Below are positions 1-64,000 of a stretch of 64,000 nt of DNA, one piece after another. A program made the translations under genes and the position numbers. The stretch's first letter is position 1. Each line of letters opens with the position of its first letter. Below the pieces are notes generated by a model. That model was not told the origin of the DNA and did not search any database. It saw only the letters and a list, made by a program, of their open reading frames with translations. This stretch comes from Microglena sp. YARC. Its lineage: Eukaryota; Chlorophyta; Chlorophyceae; Chlamydomonadales; Chlamydomonadaceae. The stretch lies in the NCBI GenBank assembly GCA_022414725.1, contig CM039462.1, positions 181,142,990-181,206,989 of the forward strand. The letters run 5' to 3'.

Positions 1-76
1 AAACTCTGGCCCTGGGGCAATCAATGGCTTGGCAGGACTCAGCAACGCCTCCATTAACTGCTGGCCTATGATTCAG
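1..76 (+). CDS. HACL1: HACL exon (first in window, 5' end cut)
   Basis: Frame starts at base 2. It encodes SGPG, then a glycine/alanine-rich turn and NCWPM, the end of the PYR domain. The donor is CAG|GTCTGC at 77 (phase 0). Residues align with human SGPGLIHALGG and NCWPLL. Confidence 0.85.
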
Positions 77-3000
77 GTCTGCACCATAGTGACATTGTAT
101 CATGCTGTCATGCACTGACCCGTGCATTGCGCTGTTGCTATTTCATGGTGCACAGATATCTGGGTATTATACACCTTCGATGTAATAACGAACAAAACAC
201 AGTGACATTGTATCATGCTGTCATGCACTGACCCATGCGTTTCTCTGTTGCTATTTCATGGTGCACAGATATCTGGGTATTATACACCTTCGATGTAATA
301 GCGAACAAAAAACATAGTGACATTGTATCATGCTGTCATGCACTGACCCATGCGTTTCTCTGTTGCTATTTCATGGTGCACAGATATCTGGGTATTATAC
401 ACCTTCGATGTAATAGCGAACAAAAAACATAGTGACATTGTATCATGCTGTCATGCACTGACCCATGCGTTTCTCTGTTGCTATTTCATGGTGCACAGAT
501 ATCTGGGTATTATACACCTTCGATGTAATAGCGAACAAAAAACATAGTGACATTGTATCATGCTGTCATGCACTGACCCATGCGTTTCTCTGTTGCTATT
601 TCATGGTGCACAGATATCTGGGTATTATACACCTTCGATGTAATAACGAACAAAAAACATAGTGACATTGTATCATGCTGTCATGCACTGACCCGTGCAT
701 TGCGCTGTTGCTATTTCATGGTGCACAGATATCCGGAAGCTGTGCACCATGAAATAGCAAAATATCACTAAATGTTTTGCTACCCCTGGACTGTAAAAAA
801 AAACAAGCACACATGGAGACAATGTATCATGCACTGACCCATGCGTTGCACTGTTGCTATTTCATGGTGCACAGATATCTTGATATTATATACCTTCGAT
901 GTAATAACAAACAAAAAACATAGTGAGAATGCACTGTCCCATGCGTTTCTCTGTTGCTATTTCATGGTGCACAGATATCTGGAAGCTGCGAGCAATCTGA
1001 AGTTGGCAAGGGCGCTTCATGACCCCCCCAGCTAAAACTGCCCCCCCCCCCCCCCCTCTCCTCCCCCCCCGGACACTGCGCTCATGCAAAAACAAACCCA
1101 CCTAAACCTACCCACCCACCCCTTCAACCCCTCACCCCTCTAATTTAGCCTGTCTGGCTACTCCAGAACTGTTAAAAGACAAACAAACACACATAGTGAC
1201 AATGTATCATGCTGTCATGCACTGACCCATGAATTGCGCTGTTGCTATTTCATGGTGCACAGATATCCGGAAGCTGCGAGCAATCTGAAGTTGGCAAGGG
1301 AGCCTTCCAAGAGTGCGATCAAGTGTCTGCCCTGGGCAAATTCTGCAAGTGAGTTATTGGTACATGTATTGGTACCCATGTTTTTCACAAGCCTCTAAAA
1401 TCCATTTAAAAGCTGCAACTTTTGGTTAATCGGTTGGATGTAATAATTGTGGAACTAACTGAATAGCTCTGAATAGATAGTAAAGATAATTGGCAGTAAC
1501 ACCAGTGATCCAGCCATTGTATAAAGAACAATCTTATAAGCAGCCTCATATTCATCTTGTGAGCTACCTTCCACCCAGACATAAAACCAAACAAACATAC
1601 AAAACAAAACAAAACGAGCAAAGAATATCATATAACAAAATACTAACACACACAAACAAAACAAAACAAAACCTGTACCCATGTATTCATCTTGTCAGCT
1701 GCCTTCCACTCAGACAAACAAACAATGGATACAACTAAAAAAAACTGTTCCAATGTATGTATCTGCAAGCTGCCTTCCACCCAGACAAACAAACAATCAA
1801 ACAAAACAAAAAAAAAACTGTACCCATGTATTCATCTTGTCAGCTGCCTTCCACTCAGACAAACAAACAATCGATAAAACTAATACACACAAAAACTAAC
1901 AAAACTGTACCCATGTATGTAACTGACAAAAACAAACTACCAAAACTGTACCCATGTATGTATCTGCAAGCTGCCTTCCACCCAGACAGACAAACAATCA
2001 AACGAACAAACAAACAAACAATCGATAAAACTAGCAAAACAAACCTACCAAAACTGTACCCATGTATGTATCTGCAAGCTGCCTTCCACCCAGACAAACA
2101 AACAAACAAACAAGCAATCGATAAAACTAGCAAAATAAAACATACCAAAACTGTACCCATGTATGTATCTGCATGCTGCCTTCCACCCAGACAAACAAAC
2201 AATCAAACAAACAAACAAACAATCGATAAAACTAGCAAAATAAAACCTACCAAAACTGTACCCATGTATGTATCTGCAAGCTGCCTTCCACCCAGACGAA
2301 CAAACAATCAAACAAACAAACAATCGATAAAACTAGCAAAATAAAACCTACCAAAACTGTACCCATGTATGTATCTGCAAGCTGCCTTCCACCAAGACGA
2401 ACAAACAAACAAACAATCGATAAAACTAGCAAAATAAAACCTACCAAAACTGTACCCATGTATGTATCTGCAAGCTGCCTTCCACCCAGACGAACAAACA
2501 AACAGACAAACAATTGATAAAACTAGCAAAATAAAACCTACCAAAACTGTACCCATGTATGTATCTGCAAGCTGCCTTCCACCCAGACAAACAAACAATC
2601 AAACAAACAAACAAACAATCGATAAAACTAGCAAAATAAAACCTACCAAAACTGTACCCATGTATGTATCTGCAAGCTGCCTTCCACCCAGACGAACAAA
2701 CAATCAAACAAACAAACAAACAAACAATCGATAAAACTAGCAAAATAAAACCTACCAAAACTGTACCCATGTATGTATCTGCAAGCTGCCTTCCACCCAG
2801 ACGAACAAACAATCAAACAAACAAACAATCGATAAATTTAGCAAAACAAACCTACCAAAACTGTACCCGTGTATGTATCTGCAAGCTGCCTTCCACCCAG
2901 ACGAACAAACAAACAAACAATTGATAAAACTAGCAAAATAAAACCTACCAAAACTGTACCCATGTATGTGTCTGCAAGCTGCCTTCCACCAAGACGAACA

Positions 3001-6000
3001 AACAAACAAACAATCGATAAAACTAGCAAAATAAAACCTACCAAAACTGTACCCATGTATGTATCTGCAAGCTGCCTTCCACCAAGACGAACAAACAAAC
3101 AAACAATCGATAAAACTAGCAAAATAAAACCTACCAAAACTGTACCCATGTATGTATCTGCAAGCTGCCTTCCACCCAGACAAACAAACAATCAAACAAA
3201 CAAACAAACAAACAATCGATAAAACTAGCAAAATAAAACCTACCAAAACTGTACCCATGTATGTATCTGCAAGCTGCCTTCCACCCAGACGAACAAACAA
3301 ACAAACAAACAATTGATAAAACTAGCAAAATAAAACCTACCAAAACTGTACCCATGTATGTATCTGCAAGCTGCCTTCCACCCAGACAAACAAACAATCA
3401 AACAAACAAACAAACAATCGATAAAACTAGCAAAATAAAACCTACCAAAACTGTACCCATGTATGTATCTGCAAGCTGCCTTCCACCCAGACGAACAAAC
3501 AATCAAACAAACAAACAATCGATAAACTAGCAAAAAAAACCTACCAAAACTGTACCCATGTATGTATCTGCAAGCTGCCTTCCACCAAGACGAACAAACA
3601 AACAAACAATCGATAAAACTAGCAAAATAAAACCTACCAAAACTGTACCCATGTATGTATCTGCAAGCTGCCTTCCACCCAGACGAACAAACAAACAGAC
3701 AAACAATTGATAAAACTAGCAAAATAAAACCTACCAAAACTGTACCCATGTATGTATCTGCAAGCTGCCTTCCACCCAGACAAACAAACAATCAAACAAA
3801 CAAACAAACAATCGATAAAACTAGCAAAATAAAACCTACCAAAACTGTACCCATGTATGTATCTGCAAGCTGCCTTCCACCCAGACGAACAAACAATCAA
3901 ACAAACAAACAATCGATAAAACTAGCAAAATAAAACCTACCAAAACTGTACCCATGTATGTATCTGCAAGCTGCCTTCCACCAAGACGAACAAACAAACA
4001 AACAATCGATAAAACTAGCAAAATAAAACCTACCAAAACTGTACCCATGTATGTATCTGCAAGCTGCCTTCCACCCAGACAAACAAACAATCAAACAAAC
4101 AAACAATCGATAAAACTAGCAAAAACAAACTACCAAAACTGTACCCATGTATGTATCTGCAAGCTGCCTTCCACCCAGACAAACAAACAATCAAACAAAC
4201 AATCAAACAAACAAAACAAATCGTGTATCCATGTATTCATCTTGTCAGCTGCCTTCCACATAGACGAACAAATGAGAGAGAAAAACATAACACAACACCA
4301 TAAACATACCAGATTATACAATACAACACGTACACAGACAAACAAGACACAACCTGTGCCCAGGTATGCTGGCCAGGCCCACAATGTTGAGGACATCCTA
4401 TCCATGTTATCAGCTGCCTTCTACTCAGACAGACAAACAATAAAAAAAAGGCGAACACAGACCACTTTGTCTACTTAGGTATGCTGGCCAGGCCCACAAT
4501 CCAGAGGACATCCCATCCATCTTGTCAGCTGCCATTCACGCAGACAAACAAACAATAGAACGCTTACAGAGGCAAAGACGACACAACGCAATAAATATAC
4601 CAGATTATGCAATACAACGCTTACACTGACAAACAAAACAAAGCCTTTACCCAGGTATGCTGGCCAGGCCCACAAGGCAGACGACATCCCTTCCACCTTG
4701 TCAGCTGCCTTCCACTCAGACAAACAAAACAAAACCTTTACCCAGGTATGCTGGCCAGGCCCACAAGGCAGACGACATCCCTCCTAGCTTGTCATCTGCC
4801 ATTCACTCAGACAAACAATCGAACAAATCAAACATACACAAAAAACAAATAAGTTTATACAACACAACACTTACACTGACAAACAAAACACAACCTTTAC
4901 CCAGGTATGCTGGCCAGGCCCACAAGGCAGACGACATCCCTCCTAGCTTGTCATCTGCCATTCACTCAGACAAACAATCAAACAAATCAAATATACACAA
5001 AAAACAAATAAGTTTATACAACACAACACTTACACTGACAAACAAAACAAAACCTTTACCCAGGTTTGCTGGCCAGGCCCACAAAGCAGACGACATCCCT
5101 TCCACCTTGTCAGCTGCCTTCCACTCAGACAAACAATCAAACCAACTAAAAAAGAAACAAAAAAATCATACAAAACACACACGTACATGCAAACAAACAA
5201 AAAGAATAACACAAACAAAACAATTCCTGTGCCCAGGTATGCTGGCCAGGCCCACAAGGTAGACGATATTACATCCATCTTGTCATCTGCCATTCACCCA
5301 GACAAACAAACAAACAAATCAAACATACACAAAAAACAAATAAGTTTATACAACACAATACTAACACTGACAAACAAAACGAAACAAAACCTGTACCCAG
5401 GTATGCTGGCCAGGCCCACAAGGCAGACGACATCCCTCCTAGCTTGTCATCTGCCATTCACTCAGACAAACAATCAAACAAATCAAACATGCACAAAAAA
5501 CAAATAAGTTTATACAATACAACACTTACACTGACAAACAAAACAAAGCCTGTACCTAGGTATGCTGGCCAGGCCCGTAAGGTAGGCGACATCCCATCTA
5601 TCTTGTCAGCAGCCTTTCACTCAGACAGACTAAAAAAAGACACACAAAAAGACTAACACAGCAAAAAAAAACATTTTCATCCAGGTATGCTGGCCAGGCC
5701 AACACAGTGAAGGACATCCCATCCATCTTATCAGCTGCCTTTTACTCAGACAAACAAACGATCAAGCAAGCAAAAAAAGAAACAAACAAAACAAGCGGAC
5801 AAAACACACACACACACAAACAAGACTAAGACAGACAAAAAAAAACTGTACCCAGGTATGCTGGCCAGGCCCACTCAGTGAAGGACATCCCATCCATCTT
5901 GTCAGCAGCCTTTCACTCAGCCGCCTCAGGCCGGCCTGGTGCTTCCTACGTCGACATCCCCTCCAACATTTTGATGGAGCCCTGTGATGAGGTGGCGCTG

Positions 6001-8650
6001 TCCAGGAGTGTGGGTCCTAGCTCAGCTCCGAAACCATCCCCTCCAGCCTCTGACATCAGCGCTGCTGCTGCCCTTCTGCGCTCTGCTTCTCGCCCCCTCC
6101 TCGTGGTGGGCAAGGGTGCAGCTATGGCCAGAGCTGAGGGCGGCGTACAGCAGCTGTGTAACAAGTTTGGCATCTCGGTGTTGGGGACAGCCATGGGGCG
6201 CGGCTGCATCCCTGATAGCCATCATCTGTGTGTCAACGCTGCTAGGTCTCAAGCCCTGGCGCAGTCCGACGTCGTCGTGGTTGTGGGGGCACGACTCAAC
6301 TGGTGAGTGCAGGCACACACACACATACACACACACGCACACCCATACATACACACGCACACGTGGCGCACACACTAACAAGTTTGGCATCCCGGTGTTG
6401 GGGACTGCCATGGGACGCGGCTGCATTCCTGACAACCATCATCTGTGTGTCAATGCTGCTAGGTCTGAAGTCCTGGCGCAGTCCGACGTTGTTATTGTTG
6501 TGGGGGCAAGACTCAACTGGGGAGTGCACACATCCACATCCAAACACACACATCCACACACAGATACACACACGACCTGCTACAACACCCCTGACCCCCC
6601 CAACCACCCACCCACGCCAACCACACCCACGTCTCCCCCCTCCCCTCAGGCAACTACACTTTGGCGAGCCGATGCCTGATACAACTTAAAAACCTGCCAC
6701 CACTACCACGACCTGCTACAACACCCCTGCTACAGCACCCCTTCACCCCCACCCCACCCCCAACACGCACACACACCCTCCCCCCAGGCAACTGCACTTT
6801 GGCAAGCCCCCCAACACACACACACACCCTCCCCCAGGCAACTGCCCTTTGGTGAGCCCCCCAACACACACACACCCTCCCCCCAGGCAACTGCACTTTG
6901 GCGAGCCCCCCAAATGGTCTCCCTCAGTCAAGTTCATCTTAGTCGACATTGAGCCTAGCCCCAGGGACTCATCTGTAGCTGCTCTGACACTGGTGGGGGA
7001 TGCCGCTGCTGCCCTGGACCTCTTGGTCAAAGAGATGTCTGCTGCCCCCGGTGTAGACACACAGAGGTGGGTCCCCTTCTCTCCATTGGAAGAGTGAGTG
7101 TTTGTGTGTGCGGGGGCGTGTTCAAACCTAGCCCATGGAACACATATATAGCTGCTCTGACACTGGTGGGGGATGCCGCTGATGCCCTGGACCTCTTGGC
7201 CAAAGAGATGTCTGCTGCCCCCGGTGTAGGTGCACACACAGAGGTGGGTGTCCTGCTCTCCCTTGCATGCGTTAGCGTCAGTGTGTTAGTGAGTGCGGGG
7301 TGTGTGCGGGTCTAGCCCATGGAACACATATATAGCTGCTCTGACACTGGTGGGGGATGCCGCTGCTGCCCTGGACCTCTTGGTCAAAGAGATGTCTGCT
7401 GCCCCCCGTGTAGACACACAGAGGTGGGTCTCCTGCTCTCCCTTGCATGCATGCGTGTGTGTGTTTGTGTGTGCAGGGCGTGTTTGGGCCTAGCCCCAGG
7501 GACTCATCTGTAGCTGCTCCAACACTGGTGGGGGATGCCGCTGCTGCCCTGGACCTCTTGGCCAAGGGGATGTCTGCTGCCCCCGGTGTAGGCACACAGA
7601 GGAGGGTGCCCTGCTCTCCCTTGCATGCATGTGTGAGTGTTGGTGTGTGCGGGGGCGTGTTTGGGCCTAGCCCTAGGAACACATACATAGCTGCTCTGAC
7701 ACTGGTGAAGGATGCCGGTGCTGCCCTGGACCTCTTGGTCCAGGTTTAGGGTTTTAGGGTTTAGGGTTTAGGGTTTTAGCCCTAAATGCCGGTGCTGCCC
7801 TGGACCTCTTGGCCAAGGAGATGTCTGCTGCCCCCAGTGTAGGTGCACACACACACAAAACTTTAAACTTAACTCCCCAAACACACACACACAGGTACTG
7901 CCCTTGGGTGGCCGCCCTCCTCCTCCTCCCCCCCCCTCACACACATACACACACACAAAACTTAACTCCCCAAAACACACACACACACACACACTCACAC
8001 ACACAGGTACCGCCCTTGGGTGACCGCCCTCACCTCCACCCACCCACCCCACACACACAGGTACCGCCCTTGGGTGACCGCCCTCACCTCCACCCACCCA
8101 CCACCCCTCACACACAGGTACCGCCCTTGGGTGACCGCCCTCACCTCCACCCACCCACCCACCCCACACAGACAGGTACCGCCCTTGGGTGACCGCCCTC
8201 ACCTCCACCCACCCACCCACCCCACACACACAGGTACCGCCCTTGGGTGACCGCCCTCACCTCCACCCACCCACCCACCCCACACACACAGGTACCGCCC
8301 TTGGGTGACCGCCCTCACCTCCACCCACCCACCCACCCCACACACACAGGTACCGCCCTTGGGTGACCGCCCTCACCTCCACCCACCCACCCACCCCACA
8401 CAGGCAGGTACCGCCCTTGGGTGACCGCCCTCACCTCCACCCACCCACCCACCCCACGCACACAGGTACCGCCCTTGGGTGACCGCCCTCCCCTCCACCC
8501 ACCCACCCCACACAGACAGGTACCGCCCTTGGGTGACCGCCCTCACCTCCAAGGCCCAGTCCTCCGCCGCTTCCCTGTCCAAGAAGCTGGCCGAACCTAA
8601 CTTCACTAGATCCCCAGGTACCGCCCTTGGATGGCCGCCCTCACCTCCCC

Positions 8651-8681
<31 letters not shown>

Positions 8682-9508
8682 AGAGGTACCGCCCTTGGGT
8701 GACCGCGCTCACCTCCAATGCCCAGTCCTCCGTGGCCTCCCTGTCCAAGAAGCTGGCCGCCCCCCCCAAGGACCCCCTCGACTACTACACCGCCCTGGGC
8801 GTGCTCCGCTCTGCCCTGGAGGCCGAGGCGGCGGCGGGGCCTGCCCCTGTGGTGGTCAGTGAAGGAGCGAACACAATGGATATGGCCCGACTGCTGCTCC
8901 CAGTGCACTCGCCCCGCACGCGGCTGGACGCCGGGACGTGGGGTACCATGGGCGTAGGTCTTGGCTATGCGATTGCATCGGCAGTGGTGGACCCCACCCG
9001 CCTGACGGTGGCGGTGGAGGGTGACTCTGCTTTCGGCTTCAGTGGGATGGAGATAGAGACAATGGTCAGGTAGGTGGGGAGATAGGGACGGGTGTGGGTG
9101 AGGGAGGGGGTGGGGGGAATGGAGATAGAGACTAAGGGCGTAGGTCTCGGCTATGTGATTGGGTCGGCAGTGGTGGAGCCCAGCTGTGTTGAACTCCTTG
9201 TGCTGTTGATTATGATGACACGGTTGCTGGTGACGCCCCAACAACACCCCCACCCCCACCCACCATCAAACTAACAAACACCCCAACAACATCTACCCAC
9301 CCAACAACCCCCACCCCCCCACCCCCAAACACAGGTACAAGCTGCCCATCGTAGCGACCCTAAACGTACCCCCATCCCCACCCCCCCGACACCTCTCACC
9401 CACCCAACAACACCCCAACAACACCCACCCACCCACCCTCACCCAAACGCAGGTACAAGCCGCCCATCGTTGCTATAGTAATGAACAATGGCGGGTACAA
9501 ATGACGTA

Positions 9509-9540
<32 letters not shown>

Positions 9541-12500
9541 ACACACACACACAGGGTGACAGGCGTGAGAAGGACTTGGCCGCTGCTGCTGCTGCTGGGG
9601 CTCAGTCAGCTGGCTTCTCATCAGACCCCCACCCACCCACCCAACACCCCAACAAGAACCCACTGACCCCAAACGCAGGTACAAGCTGCCCACTGTGGTG
9701 ATAGTGATGAACAATGGCGGCATCTACAGGGGTGACAGGCGTGAGAAGGATTTGGCAACTGCTGCTGCTGCTACTGGGGCTCAGTCAGCTGGCTTTTCAT
9801 CAGACCCCCACCCACCCACCCACCCAATACCTGGACACCCAACAAGAACTCACGCACCCCCAAACGCAGATACAAGCTGCCCATTGTGGTGATAGTGATG
9901 AACAATGGCGGCATCTATGGGGGTGACAGGCGTGAGAAGGACTTGGCCGCTGCTGCTGCTACTGGGGCCCAGTCAGCTGGTTTCTCATCAGACCCCACAC
10001 CCACTGAGTTTGCTGATGGAAGCAGGTTAGTTGCCCTGGATGTGTAGCACGGGCTTGTCGTGGGTGTCGTGGGTGTGTGGCACGGGCTTGTCGTGGGTGT
10101 GTGGCACGAGCGTGTCGTGGGTGTGGCACGGGCTTGTCGTTGGTCAATTATAGCCTGCCTCTGACAATGTTATGTAACTTCACACGTTCTATAGTGCCGT
10201 ACTGACACGGAAATTCAACGATCCTAAAATTTGACGTTTGTCTTTGGAAACTGAACCGAGCACCCCTCAAACCCAGGACTGGCGAATCTACAAGATGGTT
10301 TCGCCCGGCATAGCGCACTGTGCGACCTGCGGGTTCAATCACTGCTCGGACATGAGCCCTTGTCATCTTTCTTTTCTGTTAGAACGGTATAATATTTTTT
10401 AGTGGTTAAATAATGTGTAGTGCTGTGTCCAGCCTTTTTTCAAATGTCCAATATCGTTTTTCTCTCAGCAAAACTATAATCGTACAAAATCGTGCACAAT
10501 GATTATTAATGTTTCCATTTCCCCTAAGTACAGACCCAGGAATCGGACCTAAACGATGATTTATGTTCAGTCCAAAAACCTTAGGAACAAGTTCTATGCA
10601 GCGTCGCCTGCGACGTTAAAAAATGGCGGAGAGTGATCGCGAGGGAGCAACAGGTGGCAACGGAAGCGAGTTAGTTACGAGGCCGTTGGCTGACGTGTCG
10701 GGCTTCATCGTGGATGGATGGATGGTCGGACGGACAAATGGGTAACACTGGGGGCTCCCGGCCCCCAGGAGGGGGGGCTCCGCCAAAAAACTTCGTTATT
10801 CGATTTTGATGTGTGATCTCGAGGGCCATTTGTCCTCAGTCGCTATGCCAGTAACTACGCGATAATTAGTTGAGGTGATCAAACCTCCTCCATCAGTGGG
10901 ATTCGAAACCTATGATGCAATTATTGGACAATGCCCGAGTAACGAAAGTCTTAGGAAACAGCTGGTTGTGTCCTTGCAAGAAGCAAGTATAATATTAAGG
11001 TAATGATAACGCCTGGTGGGGCGTGGTATTAAGGGAGCCCCCTCTTACAGCAGTAGGGAACGGGCTACTACTTTACCTGGATAAAGCTACCATGGTGGTT
11101 GACAGCGACCGCGAACACTAAGGCGCACCCGTGGGGATTCGAAACGGGCACCTTAGTCGTTCAAGGAGCTCTGCCATTGAGCCATCTTATATATATGTTC
11201 GCGTTTACATTTTCCTTGTTGTTTACTGCCGAAGATGGCTAGCAGCCAAATTGCTGTCTGAAGCTATGTAACTACTTTACCTGGATAAAGCTACCATGGT
11301 GGTTGACAGCGACCGCGAACACTAAGGCGCACCCGTGGGGATTCGAAACGGGCACCTTAGTCGTTCAAGGAGCTCTGCCATTGAGCCATCGTATATATGT
11401 GTTCGCGTTTACATTTTCCTTGTTGTTTACTGCCGAAGATGGCTAGCAGCCAAATTGCTGTCTGAAGCTATGTAACCAAGTTCAAGTTCATGTGCATGCA
11501 AGAAGCATGCACGTGCGGGCAAGGAGTTGACAGTGAGGAGTAACTTTTTATGTATAACTTGAACTTGGTTACATGGCTCCAGTGAATGGTACATGACGTC
11601 TTTGGCAGCAGCAACAACCATCAAAGCATTGTATGTGTGTATGTATGTTTGTATGTATGTACTAGTACATTGCCCGTGTGGCCGGAGGCCATCCCCCACC
11701 CCACCCACCCAGGTCCTGGGTCCTGTTCTGGCCTGGGTTACATAACGTGCAACGCCCTTGAACGTACACCCTCCCCCCCCCTTACTCACATGCACACAGT
11801 CAAGACATTTCCCCTTGGCAAATTATCAAACGCATGCCCCCATCCTTTCAGACTATAAATATACCCTCCCACCCCCAGCCCCAGGACCTACATGATCCCT
11901 ATTTACCGCTAAATCTTCCTGCCCCCCATCCCCACCCCCTTGACACATGCTCTGTTTATCCCCCTTGCACCCCACCTAAGTCATCTCCACACCACCCAAA
12001 TATACCCCCCTACCCCCAGCATCTCCATACCACCCAAATTTACCCCCGTACCCCCCACACCACCCAGCCATCTCCACCCTCCCTCCACGCTCCTCTCCCT
12101 ATGACTATCCCTACCTCGTACACTTCACTCCAGCTGTGGGCTGAGATCGTGCTGAAAGTGCAGGCTGGATATTGAACCAACGAACAGGTTTCGAACGCTC
12201 AGATACCGATCATACCGAGTACACCGGATCTGCACGATTGCAAGGCTAGGAACTTGCAGCTCGTGCTGTGGCACAGTTGGGAAAACTTCACCTTCAATCC
12301 GGTCAAAACTCTGCAGCAAATCCGCAGCGTCACATTTCTAGGGATAGGCAATATGATATCATATGATATCATATAATATCATACGATGCCGGCGGTCTGA
12401 CTCGGTAACTTTGGCCTGCGGCAACATATCATATGATATTTGTATGATATCATATGATATCATACTCGTCTTTGGTCAGCATCATATGAGTTGCCGGTCC

Positions 12501-13268
12501 TTACATATTTCATGATCGTGGATACAGCGAAAATAGATTGCATATATGGGATGTGCGGTGAAAGCGCAAGAAATGGGCACCTGATGAGAACAATGAGCGC
12601 CCAGAATGGGCGCCTGATAAGAAGACGCTAGCCGATAGCCAGCTAGCGTCGGCATGCGCCAGGTAGCGATGGCTCGTGGGAATCCGTGTATGTCTCCATA
12701 TATATAGATGTGTGTATGTATGTATGTATGTATGTATGCATGCATGTGTGATTTTTTTGTGGTTGGCCCCAGTGCAAGCAAACGGGCTGGGGTACTATTT
12801 ATTTATGTGTGTGTGTGTGCATGCATGTTGAGTAGCCAACAGCCGTTCAGCTACTCTTGCGTGAGCCAGTACCTCATGTGCAGCAAACGACTCTAGCCAG
12901 GTCATACCAACAGGAGCACCTCAGGAATCACTCATATTTGATAGGCTTGCTTGCGCTGCTCACTGTGTCTGTCCTGCCTACTCCAATGTGCATAATTGCT
13001 TTGTAGGTGGCTGCCTTTGGGGGTGCTGCACTTCATGTGTACATCATATTTATTTTTTACATCACTGTTCTGCAGGTACGACATGATGATGGCTGCCTTT
13101 GGGGGTGCTGCATATCATGTCACCACTGCTGCAGAGCTGCAGCAGGTGCTAGCTAGAGCTTTCGCCGCTCGTCAGCCTGCCCTGGTGGATATTGCCCTGG
13201 ACCCCATGGCTGGAGTGGAGAGTGGCAACGTCCATGCCTTCAATGCACCAACCCCGTCCAAGTTGTAG
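1..13268 (+). CDS. HACL1: 2-hydroxyacyl-CoA lyase / oxalyl-CoA decarboxylase family, 5'-partial, seven exons
   Basis: This is a ThDP- and Mg-dependent lyase that cleaves 2-hydroxyacyl-CoAs to formyl-CoA and an aldehyde in peroxisomal alpha-oxidation; the sister activity is oxalyl-CoA decarboxylation. Exons by splice sites and reading frame: <1-76, 1263-1348, 5856-6302, 6887-7066, 8686-9069, 9870-10025, 13076-13268. All junctions are GT-AG and keep frame, giving 506 residues plus stop. I aligned it by eye to the human HACL1 family: SGPG and NCWP at the start, [33 protein letters not shown], the ThDP motif GDS-X24-NN, and AAFGG near the end. The C-terminus is SKL, a canonical PTS1 signal, so the site is inferred to be the peroxisome. 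About 80 N-terminal residues, including the catalytic Glu of the PYR domain, lie left of the window. The introns consist largely of tandem copies of exon edges. HACL versus oxalyl-CoA decarboxylase cannot be separated by eye. Confidence 0.92.
77..1262 (+). repeat. Intron 1: 115-bp tandem array made from the exon-2 acceptor edge
   Basis: Six near-identical 113-115 bp units begin at 88, 201, 316, 431, 546 and 661; degenerate ones follow near 815, 927 and 1195. Every unit contains a polypyrimidine-like stretch, CATGGTGCACAG and the first 8 bases of exon 2 (ATATCTGG or ATATCCGG). The copy at 971 carries about 40 bases of exon 2 before diverging. The short ORFs through the array are shadows. Confidence 0.9.
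1263..1348 (+). CDS. HACL1: HACL exon 2 in window
   Basis: Acceptor GCACAG|ATATCC, donor TGCAA|GTGAGT. It reads [19 protein letters not shown] and onward to KFC, with the last Lys codon split AA|G. GAFQE matches the human family. Phase 0 in, phase 2 out, so it joins the next exon in frame. Confidence 0.88.
1349..5855 (+). repeat. Intron 2: two-class tandem array made from the exon-3 acceptor edge
   Basis: From about 1560 to 4225 some 25 units of roughly 85-105 bp read TGTACCCATGTATGTATCTGC, then AAGCTGCCTTCCACCCAGAC, then an (A)AACAAAC tail. From about 4225 to 5855 about 11 longer units retain CCCAGGTATGCTGGCCAGGC plus the next 55-60 bases of exon 3, ending at CACTCAG. The short class is the long class with an internal deletion and AG changed to AT at the splice site. 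No gene lies here apart from exon-derived fragments. Confidence 0.9.
5856..6302 (+). CDS. HACL1: HACL exon 3 in window (central domain)
   Basis: Acceptor TACCCAG|GTATGC, donor CAACTG|GTGAGT. It begins with the third base of a Lys codon and ends with two bases of Trp. It encodes [39 protein letters not shown], a [15 protein letters not shown] segment and VVVVGARLN. This is the Rossmann-like central (TH3) domain that binds the ADP part of CoA in the family. Confidence 0.92.
6377..6520 (+). repeat. Intron 3: 144-bp copy of the 3' half of exon 3
   Basis: It duplicates 6160-6303 at roughly 88% identity and stays open in the coding frame. Most differences are third-position. The donor GTGAGT has become GGAGTG. 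It reads CIPDNHH where the exon reads CIPDSHH. A CA-rich stretch (6311-6360) separates it from the exon. Confidence 0.88.
6640..6886 (+). repeat. Intron 3: three decoy copies of the exon-4 acceptor edge
   Basis: CAG|GCAACTxCxCTTTGGxxAGCC occurs at about 6649, 6787 and 6837, each after a CCCTCCCCC pyrimidine tract, before the true exon at 6887. Each decoy keeps about 22-30 exon bases and then returns to CA-rich intron sequence. Confidence 0.87.
6887..7066 (+). CDS. HACL1: HACL exon 4 in window
   Basis: Acceptor CCCCAG|GCAACT, donor CAGAG|GTGGGT. It encodes [34 protein letters not shown] and ends VDTQ plus two bases of Arg. The family equivalent is HFGLPP, VKFIQVDI, VTLLGN. Confidence 0.9.
7115..7845 (+). 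repeat. Intron 4, left part: 4-5 copies of the exon-4 donor side
   Basis: Copies start near 7120, 7312, 7488, 7668 and 7786. Each begins at CCTAGCCC, keeps GCTGCTCTGACACTGGTG and continues through the exon end; most include the donor GAGGTGGGT. Spacing is 170-195 bp. The 7668 copy is interrupted by telomeric repeats. Confidence 0.88.
7743..7779 (+). repeat. Interstitial telomeric repeat (TTTAGGG/TTTTAGGG)
   Basis: Five telomere-type units, mixing 7-mers and 8-mers, lie inside an exon-4 copy. The same ~30-base exon segment (GCCGGTGCTGCCCTGGACCT and on) occurs on both sides. Both unit types are known in chlorophycean algae. Confidence 0.85.
7890..8685 (+). repeat. Intron 4, right part: 12 decoy copies of the exon-5 acceptor edge
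   Basis: The CAG|GTACCGCCCTTGGGTGACCG edge recurs about every 57 bp from 8006 to 8519, with outliers near 7895 and 8617, separated by CCACCCACCCACCCC and CACACA. The 8519 copy extends about 80 bases into exon 5 (to KKLAEPN) before diverging. Confidence 0.92.
8686..9069 (+). CDS. HACL1: HACL exon 5 in window (start of the ThDP/PP domain)
   Basis: Acceptor CACAGAG|GTACCG, donor GTCAG|GTAGGT. It encodes [54 protein letters not shown] and [16 protein letters not shown]. The GDS begins the GDG-X(24-27)-NN cofactor motif completed in the next exon. Confidence 0.93.
9110..9869 (+). repeat. Intron 5: partial exon-5 copy and four decoys of exon 6
   Basis: 9117-9185 copies an internal part of exon 5 (GGAATGGAGATAGAGACTAAG, then GGCGTAGGTCTCGGCTATG). 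Copies of the exon-6 edge CAG|GTACAAG lie at about 9332 (35 exon bases), 9452 (45 bases) and 9678 (about 115 bases). A copy at 9555 lacks the edge but keeps GGTGACAGGCGTGAG onward. Copy length increases toward the real exon. Confidence 0.88.
9870..10025 (+). CDS. HACL1: HACL exon 6 in window
   Basis: Acceptor CGCAG|ATACAAG, donor GAAGCAG|GTTAGT. It encodes [18 protein letters not shown], an Ala-rich linker and [10 protein letters not shown]. The NN completes the ThDP motif exactly 24 residues after GDS. The decoys carry AG|GT, but the exon used here has AG|AT, still giving Arg across the junction. The 9678 copy is less likely to be the exon because it lacks the segment after SSDP. Confidence 0.87.
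10270..10350 (+). repeat. tRNA-derived SINE fragment
   Basis: It has a B-box-like GCGGGTTCAATCAC preceded by a degenerate tRNA body with CGCCCGGCATAGCGC. Downstream and upstream A/T-rich sequence shows no acceptor pairing, so it is not a functional tRNA. The adjoining 10190-10260 segment recurs on the opposite strand near 34305-34365. Confidence 0.5.
10997..11190 (-). repeat. tRNA-derived SINE, full-length copy
   Basis: On the minus strand it starts GATGGCTCAATGGCAGAGC (A box), then GTTTCGAATCCCCACGGGTG (B box), then a tRNA-unrelated body ending CCAGGCGTTATCATTACC. The same structure occurs on the plus strand at 55681-55876. Confidence 0.75.
11067..11476. repeat. 204-bp tandem duplication spanning a SINE head and a second repeat family
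   Basis: 11067-11270 and 11271-11476 are nearly identical, both starting ACTACTTTACCTGG and ending GAAGCTATGTAAC. Each unit includes the SINE tRNA head and the adjoining element with TTTACTGCCGAAGATGGCTA. Confidence 0.88.
12170..12260 (-). repeat. tRNA-like repeat (degenerate)
   Basis: The minus strand reads CGGTGTACTCGGTATGATCG (A-box-like), then GCGTTCGAAACCTG (B-box-like). The anticodon and acceptor arms do not pair, so I treat it as a SINE remnant. Confidence 0.4.
12341..12470. repeat. Palindromic ATATGATATC element
   Basis: Two blocks of alternating GATATCATATGATATCATAT, about 45 bp each, flank a 45-bp GC-richer core (12388-12425). The blocks are self-complementary and complementary to each other, so the segment can fold as a long hairpin. 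Confidence 0.7.
13076..13268 (+). CDS. HACL1: HACL terminal exon with PTS1 (SKL)
   Basis: Acceptor CTGCAG|GTACGA. It encodes [15 protein letters not shown], then an alpha-helical [11 protein letters not shown] and [20 protein letters not shown], ending TPSKL and TAG. A GPGG/AFGG-type turn and an ALxDP ending are typical of the family C-terminus. Confidence 0.92.
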
Positions 13269-14560
13269 ATAGATCATTAACAACCCTGGACCCCATGGCC
13301 GGATTGGAGTCGATACGAATCTTCCATTGTTTAGTTGTTCACTGTCTCACTTGTTGTAGACTCTTGCAACGAACTGCGTAGCTTCGCCCAGATATTGCGA
13401 AGCATACCGTTATGTTACGACAGCCTGGAACCGTTGACTGTCGTATGTATCTGATGTGTCGCTGACAGTGTCGTAGGACCAACTGTCGCGTTCTGTGTTC
13501 CGCAGCGTGAAACCTAGAACCCTAAGTTCTAGAACCTTAGGCGGCACTACAAACACCGCCGCTACCTCTATAACATACATTTCCACCTCAATTATATTCG
13601 TCTCAATGAATACTTGCTAAGATCCGTATCGAGATAAATAGAGGTCTTCAGAAATTGTCCGTTGTAACTGTCCAACTGTTTACTTCTTTCTTGGCCTCCA
13701 TGCTGGTTCCTCGTACCTTTGCGTACTGTTAGTCATCCTTCAAGTCGTTCAGGTGTAGCATCGTGTTTCGATTTTGATGAATTGCTTTGAACTTGAATTT
13801 GAATTGTTTCGAATTTGATACTTGCCTCAATATTTTACTTCGACATGTCTTCGCACAGTGTAACCGTATTCACATAAAAACTGATTATGTCCGGTCGGAG
13901 TTATGTGTGTGGTATCCATCAAAACGAACCAAGCAGTTACAGTTTCCGAACAAGCAGATCTGGTCGCCCATGAGATGGGGTCAGAAGAAAAACTGTGTTA
14001 GTCCGATGTTTGTTTAATAATGATCGAATATAGTAATAGACTAATAGTGTATTACCACGACGAATTAGGTGGTGGTTCAAGCCAAGACATGGTTGCAGAA
14101 AGCTGCTAAACTTGAACTAGAACTTGGTTACATATCTTCAGCCAGCAAGTTGGCTGCTCGCTGTCTTTGCCAGTAAATATTTTTACAGGAAAAGCTGCTG
14201 TACGAATGGCTTATATAATGTGTTCCGGCTCACGCTATGGTGTCCTTAACTTCACGTCCTGTGAGTAACTGTATTACACGGATGTAACAATTTCAATTTC
14301 AATGTCCCGGCTCCGGTATTCCTGGTGAGTAATGTGCCAGTTCAGGTACGAATAGCAATTGCACTCCAGGTTTCATCTTGGAACTTCTGATACAATGGGT
14401 GATAACTTGACCTGGTTACACGTGGACTCGGTGCTGGACTCGGGATGTCAAAATGTACTTGATGTGTGAGTGCAGTCCAGGGGTACTCACTCTGGCCACA
14501 GTGACAGAACAGAATTCAACCAGCCCAGGCAAATAATTTGATGAGACGCGTGTGTGGTTG
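13269..14560. other. Intergenic, HACL 3' end to H3
   Basis: No gene is supported. 14107-14170 carries a dispersed repeat with CTTGAACTAGAACTTGGTTACAT followed by CAGCCAGCAAGTTGGCTGCT; relatives lie at 11218-11275 (inverted), 11555-11600, 35265-35335 and weakly at 61100-61160. Confidence 0.6.
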
Positions 14561-14568
14561 AGGAAGGT

Positions 14569-14584
14569 GGTGTTCAAAAACACC
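14569..14584 (-). terminator. Histone 3' hairpin of H3
   Basis: On the minus strand GGTGTTTTTGAACACC has a 6-bp stem and 4-base loop, 37 bases past the H3 stop. It is the replication-dependent histone mRNA 3' end signal of the green algal/animal type. Confidence 0.9.
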
Positions 14585-14620
14585 GTTTTTATTTTCATGA
14601 CTGAAGCCAGGCAGATTGAA

Positions 14621-15079
<459 letters not shown>

Positions 15080-15144
15080 TCAATCTAAAGGTTCGACAAT
15101 CCAGATTGGGTTTGAGGATAAGTTCCGGCGCAAAAAGAGAGGTG

Positions 15145-15195
15145 CGGATCAGCAGGATCGGCATCGGATCAGCAGGATTGACATCGGATCAGCAG
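15145..15195. promoter_or_regulatory. H3-H4 intergenic promoter: three CGGATCAGCAG elements at 20-bp steps
   Basis: CGGATCAGCAG begins at 15145, 15165 and 15185, exactly 20 bp apart. Its core resembles the plant histone octamer CGCGGATC. The same element is in the other two histone intergenic regions of the window. H4 has a TATAAA at 15249-15254. Confidence 0.75.
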
Positions 15196-15213
15196 TTGCG
15201 CAAGGGAAGTTGA

Positions 15214-15639
<426 letters not shown>

Positions 15640-15682
15640 TCAAGCCCAGTAACACGCAGCACATGTCTGCACCCCAACAATC

Positions 15683-15698
15683 GGTGTTTTTGAACACC
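15683..15698 (+). terminator. Histone 3' hairpin of H4 (pair 1)
   Basis: GGTGTTTTTGAACACC, 44 bases past the stop codon; 6-bp stem, 4-base loop. Confidence 0.9.
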
Positions 15699-15699
15699 A

Positions 15700-17240
15700 C
15701 CATCAATTATATGAATGCACCTTTCCCCATGGCTGGTACCGATCTGCCCAGGTTGCCCTGTCCTGGACTCCTTGACCCCTTGTCCCCTTACTCCATTGGA
15801 CCTGAAATATAACAGTGGTAGGTCCGCCATATGCCGGCGTTGGCCACGATGTTCGATACACATTGGTCGGATAGGGCGATGCCCTCTTCCTCGATTTGAG
15901 TGTTTGCTTGTGAATGATTAATTTTTACATCTTGTGATCTTTGAGCTGAAATTAAAACCTGTAGCTGCGCTATTGTGTATATGGTCGGATCATGCAATGG
16001 GTGAACGCTTGGATACAAATACATCTGCATGCGATAGATGGGCGGATCAATGATCATACGATGGGTGAATGCTTGGGTATAAACATTTAAATACGTTTGC
16101 AAACGCATACAATGGATTCCCTATACTTCCTGCATGTTCAAAAATGCGATGATAATAGCAAAATTAAAGTATCACTGTAGCACGAACTCAGGGCCTCCCT
16201 CGGTAAAACGAACGTTTGGGATTCAGTTCATCAGTCCCTTTTCTTTTTAGCCCCTACGGATATGATGCCTGGACAATTCTCTTCAGCCTATTTGGCTACC
16301 TCTGGACTGTAACAACATACACGAACAAGCATGTGATGGGGGGGGGAAGTCCCTTATCTTCACACCAGGCCGGCGGCTTGGTTGACACAACTAGTACTCA
16401 CATCGGCTTAGGTGACACAACCAGAACAGATAGGCTCACATTATTGGTCCATCCTTCCCTGTCATAGGTACCTTGATACTTGGATGCTTTGTCCTACGCC
16501 CCCGCTGGTTCATTCTTCGTTGTCATAGGTATCCTAATTCCTGGAGGCTTTGTCCTACGCCCCCTCTGGTTCATCCCTCTCTGCCATAGGTTAGTGGGGA
16601 CGTGGGTCGGGGACGTGGGGACGTGGTGGCTCTCCGCTTCGTAGTAGCGCCGTATCCACTATAACCCTGAATTGTAAATTTGAACCCCATGTCATGCCAG
16701 TTCAAGTGAGTGATCGCTTAATTGCTGATACTAGAATTGTGTTTGCTGCCGAGAGACATTTGCCTGGCGCTAGTGCTAGCATCTAATTCGATCACGCGCT
16801 GTGTCTGGTAACAATTTTTCTGGCCTTCGGAGGTCTTGTGGTTTGGCAAACACCTCTCCATTTCGCGCGATGAAGAAGGCCATGGCCGAGCTCACTCGTG
16901 GACCGCTAAATTATTTCGCAAATTGGCATCTGCAGTTGGCAGTCCCGACATGCCCCTCCTTGCTATAATATGATGCTATAAAACAGACCATGCTAAACCC
17001 TCTGCTATAAACTTTCGGCGCAAACTATTACTTGCAGAGCTGCTGTTTTCCTCCTTCCATCCCCCTTCTTTATCATGCCTTTCGAAGCAAGCAGTCAGTA
17101 CTAATGTCATGTAAGGGCTAGCAGAAGCGAGGCCAACGAGTCTGCTGTCCTCAGACAGTTATGGAAGGGTAAGACTGTTCCACCTCTGAATGTAAACAGC
17201 TGCTCAATGTTTACAAGCGCACTCTCTATCATGCTCCATG
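15700..17240. other. Intergenic with a dispersed element and a three-unit repeat
   Basis: 16178-16320 is a copy of a dispersed element: GAACTCAGGGCC, then GTTTGGGATTCAGTTCATCAG, then CAGCCTATTTGGCTACCTCT and GGACTGTAACAA. 16440-16595 has an ~80-bp unit (TTTGTCCTACGCCCCCxCTGG) in two to three copies. No gene seen. Confidence 0.6.
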
Positions 17241-18230
17241 CACGCTAAATGTGTGCAGTTTCTACCGACACATTAGGCCAACCTACGACACATCTTGTTT
17301 GATTGAGTTAGCGGAGCGTACTGGGCGCGGGGATGAGCATGTGGATAATGTGGCATATCACAACTGCGATATTGGTGCTGTTCTGTTATTGCGTGAGGAA
17401 ATGGCGCGACAAGCCAACGTTGCCTCTTCCTCTGCCTTTTAGCTTTTGCTACCCTTGGGGCTATCTATCTCGACTTTGTATAACGCTGAGATGCTTGAGG
17501 GCAGACCTCACGTTTCTTGTGGCTCGATATCCCAGAAAAGGCATTGTCTAAAATATCTGTGTCGTACCTCGCTGTTTCTGCTGTTTCTGCTGCTGCCGCT
17601 TCTGCTCTTGCTTCTGCAACTAGCCCGAGCTTGGTTCGGGATTGTCTTCATCGTGCTTGTACTAACTTCGTTTGGCTCCACAATCTGTTTCACGAGTCAA
17701 TTGATCGCATCCCTGTGCTCATGCATTCGCTCCTTCCCTCAGGTTCCAGAACCGTTTGCTAGCGATTTCTGAGAGATGTCCACCTGCGCTGCTCTCAAGG
17801 GACACCTGGTAAGATCATAGCTTCTTATGAGTGGCATGCAGGTTTCTGAGCTGCCCAATGACAAGAGCATGAGCTTTGCAAGCTTTGAACTAAAACAACA
17901 CAAGCTTTGCCTATAGGCAGCAGCATCAGTATCAGCACAAGTAGGCTTCCACAGCAGCATGGGCTTTCTGGGTCATTCCCTCACAAAGGCCGGTATCCAG
18001 CGCAGACCACAAGACCAGACAACATAGCACTGCTGCTGCTGCTGCTGTGTGGATGTGTGGTGGATACATGAATTGTGGTGTGTGGATTGATGCTTGGGTA
18101 GTTTGGATTGGTGATAAAGTTGGGTTGGGTGGGTGGTGAGAAGTGGCGGTGCAGAAGAAACCAAACTGGTGATAATTCTGTCCGATACTGCCCCAGCGGA
18201 TGCCAAACTTGTATCCTCTCTCTTGTGTGT
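17241..18230. other. Unassigned region left of the assembly gap
   Basis: A short open frame at 17251-17442 follows a possible acceptor (GTGTGCAG) and encodes a polar peptide containing CLIELAERTGRGDEHVDNVA. I recognise no family. The rest, including a CTGCTT-rich stretch near 17580, shows no convincing gene. Confidence 0.35.
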
Positions 18231-19230
18231 NNNNNNNNNNNNNNNNNNNNNNNNNNNNNNNNNNNNNNNNNNNNNNNNNNNNNNNNNNNNNNNNNNNNNN
18301 NNNNNNNNNNNNNNNNNNNNNNNNNNNNNNNNNNNNNNNNNNNNNNNNNNNNNNNNNNNNNNNNNNNNNNNNNNNNNNNNNNNNNNNNNNNNNNNNNNNN
18401 NNNNNNNNNNNNNNNNNNNNNNNNNNNNNNNNNNNNNNNNNNNNNNNNNNNNNNNNNNNNNNNNNNNNNNNNNNNNNNNNNNNNNNNNNNNNNNNNNNNN
18501 NNNNNNNNNNNNNNNNNNNNNNNNNNNNNNNNNNNNNNNNNNNNNNNNNNNNNNNNNNNNNNNNNNNNNNNNNNNNNNNNNNNNNNNNNNNNNNNNNNNN
18601 NNNNNNNNNNNNNNNNNNNNNNNNNNNNNNNNNNNNNNNNNNNNNNNNNNNNNNNNNNNNNNNNNNNNNNNNNNNNNNNNNNNNNNNNNNNNNNNNNNNN
18701 NNNNNNNNNNNNNNNNNNNNNNNNNNNNNNNNNNNNNNNNNNNNNNNNNNNNNNNNNNNNNNNNNNNNNNNNNNNNNNNNNNNNNNNNNNNNNNNNNNNN
18801 NNNNNNNNNNNNNNNNNNNNNNNNNNNNNNNNNNNNNNNNNNNNNNNNNNNNNNNNNNNNNNNNNNNNNNNNNNNNNNNNNNNNNNNNNNNNNNNNNNNN
18901 NNNNNNNNNNNNNNNNNNNNNNNNNNNNNNNNNNNNNNNNNNNNNNNNNNNNNNNNNNNNNNNNNNNNNNNNNNNNNNNNNNNNNNNNNNNNNNNNNNNN
19001 NNNNNNNNNNNNNNNNNNNNNNNNNNNNNNNNNNNNNNNNNNNNNNNNNNNNNNNNNNNNNNNNNNNNNNNNNNNNNNNNNNNNNNNNNNNNNNNNNNNN
19101 NNNNNNNNNNNNNNNNNNNNNNNNNNNNNNNNNNNNNNNNNNNNNNNNNNNNNNNNNNNNNNNNNNNNNNNNNNNNNNNNNNNNNNNNNNNNNNNNNNNN
19201 NNNNNNNNNNNNNNNNNNNNNNNNNNNNNN
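18231..19230. other. Assembly gap (1000 N)
   Basis: Exactly 1000 unknown bases, likely a fixed-size gap placed where the following minisatellite could not be assembled. Long frames crossing it are meaningless. Confidence 1.
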
Positions 19231-22200
19231 CCCAATCGACGGGGCACCGGGCGCGAGACAGAATGCTCCAAAAAACCCACTAGAAGCCCCCCCCCACCCC
19301 CCTCCCCTTCTCTCTCCCCACCCACATCAACCACCACTCCACTCCACACCACCACGACAGACAACGGCAATGCCAATGATTTTCATGCCCAAGTCGACGG
19401 GAGAATGCTTCACGTAGCCCCCCCCCACACCCCCTCTCCCCCTCTCTCCCCACCCCACATCAACCACCTCCACTCCCCAACAAACCCCACGATTAGACAA
19501 CGGCATGCCCAAGGATTCTTGCCCAAGTCGACGGCAGAGAATGCTCACTAGCCACCCCCCCACCCCCCCTCCTCCCCATCCTCTTCCCCCACCCACATCA
19601 CACCCACTCCACTCCCACCCCACACGAACACAACGGCCCAATGGGCCCAACGTCGATCATGCCCAAGTGACGGGAGATATGCTCACTAGCCCCCCCCCCC
19701 ACCCCCCCTCTCCCCTCCTCTCTCCCCACCCCACATCACCACCACTCCACTCCCACACCACCACGACAGACAACGGCAATGCCCCAAGTGATTCATGCCC
19801 AAGTCGCCACGGCGTGAGAGAGAATGCTCAGTAGCCCCCCCCACCCCCCCTCTCTCCCTCCTCTCTTGTCCCCACCCCACATCACCACCACTCCACTCCC
19901 CACGCACACCACGATAGACAACGGCAATGCCCAAGTGATTCATGCCCAAGTTGACAGAGAATGCTCACTAGCCCCTCCCCCCACCCCCCTCCCCCTCCTC
20001 TCTCCCACCCCTCACATCACTCCCTCCCCCACTCCACCCGATAGACAACGAAGCAAAATGCCCAGATGCCCAAGTATGAACGGGAGAATGCTCAAACACC
20101 CACATGCCCAAGTCGACGAGAACATGACTCCACTAGCCCCCCCCCACCCCCTCTCTCCCCTCCTCTCTCCCCACCCCACATCACTACCACTCCACTCCCC
20201 ACACCACCCACGATAGACAACGGCAATGCCCAAGCTGATTCCATGACCCAAGTCGACGCAGAGAATATTGCTCACTAGCCCCCCCCCACCCCCCTCTCCC
20301 CTCCTCTCTCCCACCCCACATTCACCACACTCCACTCCCACACCACCACGACAGACAACAGGCAATGCCCGAATGATTCGGATGCCCAAGCAGACGGCCG
20401 AGAATGCATCTTTACCCCCCCCCACCCACCCTCCCACTCACCTCTCTCCCCACCCCGCATCACCACCACTCCACTCCCACACACCACTACGACAGACAAC
20501 GGGCAATGCCCAAGTGATTCATGCCCAAGTTGACGGGGAGAATGCCCACTAGCCCCCCCCACCCCCCCTCTCCCCCTCCTCTCCTCCCACCCCACATCAA
20601 CCACCACTCCACTCCCAACCACCACGACAGACAACCATATGGCAATGCCCAAGTGATTCATGCCCCAAGTCGACGGGAGAGCTCACTCCGTTAAGCCCCC
20701 CCCCCACCCCCCCTCTCCCGTCCTCTCTCCCCCACCCCAACATCACTACCCACTTTCCACTCCACACCCACCACGATAGACAACAGGACGGCAATGTCCC
20801 AGATTCATGCCAAGTCGACGAGAATGCTCACTAGTCCCCCACCCCCCTCTCCCCTCCTCTCTTCCCCACCCACATCACCACCACTCCCATCCCCCACACC
20901 ACCACGGACAACAACGGCCACCAATGCCCAATGATTCATGCCAATTGACGAAGAAATGCTCACTAGCCCCTCCCCACCCCCTCTCTCCCGCTCCATCTCT
21001 CCCCACCCCACATCCACCACCACTCCACTCCCACACACACCAGCGATAGACAACGGCCCAAATTGCCAAAGTGAATTCATGCCCAAGTCGACCGGGAGAA
21101 TGGCTCACTAGCCCCCCACACCCCCCTCTCCCCTCCTCTCTCCCCACCCTCACAATTCACCACCACTCCACTCCCACACCACCACGACAGACCACAGCAA
21201 TGCCCAAGTGATTCATGCCCAAGTCGACGGGAGAATACTCACCAGGCCCCCCCTACCCCCCCTCCCTCCTCTCTCCCACACCCCACATCACCACACTTCC
21301 ACTCCCACACCCCACGACAGATCGGCATGCCCATGTGATTCAATGCCAGTTGACCGGGAGATGCTCAACTAAGCCCTTCTCCTCCTACAAATCCTACTAC
21401 TTCCACTCCACACCACCGACAGACAACGGCGCATTGCCCAAGTGATTCATGCCCAAGTCGAGGGAGATTGCTCACTAGCCCCCCCCCACCCCCCCTCTCC
21501 CCTCCTCCTCCCCACCCCACATCACCAAACCACTCCACTCCCCACACCACCACGACAAGACCCCAATGCCCAAGTGATTCATGCCCAAGTCCAACGGCCG
21601 AGAATGCTTACAGCCCCCCCCACCCCCTCTCCTCCTCTCTCTCCCCACCCCACATCACCACCACTCCACTCCACACCACCACGACAGACAACGGCAAATG
21701 CCCAATGATTCATGCCCAAGTCGACGGGAGAATGCCTCTACTAGCCCCCCCCCACCCCCCTCCCCCTCCTCTCCCACCCCACCCTATTTTCACATCACCA
21801 CCACTCCACTCCCACACCACCACGACAGACAACGGGCAATGCCAAGTGATTCATGCCCAAGTCGACGGCTGAGAATGCTCCACTAGCCCCCCCCCCCCCC
21901 TCCCCTCCTCTCTCCCCACCCCACTCACCACCACTCCACTCCCACACCACCACGACAGACCAACGGCCAATGCCCAAGTGATTCATGGCCCAAGTCGACG
22001 GGAGAATGCTCAACTAGCCCCCCCCCACCCCCCCTCTTCCCCTCTCTCCCTCTCTCCCCACCCCACGATCACCACCGACTCCCCACTCCCACACCACCAC
22101 GAAGACAACGGCAATGCCCAAGTGATTCATGCCCAAGTGACGGGAGAATGCTCACTAGCCCCCCCCACCCCCCCTCTCCCCTCCCTCTCTCCCACCCCAC

Positions 22201-22800
22201 ATCACCACCACTCCACTCCCACACCACCACGACAGACAACGGCAAAATGCCGCAAGTGATTCATGCCCAAGTTGACGGGAGAATGCTCACTAGCCTTCCC
22301 CCACCCCCCCTCTCCCCTCTCTCCCCACCCCCCTCACCCACCAAATCCCCACCCCACGACAGACAACGGCACATCCTCAAGTGGATTCATCACGGAGAAT
22401 GCTCACACCTTCCCCCACCCCCCCCTCCCCTCCTTCTTCCCCACCCCACATCCACCCCACTCCACTCCCACACCACCACGACAGACAACGCAAGCCCAAG
22501 TGATTCATGACGGGAGAATGCTCACTAGCCCCCCCCACCCCCCCTCCCCTCCTCTATCCCCCCACCCTACATCAACACCACTCCACTCCCACACCACCAC
22601 GACAAACTACGGCAATGCCCAAGTCATTCATGCCCAAGTGATTCATGACGGGAGAATGCCTCACTAGCCCCCCCCACCCCCCTCTCCCCTCCTCTCTCCC
22701 CACCCTACATCACCACCACTCCACTCCCACACCACCACGACAGACAACGCAATGCCCAGTCATTCATGCCAAGTCGACAAGGAGAGTGCTCACTAGCCCA
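19231..22800. repeat. C-rich 120-135 bp minisatellite (about 28 units)
   Basis: Unit: a C/T tract (CCCCCCACCCCCCCTCTCCC), then CACCACCACTCCACTCCCAC, CACGACAGACAACGGCAATG, CCCAAGTGATTCATGCCCAA and GTCGACGGGAGAATGCTCAC. Units vary by small indels. The array abuts the gap, so true size is unknown. I found no exon of which the unit is an evident copy, although the last unit runs into the intron ahead of the exon at 23101. Confidence 0.9.
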
Positions 22801-23100
22801 GCCCCGCCCCACCCCACCAATCAACCCCCACCCAACCCAAACCCAACCCTGCCTCCCTACCCAACCCACATCACCACCACTAATGATGTATTCCCGCGGT
22901 TTTGAACAGGCAGTGGGCGTTTGGGTTGGGATGGGGTGCGTTGGGTAGGGTTGGATCGGTGGGGGGGTTTATCTGGTTGTCTATTTGCCCGCCTGCCTTC
23001 CTGCATGCCTTCTTGTCTGCCTGTCTATCTTCTATCTGTCTATCAGACTGTCTTTCTTTCTCTCATTCCTACTAATGGAGTTTCCCCTGGTTTGGAACAG

Positions 23101-26100
23101 CCAGTGGCCAGTGAACATATCAGTGCGCCACATTCAAGCTGACCCATGCAAACACAAGGACCTGGCTAAAGTCGGTATCCAGCAGTTCAAGTGTGCTATT
23201 GTATTGTGCGATGAAAGGTGCGTGGACCCAGACATGAATGTATGAATATGTGTATGTATGTTGTTACAGCCCAGGGTAGGCCAAATAGGCACCAACCGCG
23301 TTTTTGTTTTTGATGTTTGTTTGTTTTACCGGGGGAAACATGTTTGCGACAGGTGGTGGGACCGTGACATGAATGTATGAATGTGGAGCCTGGCATGAAT
23401 ATATGAATGTATGACTATGAGCCCTGAACTAAATATATGATGTATGAATATAGGATGTGAGGGTGGGTGGGCCGTGGCATGAATATATGAATGTTATGAA
23501 TATGGGCCGTGAACTAAAGTATATGGATGTATGAGTATAGGATGTGAGGGTGGGTGGATCGTGCCATGAATATATGGATGTGGACCCTGAAATAAATATA
23601 TTGGACGTATGAAATCTAGGATGTGCAGGTGTACCCAAGACTTTGAACGACACCAACGACATCAACTAATGTTTTGTTTGTTTTACTGGCTGAGCTGAAC
23701 ATGTGATATGCAGGTGGGTAGACCCAGACATGAACGACACCAACGGCATCGACGCCTTGTTTTTCCTTGCGGAGCTTAAGCTCAAGAAATATAACAAATT
23801 GTGTTTAGGTTTATTAACAGACTTTATTATTGTAGTTTTAACTGCGATTGAATATCTGATGTGCAGGTGTGCAGGTGTGGTGTGTGAATTAATAGATACT
23901 AGCAGCCGTGTTTGTGAAGAAGCTTGATAGCCGGAAAGGGATATTAGTTGTATCAGAGTGATATTCGTAGTGTCAGCCGTAGAGAGGAGAGAGAGAGAGA
24001 GAGAGAGAGGAGAGAGGAGAGAGAGAGAGAGAGAGAGAGACGCAGGATGCGGGGACTAATGCACCACTGTGTTGCAAATGAGTGAAAACCAAAGGGCAAA
24101 AACAAGTACCCCAGCCTAGTTCAGTATTGCTAATCGGATACCAAACTAGCTTCCCGAATTCACATATTAATGGATTTAACAGATTCAGACAGTTGACTCA
24201 GATTCCTTTACAGTTGCTTTCATTTATTTCCAAATACATCTAAATTTACCCTTGAGGGTTTAGGAAATAAGCACATGCAGGCTTCCATCATTGTCAGTTC
24301 TTATATTTGCAAAGATTGGGGCCTGCTTGCTGGACATTGAGTCACTTTCCCCGAGAGGCTCCAGCGATCTTTCAGATGGGGCCCCCATTGGTACAAAGTG
24401 CTAGCAGGACATATTTAAGGTGCACGCTGGGCCTTGAAAGGTTTTAGCTCTGTGTGCGATATTTCCCTTAATTAGGGGTATATCACACCACACACTGGCT
24501 CGCCTTACTGTCTTATCAGCTGTTACCATTTAAATAAAGTCAACTGCACTATCTAGCTTGTAAGTCCAGACTGTCAGGTCGTCTTTGTGCTACTACCATG
24601 TGCAAGAGTCACTGCAATCTCACACACACACAGCCCCTCAGGATAATTAAAATCAAGTCCCAATTAAAAAGGAAAAAGGGAGTGTAGAAGGGGACTGGGG
24701 AAAGGTGTAGGAGTAAGAACCCATTTACAAGACAGCAGCTTGGCTAAGTGATGGGGTATCAAGAGGGAAGAAGAAAAGGAGAGGCTAGGCTCAGAGGCTG
24801 GAAGCAAAGTTCAACTTGACTGAGAGGTCTGGGATCAGATATGCCTTAATGGCATCTGATTTCTATCCTTGAGTTCTGATATACTCTAGATCTGCCCCAT
24901 TAGCCCAGGCTGCTACTACACCTCTCCGTCTGAGGCTGTGCATGGCAAACCTAGCTGGATCTATGTCCAGCTTGGGGTGTGAGAGGGAAAAAGCAGTGAG
25001 AAAAGACTTCAGTCTGTAGGACAAAGCCTGACCTGAAAGGAGGAAGGACTGCAACTGACAAAAGTAGAGCAATAAGCTCACTCCTCCTAAGGAGGCCGGC
25101 CAAAGAAAACCCCCCCATCACTAGCCCATCCAATCCCCTACCTTCAGCCCCCCCCCCCCCAAACCCCCGCCGCAAAAGGGGGGGGTGGGGGAGGGTCCCC
25201 TTCCAATATCATTTTTTGCCGGGGCCTAACGTCTGCCCCTACAAAAATGTCCTCCACAAATAAAACAAGTGGGGATTATCGCGCAACAACATATAAAACC
25301 CACCCACCTCCACCAAGAATCGCTACTACGTAAAACCTGAATAACCGGGGGGCGGGGGCGTCCCCCGCCCCCTCCCCCAATTGAGTTTTCATCTTTTTTT
25401 TTTTTACCCCCCCCCACCGCCCAGTTCCCAATAATACATTTCAAAAAAATTTGGTTGGGGGGGGGGGGAACAGACCACCGCCCGCAGCAGGGTTTCCAGC
25501 TTCCTCATGGTCTCCAGACACGTCAAAGATGAGGGACTTACACACCCATATTTGCCAGAGGAAAACTCCTTAGGCCCCTGGAAACACCCTAAAAGGTCTT
25601 GGAGAGCTGTCCCACAACACTGGAATCCAGAGTGTGAAGGGTCCAGTCCCTTGGACCTGTGCCATTCAGCTAGTGCTGACAGGGTTGTTTGAATGGTGGC
25701 AGGTTTGTAATGACCTGCTGCCCAAACATGGACCAGCTTTAACTAGCATCAAAGGCACTTGTTCGCTTGGGCAGGGGGGAGTGCATCTGCTCAGTAAAGC
25801 ACAGTAAAACCTCAGCATGCACTTGGTGTATCGCTTAAGAGCACTTGCATAAGTGTCTTGTTCCCCCCCCTTCCTTTGAGCTTACAGCCAAGGTAGAGCC
25901 CTCCAGCATCACTAATCCCTGCCCATGTTGGCCTTGAAGCTAGTGATGTGCAGAGACACTCTTACAGTGGTGCACGCTGAGCACTTGAATGTACCACAGG
26001 ACTTGGCATTCCTACGGCCCAATGCTGATGCACTGGGGGTGGCTGTGCTGGCCGCAGCTGGTGCAACCTAAACATCCTTCCCTTGGTACCTCTTGGAAGA

Positions 26101-29100
26101 TGGTACATCCTATGGGGGGAGGAAGAGAGGGAAGGGGTAAGCTACTGGCAGACTGATCACAAGCTAAAGTGTGTCAGTGGGTGAGGCCACCCAAGCATAC
26201 AGGGCGGAGATCCAAAAAAAAAGAAAGTTTTTTGTTTTTTCCTTTTTTTCCCTGTTTTTTAATTTTGCAGAGAATGGGATGTTATCATCCCTGATGCCTG
26301 TTATCCTGGAACCCCCCTTTTAAACAGCTGAGACAGCTTGGACCTTATCCATGTAGCACAAGATGACGTTACTGCCAGTTCATGTGCCCAGTGCTGCAAG
26401 CAAATCATGCAAGCTTCGAGTTCCAAGACAAACCTATTGTGCACATGTACCCCTACCGACTCATGCCACTCCAGCTCCAGAGCCTTGTCCAGAACTCCAG
26501 GTCACTTGTGTTGCCCTGTTTGAATTATTTAAGGTGTAGGCTGGACCTTATAAGGTTTTAGCTCTGTGTGTGATATTTCCCTTAATTAGGGGTTATATCA
26601 CCACCCACTGGCTGGCCGTACTGATTCATATGCAGCGTATGTTACCATTTAAATATCCATGGGATTTAAGGCCTGTGCCTTGTAAGTGGTATGGTAGGGT
26701 GGTGACAGGGTGTAGGGCATCAAACAAGAGTTGGATTGTGCCAGGTATCCCCAAGGTGTGACCTTTGGGGGAGAGCTCTCATCCATTCCACCTATTTTAC
26801 CCTGCCACAGGGTTGTTTCAGGGGTGGTGAGTGAGCAAGGTAAAACTTGCTCATTACAACCATTTACCCCAGTGAAGGAAGGGTCTACTAGAAACCTAGG
26901 ACAAGAGACACCTTAAATTCATCTGCCCAGATATTGCCATCTCTCTTTATTCAGCTTGGTTCCAGTTGAGTTGAACCACTTTTCCCTGTCTTCCAAGTCA
27001 TGGGGTTGAACATCTCATCCATCAGTCTCCCACAATTGTTGATTTGAATGCAGCTATGAACGTGAGTTGGTACTGTAGGAGGACAAATTCTAGCAAGAGC
27101 TGAACGACGCAAAATCTCAAGGCGAACAGGGCTGCTGTGCGGAGGCACTGAGCCAGAAAGGGGGGGGAAAGCATGGAAGGAGAGCGTGAAGGTCGACTAC
27201 GAGTCGCGGAGCAGAGGGGGAGAGGGAAGGAACTCATACTCTTCACCATTCTTCTCGAATCATGGCTGGGAGGGCATTCTAGCGCATAGGCTTGAGGCTT
27301 GGAGGTCTTGGGGCAGCAGGAGCTTTCCATGCGGGGGTTGCCTTCTTGGACGGATGGTTCTTGGGCTTGTTGTCGCACAGCTGATTCGGCCTTTTTTTCC
27401 GTGGGGTTTTTTTCAGCGCCATGCCGCGGACTACGAACATGAAAAGCTGGTGAAGAAAGAGAGCTTTAGCAGCTTAGAGCCTAAAATTTTTTCCGTTCTC
27501 GTGGTTCTCGATTGCTGTGCTTTCGCTTAAATACCGTGCAGATTCAGGGTACTGGTTGAATTCACCGGCGTGGCGCACTCCTGTTCTGCCCGGGGTTTAC
27601 GGGTATTTGAAATTTGAAGGCAGCTTTCGGAATTCTGCGGCAAGCGTCTGAATACTCTATTTCTCCCACTACTGTGCGGGAAATACGGTATTTAACAGGG
27701 TGGACTCTGACATCAGCAACACCAACGGCATATTTCTTTTTTACTGACTGATGAGAATATGTTATGTGCATGTGGGTTGACCCAGACATGAACAGGACCA
27801 ACGGCATCAATTTTTGATCTTTGATTTTTTTGACCGACGAAGGTAAATATCAAATATGTGAAATACTGATATGCAGGTGTGTGGACCCTGACATGAACAG
27901 CACCAACAGGGTTAAACATCGACGCCCTTTTTATTGTACTGACTGAGGTGAATGTGTGATGTGCAGGTGGGTGGACCCAGACATCAACGACACCAATGGC
28001 ATCGATTTGTTTTTGTACTGACTGCTGGGTCTTTCTTTTCGGCTTTTGGTAGCAGCTTCTAGGCAGCTCCCTGAGCTAGCCTCTCGGCTTAGCTTCTAGA
28101 TCTCAACATTAAAATTGAAATAGATTTCCGCCAGCTTGAAGATGCACTACGTTGCTATAGGGTTGGCTGATTAGCAACGCCAAGAAGCTGCCTAGAAGCT
28201 GCTGCTGGTACCTGAAAATAAAAGCTATGACTGACTGAAGTGAATATGCGATGTGCTGGGTGGTGGACCCTGACACCAACGACACTTGCGGCATCGATTT
28301 TTGATTTATTTTTTTGACCGACTAAGGTAAAATATCTTGATGTGCAGGTGGGTGGACCCCGACATGAACGACACCAACGGCTTCGACGCCCTTCAGCAGC
28401 AAGACATGCTCCGCCTGGACTCAATGGTCATGATGATACAGCTCAACGTTTGCAAGTTAAACGAGGACAGACGATTGCCTGCTTTTCATTTTTATTACTG
28501 ACAGGTGAATATCTGATGTGCAGGTGGGTCGACCCCGACATGAACGACACCAACGGCATTGATGCCCTTCAGCAGCAAGACATGCTCCGCCTGGACTCAA
28601 TGGTCATGATGATACAGCTCAACGTTCGCAAGTTAAATGAGGACAGACGGTTGGCCGGCTATCAACATCATTTGCCAGAAATGGCAATGGAGGGGCAGAC
28701 TCGATTTGAATGTCCGGCGGCGTCGCCTCCCACTGGGTATCTCGATGAACCTCACGTCGTATGACGCAAAGAACCTGGCAAAGGTAAGTCCATTGTGGTG
28801 TGCTGGCTTTGATCATGTGGGTGTAAGGTGCCAGAAGGTTGCAATGGAGGGGCAGACTCGATTTGAATGTCGGCGTCCCCTCCCATTGGGTGTCTCAAAG
28901 AACCTTACGTCATATGACGCTAAGAACCTGGCACAGGTAAGTCCATAGTGGTGTGCTGGCTTTTGTCATGTGGGTGTGATGGTTTCCAGAGGGTTGCTAT
29001 GGAGGGGCCTCTCGATTTGAATGTCGGCGTCGCCTCCCCACTGGGTATGAATAATGGACCTTCTGTCATATGGCACAAATAATGTAGCACAGGATGGCCA

Positions 29101-32100
29101 CTGGGTACCTCAAATATAAATGAACCTAACGGTTGTATGACGCTAAGAACCTGGCACAGGTAAGACCATAGTGGTGTGCTGGCCTTTGATCATGTGGGTG
29201 TAAGGTGCCAGTAGGTTACTGTGGAGGGTCAGACTCAATTTGAATGTTGGCGTCGCCTCCTCCCAACTGGGTAGATCTGGATGAACCTCACGTCGTATGA
29301 CGCAAAGAACCTGGACAGGTCCTTTGTGGGTGTGCTTGCTTTTTTTTTATGTCGGTGCAGGGTGCCAGATGCTTGCCATGCAGGGTCAGACTCAATTCAA
29401 ATGTCGGCGTCGCCTCCCACTGGGTAATTTCAAATGAACTTTATGTTGTATGGCGCTAGAACCTGGCACTAGTAAGTCCTTTGTGGTGTGCTGGATGTTG
29501 TCATGTGGGTGTAAGTGCCAGAAGTGGCAATGGAGGCGCAGAATCTGATTCAAATGTCGGCGTCGCCTCCCACTGGGTAATTCAATGAACCTTACGTCAT
29601 ATGACGCAAAGAACCTGGCACAGGTAAGTCCATTGTGGTGTGCTGGCTTTGATCATGTGGGTGTAAGGTGGCAGAAGGTTGCTATGGAGGGTCAGACTGA
29701 AATTGAATGTCAGCGTCGCCTCCCACTGGGTATTTAAATGAACCTAACGTCGTATGACGCTAAGAACCTGGCACATTGTGGTGTGCTTGCTTTTGTCATC
29801 TGGGTGCAAGCAATACAAAATAGGTATAAATAATATAAAACAAAGCCTGAACAAAGTAATATATTTGTACCTATTAATGTTCATGTCATATATGCTAAAA
29901 ATAAAATGTTAATATCAATTCACCATGAGACCCTAAGGGAGACAGACCTATGCGATACTTACGCGAAATCTTCAAATCCTCAAATCTTCACATTTCCCAA
30001 GATCGCCTGTCAAATCAGCCGGTTAATCTGACTGGCCTGAAATCTAAGCGACCCGTGTTCGATTCCCGTCGGGCCGTTTTCCCATCGGAGGGCACTTTTT
30101 AGTGTACGTATCTCAGGGTTGCGGACTGTGGACGCGGCGTTTTCATTTGTCGTTTCCCTACTGTCTTGTGGACTCAATCTAGGGACCTGGAGCATGTCTA
30201 CGATTTCCCCTTCAAAATTCGCTTCTTCCTCGCCTCTTCGTAGCCTCATTGCATCAGCGCATTGTGCTTGACAAGGAAATCTACTCTTTCGCACTAGTTC
30301 CTGCAGGTTTGCGCAGTAGCAATGTAGCCTGGGAGTTGCTGCACCTGCCTCCAGGAAACTTCGGGGAGTCAGTTTTTCTTTTTTTGAGGGCTTAAAAAAA
30401 ATAAGTTCATTAGCCTTACAGGCCACCAAGTTGAGTAATAATGCCATGCATGATACATTGATTCTTGACCCCCCAATCATAAATTGTACGGATAAGTAAG
30501 CAAGTGCTTGTGCATCTATCACCAAGGAGGCTGCCACTACTGCTTGACGAACATTACACCACCCCCGGGGCCGACCTCCAGGAGACCCGCCAGGGCCCCC
30601 AACTTTTTTTTTTTTAGATTTCTCTGGGCAAGGTGCCAAGGTTGTGTAGCTGGGTGGGCTACTCAAGCCTGATTATAAGAAAAGTTTAGTAGCCCAACCG
30701 CGATTTTGTAGTGTACAGCACGAAACGCCACCCCTTGGATAGTTAGGCTGGGGGGGGGGGGGGGCGGCTGGGGGGGCCACCCCTTTATAGTTAGGCCTTG
30801 GGGGGACCGGCTGGGGGGGAGGAGGGGGGGGGGGGGGGGCACCCCTTTATAGTTAGGCTTTGGGGGGCCGGCTGGGGGGGCACCCCTTAATAGTTAGGCT
30901 GGGGGGGGGGGGGGGGGGGGCAACCCCTTTATAGTTAGGCTTGGGGGGCCGGCTGGGGGGCCACCCCTTTATTTAGGCTGGGGGGGGGGGGGCACCCCTT
31001 TATAGTAATGCTTGGAAGCCGGCTGGGGGGCCACCCCTATAGTTAGCTGTTGGGGGGGGGGCCAACCCCTTTATAGTTAAGCTGAGGGTGGGGCCGGGGG
31101 GCCTGGGGGGGCCACCCTTTATAGTTAGCTTGGCGGGGCCGGCTGGGGGGAGGGGTCGGGCGGCGAAGGGGAGGGGGCGACGGGTGGCGGCAACCCCCTT
31201 TTATAGTTAGGCTTGGCGGGCCGCTGGGGGGCAGGGGGGGTAGGGGGCACCCCTTTATAGTTAGGCTGGGGGTCGGCTGGGGGCCACCCCGTTTATATTA
31301 GCTTGGGGGGGGGGGGCTGGGGGGCCACCTTATAGTTCAGGCTTGGGGAAGCCGCTGGGGGGGGGGGGGCACCCCTTTAATAGTTAGGCATGGGGGTGGG
31401 CGGGGGGAGGGGGGGGGGCACCCCTAATAGTTAGGCTGGGGGGGCCGGCTGGGGGGCCACCCCTTTAATAGTAGGCTTGGGGGTGGGGGGGGGGGCTGGG
31501 GGCAACCCCTTTATAGTTAGCTCTGGGGGCCGCTGGGCGGGAGGGGGGCACCTTATAGTAGGCTTGGGGGCCGGCTGAGGGCCACCCTTTATAGTTCAGG
31601 CTGGGGGGGGGGGAGGGCACCCCTTGTATAGTTAGGCTGGGTGAGAGGTGGAGAGGTGCGGCACCCCTTTATATTAGGCTGGGGGCGCCGGCTGGGGCAC
31701 CCCTTTTAGCTTAGGCTGGGCGCGGGCGGGGGGGGGGGGGGGGCTCAATGGGCATTCTACAGCAGCTGCATGGGCTACCTCTTGCAAAGAAGAAGAAAGA
31801 CAGACATGTCCTACTAATTGCCATGATTCCACTCCCCCCCTCCCACCACACCCACCACCCCAACTCTTTCCTCCTCCTCGCCGTCCCCTCACCTCCAGAC
31901 ACACTCCTGCTTTTCTGTTCCTCTAACTCAATTCACTCCCCCTCTCTAGATCACCTTCTCGTTATCACTACCCTACCCAGTTACTCACCTGCTCGTGATC
32001 TCCCGCTGCCCCTTTTGCAGGTTGGCCTTACAACCCAGGTACTTTGTGGTGAGAAACCTGTACAGTGAGACAGACACCGCAACCATAGATGCATTAGAGT

Positions 32101-32613
32101 ACTGCTACCACATACCCATACTATAGAGTAACCTGCTCGTGTTCGCCTGCTGCCCCTGTGAGCAGTTGCCTACAACCCGCTACGCCCTTGCGTTGCTTCA
32201 GCAAGACAGCAGACACCCAACAGTCGATCATTAGAGTACTTAGTGTACCTCAAACCACTTTCCAGTTGACAACCTGTCTGTTCCGCCTGCCTGCCCCTGT
32301 GAGCAGGTGCCTACAACCAGCTTGCTATTGTATTGAGAATCTGTACAGCCAGACATGACACTGCGACCATAATGCATTCAGATTTGTGCCGTCGAGGGTG
32401 AGCGAAGTCAGCTTTTGGGAGCTAAAAGCTCGAGCACCAGAACTTGAATGTTCTATTGGCTTATACTTCCTGCCCAGCTCTCTGGACGCCCCAAGTCCAA
32501 TCTTAATCAACCTATGGGAGCCGAATGAACGTTCAAGGCTGAAGGTGAGGACATGGGATGTCATAGTTGTCGTCATCGCAACTGACAGCGCCACGTGGTG
32601 TGGTGTGGTGTGA
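23101..32613 (+). CDS. CASTOR/POLLUX-like ion channel, C-terminal region (partial, tentative)
   Basis: Exon 23101-23217 (acceptor GGAACAG|CCAG, donor GAAAG|GTGCGT) encodes QWPVNISVRHIQ, a Lys-rich turn and CAIVLCDE. Exon 28524 onward (acceptor GCAG|GTGGGT) encodes WVDPDMNDTNGIDALQQQDM, then LRLDSMVMMIQLNVRKLNED. Around 28690 the frame RRLPLGISMNLTSYDAKNLA ends at a GTAAGT donor. 32382-32613 encodes SEVSFWELKARAPELECSIG, an INLW/PNERSRLK stretch and VRTWDVIVVVIATD to a stop. The order hydrophobic-LCDE, then a Met/Leu helix, then FWEL-R-E-IG, then IN-P and a DVxVVIA ending resembles the RCK-like C-terminus of CASTOR/POLLUX channels. Family assignment is from memory of the fold pattern. The pore region is not visible and the exon set is incomplete; a one-base indel near 28713 breaks the frame in the first copy of that exon. 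Confidence 0.45.
23218..23900 (+). repeat. Decaying copies of the next exon's acceptor edge (gene 2, first cluster)
   Basis: Copies resembling GGTGGGTGGACCCAGACATGAA lie at 23218 (directly at the donor), 23350, 23459, 23547 and 23712. The last keeps GACACCAACGGCATCGACGCC. Spacing is about 85-165 bp. Confidence 0.8.
23984..24042. repeat. (GA)n microsatellite
   Basis: About 59 bases of GAGAGA with short GGAGAG interruptions. Confidence 0.95.
24415..26660. mobile_element. Possible DIRS/Crypton-type element flanked by 130-bp direct repeats
   Basis: 24415-24545 and 26528-26660 share TTAAGGTG, GGTTTTAGCTCTGTGTG, GATATTTCCCTTAATTAGGGGT and a TGTTACCATTTAAAT end, in direct orientation. Between them, minus-strand 24863-25000 encodes a tyrosine-recombinase C-terminal motif. 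No other long frame survives. A DIRS-like retroelement or Crypton remnant is the best guess; an LTR pair is possible. Confidence 0.45.
24863..25081 (-). pseudogene. Tyrosine recombinase C-terminal fragment
   Basis: The minus frame contains DPARFAMHSLRRRGVVAAWA, then NGADLEYIRTQG, matching the HxLR...G...I...G(R/H) box II of tyrosine recombinases as found in DIRS and Crypton transposons. It stops just before the usual GRW and catalytic Tyr region, and nothing upstream is open, so it is a relic. Confidence 0.6.
25082..27560. other. Low-complexity and unassigned sequence
   Basis: C/G homopolymer runs occur at 25149-25190, 25340-25460 and 27156-27170. No gene is supported. 26528-26660 is the right-hand direct repeat described above. 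ORFs of 60-115 codons show no recognised motif. Confidence 0.5.
27740..28650 (+). repeat. Acceptor-edge copies of the gene 2 exon at 28524 (second cluster)
   Basis: Copies at about 27766, 27872, 27957, 28250 and 28346 repeat GTGCAGGTGGGTGGACCC and ACATGAACGACACCAACGGC. They retain 25-60 exon bases, except the 28346 copy, which is almost a complete duplicate of the exon (to GACAGACG) but continues ATTGCC and lacks the GT donor. Confidence 0.88.
28035..28215. mobile_element. MITE with GCAGCTTCTAGGCAGC terminal inverted repeats (copy 1)
   Basis: The left end has AGCAGCTTCTAGGCAGCTCC and the right end has AAGCTGCCTAGAAGCTGCTG, its complement. It is about 180 bp long, non-coding, and inserted between exon-edge copies of gene 2. 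A second copy is at 63170-63352. Confidence 0.8.
28690..29800 (+). repeat. Donor-side exon copies of gene 2 (about 8 units of ~125 bp)
   Basis: Each unit has GGGGCAGACTCGATTTGAATG, CGGCGTCGCCTCCCACTGGG, ACGTCGTATGACGCTAAGAA and CCTGGCACAGGTAAGTCC, then TGTGGTGTGCTGGCTTT as intron start. Units begin near 28690, 28838, 28995, 29220, 29380, 29525 and 29685. Later units lose the donor or the frame. Confidence 0.85.
29800..30700. other. tRNA-like repeat and an ATG-less open frame
   Basis: 30010-30085 has tRNA-like A and B boxes on the plus strand (GTGTTCGATTCCCGTCGGGC) and fits a SINE head. The minus strand is open for 218 codons (30010-30666) but begins at TTG, has no recognised domain and overlaps the SINE, so it is not called as a gene. 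Confidence 0.45.
30725..31745. repeat. G-rich tandem array (about 20-25 units)
   Basis: Unit: CACCCCTTTATAGTTAGGCT, then a G run, then GGCCGGCTGGGGGGCC. Unit length is about 35-110 bp with G runs up to about 20. Many windows carry four or more G tracts, so G-quadruplex formation is plausible. The array ends before GGCATTCTACAG|CAGCTGCATG, a possible acceptor near 31762. Confidence 0.9.
31746..32381. other. Intron of gene 2 with about three repeats of the region before its last exon
   Basis: Segments near 31986, 32131 and 32272 share CTGCTCGTG(T)TC, CTGCCCCTGTGAGCAG and CCTACAACCC followed by TTAGAGTAC or TGCATTCAG. The last copy ends at the acceptor 32381. A short exon may start at 31763 (frame QLHGLPLAKKKKDRHVLLIA), but I see no donor. 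Confidence 0.5.
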
Positions 32614-32729
32614 TGATGTGTTCTTTGTCTATGTTTGCTGCGTTGTTGCTGTGCTGTGCTTGCTATGTTGTTATATTGTGTTTATTGCCTCATTTTCTTG
32701 TGCATCTTTCTTTCAATGCCGGGAGCTGT

Positions 32730-33780
32730 TGATTTGCTGTTGTTTGCACTTATTGTCCTGTCGCTTTTTTCTCTCTGCATTTCTGTTTGCCCTGACCGGC
32801 GCTGCCTCCCTTTTTAAACTGTCTGCCTGACTTCCGGTGTAGTTCTGTTTTCTGTTTTCTTGACATGTGCTTTTTTCCTTCGCATTTCTGTTTTTCTTTG
32901 ATGTGGCTTTTTCCTCTCAGCATCGTTCTGCCTGACCGGTCTGCCTCCTTTTAACTGTCCTGACTGAATGTGGACATGGGTGATATGAGTCACAAGTTTG
33001 TCGCATCCGCAACCGCACGGCGTCACAGAAGAGGTATGAGCCCCGATGTGAGCAGCTGTGTTGTGTTGTGGTGTTCTTGTGTGTTAATTGTCACTCAAAC
33101 CGCACGGCTCACAGAAGGGGTTATGACCCCGATGGTGAGGCAGCTGGTGTTATGTTATGTTTTTGTTGTGTGCTATTGTCTTGTGTGGCGTCTTTCTTTT
33201 TGATGGTGAGCAGCTGTTTGTGTTGTGTTGTGTTGAAATTCCTTGTGTCGAGTGTGTTGATTTTTTTGGCTCATTGTCCTGAGCTTCCTTCCTTCTCTGA
33301 TTGAGTGTAGCTTTTGAGTTGCTGATTTGTGTGTGCGTCGTTGTCCTGTGCTTCTTTCTTTCGATGGTGAGCAGCTATTGTGTGGTTGTGTTGAGTTGTG
33401 CTAGTTTGTTGTGTTGAGTCGTGTCCTGTGGCTTCTTTCTTTCTGATGGTGAGCAGCTATGTTGGTTGGTGTGTTGAGTTGTGTTGGGTTGGTTGATTGC
33501 TGAGTTTGTGTGTTGAGTCGTGTCCTGTGGCTTCTTTTCTTTCTGATGGTGAGGCAGCTGTGTTGAGTTGAGCTAGTTGTGTTGATTGTTGGTTGAGTTG
33601 TGCTGAGTTTTTGTTGTGTGAGTCGTGTTTGCCTGTTGGCTTCTTTCTTCTCTATGTGATTCAGCTGTGTTGAGTTAGCTGAGTTTGTTGTGTTGGGCTC
33701 ATTTCGTGTGGTTATTTCTTTCTGATGGTGAGGCAGCCTAGTCTTTGTGTTTGTGTCGTGTTGTGCTGTGTTGTGTCACG
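32730..33780. repeat. Tandem decay of a donor edge (TGATGGTGAGGCAGCT)
   Basis: Two exon-like copies, 32998-33050 and 33085-33135, share CCGCACGGCxTCACAGAAG, then GATG|GTGAGGCAGCTG. The donor edge with CTTTCTTTCTGATGGTGAG then repeats near 33190, 33360, 33440, 33540, 33650 and 33720 in a TG-rich background. Reading RRGYDPD fits one frame. Its parent gene is unclear. Confidence 0.55.
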
Positions 33781-33844
33781 TCCCCTGCTCTGTATGTGTT
33801 TGAGTCTGGAAAGGCCCCTGGTAGCTGGTTTGCTCAGGCCCCAT

Positions 33845-34065
33845 CCAGTTCAAAGTTCAAATTATTCCACAAGTCACACTTCAAGTTCAATTATTCTCAA
33901 AGTCACACTTCAAGTTCAATTATTCATCAAGTCCAACACTTCAATTCTAATTATTCCAAATCACACTTCAAATTCAAATTATACAAGGTCACACTTCAAT
34001 TCAATTATTCTCAAAGTCACACTTCAAGTTCAAATTATTCACAAGATGTCAAGTCAAGTTCACTG
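33845..34065. repeat. ~30-bp repeat (CACACTTCAAGTTCAATTAT)
   Basis: About seven units of CAAGTCACACTTCAAGTTCA followed by ATTATTC, with small deletions. Confidence 0.85.
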
Positions 34066-34093
34066 CTCAGTTACCACAAACAACTAATATTCC

Positions 34094-34299
34094 CTGCTTC
34101 AGATGTGTCAAGTTTCGGAAAGGCCCTGGGTAGCGGCCGGCTCAGTGCAATCCTGGAGCTACTCGAGCATGAACGATCCCGAACAAAGTCTACGACTAAT
34201 GGAGGATTTGACCCAATGGGCACCATGGATGGGACGAGTACGACAACATTTGCCCTTCAGCTTCCCGATTATTGCCTGTCGGATTTATTAACCGGCTAA
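34094..34299 (+). CDS. Possible terminal exon of unknown protein
   Basis: After CTGCTTCAG an open frame reads SSFGKALGSGRLSAILELLE, a charged stretch, then FDPMGTMDGTSTTTFALQLP to a stop at 34297-34299. A shortened copy of its start (GGAAAGGCCCCTGGTAGC) lies at 33810, again an exon-edge decoy upstream of the fuller copy. I do not recognise the family. The sequence beyond 34300 is a dispersed repeat. Confidence 0.35.
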
Positions 34300-35790
34300 A
34301 TCGCGTCCAAAGACGAAGTCAAATTATCAAACTGTGAAAATGCCCGTGTCAGTACGGTTACATGGCACAATAAAAAAGAAGTGTGAGACCCGCACCTGTG
34401 CACTCAATGACAGAGTACCTCCACACACATAACACACATCAACAAGTAGCTGCATAGTAGGTGTGCCAGCTTGATACATAATGACACACGAAAAAGAGTG
34501 AGTCCCTCACGTGCACCAAAGACATGAGCTCTGACCTCACATATAAACATTAGACCAAAATTAATTACAACTGGAGTGTCCCATTCATTCCAATTCATTC
34601 TTCACAAGAGAGAGAAGCGATTCCCCTTGCCTTTGCCACCCAATGTACAGCTGTGCACTTCAAGATGAACAGCTGTGCACTCAATGACAGCTGTGCACCC
34701 AAATGCATCTGGCACAAGAGAGAAACGAATTCCCCTTGCCTTTGCACCCAATGACAGCTGTGCACTCAATGACAGCTGTGCACCCAAATTCATCTGGCAC
34801 AGGAGAGAGAAGCATCCCTTGCTTTGCACCCTCGAAAAGCTTTGTCCTTCAGTTGCCATAGTACGCATTAACATGCAGACACACCTCCCCCCTACCCCAT
34901 GTTTGCTTGGTCCAGCACACTAGGAGGAAGTATAGCTATAACTTGGGTACACTGGCTTGTGCATTGTGCAAGTGTTAGAACAGGAGGTCTGTCTCCGCTG
35001 TCTAAGCTCCTCTGTCCCTTGGAAACCTGTTCCTGGTATCCTCAGGAGACTGGTGGCCCCGCTGGGTCCAGCTGAGTGCGGCGCGAGGTGCAGCCTGTGG
35101 GGTCACACCTCCCCCCTACCCCAGTGCTTGCGTTGGCTCACAGACCCAAGATCCACCTTGTTGTTATTCCATGTACAGTGGTACAGTACTACTATGCCGC
35201 AGTACTACTGTACTTGCCTGCGGAACAGTTCTGCTTACTGTTGAATGCTATTGCAACATTCTACTTGAACTGAACTGAACTTGTTACAAGCTTCAGCCAG
35301 CAATTTGGTGCTCCGCCGTCTTCGGCAGTAAAAAAAGTGTCTACTGTACTGCCACTACTGTGCTACATTAGTGGATTGATTATTATTATGCAATACAACA
35401 ATGCTTTGCCTAGTCGTGCAGGTTAGCAGAATTCCACGCACCTCCCCCCCAACCACCTCCACCCACCCTATCTCCCACCCTCTCCCCACCGCCAGCCACC
35501 ACACCACAGTCACTTTCCACATACTGGATATTATTCCTCCTACTAGACTTCGGTGCTAATGATACAACTGCTAACTGTACAAGTACCACCACTGTGCACA
35601 TGGATATATTGATTGTTACATGCTATCATCCAATTCTGTTGTCTGCTCACCGTTCTCCAAATCCAAGTCCCCCCGTGCCCGTACCCACCGAAACCAAGGG
35701 ATAACCCAACTAAGTGGCATTAGACAGTTTAAAGACTTGTTCCAGGTCAGTATGGCAGTAGATAAGATAGGTATTGCTAGTTGCAATTAG
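34300..35790. other. Repeats and possible exon fragments, unassigned
   Basis: 34610-34830 has two to three units of CAATGACAGCTGTGCACCCA and GAGAAGCGAATTCCCCTTGC. CACCTCCCCCCTACCCCA recurs at 34880 and 35105, the second followed by GCTCACAG|ACCCAAG, which could be an acceptor. 35265-35335 is a dispersed repeat (GTTACAAGCTTCAGCCAGCA). No gene can be supported. Confidence 0.45.
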
Positions 35791-35794
35791 TTGG

Positions 35795-36375
35795 TAGGTT
35801 AATAATAGATAGATAGAAGATTTGAGGATGGATGGATGATGCGAATAATAGATAGATAGAATACTGGATGGATGGATGGATAGATAGATAGATAGGATGG
35901 ATAGATAGACAGATAGATAGATAGATTAGATAGATAGATAGATGGATAGATGGATTAATAGAGTAGATAGATAGATTAGTAAGATAGGATTAGGATAAGG
36001 GAATTTAGAATTGGTATAGATTAGAATGGATTAGAATAGATTGATAGATAGATAGAAAATTAAGAGTGGATTTGGATGGATATTAGAAGTAGGGATGGGA
36101 ACTTGGGGAAAAATGGTTGATGGGATGGATGGATGGATAGTTAGAGAAGATAGAGAGGAATGAATAGATAGATAGATTTGGATGATGGATGGAATGGATA
36201 GAATAGATGGTGGATGGGATGGAATTGGATGGAAATTAGATTAGATTGGATGGATGGTCTGGAATGATAGAGTTAGATAGGATAGATGGATGGATGGATG
36301 GATTAAATAGAAATAGATGGATAGATAGAATAGATAGATAGACGTAGATGATAGATAGATAGATAGATAGTTGTG
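35795..36375. repeat. GATA/GGAT microsatellite block
   Basis: About 580 bases of GATAGATAGATGGATGG with interruptions. Confidence 0.95.
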
Positions 36376-37808
36376 GCCGTAGGTTTTGGTAAGTAGGTGA
36401 GTAAATCGGTATGGTGATAAGGTAGAAGTGGATAGTGATTAATGTTGTCAGCAATAAATGTTCTAGCTCTTGGCCACCATTTCGATTGTACGAATTTTGA
36501 TGTGGGGTGTTTTGGGATAAGGTCTTTTATATGAATAGCGAATTCAGACAGGGGCATTCGTTCGGCATAACCCATATGTGTTGTTGTAAATCTTGTGTGA
36601 TTCGCGATAATTCAATAATAATCGATATAAATATGAACCGCCTTATTTAAGAGGGTGATGCCGGTTGGCAGCATGTTTGCAATGGGGCAACTACCTCGCA
36701 ATCATATAGTACTTGTCTGGTTTAACAGAGGCAACCTAATATGTAACGAGAACGATGCGTAACGGTATTTAATTGGTTGAGTACTCAGAATATAAGCCAA
36801 ATGCGCAGACGATAGTAATGTTTCACATCCTCAAACATACTGAGACGCGAAGGACGCAATTATTTAGTTTTAGGCCCCATCTTAACAATACTGCTGGTTT
36901 AACGTGGCGTTGTGTGCTGTGCTTGACGTTAGGTTACGTGGTTACTGTTCATCTGCCTTCGTCTCGATGAATATCAAATTTAACAACTTATTATAAATAT
37001 GTTGAAATAGAAAAAACAGGGCAAGTCTACACTATCATTAAGTGCGCTATGCTGCTTGTGTCATTGTGACAACTTCAAGAATTGGTTGCCTGTTTCGTGT
37101 ATGTTAACGGTCGTAGATTGCGTTGGTACTGAGCAAAACGATTGTTTTGGTTGGTTTTTTAGCTCATCAAGTAGCTGTTTGTTTTGAGAGCCACCTCATG
37201 GCACGTTGAGCATGGCACCTTTAGCCTATTTGGCTAAGCCTGGACTGGTTAAAACGTACTATACAGTGAAGGGGGCAGATCTCGCAGAAAGGCGGTTTTT
37301 GGGTTTTTCCCAGGAACTGGTTTACTTTCGATGGCGTTGTTTCCAGCCTCATATTACTACTTCAGTTGCGGCTTGGATGCCTGAAGGCGAGGTTGAGCAG
37401 GCTTTTTTTAGTGCTACTTGTAGGTAGTGCTACTTACATACTAGTTTTTAGAGTGGTAGTTGAGAGTGCTTTGGCCTCTGGGGAGTAAAAGCTGCTAGTT
37501 GCGTTACGTAGGCTATTAGGAGCAGGTTCCTTTTCTTTATTCAATAACCTGAGTATGATTGGTTGTAATTAAGTAATCTCCATTGGCTGATTATTCGTTT
37601 AGTTAAGACACCAGATTAATGGGCATTGGATTCTGACACATCTGAATCCAGCAGGATTTGGCTGTACGTATGTACTCCACCATAATTCGGCCGACTTAGA
37701 TACGGGTTAGTTTCAGAAAAAACCAGAATCAGGCCAATTTTAGAGCAGGTTAACCTAAACGAGAAAAAGTGCTGATTATGATAATTTAATTAATCAATAA
37801 CCAAGACT
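36376..37808. other. AT-richer intergenic sequence
   Basis: No gene seen. 37206-37255 holds a partial dispersed element (TTAGCCTATTTGGCTAAGCC). 37700-37808 appears to be the left part of the dispersed element into which the next retrotransposon inserted. Confidence 0.5.
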
Positions 37809-37813
37809 TAGGT

Positions 37814-40800
37814 TGTTAGTTTGTAAGATGTTACAACGGCATAGGCTCGATAGAGGAGAAGATTGCTATTAAGCGAAAGGCGAATCATAAGAAAGATGTT
37901 ACTGTAGGGTACTGCAGTCAGTGCAGGCCACAGTAGCTTGGTGGCGGCAGCAGCCGTACAGGAGGAAAGGTCGGTGTGCCATTATGCGCTCCAGAGCTGA
38001 TTATAATAAATCAGTCAATAATCCCATTCAAGTGATTCTTGAGCTAAGAATCCTGGATTAACTGAGGGGCATAGGGAAAATAAAATATATAAAGCTAGGG
38101 AGACTTTGGGATTTTTAGTAGTATTAGGCGACGACACTACACTCTAGACGACGGCGTCTTCAAATATATTGTGGTCTTAGCTGGGGTGCTGGTAGTAAGG
38201 ACTGCAGGTAGGGCTAGGCTAAGTAGCAGAAGGCTGCTGGAGGTGCAAGGAAACTTGCAGGTAGGATGCAGGCTAGGTAGAGAGAGGGCTGCTGAGAAGT
38301 GTAAGGAAACTGAGGAGGCTGCAGGCTAGAAGAGATTGGGCTGCTTATGGGGCGTGGGAATCTAGAGGTACTGCAGGAGGGCTGCAGAATAGGTCGCAGG
38401 GAGACTTGCTGGGAAGCTTGGGAAGGAAGTCCAGGCTTGGTTAAGGCTTGTAAGATTTCCTTGGCTACAGAAGTTTGCATGAATTCGTGATAAGGGATTT
38501 GTCTTAGACAGATGTCTGGCTAAGTCCCATAATTTAAGTAGCTAGCATTAGGGTTGATGCCTAATTAAAGCATGAGACATTCATGAAGAGACTAGAATAA
38601 TCTTTAGATTATGTGAAGGGTGGTGGTGGTGCTATGTGAAGTTAATGGGGCAGTAAGTAGGCGGTAATTAAAATTCCTAAGAGAGTGTTTCAAGTCTATT
38701 CAACGATGAACGAGCAATGTTTGTAATGATTGAGTGCTGGTTCTGGAAGCTAAGGTCAAGTTTGCTGGAATCTGGGCAAGAGGACTGGTAAATGATTGGG
38801 AGGTAGGACTGGGGGGGTAGGTGTGGATAAAGGTAAGTCCTGGGGGCTCAGTTTATTGCTGAGGTGGGTGAACATAGCATTTGCTCAGGGTGGGGCTCTG
38901 GGGGTCATGACATCTTTGGTCTGAATGAGAGTGGGTGGCATGTGCATTTGACAGGAACTTGAAGCATGGCACTGAATAGTGGGTCTTGGCTGTGGTAAAA
39001 AGTGGGGTAGGCTTGCCTCCATTATGCTGGAGATTGCTATTGTGGCTTGATGATAGGGGCTGTAGCATGCAGATGGGTCTTGTGCTATGACTGTGGGGGA
39101 ATGTTCTTTAGAAGTGTCAGGGTGGGACTGCTGGTGAGAGGTATGGTATGAAGTTTTCGGGTAGTGGGGCTTTTGGCTTGATGTTGAATAGCTGTGAAGC
39201 AGGCCTGCTGTGTCAGGTGGTGTATAGGTGATACAAATGTGTGAGGCTAAGCCTGGAGTTTGTTGGAGAAGTGGATGTGGTGACATTCTGATTAACTCTC
39301 CAGTGGTAGTCTCGCTTTGTCTGTGACTGCTGAACCAGTAATTCCATTGGTCCAGGTAGTTGCTGTGTCAAAGAACAATTGGTTTGAGTGGTGTCCCATC
39401 CTATGGGCCAATATTCTCATAGTTGGTTGATCTGGTCAATGGAGGAGTCCATTCTGCTCTGGCTTGTTGTAGTTCATGGTTGGTCAGCTGTTGTTGGGAG
39501 GAGATTGGATGTGTGTCTGGAGGGTTCACTAACTCTAGTCCAGGGTCATCCTGCTGTTTGTGTACCTCTGTATGGATTTGAGCTCTGTATGTCATCACTG
39601 TCAGTATCGTCAGCGCAGCGTTTCTTCAAGATTGGCTGCAGTGCGAAGTGGGATGTACTTGGCTAGATAGGAGGGGGGATGGTCTGGGAGGTCTGGTCTG
39701 TCCTCCAATGAGTGGGGGGGGTACTTGCCTGTTCAAAATCATGTGGTGCAGATGTGTTGCAGAGGTTAGGGGGAGTCTGAAGGTTTGGTCTGCCTCGGTC
39801 CACATGATGGGGGGGTAACTGCCTATTCAGTAGAGTGTGGGGTGTAGGTGAGCAGAATAGAGGGGGGAATCCTGGCAGTCTTGATCACATCTACTGGGGA
39901 AGGTCTCATGAGTGGTGGGTACTGCCTGTTCAAAGAGCAGTTTGAGTTGAATGGTTAAATGCTCAATTAGTGGGTTGACGGGTGATGGCATGTTATTGTA
40001 AAGTGACAGATAGGGCACTCAGCAAAGGTCAGGATTTCGAGGGACGCGACGGTATAGCTAGAGATGAGCAGGGGGTCCATTAACTGAAGAATTGGTTCGC
40101 AAGTGTTTGTCGACGTGACGCAGTGTAGGCATTTAGGGGTTGCGGAGAGGAGAGTTTGGTACGAGATGGTCTTGGATGGGAGAGTATGGATGGGTCTGGA
40201 CAGGTGAACTGGACGGTCTGGGCACAGTGGTGCTGCATGGTGCTAATGATGGTTGGGCATGTTGCAGTAACAAGAAGTATGTTCTGGATGATAAGTCTGC
40301 CATGGCCTTGATTCTTTGGCTTCCTATCTGCTTGCAAGATGATAGGGTGGAGAGTCTTGTTGGATATGGTGTTGCTCTAGTGCGAGCTGGTAGATGTTTG
40401 TGTGTTGGCTGTGGGAGGTCTGATGTATGCAGATGGGTTAGATGGTTACGGTTTGTGGAGTTGTTGCTGCAGTATATGATATTCTGTTTGCAGTGCTCTG
40501 GAAAACCTTTCCATCCCTTTCTAATAGTGCATGTCATCATCAATCATTATTGTCCAAAGAATGACTGTATTAGCCAGGGGCGAGTGGCAATTATTAGGAA
40601 ATGAAACAGACTTGCCCTCTGGTTGGTGTAGCAAATCTCATGGGCTGGAGGTTGGGTCTTCATCCAGTGCCAAGGACAGGAAGTTGTGTTCTTCACCCTC
40701 ACTGTCAGAGTTGGAGGTGGAGGTGGACTGATCACCATCAGCTAACGTGGGCATGGGGTCCCCTGCTTGGGTATCTTCTGAGACGTTGGTCTCCTGTCAC

Positions 40801-42502
40801 TGGTATTCTTGGGAGTCTTCTTGTCGTCAAGAGTCCTTGTCACTCCTGATTGGTTCTTAGAGGTGGCTTAGATCCGTGGTAGCTTCATCTGAATCAGCTG
40901 GCTTGAAAGCCAGGTCAGTGTCCTCACTGGTGCAGAGTCTCTACTGAGCTATGGCCTATTCCCCACAAGTTCCAAGCAGGTTCATGCTTCTTGTAGGAGA
41001 TAGTCCTTTCTCTGAGATGGCGAGGGTGCTTGCTCGTTGAATGGCTTCCTGGCTCTGTAAGCTGCAAGCTGCCATTTCAGCTCTTCAGGAGATGGTGCAG
41101 GGTCAAACTTGCTTCACTAAGCACCAGTTGAAGATGGCAACTTTGGAGCATAGCAAAAGTGGTGATTGCCTGTGGGGTTGAATTGATTGATTATACCCAT
41201 CATATTCAGGGCGGGAGTTCAGTCCCTTGACAATAAGGTTGAGAAAGGTGCTGGTAGAAACTGGTGTGAAGGCTTGAAATCTTGGGGATCTGGGAATACA
41301 TATCAGCTGCCCTAGAGAGGTATGTCTGCAAGGGATTCAGTGGAAGTCATACGTATTCCAAGAAGGCAGTGGCAGAGTGGTGTGCTCTAGCTAGTCTGCA
41401 CTTCCTCAGATAGAGTCAGGGCATACCAGAAACCTAAAGAAAGCTCTAGTGCCATATCTGTGTTACGATGAATGGCCCTGCTGGATCGCATCTGTAATAC
41501 ATGCATCTGATGATGATCTAGTGAAGGCCTTGTTGTTCTTACCAGGTTGAGATCTGGGTGGGACACACGAGCCGGAACAGCTGGATCAGCACCCACGCAA
41601 CAACAGGTAAGTAATGTCATCAGCAGGGTAACCATCAGGGTCGGCAGGCTCGCCAGCGACCACCGGCGTTGTTGGCAGTCGAAAGCAATGGCAATGGTGT
41701 TCCCTATATGATTTGAGGGCGCACAAGTATATGCTGCCTGGCGCAGCGCAGTTGTAGAGGTTGTTACTGGTGAATATACGGGGAGGTTGCATGGTGAGGT
41801 CTTCTGTGTAGGAGTCTTGGCGTTGTAGGTCGGAGTGTTGGGATAGGGGGAGTTACGAGGGCGGGGCAGGGAAGGGGGGATATGGAGTGTGTGTGGGAAT
41901 CGGCGATCCAAAGGGATCCAGCGGATTACCGGGGATTGAACTTTGCCAAGCGGCAATGTTCGACGACAGGAGCTTCTCTTAAGCTGGGGACAAATTGATC
42001 GTCTGAGATCAATACAGCACTGTGTGGGTCTCGGTGAGGGCGTCGTCCTATACTCACTTCATAGATTTCGGTGACTTGTGGTCGCTCTTGCTTGCTCCAG
42101 TCGTAGGACGCAGTGGCAGATCCAAGGATTCTTGGTAGGAAGCGGCAGGCGGAGCAGCGGGAAGTAGGATCCGCACAGGGAGTCCAGGTGCTCAGTTAAA
42201 ACTCGGGCCTTCGACAAGTCAGAGGGGAACTGATTCCGAACGCGGAAATCAGCGGCTGTTCTTCGTTAGCGTCTAAAGATGGCGCACATAACCTGTTAAT
42301 GTAAGATCGTTACAACGGCATAGGCTCGATAGAGGAGAAGATGCTATTAAGCGCAATCATATAGAATAGACATGTGTACTGCAGTCACGTGCAGGCCACA
42401 GCTAGCCTGTGGCCTGGCGGCAGGCAACGCGGTACCAGGAGGGAAAGGTACCGGTGTGCATTATGCCGACTCAGAGACTGATATATAAATCAGTCAATAA
42501 CA
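37814..42502 (-). mobile_element. Old Ty1/copia-type LTR retrotransposon with 5-bp target duplication
   Basis: Direct LTRs at 37814 to about 38023 and 42294-42502 run TGTTA...TAACA and share TTACAACGGCATAGGCTCGA and GTACTGCAGTCA. TAGGT flanks both sides (37809-37813 and 42503-42507). Transcription sense is minus: inside the right LTR edge the minus strand reads AGGTTATGTGCGCC, like the anticodon-stem complement of initiator tRNA-Met, used as primer site by copia elements. The internal 4.2 kb has only short broken frames. The LTRs are well diverged, so the insertion is old. Confidence 0.78.
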
Positions 42503-42507
42503 TAGGT

Positions 42508-42630
42508 CGACTCGCTCCCGAACAACAGCGATTGTTTGGGGTTCAGTTCACTAATGCCTTTTCTTTTTATGCCCTTCCTATCGCCGTTGGGCAAGTCCCT
42601 TAAGCCTATTTGGATTACCCCTGGACATAC
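42508..42630 (+). repeat. Dispersed element (GTTTGGGGTTCAGTTCA family)
   Basis: It shares GATTGTTTGGGGTTCAGTTC, CCTTTTCTTTTTATG, GTTGGGCAAGTCCCTT and GCCTATTTGGATTACCCCTG with 16178-16320 (plus), 55879-56028 and 54437-54500 (minus), and short ends near 776 and 50423. The LTR element above interrupts this copy. Confidence 0.75.
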
Positions 42631-42694
42631 ATACTTGTTGTAGGCAGGTTCATCACAAGGGGATACATGAGATGTTTGTCTAATTAAGAAAGGT

Positions 42695-42710
42695 GGTGTT
42701 GAAAAACACC
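42695..42710 (-). terminator. Histone 3' hairpin of H3 pseudogene
   Basis: The minus strand reads GGTGTTTTTCAACACC; 6-bp stem. It is intact although the coding region is dead. Confidence 0.88.
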
Positions 42711-42749
42711 GTTTTGTTTGCCGTGATTCCTGGAGTCGGGCAAGTTGAT

Positions 42750-43046
<297 letters not shown>

Positions 43047-43095
43047 TCAGGGTTAGGGTTTGAGTGTCGCAAGTTCCGACACCTGGGGAGAGGTG

Positions 43096-43572
<477 letters not shown>

Positions 43573-43616
43573 TCAAGCCCATCAACATGCAGCACTCGTC
43601 TGCACCCCCCATAATC

Positions 43617-43632
43617 GGTGTTTTTGAACACC
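43617..43632 (+). terminator. Histone 3' hairpin of H4 (pair 2)
   Basis: GGTGTTTTTGAACACC, 45 bases past the stop codon. Confidence 0.92.
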
Positions 43633-43639
43633 ACCATCA

Positions 43640-46600
43640 TTTACATGAAAGTACCGCTACTTGGTGCCAACGTGGCCAGCTTGCTGTATCTGTTCAGAAG
43701 TTCAGGGCCCCTCATTCCGGTGTGGACATTTACCACTTCAGATTTCGGACCTGCACCTGCAGTGGTGGATTCAGAACACAACATTTACATCCTAACAAAC
43801 TGAAGGGAATAAACACCCCGAGAGTATTCCCCCCTACTCAGCCCGTGACTGCTGAAGCGTTTCCGTGTAGCTTTGACACGCGCTTACGACGTGTCGTTGT
43901 TAATTGTACCCAATGTAACAACTGAGTTTATCACTTTATTTCCCTGATCTTTCAGAGCCTGTGATAGGGTCTTATATTGATTTTCCTTTTCCGCATATTT
44001 AACCGATTGGTTGGTGTCAGAGCAGTAGCCGACTCCAACTATGTGGATGGTGGGACATGAGGTGGGATTGGAGCATGTTTGTTGATCCGGGGTCAAAAGG
44101 AGGTCTGGTCTGAGTTTCCCAGGTGGTCTGGGCCATGTTAGGGGGGTTCAGCCACGAGGGCAGCCTGTTCCCCGGTACCTCACTTGGGATATCCACCAGT
44201 TTGCCAGCGTCCATATACATAAGTTCCCCCCCTGTCCCCCTTTGGACACAGCTTTTTGTATTACTTTTGCTGCAAGGTTACGCCGATTAATATACATCCC
44301 AGTAAAGGTTGGGTGCTTGCGGCCCGCCAGGATGTGACTAGCCCCATCTTGGCATGTGTGACAAATGGGACAGGTGTCTGATGAAGGTGTGGGGGGGTTG
44401 CTACCTTATGGCATTTCCCGTTATATCTACGCTCCTGCTCCCTAGGGCTCATTCCTGATAGCGATGTACTGCCCTAGTACCTTCCTCGAGGGCCCTGCCC
44501 GCTTGCTTACCTATACTCTACAGGGCGCCCAGGGAAAGCCTATCCATTTCCTAGCACATCGACCCCTTTCGATCTCTTCCCTACCCCTTCCATCTTGCAC
44601 ATCAAACTACCTCTTCTGGTCGCGCATTATTCTCTGCTCCTTTCCACACCCGCCCCCCACCTGCTGTACCTCCCAGTTCCTTTCCTTAGAATTATTGCGT
44701 TACGCTCATGGATGTCCAGACATTCCGTCGCTGCGACTTCCGTCACTGTGACTTCCGGTAAACCACCTGGAGCCGAGCCGATTACCCTGCTGACATGTTC
44801 TAAAGCCATACTTCGCATTACCTTAGCTTTTGCGAGGAGGGAAATCTGGGACCAACAACCTGCCCTTGAGATTTCTCGTGGGTTACTGATAGGACATGTG
44901 GGGAATGGTCCATGAATGACTTGCATGAATGTATGCATTGCCCCATGTACCCACTCATGCATGATGTCAAGATCAACATATGCACAAAGGTGCAGATCTG
45001 TGTGTTCATTACTCATGGGGACTGATCAAACATGGGGGGAAAGGTCCCTGAGTAACTTGCATGAATGTATGTACTGCCCCATTTACCCACTCATGCATGA
45101 TGTCAAGATCATATAACCTGATCTGATGAGCAGATTATGACGTGCATGATTGATGCACTGATCTGCATGATGTACATATTTGCTGATCTGTATGTACATT
45201 TGACATGCATTGATCAATCACAATGAATGTACATGCTGTGCAGAAAATGAGCAGATCTTTATGAATCACATGCACTACACTTCATCACTACACTTTCAGC
45301 GTCATTCTCAATGTCATGCATAAATTGACTGTAAGGACAGAATGGGAGAATACGTACTGATCTGCATCAGGATCTGTATGACTTGTAGTACCACTGATTG
45401 TATGTGCACTTGACATGCTCTGATTAAATTGTATGAGCACTAATGTACTTACACATGTACAGCTGTCCGTGCACCACGATCTGTATGATGCTACCTTTTC
45501 TCTGCGTATAGTGTACATGCATTGATGTTGTTGTATATGCACTGATGTACAGGTGTACTGATGTACCTCTGTACATGCACTGATGCCCATACACTGCTTA
45601 TGTGCACAGATGTACTTGCACTATCGTACATACACTGTAATTGTCTAGTCCCTACCGCCTTCCAATCATAGTCCCAGCATTTGTGACGAGTTAGCATTGG
45701 ACACTCTAGGATTTAATTCATGTTCTGCCCCATGTACTGCCACATGTACTGACCCACGTGCAGTTCAAGTTTCTACCCGTTAGATGTCTCCATGCTGACA
45801 ATAAGATGCCTGCCTGATTCTAATTTAGTTTTTCAGTACTGAGCCTTCACTCCCAAATGATAGGGGGACTAGCACAGACATCTTGTCTACTGAGCCTCCT
45901 TACGAATAAATCCTGTACTGCTCCATGTACAGCCTCCAAGATTACCATTCTCTGCCCTCGTGAACATTGGTACCTCTTGCTCTCTCTTTTCTGCTGACCA
46001 TGATTGATTATAGCCCCTAGAGTACTAGGGATGGGGTAAATAGTTATGCCAACCGCATGCATCATCCGTCCCTCGCTGTGCGATACCCACAGGAGCATAC
46101 TTCATGGTTCGCTTTTGACCTGTGCTTTTGATATGCGCCTAGTTATGCGCACACCTTAGTACTTGACGTGATATGATTTGCATGTATATGCATATACCAT
46201 GCATTACTTGCTCTCATGTGACTCAGCACCAGGGTTATTAGTCTGGTTTGATACCATTTAGAATTTAAAATTCAGAAATGTTCCAATGTCCACAATTTTT
46301 TGTGGAATTGCGACAGGTGCCACTCCCTCCAATTGTATAATTTAAGATAAGACATGAGTGACTCTGTCCAGCCGAGCCTACATGAGGAGCTGATGACAAC
46401 ATGGAGCTGCCTTTCCTTAAGTTTGTAACATAACAAATTAGATTTGAGTAGGGTTCCTTATTCCTTTGCTTTCCTTAGGAACCCTACCTTGCCCAAACAC
46501 ATTTGTTTGGGCGAGGCTTTGTGTTACATATACAGACCAATCTAATGATTGCCTGTATCCTGAAGGTTTTTTGAAATTTTCCTCTTCAGGTAGTACCCTT

Positions 46601-46708
46601 GTGGCTTATATTAAATTTATTTCTTTTGTCCTAGATTGGATTTCTATAGACTCCCCCTGCCTTGTTTTAAATCCTGGGAATTTTTGGTTTTAATCCCAGA
46701 ATACCCAG
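43640..46708. other. Intergenic / retroelement debris
   Basis: 44895-45115 has two ~140-bp copies of GACTTGCATGAATGTATGCATTGCCCCATGTACCCACTCATGCATGATG in variant form. 45120-45760 is enriched in TGATCTGCATGATGTAC-like words. The 3' part may be the degraded interior of the element whose 3' LTR follows. No gene is supported. Confidence 0.4.
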
Positions 46709-46920
46709 GATTGGGGGGAATGTTATGATATGATATATAGGTGTATCATACCAACTGCCTGGACCGTCCAACCGGCCAGGACGGCTTCCTGCCAGGTCCA
46801 GGAGCTGGGTTGCTGCCAGGCAGTGCCGGGGCGTAGAACCTAACCTACGCCCTTCTATACACGCAGATGACTGCAAGGGTAATCGTCCCAACATGTAAGC
46901 TATTATAATACCCAATAACA
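46709..46920 (+). mobile_element. Copia-type polypurine tract and 3' LTR
   Basis: GGATTGGGGGGAA (46708-46720) precedes a 200-bp TGTTATGATATG...CCAATAACA unit (46721-46920), with the same TGTTA/TAACA ends as the other LTR family here. Upstream ATCCTGGG...CCCAGAATACCCAGG can form a stem, as in the 60800 copy. No matching 5' LTR was found in the window. Confidence 0.6.
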
Positions 46921-48720
46921 GTGTGTGTTTCGTAGGCTGTGTGCTTTGTGTGTGGGACCAAGAGGAGGGTGCGGGTTGGGATGGAGTGAGTTTGGGCTGC
47001 CTTGGCACTGGTGAGTGCCCATCTGACTGCCTTCTGGGCTTCCTTGGCATATCCATCCTGCCGGGAGTGTATCACTGATGCTCCTGTCCATGGTTGAGAG
47101 TATGGGTCTGGGCTTGCCGAACAGGTGGTCATGAGGGTGGGGGGAGGAGCAGTGGGGGAGAGATGGGTGGCATACAAGTGGCCCTGTTTACCTGTCTTCT
47201 TGGACCCCCAACGTCTTGGATGTTGATGTTACTGCCACAGACGACGAAGTAGCCTTAATAGGCTGGAGCCATATAACCAAGCTCAAGTCCAAGTCATCAT
47301 ACAACATGTTGTTTGTGCCCAATGCCTAGATGAGCCATGGGAGTATTTAACCATAGCACCAGGGTAGTTCAAGGACCCCCTAGTTCAAGCCCTTCCAAAT
47401 ACATGGCCAAGTCTTAAAACTGTACAACCAGCTTAAATTAGTATGCTCACTGGTTTCATGCGCGGGATTTTGGTTTGTACGCATGCAGTTTGAAAAACGG
47501 TACCCTGCATAGCACTGGAGCTCGTGAACCATCGCAAACGAGCTAAGGATCCAGCAATCCAGTCTTGTGACCATAGTTTTTCCGGGTGACTTCCGAAATC
47601 TGGATCACGAGACGCAACCAGTTTCACAATATGTGTCTACCACGCAGCGGATACTCTTAAATATATGTAAATATGCTTCACGCAGCGTGGCATACACATA
47701 TGTGTAGGGCTGTCAATATCGTACGGTATTTTCAATTACCGTACGATATATCGTGACATATCGTACGGTATCGATACCGTACGATATATTTAGACCCTTT
47801 TGGGGGGAAATCAGTATAAGACCAAGGGGATATAACAGGAAATACCGTTTACACGTCCATACACTTAAAATCAAGTCAAATGAACCAATACTGAGGGAGA
47901 TAGAAAACACGGTATTATCGTGGTCTATTACCGTACGATATATCGTGATATATCGTACGGTATAAGGCGACATACTGAATTCCCTGGCCCAGACCCAGTG
48001 CAAGGAAATCCCAGGCAAATCTGCTAATCATACCACTAGACCAAACTTCACCTCCACTTGAGCCGGGATCGAACCCGCGACCCCCAAATTTCCCCCAACA
48101 CGCAGTAGTCTAAGCCGATCTGAAATACTCTCCATCGTCGGTAGTAAGACAACAACAACATCAACATCAACAACAACAACAACAGCAGCAGCAGCGTCCG
48201 CACTTACATGGCAAGGTACCAGACTGCCTGACCCTACCCCGGCTGAGGCCATCCCTGCGGACTGGAACTAAGAAATAATGATTCATTTACATTCCGTGAT
48301 GTGCTATCAAGAGTTGGCAGGCTGTGAGAAGTCACCTCTGTTGTGCCATTGATTGTATGAAGGGATTGGGTCAAGAATATTTTAATTTAGTGTTTTAAAT
48401 GTTGATTCTAGTGCTGATGAAAGCAAACAGCCATGTAACGAAGTTCATGAAGAGCGGGGCAGTGCAAGTACAGGGCTTCTTGTTCACCTGTGTGCTTCCG
48501 CGAACCTCCGTGGGTCTAAAGAGTCAATCTTGCATGCAGGCACGATCACCAACTCATCATGCTTTGCTAAGGGTCGATATGCAGACAGCATGGTTATTGC
48601 AGCTTGACTTGTGGTGAGCAGGTCTGGTCCTTAGTCAGGTGGTAGATGCAGTAAGCAGGATGTTACCTCGATATGCACCGTTCATGGTCAAGGAAGGCAC
48701 TTGTGGTAGCCTACTACGGT
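46921..48720. other. Intergenic with palindromic and tRNA-like repeats
   Basis: 47718-47790 and 47926-47965 carry TACCGTACGATATATCGT palindromes about 140 bp apart. 48028-48100 (minus strand) has B-box-like GGGTTCGATCCCGGC and A-box-like TGGTCTAGTGGTATGA, in that order. 48150-48190 is (CAA/CAG)n. No gene seen. Confidence 0.55.
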
Positions 48721-48748
48721 GGATAGATGTGTCATGTTCAAGAGTGGT

Positions 48749-48764
48749 GGTGTTGAAAAACACC
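48749..48764 (-). terminator. Histone 3' hairpin of H2B
   Basis: The minus strand reads GGTGTTTTTCAACACC, 46 bases past the H2B stop. Confidence 0.9.
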
Positions 48765-48809
48765 GGTTGGTTCTTGGCGGAATAAAATGAGGTCCTGCGC
48801 AGTCAACGC

Positions 48810-49178
48810 TTAAGCGGATGTGAACTTGGTGACGGCCTTGGTGCCCTCGGAAACAGCGTGCTTGGCGAGCTCTCCAGGCAGCACCAGACGCACAGCAGTC
48901 TGGATCTCGCGAGAAGTCACAGTAGGCTTCTTGTTGTAGCGAGCCAAGCGGGCGGCCTCGGAGGCGATCTTGTCGAAGATATCGTTGATGAAGGAGTTGA
49001 GGATACCCATGGCCTTGGAGCTGATGCCAGTGTCGGGGTGGACCTGCTTCAGCACCTTGTAGATGTAGATCTTATAGGTCTCAGCCTTGGCCATCTTCTT
49101 GGCCTTCTTCTTGCCCTCCGCAGTCTTGGCGGGGGCGGCCTTCTTGGCGGGAGCCTTCTCAGCAGCTTTGGGGGCCAT
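48810..49178 (-). CDS. H2B: Histone H2B (intact)
   Basis: 122 residues, [18 protein letters not shown] at the start, histone fold [20 protein letters not shown] to [20 protein letters not shown], and a C-terminal [10 protein letters not shown] that contains the ubiquitylated Lys. An upstream in-frame extension to 49436 is not used: the start chosen is the conserved MAPK in GGGGCCAT context. It forms a dimer with H2A and is intronless, with a 3' hairpin. Divergent partner H2A starts 272 bp away. Confidence 0.97.
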
Positions 49179-49289
49179 TGTTGCAGTTCGGGAGTGAGGG
49201 TAGACGATTTCGACGGGGGGTTTGTTACTCATCAAGATGACGCGATGATTATGTACTCGTCCAGTCCAGGCCAGGGCCAGCGCGAACAG

Positions 49290-49355
49290 CGGATCAGCAG
49301 GATATAACCGGACCGGGGCGGATGGAAAGGGTCTAGAACGGCCTCGGATCAGCAG
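49290..49355. promoter_or_regulatory. H2B-H2A promoter elements
   Basis: CGGATCAGCAG occurs at 49290 and 49345, identical to the H3-H4 element but 55 bp apart. Confidence 0.7.
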
Positions 49356-49450
49356 GACCTGTCGGGGGAGTATTAATTCGGCCTCGAAGCGACAGTCTAT
49401 ATCCCATCTCATATCAGCTCTATCTTTCATCCCCAACCAATCACTACGTT

Positions 49451-49710
49451 ATGGCTGGCAAAACTGGAGGCCGTGGAGGCAAGAAGTCTGTTTCTCGCAG
49501 CTCCAAGGCTGGACTGCAGTTCCCTGTGGGCCGTGTTGCCCGCTACCTGAAGAAGGGCAAGTACGCCGAGCGCGTTGGCGCTGGCGCCCCTGTGTACCTG
49601 GCTGCCGTCCTCGAGTACTTATCGCCAATGGTGGAGTTCTGCCCAACATCCACTCAGTGCTGCTCCCCAAGAAGTCGTCCAAGAAGGATGTGGAATCCGC
49701 CTCTGTTTAG
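49451..49710 (+). pseudogene. H2A: Histone H2A with core deleted and frame shifted
   Basis: The frame opens [40 protein letters not shown] and [11 protein letters not shown]. At 49620/49621 it jumps to ATCGCCAATGGTGGAGTTCT, which encodes the C-terminal part [20 protein letters not shown] and on to a TAG at 49708 in another frame. About 43 residues of the alpha-2/alpha-3 histone fold are missing. The read-through product would lack the H2B interface. An assembly collapse is possible. Confidence 0.92.
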
Positions 49711-49744
49711 ACAGTCTCTACCTGTGGTTCGAAGCAACAAAACC

Positions 49745-49760
49745 GGTGTTTTTTAACACC
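49745..49760 (+). terminator. Histone 3' hairpin of H2A
   Basis: GGTGTTTTTTAACACC, 34 bases past the C-terminal-frame stop. Confidence 0.9.
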
Positions 49761-50740
49761 TTGACATCCCTTGCCATGCACAGACTAGAGGAATACTAAA
49801 GGCCGTACAATTCTGACAGGTATGGAGTGCTACCAGGAAGTAAGATGCTGGGTAGGTCTTGTTCTGGAATTTGATATAGGTAACTGTGGGAGCTAGATTG
49901 TGAATTTTCTGTTGAAGGGAAGATGTCTTTGGACTTGTAATGTGAAATGATGTACCTATGAATTTTGAGTCAATAAACAAGATAATAAAAGTAAAGTAAG
50001 ATAATAATATTGTACACGCTTGTTTGAGGAGTCCCTTAGTCACCCGTCTGTCTGTCGTGTTGTTGGTACGTAATGGTCCATGCTAGCTTTGGTACGCTGA
50101 ATTCGATTCTGGTGCCACCTGTCGCTCCGATAGCCATTGTACTCCGCCAATTTTCTGCATCACTTGCGACCTGCCTAGGACTTGTTAAGCCAAGTTTGGG
50201 ATGCTCAGCGTCTTCCAATTGTCAGCCCCCCAGACAGCCAAGGGATACAATCTTTTGTAACATAATTGGGGTTGTCAGACGATGCCAATATATCAACGAC
50301 TTACATATTGCATGGCATACCGTGCGGCACTACATGTATTACCCGATAATCTTGGAAGTTGGAAAGTGACTACACTACATAACTATGTAGATAACTCACT
50401 AGAGCCATAACACCATTAACCGAGCTACCCCTGGACTGTAACAAGCAACAGCACCACTATGGTTTAACAAGCAACAACAACACTAAGGTTTTTGCCTGAC
50501 ATGGTTCCTATGAGCTTCCATGGCGATTCCTGAAATTATTGTTTGTGCTTGTCACAACAGCACATGCCCTACCAATGTACCAACCTGCCCCCCTAACAAC
50601 CAAGGAAGCAATGTTTTTAGCATGGGGGTCGCTATCACTACGTGACCTTTCCTTAGCGGTCCCCAACATTCCCTATCACCCCCTCACATTCTCTAAATAG
50701 GGAAAAGTATATCAGGACATATCAATAGTTTAACTGCAGC
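49761..50740. other. Intergenic
   Basis: No gene seen. 50420-50445 is a short end of the dispersed element (GCTACCCCTGGACTGTAACA). Confidence 0.5.
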
Positions 50741-50744
50741 AGCC

Positions 50745-51120
50745 TACGTAGTGTCCTATCATCCAACCAAATGTGCTACAGGTCCGCAGTACAGACTAAC
50801 AAGCTTTCCACCAGCTGCACCGCCTCCTCATGCAATGCTCGTCTGCGCCTGTAGTAGAACCACATGTCCTACCCTCATACCGACCTCCTGCCCTATCATC
50901 CAACCAAATGTGCTACATGCATGTAGTACAGTCAGGCATGCTTCCACCAGGTGTACCCCCTCATGCAATGCTCGCCTGCGCCTGTCGTAGCACCACATGT
51001 CCTACCCTCATACCAACCTGCTGCCCTATCATCCAACCAAACGTGCTACATGCCTGTAATACAGTCAGGCATGCTTCCACCAGCTGCACCGCCTCATGCA
51101 ATGCTCGCCTGAGCCTGTCG
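50745..51120. repeat. ~125-bp tandem repeat, about 3 units
   Basis: Unit: CCTATCATCCAACCAAATGT, GCTACATGCATGTAGTACAG, TTCCACCAGCTGCACCGCCT and CATGCAATGCTCGCCTGCGC. Units start near 50753, 50892 and 51025. Confidence 0.88.
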
Positions 51121-51439
51121 TCGTCACACAAGCCCGGAACCAGATGCGCCAGTGGTGTTTACATATGGATTTTCATATCCGGCTGTGACCAATCAGCTTT
51201 GAATACATTATAATCATTGCTGCCAAAGCCATATGCATATGCAGGATTGGTGAAGGCCACCCCAGCTCTCCAATGACGGATAGACCTATATACCTATATA
51301 CCTTCGCCCCCCCCGCTCCTGTAAGGGGAAGGTATATAGGTAGGGTATAGTGTGTGGTGGTGTGATGGTGGTGGGGGTGGGGTTGGTTCTTCTGTGGTTA
51401 CTCAAACCCAACTAAGTGCTTGCAAAAGAGGCAGGCCAT

Positions 51440-52700
51440 CTCATGTCTGTATACAGATAATAAAACACATGCAAAATAGGCTTGCAAACATAAAACATTA
51501 CAAGCACTTGCGTATGCTCAGCATCTATTTATCTATTCATATATCCAGCTATTATGATTGATACATATTTCAAAGATGTATTATTGCTGTATATGCACAT
51601 GGAATGAACTTACAAATGCATTAATGATGCATTTAAGCCACTGATATATTTATATATTTATATATTATGTATTTATTTATTTGTGTATTTATTTATTCAC
51701 ACATGCTACACACTTACATATGCACCAATGACGCAGTTAAGCCACTTATATATGTTTGCATTCTTGATTTTGTGTCTATCAATTTATTTATATATTATAA
51801 GCACATGCTACACACGTACAGATTCAACAATGGTGCATTTAAGCCTCTGGTCCTTCTGCGCTAATCTAGTCCATAGAGGCCTTGCTGATGATCAAACCTG
51901 ATCCGCAATTCCACTTATACCCAGTTCACACATATTCACAGCATACATGAATACATTTATTGTGTATCTATTGATTTATTATGTAACTATGAGCACTTTA
52001 AGAGAGGCATTGATGATGCATTTAAACCACTGATATATGTATTATTTATTATTTATTAATGCGTTCATTAATTGATTTATTATAAGCATATGCATCACAC
52101 CTACATATGTATTAATGATGCATTTAAGCTACTGATACATTCATTCTATGTATTATGTATTATTAATTTATTCGTGTATGTATCTATTATAAACATATGC
52201 AACGCACGTACAGATGCATCAATGATGCAGTTAGGCCATGTATATATTTCGTATTCATTTATTATGTACCGTATTATGTATTTATTTATGTATGTATTTA
52301 TTATGCAACACAATTACATATGCACCAATACAGTTAAGCCACTGGTCCCTCTCTGCAGTTATGTGGTTTATAGTGGCCTTGCTGAGGATCAAACCTGCTC
52401 AACCATATCTCTTATAACCAGTGTACACATAATTATGCCCAGCAACTATATATTCATGTATTAATTTATTCATGTATTATATCATTATGAGCACGTGTGA
52501 CACTTCCACATGCTTGAATGATGCATTTAAGCCACTAATATATATATTATTTATTCATGTATTAATTTATTCATTTATTATAAGCACATGCAACGCACTT
52601 ACATATGCACTGCCTCCGTGTCGTTCAACATGCACCAATGACACAGTTAAGCCACTGGTCCATCTCAACAGTTATGTGGTTCATACTTCATAATGGCCTT
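51440..52700. repeat. AT-rich ~150-bp tandem repeat, about 8 units
   Basis: Units share ATATGCACCAATGAxxCAxTTAAGCCACT, TATTTATTTATT and TATAAGCACATGC. Two units end in a GGTCC...AGTGGCCTTGCTGAGGATCAAACCTG extension (51848, 52347), repeated again near 52660. Confidence 0.82.
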
Positions 52701-52789
52701 GTTGAGGATCAAACCTGCTCCACCATACCAGCATGTGGCTGGGGACCCGGCTGAGTCATCGATCATATATGACTTGTAAAAGGGTGAAT

Positions 52790-53030
52790 CCGGAAGGGTG
52801 GGGCAGGGTCTAGAAGAGTGGTAGGGTGATGGTGCCATCTCTGGTGTGCCCAGAAGGGTGGGGCAGGGTGTAGAAGAGTGATAGGGTGATGGTGCCATCT
52901 CTGGTGAGCCCTGAAGGGTGGGGCATGGTGTAGAAGAGTGATAGGGTGATGGTGCCATCTCCGGGGAGTCCAGAAGGGTGGGGCAGGGTGTATAAGAGTG
53001 ATAGGATCCTATAGTGCTAGGCTGCTGGGG
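52790..53030. repeat. ~60-bp minisatellite, four units
   Basis: Unit GAAGGGTGGGGCAGGGTGTA, GAAGAGTGATAGGGTGATGG, TGCCATCTCTGGTG, starting near 52791, 52851, 52912 and 52972. Confidence 0.93.
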
Positions 53031-53129
53031 AAGGGTCTTTCAGATAGCTAGGGTGTTGAGGTGCTGGGGCAAGGAGCTAGGGTGCTAGATTGATAGGGTG
53101 CTAGGGTACCAGGGTGCTTAGGAAGGGTC

Positions 53130-53973
53130 CAGGGTTTTTTTAGCTGCGAAATTTCGCATTATGCGATAAAACCCATCGCATTCGGAATCGGCCCTGCGAC
53201 GAAACCCATAGTTTCTAGACTCGGTCCTGTGGGCTGGATTTCGCCTGAAGCTGATCTGGCCTGGCTGTGCATGGCCAGTGGCCAGTGGTCATGACCATGG
53301 TCACTGCCTCGAACTGTAACCGCTCCCCTCCCACAATTAACGGGCCCACCGGCCTGAAACTTCAAACCCTGCCCGACCCCGCCCGACCCCCTGGCCCGAC
53401 CCTGCCTCAACACCGCTCGACAGCTCGGGGTTGTCATTGTCAGAATTTCGTCCTTAACTCGCTCAATTCGTCTTCCCATGTTGCTCCCGGCGAAAAAAAG
53501 GTCCTAGTATTATCCCAGTTGTTGGTCAAGGCTTAACATTCTAAGGTGCATTGAAGCCCATATGGACGCAAGGGCGTAAGCAGCTTTTGCTGAACATGCA
53601 TTTCCTCGCCTTTCACTCTCTGAATTCGCGACTACCGCCTGGTTGAGATTTCTGCGGTCAATTTGCCATGGACGTCCCCCTATCAGCACTCAGCACCTTG
53701 CAGCCTGAGGTGCTTGGATGAGCACATACTGATGGTGGGTGGTGAACAAGGGGTAGACAGGGTGGAGGGCTGACAGGCAAAACAATGGGGGGCATTGGAG
53801 GCAGGGGGCACACGGGTAGGGCCATTCTGGTGGAGTACAAACTTCTCGGTAGGCGCACATAAGTGGGAATTTGAAACCTGCGATTTGTGCTCATTCTGGA
53901 TTCTGGGCAATTGGCTCCGGAACCAAAATTGCGATGAAAGGGGAGAGGCAAATTTTCCTTAAAAAAAAAACTG
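53130..53973. mobile_element. Non-autonomous hAT-type DNA transposon (844 bp)
   Basis: Ends are CAGGGTTTTTTTAGC... and ...TTAAAAAAAAAACTG, giving CAG-T(n) inverted termini. The 8-bp sequence GAAGGGTC flanks both sides (53122-53129 and 53974-53981). The host sequence GAAGGGTCTTTCAGATAGCTAG also exists uninterrupted at 53032, showing the empty site. There is no transposase frame. Confidence 0.8.
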
Positions 53974-53981
53974 GAAGGGTC

Positions 53982-54648
53982 TTTCAGATAGCTAGTGTAC
54001 TAGGGTCCTACATTGATAGGGTGCTAGGGTATGTACTGTAGATATGTTACTGGTAGTATTGAGTTCAAAATAGTACAGTATTGTTTCTCCTGAAAATGTG
54101 AGACATGTGCAGCTCGATTTCTATTTTACCAAATGTAAGCAATATCGCAAGTGCATGGTACTAAATGTTTCTGACTCACAAAAGTCCACACCAAGACATA
54201 TGGCTGCTAGATACCGGTACTTACTGTTTATGGCCAAATCCTTGTTAAAATCACTGCTCATCAGGCCATCACCCGCCTGTTCAAAGAAGGATTGGATGTT
54301 TACATGTTTTTCGGCCAACTCTGGGCTGCTCACCGTCTTACAATAGGATTCCTCCCGTTGGTGGATGCTAGTGGCTATGCTAGTGGCTACTTGTGGGTTA
54401 AATTGGGCAAGCAAATATCAGGAGGTGTTAAACGGGGGGAACACTGATGAACTGAACCTCGTTTTACCGACGGGGGCCCTGAGTTTGTGCTACAGTGATC
54501 ATTTAATTATACAATAAAATTAAATCGTCATCTCATCTGGGATGATAATTTAATTGTGCGATTATATATCCCTACAGACAGGACACTCCAGAATTTGAGG
54601 ACTGAGGACACTTGAGGACTGAGGACACTTCACATCCATGTGATTATG
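53982..54648. other. Intergenic; partial dispersed element
   Basis: 54437-54500 is a minus-strand fragment of the GTTCAGTTCA element. 54590-54630 has a short GAGGACTGAGGACACTT duplication. No gene seen. Confidence 0.5.
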
Positions 54649-55620
54649 TTGTAAGCGGCGGCTGTACCATACGATCATCTGTTCAGATGGCTGTATGGTA
54701 CAGTCACCGCATGCAACATAAAGTACTCATTTTGTGGCATTATTACCCAGAGGTTTCCACGCATGGGTTTAAATCTAGTACTGATCAAGATTCTGCTTTA
54801 AGTAACCACATCCGTTCTGCCACGGGCGCCATTCCGTCGGCCGCGGGATTCTATCACACCCCAGGAAATAGGTGTAAGTGGTTTAATGTTATGTTGTAGG
54901 CGGTGGCTGTACCATACAACCATCCAATGGTGTAAGCGGTGGCTGTACCATACGACCATCTGATGGTGTAGGCAGGGTGGCTGTACCATACTACCATCCA
55001 ATGGTGTAAGCGGTGGCTGTGCCATACTACCATCCAATGTTGTAGGCAGTGGCTGTACCATACGACCATCTGATGGTGTAGGCGGTGGCTGTACCATACT
55101 ACCATCCAATGGTGTAAGCGGTGGCTGTACCATACTACCATACAATGGTGTAGGCGGTGGCTGTACCATACTACCATCTGATGGTGTAGGCGGTGGCTGT
55201 ACCATACGACCATCTGATGGTGTAGGCGGTGGCTGTACCATACTACCATCCAATGGTGTAAGCGGTGGCTGTACCATACGACCATCTGATGGTGTAGGCG
55301 GTGGCTGTATCATACGACCATCTGATGGTGTAGGCGGTGGCTGTACCATACTACCATCCAACGTTCTAAGCGGTGGCTGTACCATACTACCATCTGATGG
55401 TGTAGGCGGTGGCTGTACCATAGTACCATCCAATAATGGTATAAGCGGTGGCTGTATCATACAACCATCTGATGGTGTAGGCGGTGGCTGTACCATACTA
55501 CCATCCAACGTTCTAAGCAGTGACTGTACCATACGCCCATCTGATGGTGTAGACGGTGGCTGTACCATACGGCCATCTGATCGGATCTGATCAGCTGGCC
55601 GTATCGTACAGCCACCGCTT
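54649..55620. repeat. 43-bp satellite (about 20 units) bounded by hairpins
   Basis: Unit: GGTGTAGGCGGTGGCTGTAC followed by CATACGACCATCTGAT or CATACTACCATCCAAT, two alternating variants. The left end (54649-54715) and right end (55552-55615) are inverted repeats of the same unit: GGCTGTACCATAC faces GTATGGTACAGTCACC. Confidence 0.92.
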
Positions 55621-55680
55621 ACAGCAGATTACATTACATTGACCAAGACAGTTAGATGGTTAGATAGTCGTCATCCCCGT

Positions 55681-55876
55681 TTTGACGAATGGCTCAATGG
55701 TTAAGGTCCTTGAACGAAGAAGGTGCCGGGTTCGAATCCTTACGGGTGCGCTTTAGTGTCCGCAGTCGCTGACAACCGCCATGGTAGTTTTGTCCAGGTA
55801 AAGTAGCAGCCCGTTCCCTACCCCCGTAAGACGGGGCTCCCTTGCCCATGCCCCACCAGGCGTTATCATTACTTTA
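55681..55876 (+). repeat. tRNA-derived SINE
   Basis: A box TGGCTCAATGGTTAAG, B box GGGTTCGAATCC, then a body with TAGTGTCCGCAGTCGCTGAC, TTTTGTCCAGGTAAAGTAGC and CACCAGGCGTTATCATTACT. It matches the minus-strand copy 10997-11190 over its whole length. Confidence 0.8.
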
Positions 55877-55878
55877 GA

Positions 55879-56028
55879 TTGTTGTTACAATCCAGGGGTA
55901 GACCATATAGGCCAAAGGGACTTGCCCAACTATAACAGTAGGGGCTATAACGACGAAGCACTGAAATGATGAACTGAACCCCAAACAATCGTTTAACTGA
56001 CAGGGGCCCTGAGTTCTTGCTACAGCGA
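55879..56028 (-). repeat. Dispersed element, minus copy
   Basis: The minus strand reads GTAGCAAGAACTCAGGGCCC, AAACGATTGTTTGGGGTTCA and GGCCTATATGGTCTACCCCT to GTAACAAC. It directly follows the SINE, and 16178-16320 is the best full-length relative. Confidence 0.75.
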
Positions 56029-56229
56029 AAAATTAATTTAATTACCTGCAATGACCAAGAATAAAATACGTATGTCAATGAAGCCAGACTTGAAGGGTAC
56101 AATCTACTCGTCCTACCCTTCCATACAATGCGTTCATAACATTACATTACATTACATTGATGACTTAATTCAAACTTGACATAAGTTATTTTACATCTAC
56201 CAGAACGCAAGGGTAGCTGAGGCCTGGGG

Positions 56230-56490
56230 ATGGAGAGTTGTTTAGGACGATGCGTCCTGCGTGCCAGAAGCAACGTCGAAAGGTCCGTTACGCCCAGAGA
56301 CACAACGTGTGGAGGGTCCGCTGTGACGCAGACGTAGCTTCAGTGGGTTGGTTGCGTCTCAGGACGCAGGCTGCGTTTCAGTGGCGGGTCTGTTGTGTCT
56401 CAGGATGTGCAGTTGCGTCTTTGGACGCAGGCTGCAAAATTGGTTGAATATCAAGACGCAGGCTGTAAAAATTGTTGTGTCCAAGGACGC
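56230..56490. repeat. GGACGCAGGCTG short repeat
   Basis: Degenerate units of TCAGGACGCAGGCTGCGTTT, about 35-50 bp, five or so copies. Confidence 0.6.
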
Positions 56491-59400
56491 TATCAGCATG
56501 AATAGCGGTGCTCTCGCTTGTTTTATGTCTTGGTGACTCCTTGTGTACTCCCTTAGACCTATCGGTCCTGACAGTACTATGTCAGCTTCCTGTTGACTGC
56601 GTCATCGGTTCTTCTGACACGCGCTGTCTAGCCTGTACCCTGATCAGGTTCCAGGCTACCGCCCCCTTTCCTCCACTGGTGCCCCTTAATGGGTCTCCTG
56701 TGCTTGTAACTTATTCTCGTCTCCGCATTTATAGATTGGCGTGCTGCACACACAAAGTCCACTCTCCGGAGTGTTATCCAAGCTGATAGGTTATACGGCC
56801 CTTCATTTACTACCACTGCTTAGCGATGCAACTTCCGCGAGGACCTCCCGCCATTTTGAGAAACTCCATGACATGGATGGTCTTTCCTGGACGCGCGGGA
56901 TGCGCAGTATCATTCTCAGCGATGGCTGCGACCAATCCTTCCAACGGAGGAACGGCTCCTCTTGATGATTGGCTAGACGTTTGTGCACCAGCTGCCTCTG
57001 CTAGCGGTCATGAGAGTCCTTCCGCCATCGTGGAAGTAACCCCCCCCGGTCATTCCTCCATCTTCTCTTCTTTTTCCTCCCCTGCCGTCTGTCGCCTCCT
57101 CCCGTCTGTCGTAGATGACTGTGACGTGCAGACTCAAGTCGGCGACTAGCCTGGACATCGGTGGAGATACCCCGTCTTCGTCTGCTCGCGTCCTTGACGT
57201 CGCTAACCTTTCTCCGGTGTTTGAGGCTCTGCCTGCATACCGGAGGTTGCCAAGCCGACCAAGCTCCCTGCTGATGTCTACGTCGTCTTTGCCCCCTTTG
57301 CTCTGCCCAGCCAACGGTCGGCTCCTGGCATGAGCTTGCGCTCTAGTGGCTCTGTGCTACCTTCTGGAGAAATTTTTTCGATCAAACTGGCGGATCGCCG
57401 GCACTGCCGTAGGATTCGCCAGAGGAGGACGACCTACGCGTCTGGACCTGGAGATTCTGGATGTGGTAGGAAGCAGGGGGGTATGGTCAGCACCACTACG
57501 GGTGCTGCTCCCTCTACCCCCCAACCGGGTGAGTCGAGCGATAGAGGGGGGGACTTGAGATTGACTGATCATCGACGGCGGGATATTAGGACCTTTTCAT
57601 GCCTCGGCTCTGCTCTTCGCATCCTAGCGATAAATGTTCGAATTCTGCCCTTGCGATTTGCGATTTTCTGCCATTGGTGCGATTTTCTGCACCAGGTGCG
57701 ACTTGCTGCACTGTCATTCTCGTCTCCTTTTTTCCCCATACCTCAAATCTCGACTTCGACCTAACGCTTCCCCACCTTCTGTGATCCCAGGTCTCGCAGC
57801 GCCGGACTTCGCCCATGCTACAGGCCGCAGTGGACGCCGTCCTGGCCCTAGTCCAGCGGCCGTGGAGGATCTTTGGCATGATATCTTGGTGGATATTTTT
57901 CTCTCTTAGGCTCCTTGTGACCCCTGGGTGCGTTCCGTGGTTCGTCAGATGTTACTACTTTGTCTTCCCGTGCCCCTGGTTCCCCCCTTAGGTGTATGCC
58001 TTAGCTACGTGAGTTTGGGTTCAAGTGTTTGAGTTCTGATAGGGCTTAGGAATTTTTAGTTAAGTGGTATAGAGGCATGGTTGATCTCGATTAGTTGGGG
58101 CATGCATGAGTTGTTGATGATGACACTGCTCAGCATGGTGCTAGTGTGTTATCTTCGCAATCGCGTGTTCATCTAGGGAGACAAGACTCCTTCGGAGCTT
58201 TTCTTTGGGGTTGCACCTGATGTGTCGTTGTTGCGTTTGTTTGGTTGCCCTTGCTATGTAATCTTAGTATTGGGCAGTCACGCAACAAGCTAGTTAGAAA
58301 GGCATTATTTGGTAGACTGGTTGGGTATTCCCTGGTGAGTAAGGGTTATTATATTTGGGTTTCCAATGTTGCGCCAGTTAGTAGTGAGTAGTGATGTACT
58401 CTCTATCTCCAGTTCAGTTCTAAACTGTCTTCCTGGGTTCTCCCTTTAGTATGGGTCCCCGTGCCCGCTTGCATCCCTCCTGTCATCAAACGGTGATATG
58501 TTATGTGTTACCGGTAATTCCCTACGCCCTTTAACAACCCCAATTGTTGTTGGCTGGCCTGGCTGGATGTATCATTGTTGCATTCTAGACCAGGGCCTGA
58601 TCTTGCTGTATTGTGTGTGAAGTTTTAGGGCGGGGGGGAGTTGGATATCCAACTATAATCTTAGCCGAATCTCAGGGGGTCGCCAGGCCCTCCTCTGTGC
58701 CACGTTTTAGCGGTGAAGCTTTAGGATTTAGACAGCCTTCGATCATAGTGGTACCTGGATCAGGTCCATTGACTAATAGTCGCCAACCTCCGACCACCTC
58801 GGATGGCTCGCGGGTGTCGATAATTCCGACGCCTCCTGTCGTCCCTGGTGGATTACTCGGGTCAAGCCCATGTGATGATGTAGCCGTTGCCGAATGGGTA
58901 AGTGATGATCTTGAACACTGGTCTAGCTTGATACTGCGTATGGCTGGGGTGTTACAGTCAACCCAGGATTCATTGTTTTAGGTGCTGCTGGTTCTCATAC
59001 GTAGGTTAACATGGCCCTATGTGTGAGTGCCTATTCCTCAGCACCTCCTAGACTGACTTATAGGGTAGTCTAGATTGGTGGAGCGTTACGACGCTTTGTT
59101 TAGGCAGCTTCCTTTTAGCTGTCTTTCTTGGTTTTGGTGGAAGGTGGTACTTAATTCAGACCACCGTTATAGCGTCTTGATGGTTTCTGACTCTTAGTTC
59201 CATAGGTAGATGGTTCGTTCGGTGGAGCTCATCATAGATGAGCTATTTCTTTTTACTCCACACTGTTTTTAGACCACCAGCCCCTCATGTGATTGGAACT
59301 TTTTGTGGAGTGTAGTAGTTGTTTCCCTTTGGATTTTACTGTAATTTGGTGGGCTGGGTCATCTTGCAGTTGTACTTGCAGATGTCCTTGCAGTTGTACT

Positions 59401-60789
59401 TGCAGATGTACCGCCGCTCACCTCTTTCTTGTTTTCCGAGTGTATTTCAAGCGCCCTTTCATTCCTTCCTTTGCAGTAAATTCTTTGAAGTCCTTTTTCT
59501 GCGTTTCCTATTTTTCAGGTGGACAATAGGTTTTATGTACTATGGTTGTACATCTACCCTTCTATTGTTCATTGAACTGTGTTTCCTTTGTTGGTTACAA
59601 GTTTCTTGAAAATTATAACTTCGCATCCTTTGGATTTTTTCAGTTGCTGCAGGTTTGGTTTGCTTTAGTTAGGCGCTTGGTTTGTCTTGAGTGCACGAGT
59701 TCTTTGCGGTGCGATACCCACCTCTTAGACTGTTTTTCGTTAGTGCCGTAGCTGGGGATTTATGATAATTAACTTTCATACATCTTCTTACTTCCATCTT
59801 TGAGTGAGAAACCAGTTCATCATGGTTTTTTCATCCCAACCTAGTCATGAATTCTATGCTAAGAATAGTTTTTAAGGTAGTGGATTTTTCCATCGACTTT
59901 TTTTTCTTTCTTTTCCATCGTAGTCTTTAGTGTCCTCTTGTCTGCGTCCTTTAGGCTTTGATTCTCTCGTGTGCTGCGCTCACACGATATTTCAATCCGT
60001 CTCTTTGGTTATCATTGATTGGCGTTAGGTTCCTATTCCCGGATCGGGTTTTCTATACCGTTGTTCCCCAACTTTGATATACGATTTTTTCAGTCTTCTC
60101 TTTAGGTTAAGTTCTCGGTTCTTTCAGTCACCGTTGTTCCCCTTCCTTTGGTATTAGGATTGATTTCTGTTTGGCCTCCCTGTGATTTTCTGGTTTGGTG
60201 CCTACTATTCTGGATGAATAGTATTTTTGCGCTTACCATGGATGGTTACATTTCCATTTTGGTCTCAGCTCACCTCGGTATGACCCAAGTTTTTTGCTGC
60301 TACATTTTCGGAGTACTACAGTGGTTTTTGGTTCATCCTTTCTCATCCTTTTATTTTAGACAAGGCTTTCTTCTGGTTTCCTGTTTTTTCAGCCGTTCCT
60401 TAACAATTTTTTATCTGTTACATATAGTTCTATGTCCCCAGTGCCATAGGTGGAGTACTAGTATTGTATGTCACCTGCGTCATAGGTGGAGTATCAGCAT
60501 GAATAGCGGTGCTCTCGCTTGTTTTATGTCTTGGTGACTCCTTGTGTACTCCCTTAGAACTATCGGTCCTGACAGTACTATGTCAGCTTGCTGTTGACTG
60601 CGTCATCGGTTCTTCTGACACGCGCTGTCTAGCCTGTACCCTGATCAGGTTCCAGGCTACCGCCCCCTTTCCTCCACTGGTGCCCCTTAATGGGTCTCCT
60701 GTGCTTGTAACTTATTCTCGTCTCCGCATTTATAGATTGGCGTGCTGCACACACAAAGTCCACTCTCCGGAGTGTTATCCAAGCTGATA
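56491..60789 (+). mobile_element. Young Ty1/copia LTR retrotransposon, coding region degraded
   Basis: 298-bp direct LTRs (56491-56788 and 60492-60789) differ at two positions. They end in TATCAGC...GCTGATA rather than TG...CA. Directly inside the 5' LTR, GGTTATACGGCCC resembles the initiator tRNA-Met anticodon complement. Near 58179 a plus frame reads TPSELFFGVAPDVSLLRLFG then CPCYV, the conserved end of the copia integrase (TPxELxxGxxPDxxxLRxFGC). Frames elsewhere are short, so the element is probably non-autonomous. I find no target duplication. Confidence 0.72.
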
Positions 60790-61101
60790 CTAGCTTTTAT
60801 ATTTCTATTTTCTTATGCCCCTCAGTTAATTCCAGGAATTCTTGAGCTCAAGAATACCTTGAATTGGGGGGGACGTTATTGACTGATTTATATATCAGTC
60901 TCTGAGTCGGCATAATGCACACCGGTACCTTTCCCTCCTGGTACCGCGTTGCCTGCCGCCAGGCCACAGGCTAGCTGTGGCATGCACGTGACTGCAGTAC
61001 CCTGCAGTACACATCTCTATTCTATATGATTGCGCCTGTTGCGCTTAATAGCATCTTCTCCTCTATCGAGCCTATGCCGTTGTAACAATCTTACATTAAC
61101 A
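60790..61101 (+). mobile_element. 3' end and LTR of the older copia family (plus orientation)
   Basis: 60869-60873 ends a polypurine tract (GAATTGGGGGGGA), followed by an LTR, about 60874-61101, that is the reverse complement of the LTRs at 37814 and 42294. Upstream AATTCCAGGAATTCTTGAGCTCAAGAATACC matches that element's interior. The young element's 3' LTR abuts this fragment, which suggests insertion into it. Confidence 0.72.
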
Positions 61102-61973
61102 AGGTTACATGGGTAACATGGCTCGCTCCAGCCTTTCGCCGTCTTTGGAAGTGACCCCGACATGTAAATTATTGCAGGCACTGACAGTAAGCCTACTAGC
61201 TGTAAGGCTGTACTGAGAGCCTTGTATTAATTGCAGAGTCGTTGTTTTGAGTAAACATTGACCTATATGTACGGAATGCGGTATAGGCGTATAGCAAAGT
61301 CATGTTTTACTTCTAAGTTGAGTCCAGTTCCATTTAACCAATTAACTAACCTTCCCTAGCCTAATTTGCTCGCAGGTTTATCCCAAAACTTACGTTTCAC
61401 GACTCCCTCCTCCTCCCCCCCCCCCCCACACTCACACCAACCCAAACGCAGATTTATGAGGGGCCGAAACTTTGTAAACTTGCATTTTGACTCTTTAGAA
61501 AAAATTAGCCGTAGTTTGGGGCCCATGAAACATAGGCATAGGCTGATGAGACACAGAATGAGGCTCATGAAACGTAGGTCTTGAGAGCAGTTTCGTTTCA
61601 AAACGTACATTTTGAAGGATCCTTGAACAAACCTGCTCTCTCGTCCGCTCTACAAACCCCACACGTCCACACACGAAATGTCAATGTTTTGAATGTTGAT
61701 GTTACTGCAGAACAGCAGAAGACGGCAGGTACCCTTAAAGGCCAAGTACCGGTACCGGGGACCGAGTTCAATATATGGGACATCCACAGAAAACAGGGAA
61801 ACCACTACGCGGATTCGAACGTATGATTCTTTATGACTTCCTGGGACGAGAGGATCATCCACCATTGAACCTTCTCAGCCAGGTCAAGTCTTAGCTGTCC
61901 TTGGTCCTCAAGCCTATTGTTGAAAATCGAAGCTCGAGAACAATCAATCGCGTTCTCACCAGTCTCGTCCAAA
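61102..61973. other. Upstream region of gene 3
   Basis: 61100-61160 weakly matches the GTTACAT...CGCCGTCTTTGG dispersed repeat. 61800-61890 (minus) has a SINE-like head: GGTTCAATGGTGGAT as A box and ACGTTCGAATCCGCG as B box. No gene is seen before 61974. Confidence 0.5.
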
Positions 61974-64000
61974 ATGGCGTACGCCAACCCCCGTGATGTT
62001 CGGCGGATCCTCTTCTCGGAATACTACCTCTTCAATTCGATCATCCTGCTGACCTACATCTGGCTCCGAAGTAAGCACCAGCATGATGCCATGACGTTCG
62101 CGTTGCCGAACGTCTCGAAGATTTTCTTAGGGGATTATACTAACATGTTCAGCAGCAGCAAAAAAGGGGGGTCGTCGCAGGTCTTCACTCAGTGGGAGTG
62201 GCAGGTGTGTTGGTGGGTGCTACTGTAGGGGGGTGGTTTGATTACATGGTCCATCAACCTTCAAGCTGCTCACCGTCTGTGAGTACAGTAAGTAGGGGTA
62301 GTATCAACGCTACTGCACTACACTCTTGAGCACAGAATGCAATCATATAGGAGCAGACGGTTGAGAGGCACGCCCAGGTCATGGGGTGTGAGGGTGGGTT
62401 GTGGTGGTGGTGAGTGTTTGGGGGTGCACAGGCGGTTATTAGCTACAAGAACTGTACACGGGATACAAGGAGCGAAGAAAATCTACCGATCGGACGAGAG
62501 TAGGCAATATGTAGCAGTGCATGCGGAGCACCCGTACATACTGGCATCCCATGCATCCCCCATGCATGCTGTCCTCTCATGCATCCCCCATGCATGTCGT
62601 CATGCCATGCATCCCCCATGCATGCTGTCCCCCCATGCATCCCCCATTCATCCCCCATGCATGCTGTCATCCCATGCATACCCCATGCATACCCATGCAT
62701 ACCCCATGCATACCCATGCATCACCCATGCATTCTGGCATCCCATGCATCCCCCATACACCCCCCATGCAACCCCAATGCACCCCCCATGCATGCTGTCA
62801 TCCCATGCATCCCCATGCATCACCCATGCATGCTGGCATCCCATGCATCTCCCATGCATCCCCCATGCATCACCCATGCATGCTGTCATAGCATGCATCC
62901 CCCATGCATCCCCCATGCATGCTGTCATCCCATGCACCCCCCATGCATGCTGGCATCCCATGCCTACTGACCATCGCACTTATCAGCGATCATTAGATGC
63001 TTGTGCATCCTCCCTTGTGTCCCTTGATGTGGATGCGGATCATGGGCACATGGGCAAAAAGTGACTCTGCTCCACAACCATACAATGCACTTTGTGCAAA
63101 CAGTGACTTTGTCCCTACAGCCATCCCCAAAATTGCCGCATGTCTTGGAATGCCTACCACTTGTTTCCCTTTCAGCTGCTAGTGGCAGCTTCTAGGCAGC
63201 TCCCTAAGCCAGCCACTGGGCCAAGCCTCAAATACTTCAGCAGCGCTAGAAAGCTGATTACGTCAGCTTCTTGGTGCACTGGGCTGATTTAGGTTTGGCT
63301 GATTAGCCAGCCAGGGGAGCTGCCTAGAAGCTGCTGCTCGTAGCTAAGAAGGGAAACAGTGCTGTATACCAGGGACAGTTTTCAAATCTGACAGCGGATT
63401 TTATCTAGCTTAATGGTTTAAGGCCTCCTCCAGGGACAGCGTTTTTCTACCTTGCGATAGTTTTTGTAGCTTTTTATAGCTCGCAATAGTTTTATAGCCT
63501 TTTATAGCTTGCGAGCACATTGCAAAACATTCACATTGCAAACAGCTGTATGCCCCTTGCGATCGCTTTCTGTGCCCAGGATTTTGGTGCAGTAGTGTTT
63601 AAACTGCCCATGTTTACCCCAACCCACGCCACCCACCCTCCCACCTCACCCCCACCATACCCTCACAGCTCTTCGCCACGCTGTCCACTACTGCGGCATG
63701 TAATGTAATCACACGGGTGCCCATGCCTGTGCCCATAAAGCTCCCCCCCCCCCCCCACACACACAAGCTTCGCCACGCTGTCCGCTACTGCGACATGGAA
63801 TGTTATCACACTCGTGCCCATGCCAGTGCCCATGATCTAACCATCCCCCCACCCACACCCACACCCACACCCACACCCACACACCCACACCCACACCCAC
63901 ACCCATCTCACCCCCCCACCCTGCCCGCACAGCTCTTCGCCACGCTGTCCGCTACTGCTGCGTGGAGGGTCTACCGCGCATCCACATCCATTGACTCTGC
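61974..64000 (+). CDS. Unidentified gene 3, first exon and a later exon (3'-partial)
   Basis: The ATG at 61974 (CCAAAATGGCG) opens MAYANPRDVRRILFSEYY, a hydrophobic LFNSIILLTYIWL that could be a signal anchor or membrane segment, then HDAMTFALPNVSKIFLGDYT and QVFTQWEWQ, with donor CAG|GTGTGT at 62205 (77 codons, phase 0); an earlier GTAAGC donor at 62071 is an alternative. A later exon starts after CCGCACAG at about 63933 with CTCTTCGCCACGCTGTCCGC and runs to the window edge. Two decoys of that edge lie at 63669 and 63770. I do not recognise the protein. Confidence 0.5.
62205..63660. other. Intron of gene 3: ATGCATCCCC satellite and a MITE
   Basis: 62530-62965 is CCCATGCATCCCCCATGCATGCTGTCATC, an ~10/30-bp repeat with many self-complementary ATGCAT sites. 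63170-63352 is the second MITE copy. 63420-63510 has TTTTTATAGCTCGCAATAG repeats. The satellite's long frames are shadows. Confidence 0.7.
63170..63352. mobile_element. MITE copy 2
   Basis: Left TGGCAGCTTCTAGGCAGCTC and right GAGCTGCCTAGAAGCTGCTG are inverted. The interior shares GTTGGCTGATTAGC-like sequence with copy 1 (28035-28215). Confidence 0.8.
63661..63932 (+). repeat. Decoy acceptor-edge copies of the gene 3 exon
   Basis: CACAG|CTCTTCGCCACGCTGTCC and ACAAG|CTTCGCCACGCTGTCC precede the copy at 63933. Each retains about 25-30 exon bases, then diverges into GTGCCCATGCC and a C- or CACACCC-rich tract (63837-63905). Confidence 0.82.

Follow-up and report, generated by a model that had tools for sequence, protein, structure and literature searches.

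Exon-edge copies in the introns of an HACL gene and their likeness to mirage minisatellites

Minisatellites built from exon edges have a named precedent in the mirages of amphioxus (lancelets), described for Adh3, the globin genes BflGb6 and BflGb9, troponin C and PGBD5 (PMC3087553, PMC3902484). As characterized in these reports, mirages are tandem duplicates of exon-intron boundaries, at 5′ as well as 3′ exon boundaries, with units of 10-160 bp, and AG/GT is present in many, not all, of the copies while regular splicing is reported to be undisturbed. They vary in length between haplotypes or in somatic cells and are reported from cephalochordates (PMC3087553, PMC3902484). An earlier note on the DNA analyzed here, which described introns holding copies of their own exon edges, knew of no named element class that covers them; the mirages are such a class.

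A duplication that unites an intron's 3′ side with the 5′ side of the following exon, as seen here, is also described in PMC4974935, where one duplication event gave a new intron and an extra exon via a cryptic donor; in HACL, by contrast, the additional edges are present in many copies and appear to remain within the old intron. The tandem AGGT duplication model (Rogers; Hellsten et al. on ATP2A1) likewise invokes local tandem duplication with splice signals, but in the form given there it doubles exonic sequence only (PMC3443670, PMC4974935), whereas most HACL units hold intron sequence too. Finally, the core of Drosophila ratchet points, as reported, is a juxtaposed AG and GT (PMC8605326).

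Exon-edge copies in the HACL gene

The window, by which we mean the whole 64-kb stretch of DNA that was analyzed, opens within a gene whose seven exons, when joined by script, give a single open frame of 506 codons plus stop. The HACL protein has three TPP-enzyme domains, and its residues 2-501 align with oxalyl-CoA decarboxylase / 2-hydroxyacyl-CoA lyase chains with small gaps (four residues near the exon 4/5 joint, and two gaps within exon 6). The exons, placed by the joined open frame, are:

1..76, plus strand, exon 1, 3′ part only (the gene starts upstream of the window)
1263..1348, plus strand, exon 2
5856..6302, plus strand, exon 3
6887..7066, plus strand, exon 4
8686..9069, plus strand, exon 5
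9870..10025, plus strand, exon 6
13076..13268, plus strand, exon 7 including the stop codon

Copies were sought with blastn, using the seven HACL exons against the exon-masked first 14 kb (E<=0.01). This returned 41 exon-derived matches, 40 of them intronic and one in the 3′ flank (13284-13309), all in direct orientation (0/41 on the minus strand), whereas 50 dinucleotide shuffles of the HACL introns gave a mean of 1.08 and a maximum of 2 matches (the flank match sits in a part that was not shuffled). The copies reported earlier are thus real, and chance is ruled out as their origin. A looser search yielded two minus-strand matches (HACL intron 3 and gene 3). Counts per edge were taken from a local-alignment scan with self rows omitted, and the features are as follows (alignment scan unless stated):

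77..1262, plus strand, intron 1: eight exon 2 acceptor-edge copies, each unit about 115 nt long and including 5-41 exon bases
1349..5855, plus strand, intron 2: 37 exon 3 acceptor-edge copies, 34 covering the junction and three rows without it
6376..6574, plus strand, one exon 3 donor-edge copy: the last 144 exon bases (6376-6519) and about 55 intron bases, GT changed to GG (blastn and scan)
6638..6864, plus strand, three exon 4 acceptor-edge copies with 21-27 exon bases, AG kept
7127..7853, plus strand, five exon 4 donor-edge copies, unit about 178 nt, three spanning the junction (GT, GT, GA)
7854..7894, plus strand, 41 nt between the innermost donor-edge and acceptor-edge copies, with CTTAAC at 7868
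7875..8648, plus strand, 12 exon 5 acceptor-edge copies: a 58-nt array plus one copy with 74 exon bases
9116..9182, plus strand, exon 5 donor side, two fragments (9116-9132 and 9136-9182) without the junction
9320..9815, plus strand, four exon 6 acceptor-edge copies containing, from the most distant to the nearest, 18, 42, 84 and about 135 exon bases, three of the four covering the junction
13008..13038, plus strand, one partial copy of the exon 7 start (about exon bases 15-45), without splice site (blastn and scan)
13284..13309, plus strand, exon 7 bases 120-145 copied past the stop codon, without splice site (blastn)

The exon 5 acceptor count leaves out two CA-rich rows. The copy numbers given in the earlier note (8, 35, 3, 4-5, 12, 4 and 1) are right within about two of those in the scan (8, 37, 3, 5, 12, 4 and 1). 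Missing from its list were the exon 3 donor copy, the exon 5 donor fragments and the exon 7 copy past the stop codon. The scan bears out that the repeats combine exon sequence with splice sites and flanking intron: copies of every array cross the splice junction into the intron, except at exon 7 and on the exon 5 donor side, and junction-spanning copies occur at 5/6 HACL acceptors and 2/6 HACL donors.

Array periods are 115, about 93-159, 50, 178, 58 and 191 nt, and the copies (78-97% identity) differ from one another by both private and shared substitutions. The array of intron 2 includes ten proximal copies with 65 exon bases each and AG kept (junctions 4363-5684), and a distal sub-array in which CAT replaces CAG at 24/24 junctions. 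In introns 1, 3 and 4, respectively, 79, 130 and 41 nt separate the innermost donor-side sequence from the first acceptor copy, and the last of these stretches (7854..7894) is a candidate remnant of a short original intron 4. Altogether 726 of the 1522 exonic bases have a copy, with a coverage of 0.65, 0.72, 0.62, 0.46 and 0.12 at 0-19, 20-39, 40-79, 80-119 and at least 120 nt from the nearest splice edge, the profile that edge-spanning duplications predict.

We also searched the introns for copies of the six spliced exon-exon junctions and found none, the 4/5 junction being ambiguous over 10 CA-rich nt. For four of the junctions the best match starts 1-3 nt ahead of the joint; for 6/7 it starts past the joint, and for the CA-rich 4/5 it starts 10 nt ahead. 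Since no exon-exon junction is copied, processed RNA is an unlikely source, and we reject an origin of the copies from spliced RNA, with the same reservation for 4/5.

Edge copies in other genes, edge preference and decay

The earlier note had named a lack of such copies in other genes as a refutation, and the outcome favors its reading: both further intron-bearing genes that we recognized (by eye, within the window) show edge copies (alignment scan):

22879..22916, plus strand, gene 2, an acceptor-edge copy of exon A (exon A is 23101-23217)
23216..28467, plus strand, gene 2, 11 acceptor-edge copies of exon B (real edge 28523/28524)
28844..29810, plus strand, gene 2, seven donor-edge copies of exon B, unit about 153 nt, six covering the junction and five of these six retaining GT
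63630..63799, plus strand, gene 3, two acceptor-edge copies of the second exon (real edge 63932/63933)

Over HACL and genes 2 and 3, junction-spanning copies were found at 9/10 acceptor edges versus 3/9 donor edges (p=0.02), a fragile difference, as p is about 0.05 by hand without the uncertain exon C of gene 2; a looser criterion had given 10/10 acceptors (p=0.003) and was replaced by the 9/10 count. The proposed tendency for the longest copies to lie nearest the real exon holds over ten arrays taken together (p=0.0003), although three of the ten run in the opposite direction, and it weakens to p=0.033 without the exon 3 array, to p=0.063 without the exon 3 and exon 6 arrays and to p=0.14 without the exon 3 and gene 2 arrays.

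The copies show decay. Several carry frameshifts or stops, the long exon 4 donor copies are gapped in 3/3 cases (4, 1 and 5 nt), and mismatch rates of 0.081, 0.078 and 0.121 at the three codon positions show that all positions are hit. Over 65 nt, however, the frame is retained in all ten proximal exon 3 copies, with no stop and no net length change; neutral decay does not require this, which counts against an origin by neutral duplication, although the copies are not independent. Among junction-bearing HACL copies, AG is kept in 36/60 acceptor copies and GT in 2/4 donor copies, and 35 of the 36 AG-bearing acceptor copies would truncate the protein if used alone. A role as functional exons is rejected, as inspection by eye shows no donor belonging to the acceptor copies, most of which would truncate the protein. 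Conservation of AG does not exceed that of the adjacent exon bases in the arrays of exons 3 and 5, and selection on AG in the copies is rejected for these arrays.

The likeness to mirages extends over several features. In HACL and in genes 2 and 3 the tandem duplicates span the exon-intron boundary, unit lengths fall roughly within 10-160 bp (the largest, 178 and 191 nt, slightly exceed that range), the donor side is affected too (HACL exons 3 and 4, gene 2 exon B), and, as the HACL counts above show, AG and GT are present in part of the copies. Unlike the amphioxus cases, this locus probably belongs to another lineage, with copies at 9/10 of the acceptor edges examined and up to 37 at one edge; the available portions of the amphioxus mirage reports state no number of affected edges per genome (PMC3087553, PMC3902484). 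What is new here is the extent of edge duplication and the host, which is probably of the green lineage.

Origin of the copies

The HACL copies are very probably exon-intron boundaries duplicated in tandem, in the manner of minisatellites and of the mirage kind. A local DNA duplication with a unit of about 50-180 nt would run from intron into exon or the reverse, leaving one intact exon edge in place and adding a redundant one within the intron. As long as the spliceosome uses the edge that bounds the intact exon, the reading frame would survive. Since the extra copies leave the real exon whole beside them, boundary duplications would be tolerated, and those lying wholly within exons would mostly be purged by selection. 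Repeated events, array amplification and mutational decay would then lengthen the intron from both ends, so that a short original intron ends up near the middle of the grown one, and transcripts would presumably ignore the copies.

We simulated neutral growth by random tandem duplication in short introns, rejecting events that damaged exons. From starting introns of 60-120 nt the simulated mean exon-derived fraction was 0.40-0.66, compared with 0.01-0.56 measured in eight introns; the introns of genes 2 and 3 and HACL introns 1, 2 and 6 (0.01-0.17) hold less than the simulation yields from short introns, which counts against the model. A 400-nt start gave means of 0.08-0.20, lower than HACL introns 3-5. 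The pattern had been called more systematic than chance satellite growth, and the simulation speaks against this, as the neutral model from 60-120 nt equals or exceeds the observed fractions; under the model, the claim would hold only if ancestral introns were long. An edge-specific copying machinery is likewise unneeded according to the simulation, if introns started at 60-120 nt. Equal use of donor and acceptor edges is predicted by the duplication model, and the acceptor excess reported above counts against this.

An unlikely alternative is that the introns were born by tandem genomic duplication, in which an exonic AGGT was doubled, the stretch between became the intron and the copies record the founding event. 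Gene 2 fits this, because its intron opens at the exon A donor with a 23-nt near copy of the exon B start (23216-23238, 0.87 identical), as the Rogers model predicts (PMC3443670), and several HACL exons (3, 5 and 7) begin with GT after AG. Exons 2 and 4, however, have no initial GT, and at the HACL donors of introns 1-6 no row places a copy of the downstream exon start at the intron start. Moreover, in HACL introns 1 and 3-5 the array has ordinary intron, not the upstream exon end, on its far side, and the HACL donor-side copies carry their own donor flank.

We regard it as distinctly improbable that most introns of this lineage have grown inside-out by repeatedly doubling their own edges, with tolerance greatest at acceptors, either via ratchet points with juxtaposed AG and GT or via exon definition that always picks the acceptor nearest the exon's donor. 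If so, the history of this growth could be read from the introns, and the numerous identical acceptors that go unused would offer a natural test of true-site selection.

More doubtful still is that the acceptor copies are functional as such ratchet points, where splicing to a wrong acceptor would restore a donor, so that recursive splicing takes the intron out in steps. The juxtaposition that forms the core of Drosophila ratchet points (PMC8605326) is present in 25 of the 36 AG-bearing copies and is intact in 12/12 exon 5 acceptor copies; acceptor edges are favored over donor edges, and nearly all AG-bearing copies would truncate the protein if not spliced further. Against this, the other 11 (exons 2 and 4) lack GT, so that some arrays are without it, the largest sub-array has lost AG at all 24 of its junctions, and AG is kept no better than its neighbors in the arrays of exons 3 and 5. 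Copy number does not differ between GT-starting and other edges (p=0.33, n=6 and 4), and a link between the two is rejected.

On the reading of the copies as boundary duplications, HACL is a natural experiment on splice-site choice, with 36 AG-keeping acceptor copies in one gene that are presumed unused and nearly copy the true exon start. The local sequence does not tell which copy is spliced; the choice must depend on position, on exon definition or on splicing in steps. Were the extent genome-wide, edge duplication would be a simple route to longer introns that needs no transposon and no special machinery, beyond the animals in which mirages were named.

The rest of the window

Elsewhere in the window, the arrays at 20103-22810 and 30833-31150 seem rich in errors, with 15-17% indels, and a long N run lies near 18231-19230, as might suit arrays made by collapsed or mis-joined long reads, but the HACL copies differ by private and shared substitutions and the exons between the arrays keep an intact frame, which leaves an assembly artefact hardly credible. 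Tandem arrays also occur outside genes, in keeping with the duplication reading: those with a period of at least 20 make up 11-43% of intergenic blocks. Neither the Rfam scan nor the tRNA scan gave a match in the window. The histones look plant-like and indicate that the host is probably of the green or plant lineage. The H2A fragment matches plant-named chains best, and the H2B fragment one fused chain followed by plant-named chains (whose names we take to be those of Arabidopsis), while H3 is marginally best against animal-type chains.

Exon-edge copies in three genes

The DNA of the window is eukaryotic, and the HACL gene (oxalyl-CoA decarboxylase/2-hydroxyacyl-CoA lyase type) at its start was modelled in seven exons, alongside two further intron-bearing genes that were picked out by eye.

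Gene models in the window (HACL features from the joined open frame, genes 2 and 3 by eye)
before base 1 to stop at 13268, + strand, HACL gene
1-76, + strand, HACL exon 1
1263-1348, + strand, HACL exon 2
5856-6302, + strand, HACL exon 3
6887-7066, + strand, HACL exon 4
8686-9069, + strand, HACL exon 5
9870-10025, + strand, HACL exon 6
13076-13268, + strand, HACL exon 7
about 22.9-32 kb, gene 2
from 61975, gene 3

The predicted HACL exon borders are well supported, since the seven exons give one open frame once joined, all six introns start with GT and end with AG, and the protein contains three TPP-enzyme domains and has an oxalyl-CoA decarboxylase as its top PDB match, with residues 2-501 covered. 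The gaps in this alignment are small, one of them lying near the exon 4/5 joint.

The earlier note had described decaying copies of exon edges inside the HACL introns, and these are real: the HACL exons gave 41 matches in the exon-masked first 14 kb, none of them inverted, versus a mean of 1.08 over 50 shuffles of the introns (1 of the 41 sits in the 3' flank, a part left unshuffled). A more permissive search across all introns of the three genes returned two inverted matches. At the acceptor edges of exons 2, 3, 4, 5 and 6 we counted 8, 37, 3, 12 and 4 copies, respectively, plus one partial copy for exon 7, while the donor edges of exons 3 and 4 have 1 and 5 copies and that of exon 5 has two fragments; the per-edge scan found none at the exon 1, exon 2 and exon 6 donors. 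Copies are also present in both other genes. In gene 2, one exon has its acceptor edge copied 11 times and its donor edge seven times, and the acceptor edge of the preceding exon is copied once; gene 3 has two copies of an acceptor edge, and its donor scan gave one inverted match. Gene 2 shows a weak potassium-channel RCK match (below the Pfam cut-off) and a frame break within its exon B, and its exon C is uncertain because two further copies fall downstream of the edge used. At the HACL 3' end, exon 7 codons are copied 16 bases past the stop codon (13284-13309), a duplication there too, with no splice site involved.

Nature and decay of the copies

The HACL copies continue across the splice junction into intron sequence and no intronic copy of a spliced HACL exon-exon junction was found (the 4/5 junction is ambiguous over 10 CA-rich nt); the copies are therefore DNA duplicates and not RNA-derived. 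Copying of exonic bases occurs mainly near splice edges: a copy exists for 157 of the 240 bases lying closer than 20 nt to an edge, versus 49 of 424 beyond 120 nt. Among junction-bearing copies (those that include the splice junction), AG is kept in 36 of 60 HACL acceptor copies, the other 24 being a single distal exon 3 sub-array with an identical CAT, and GT is kept in 2 of 4 HACL and 5 of 6 gene 2 donor copies. Splicing at one of these 36 AG copies alone would run into a stop codon in 35 cases and would add 33 residues in the other. How the real acceptor is chosen could be explained by exon definition, a candidate that fits all cases, in which the acceptor selected is whichever lies closest to the donor of that exon. 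Recursive splicing through the copies is possible, as 25 of the 36 AG-bearing copies carry the motif AG|GT, but beyond this motif the data lend it nothing.

Mismatch rates between copies and exons at codon positions 1, 2 and 3 were 0.081, 0.078 and 0.121 (19 long copies, which are related, so no probability is attached), as expected from free decay of the copies plus exon change mainly at silent sites. All ten proximal copies (4364-5749) of the exon 3 start (5856-5920) are open in frame over 65 nt, and their changes are mostly conservative.

Satellite growth and known counterparts

The copies had been thought to go beyond chance satellite growth, a view that the simulation does not bear out. 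Tandem duplications of 40-200 nt were placed anywhere within or across intron ends and those harming exons discarded (20 settings, 400 runs each), giving mean exon-derived fractions of 0.40-0.66 from a 60-120 nt start, 0.24-0.34 from 200 nt and 0.08-0.20 from 400 nt, versus measured HACL values of 0.01-0.56 (0.05, 0.17, 0.38, 0.56, 0.43 and 0.01 for introns 1-6); the gene 2 and gene 3 values are 0.07 and 0.04. Set against each other, these fractions imply that an edge-directed mechanism would be unnecessary, provided that the introns were once short. The distances from the innermost donor side to the first acceptor copy in HACL introns 1, 3 and 4 (79, 130 and 41 nt) suggest that they were. In intron 4 these 41 central nt are flanked by copies of the end of exon 4 and of the start of exon 5, and contain CTTAAC, which we take to be a plausible branch-point motif.

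Some observations do not fit this picture. Copies that span the junction were found for 9 of 10 acceptors but for 3 of 9 donors (p = 0.02; leaving out gene 2 exon C, about 0.05 as worked out by hand), an excess poorly matched by a model that handles both edges equally, and the ten in-frame proximal exon 3 copies are likewise a misfit. As for the claim that copies nearest the exon are longest, the length gradient is real in some arrays and absent in others.

The closest match among known systems is the mirage minisatellites of amphioxus, which, in the excerpts of PMC3087553 and PMC3902484, are tandem repeats across exon-intron boundaries on either side, with units of 10-160 bp, many containing AG/GT, with splicing reportedly undisturbed and length unstable. 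All mirage features that can be checked in one genomic sequence are found in the copies here, so a named class does exist where none had been recognized. An excerpt of PMC4974935 describes a single duplication of like kind in potato RdRp, which gave rise to a new intron. No report of mirages outside amphioxus was found in the open-licence literature, surveyed mostly by listings. The copies are a true, unusually extensive example of an already known phenomenon, with an ordinary mutational explanation.

Histone genes and other repeats

The H3 and H2B genes in the window each read as one open frame. An H2A fragment matched plant-type-named H2A chains best (85.5 to 79.7 bits for the first five, next 78.4), and for H2B plant-type-named chains led narrowly once a single fused chain is set aside; we take these to be Arabidopsis names. 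For H3, animal-type chains came top by a marginal score that gives no discrimination. Intronless histone gene pairs were seen by eye at 14620-15640, 42720-43575 and 48810-49710, the H3 frame of the second looking shortened. The H2A gene at 49451-49710 is normal to AVLEYL and then has a long internal loss and loses its frame, so that it has the look of a degraded copy.

Positions 7743-7776 hold a TTTAGGG-like run, which adds a weak hint to that of the histones. The host probably belongs to the green lineage and is unlikely to be a cephalochordate. HACL intron 6 holds two tandem 204-nt copies (11067-11476) with a stretch that looks tRNA-like by eye, in which ARAGORN called no tRNA; another stretch like it occurs near 55.7 kb. 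C-rich and G-rich arrays at 19285-22810 and 30746-31733 have many indels between copies and adjoin a long N run near 18231-19230; sequence quality at these arrays may be low. Two near-identical, directly oriented stretches of ~300 bases at 56481-56790 and 60490-60790, separated by about 4 kb, resemble by eye retroelement long terminal repeats, and an intergenic 36-nt unit is repeated about 19 times at 54891-55581.
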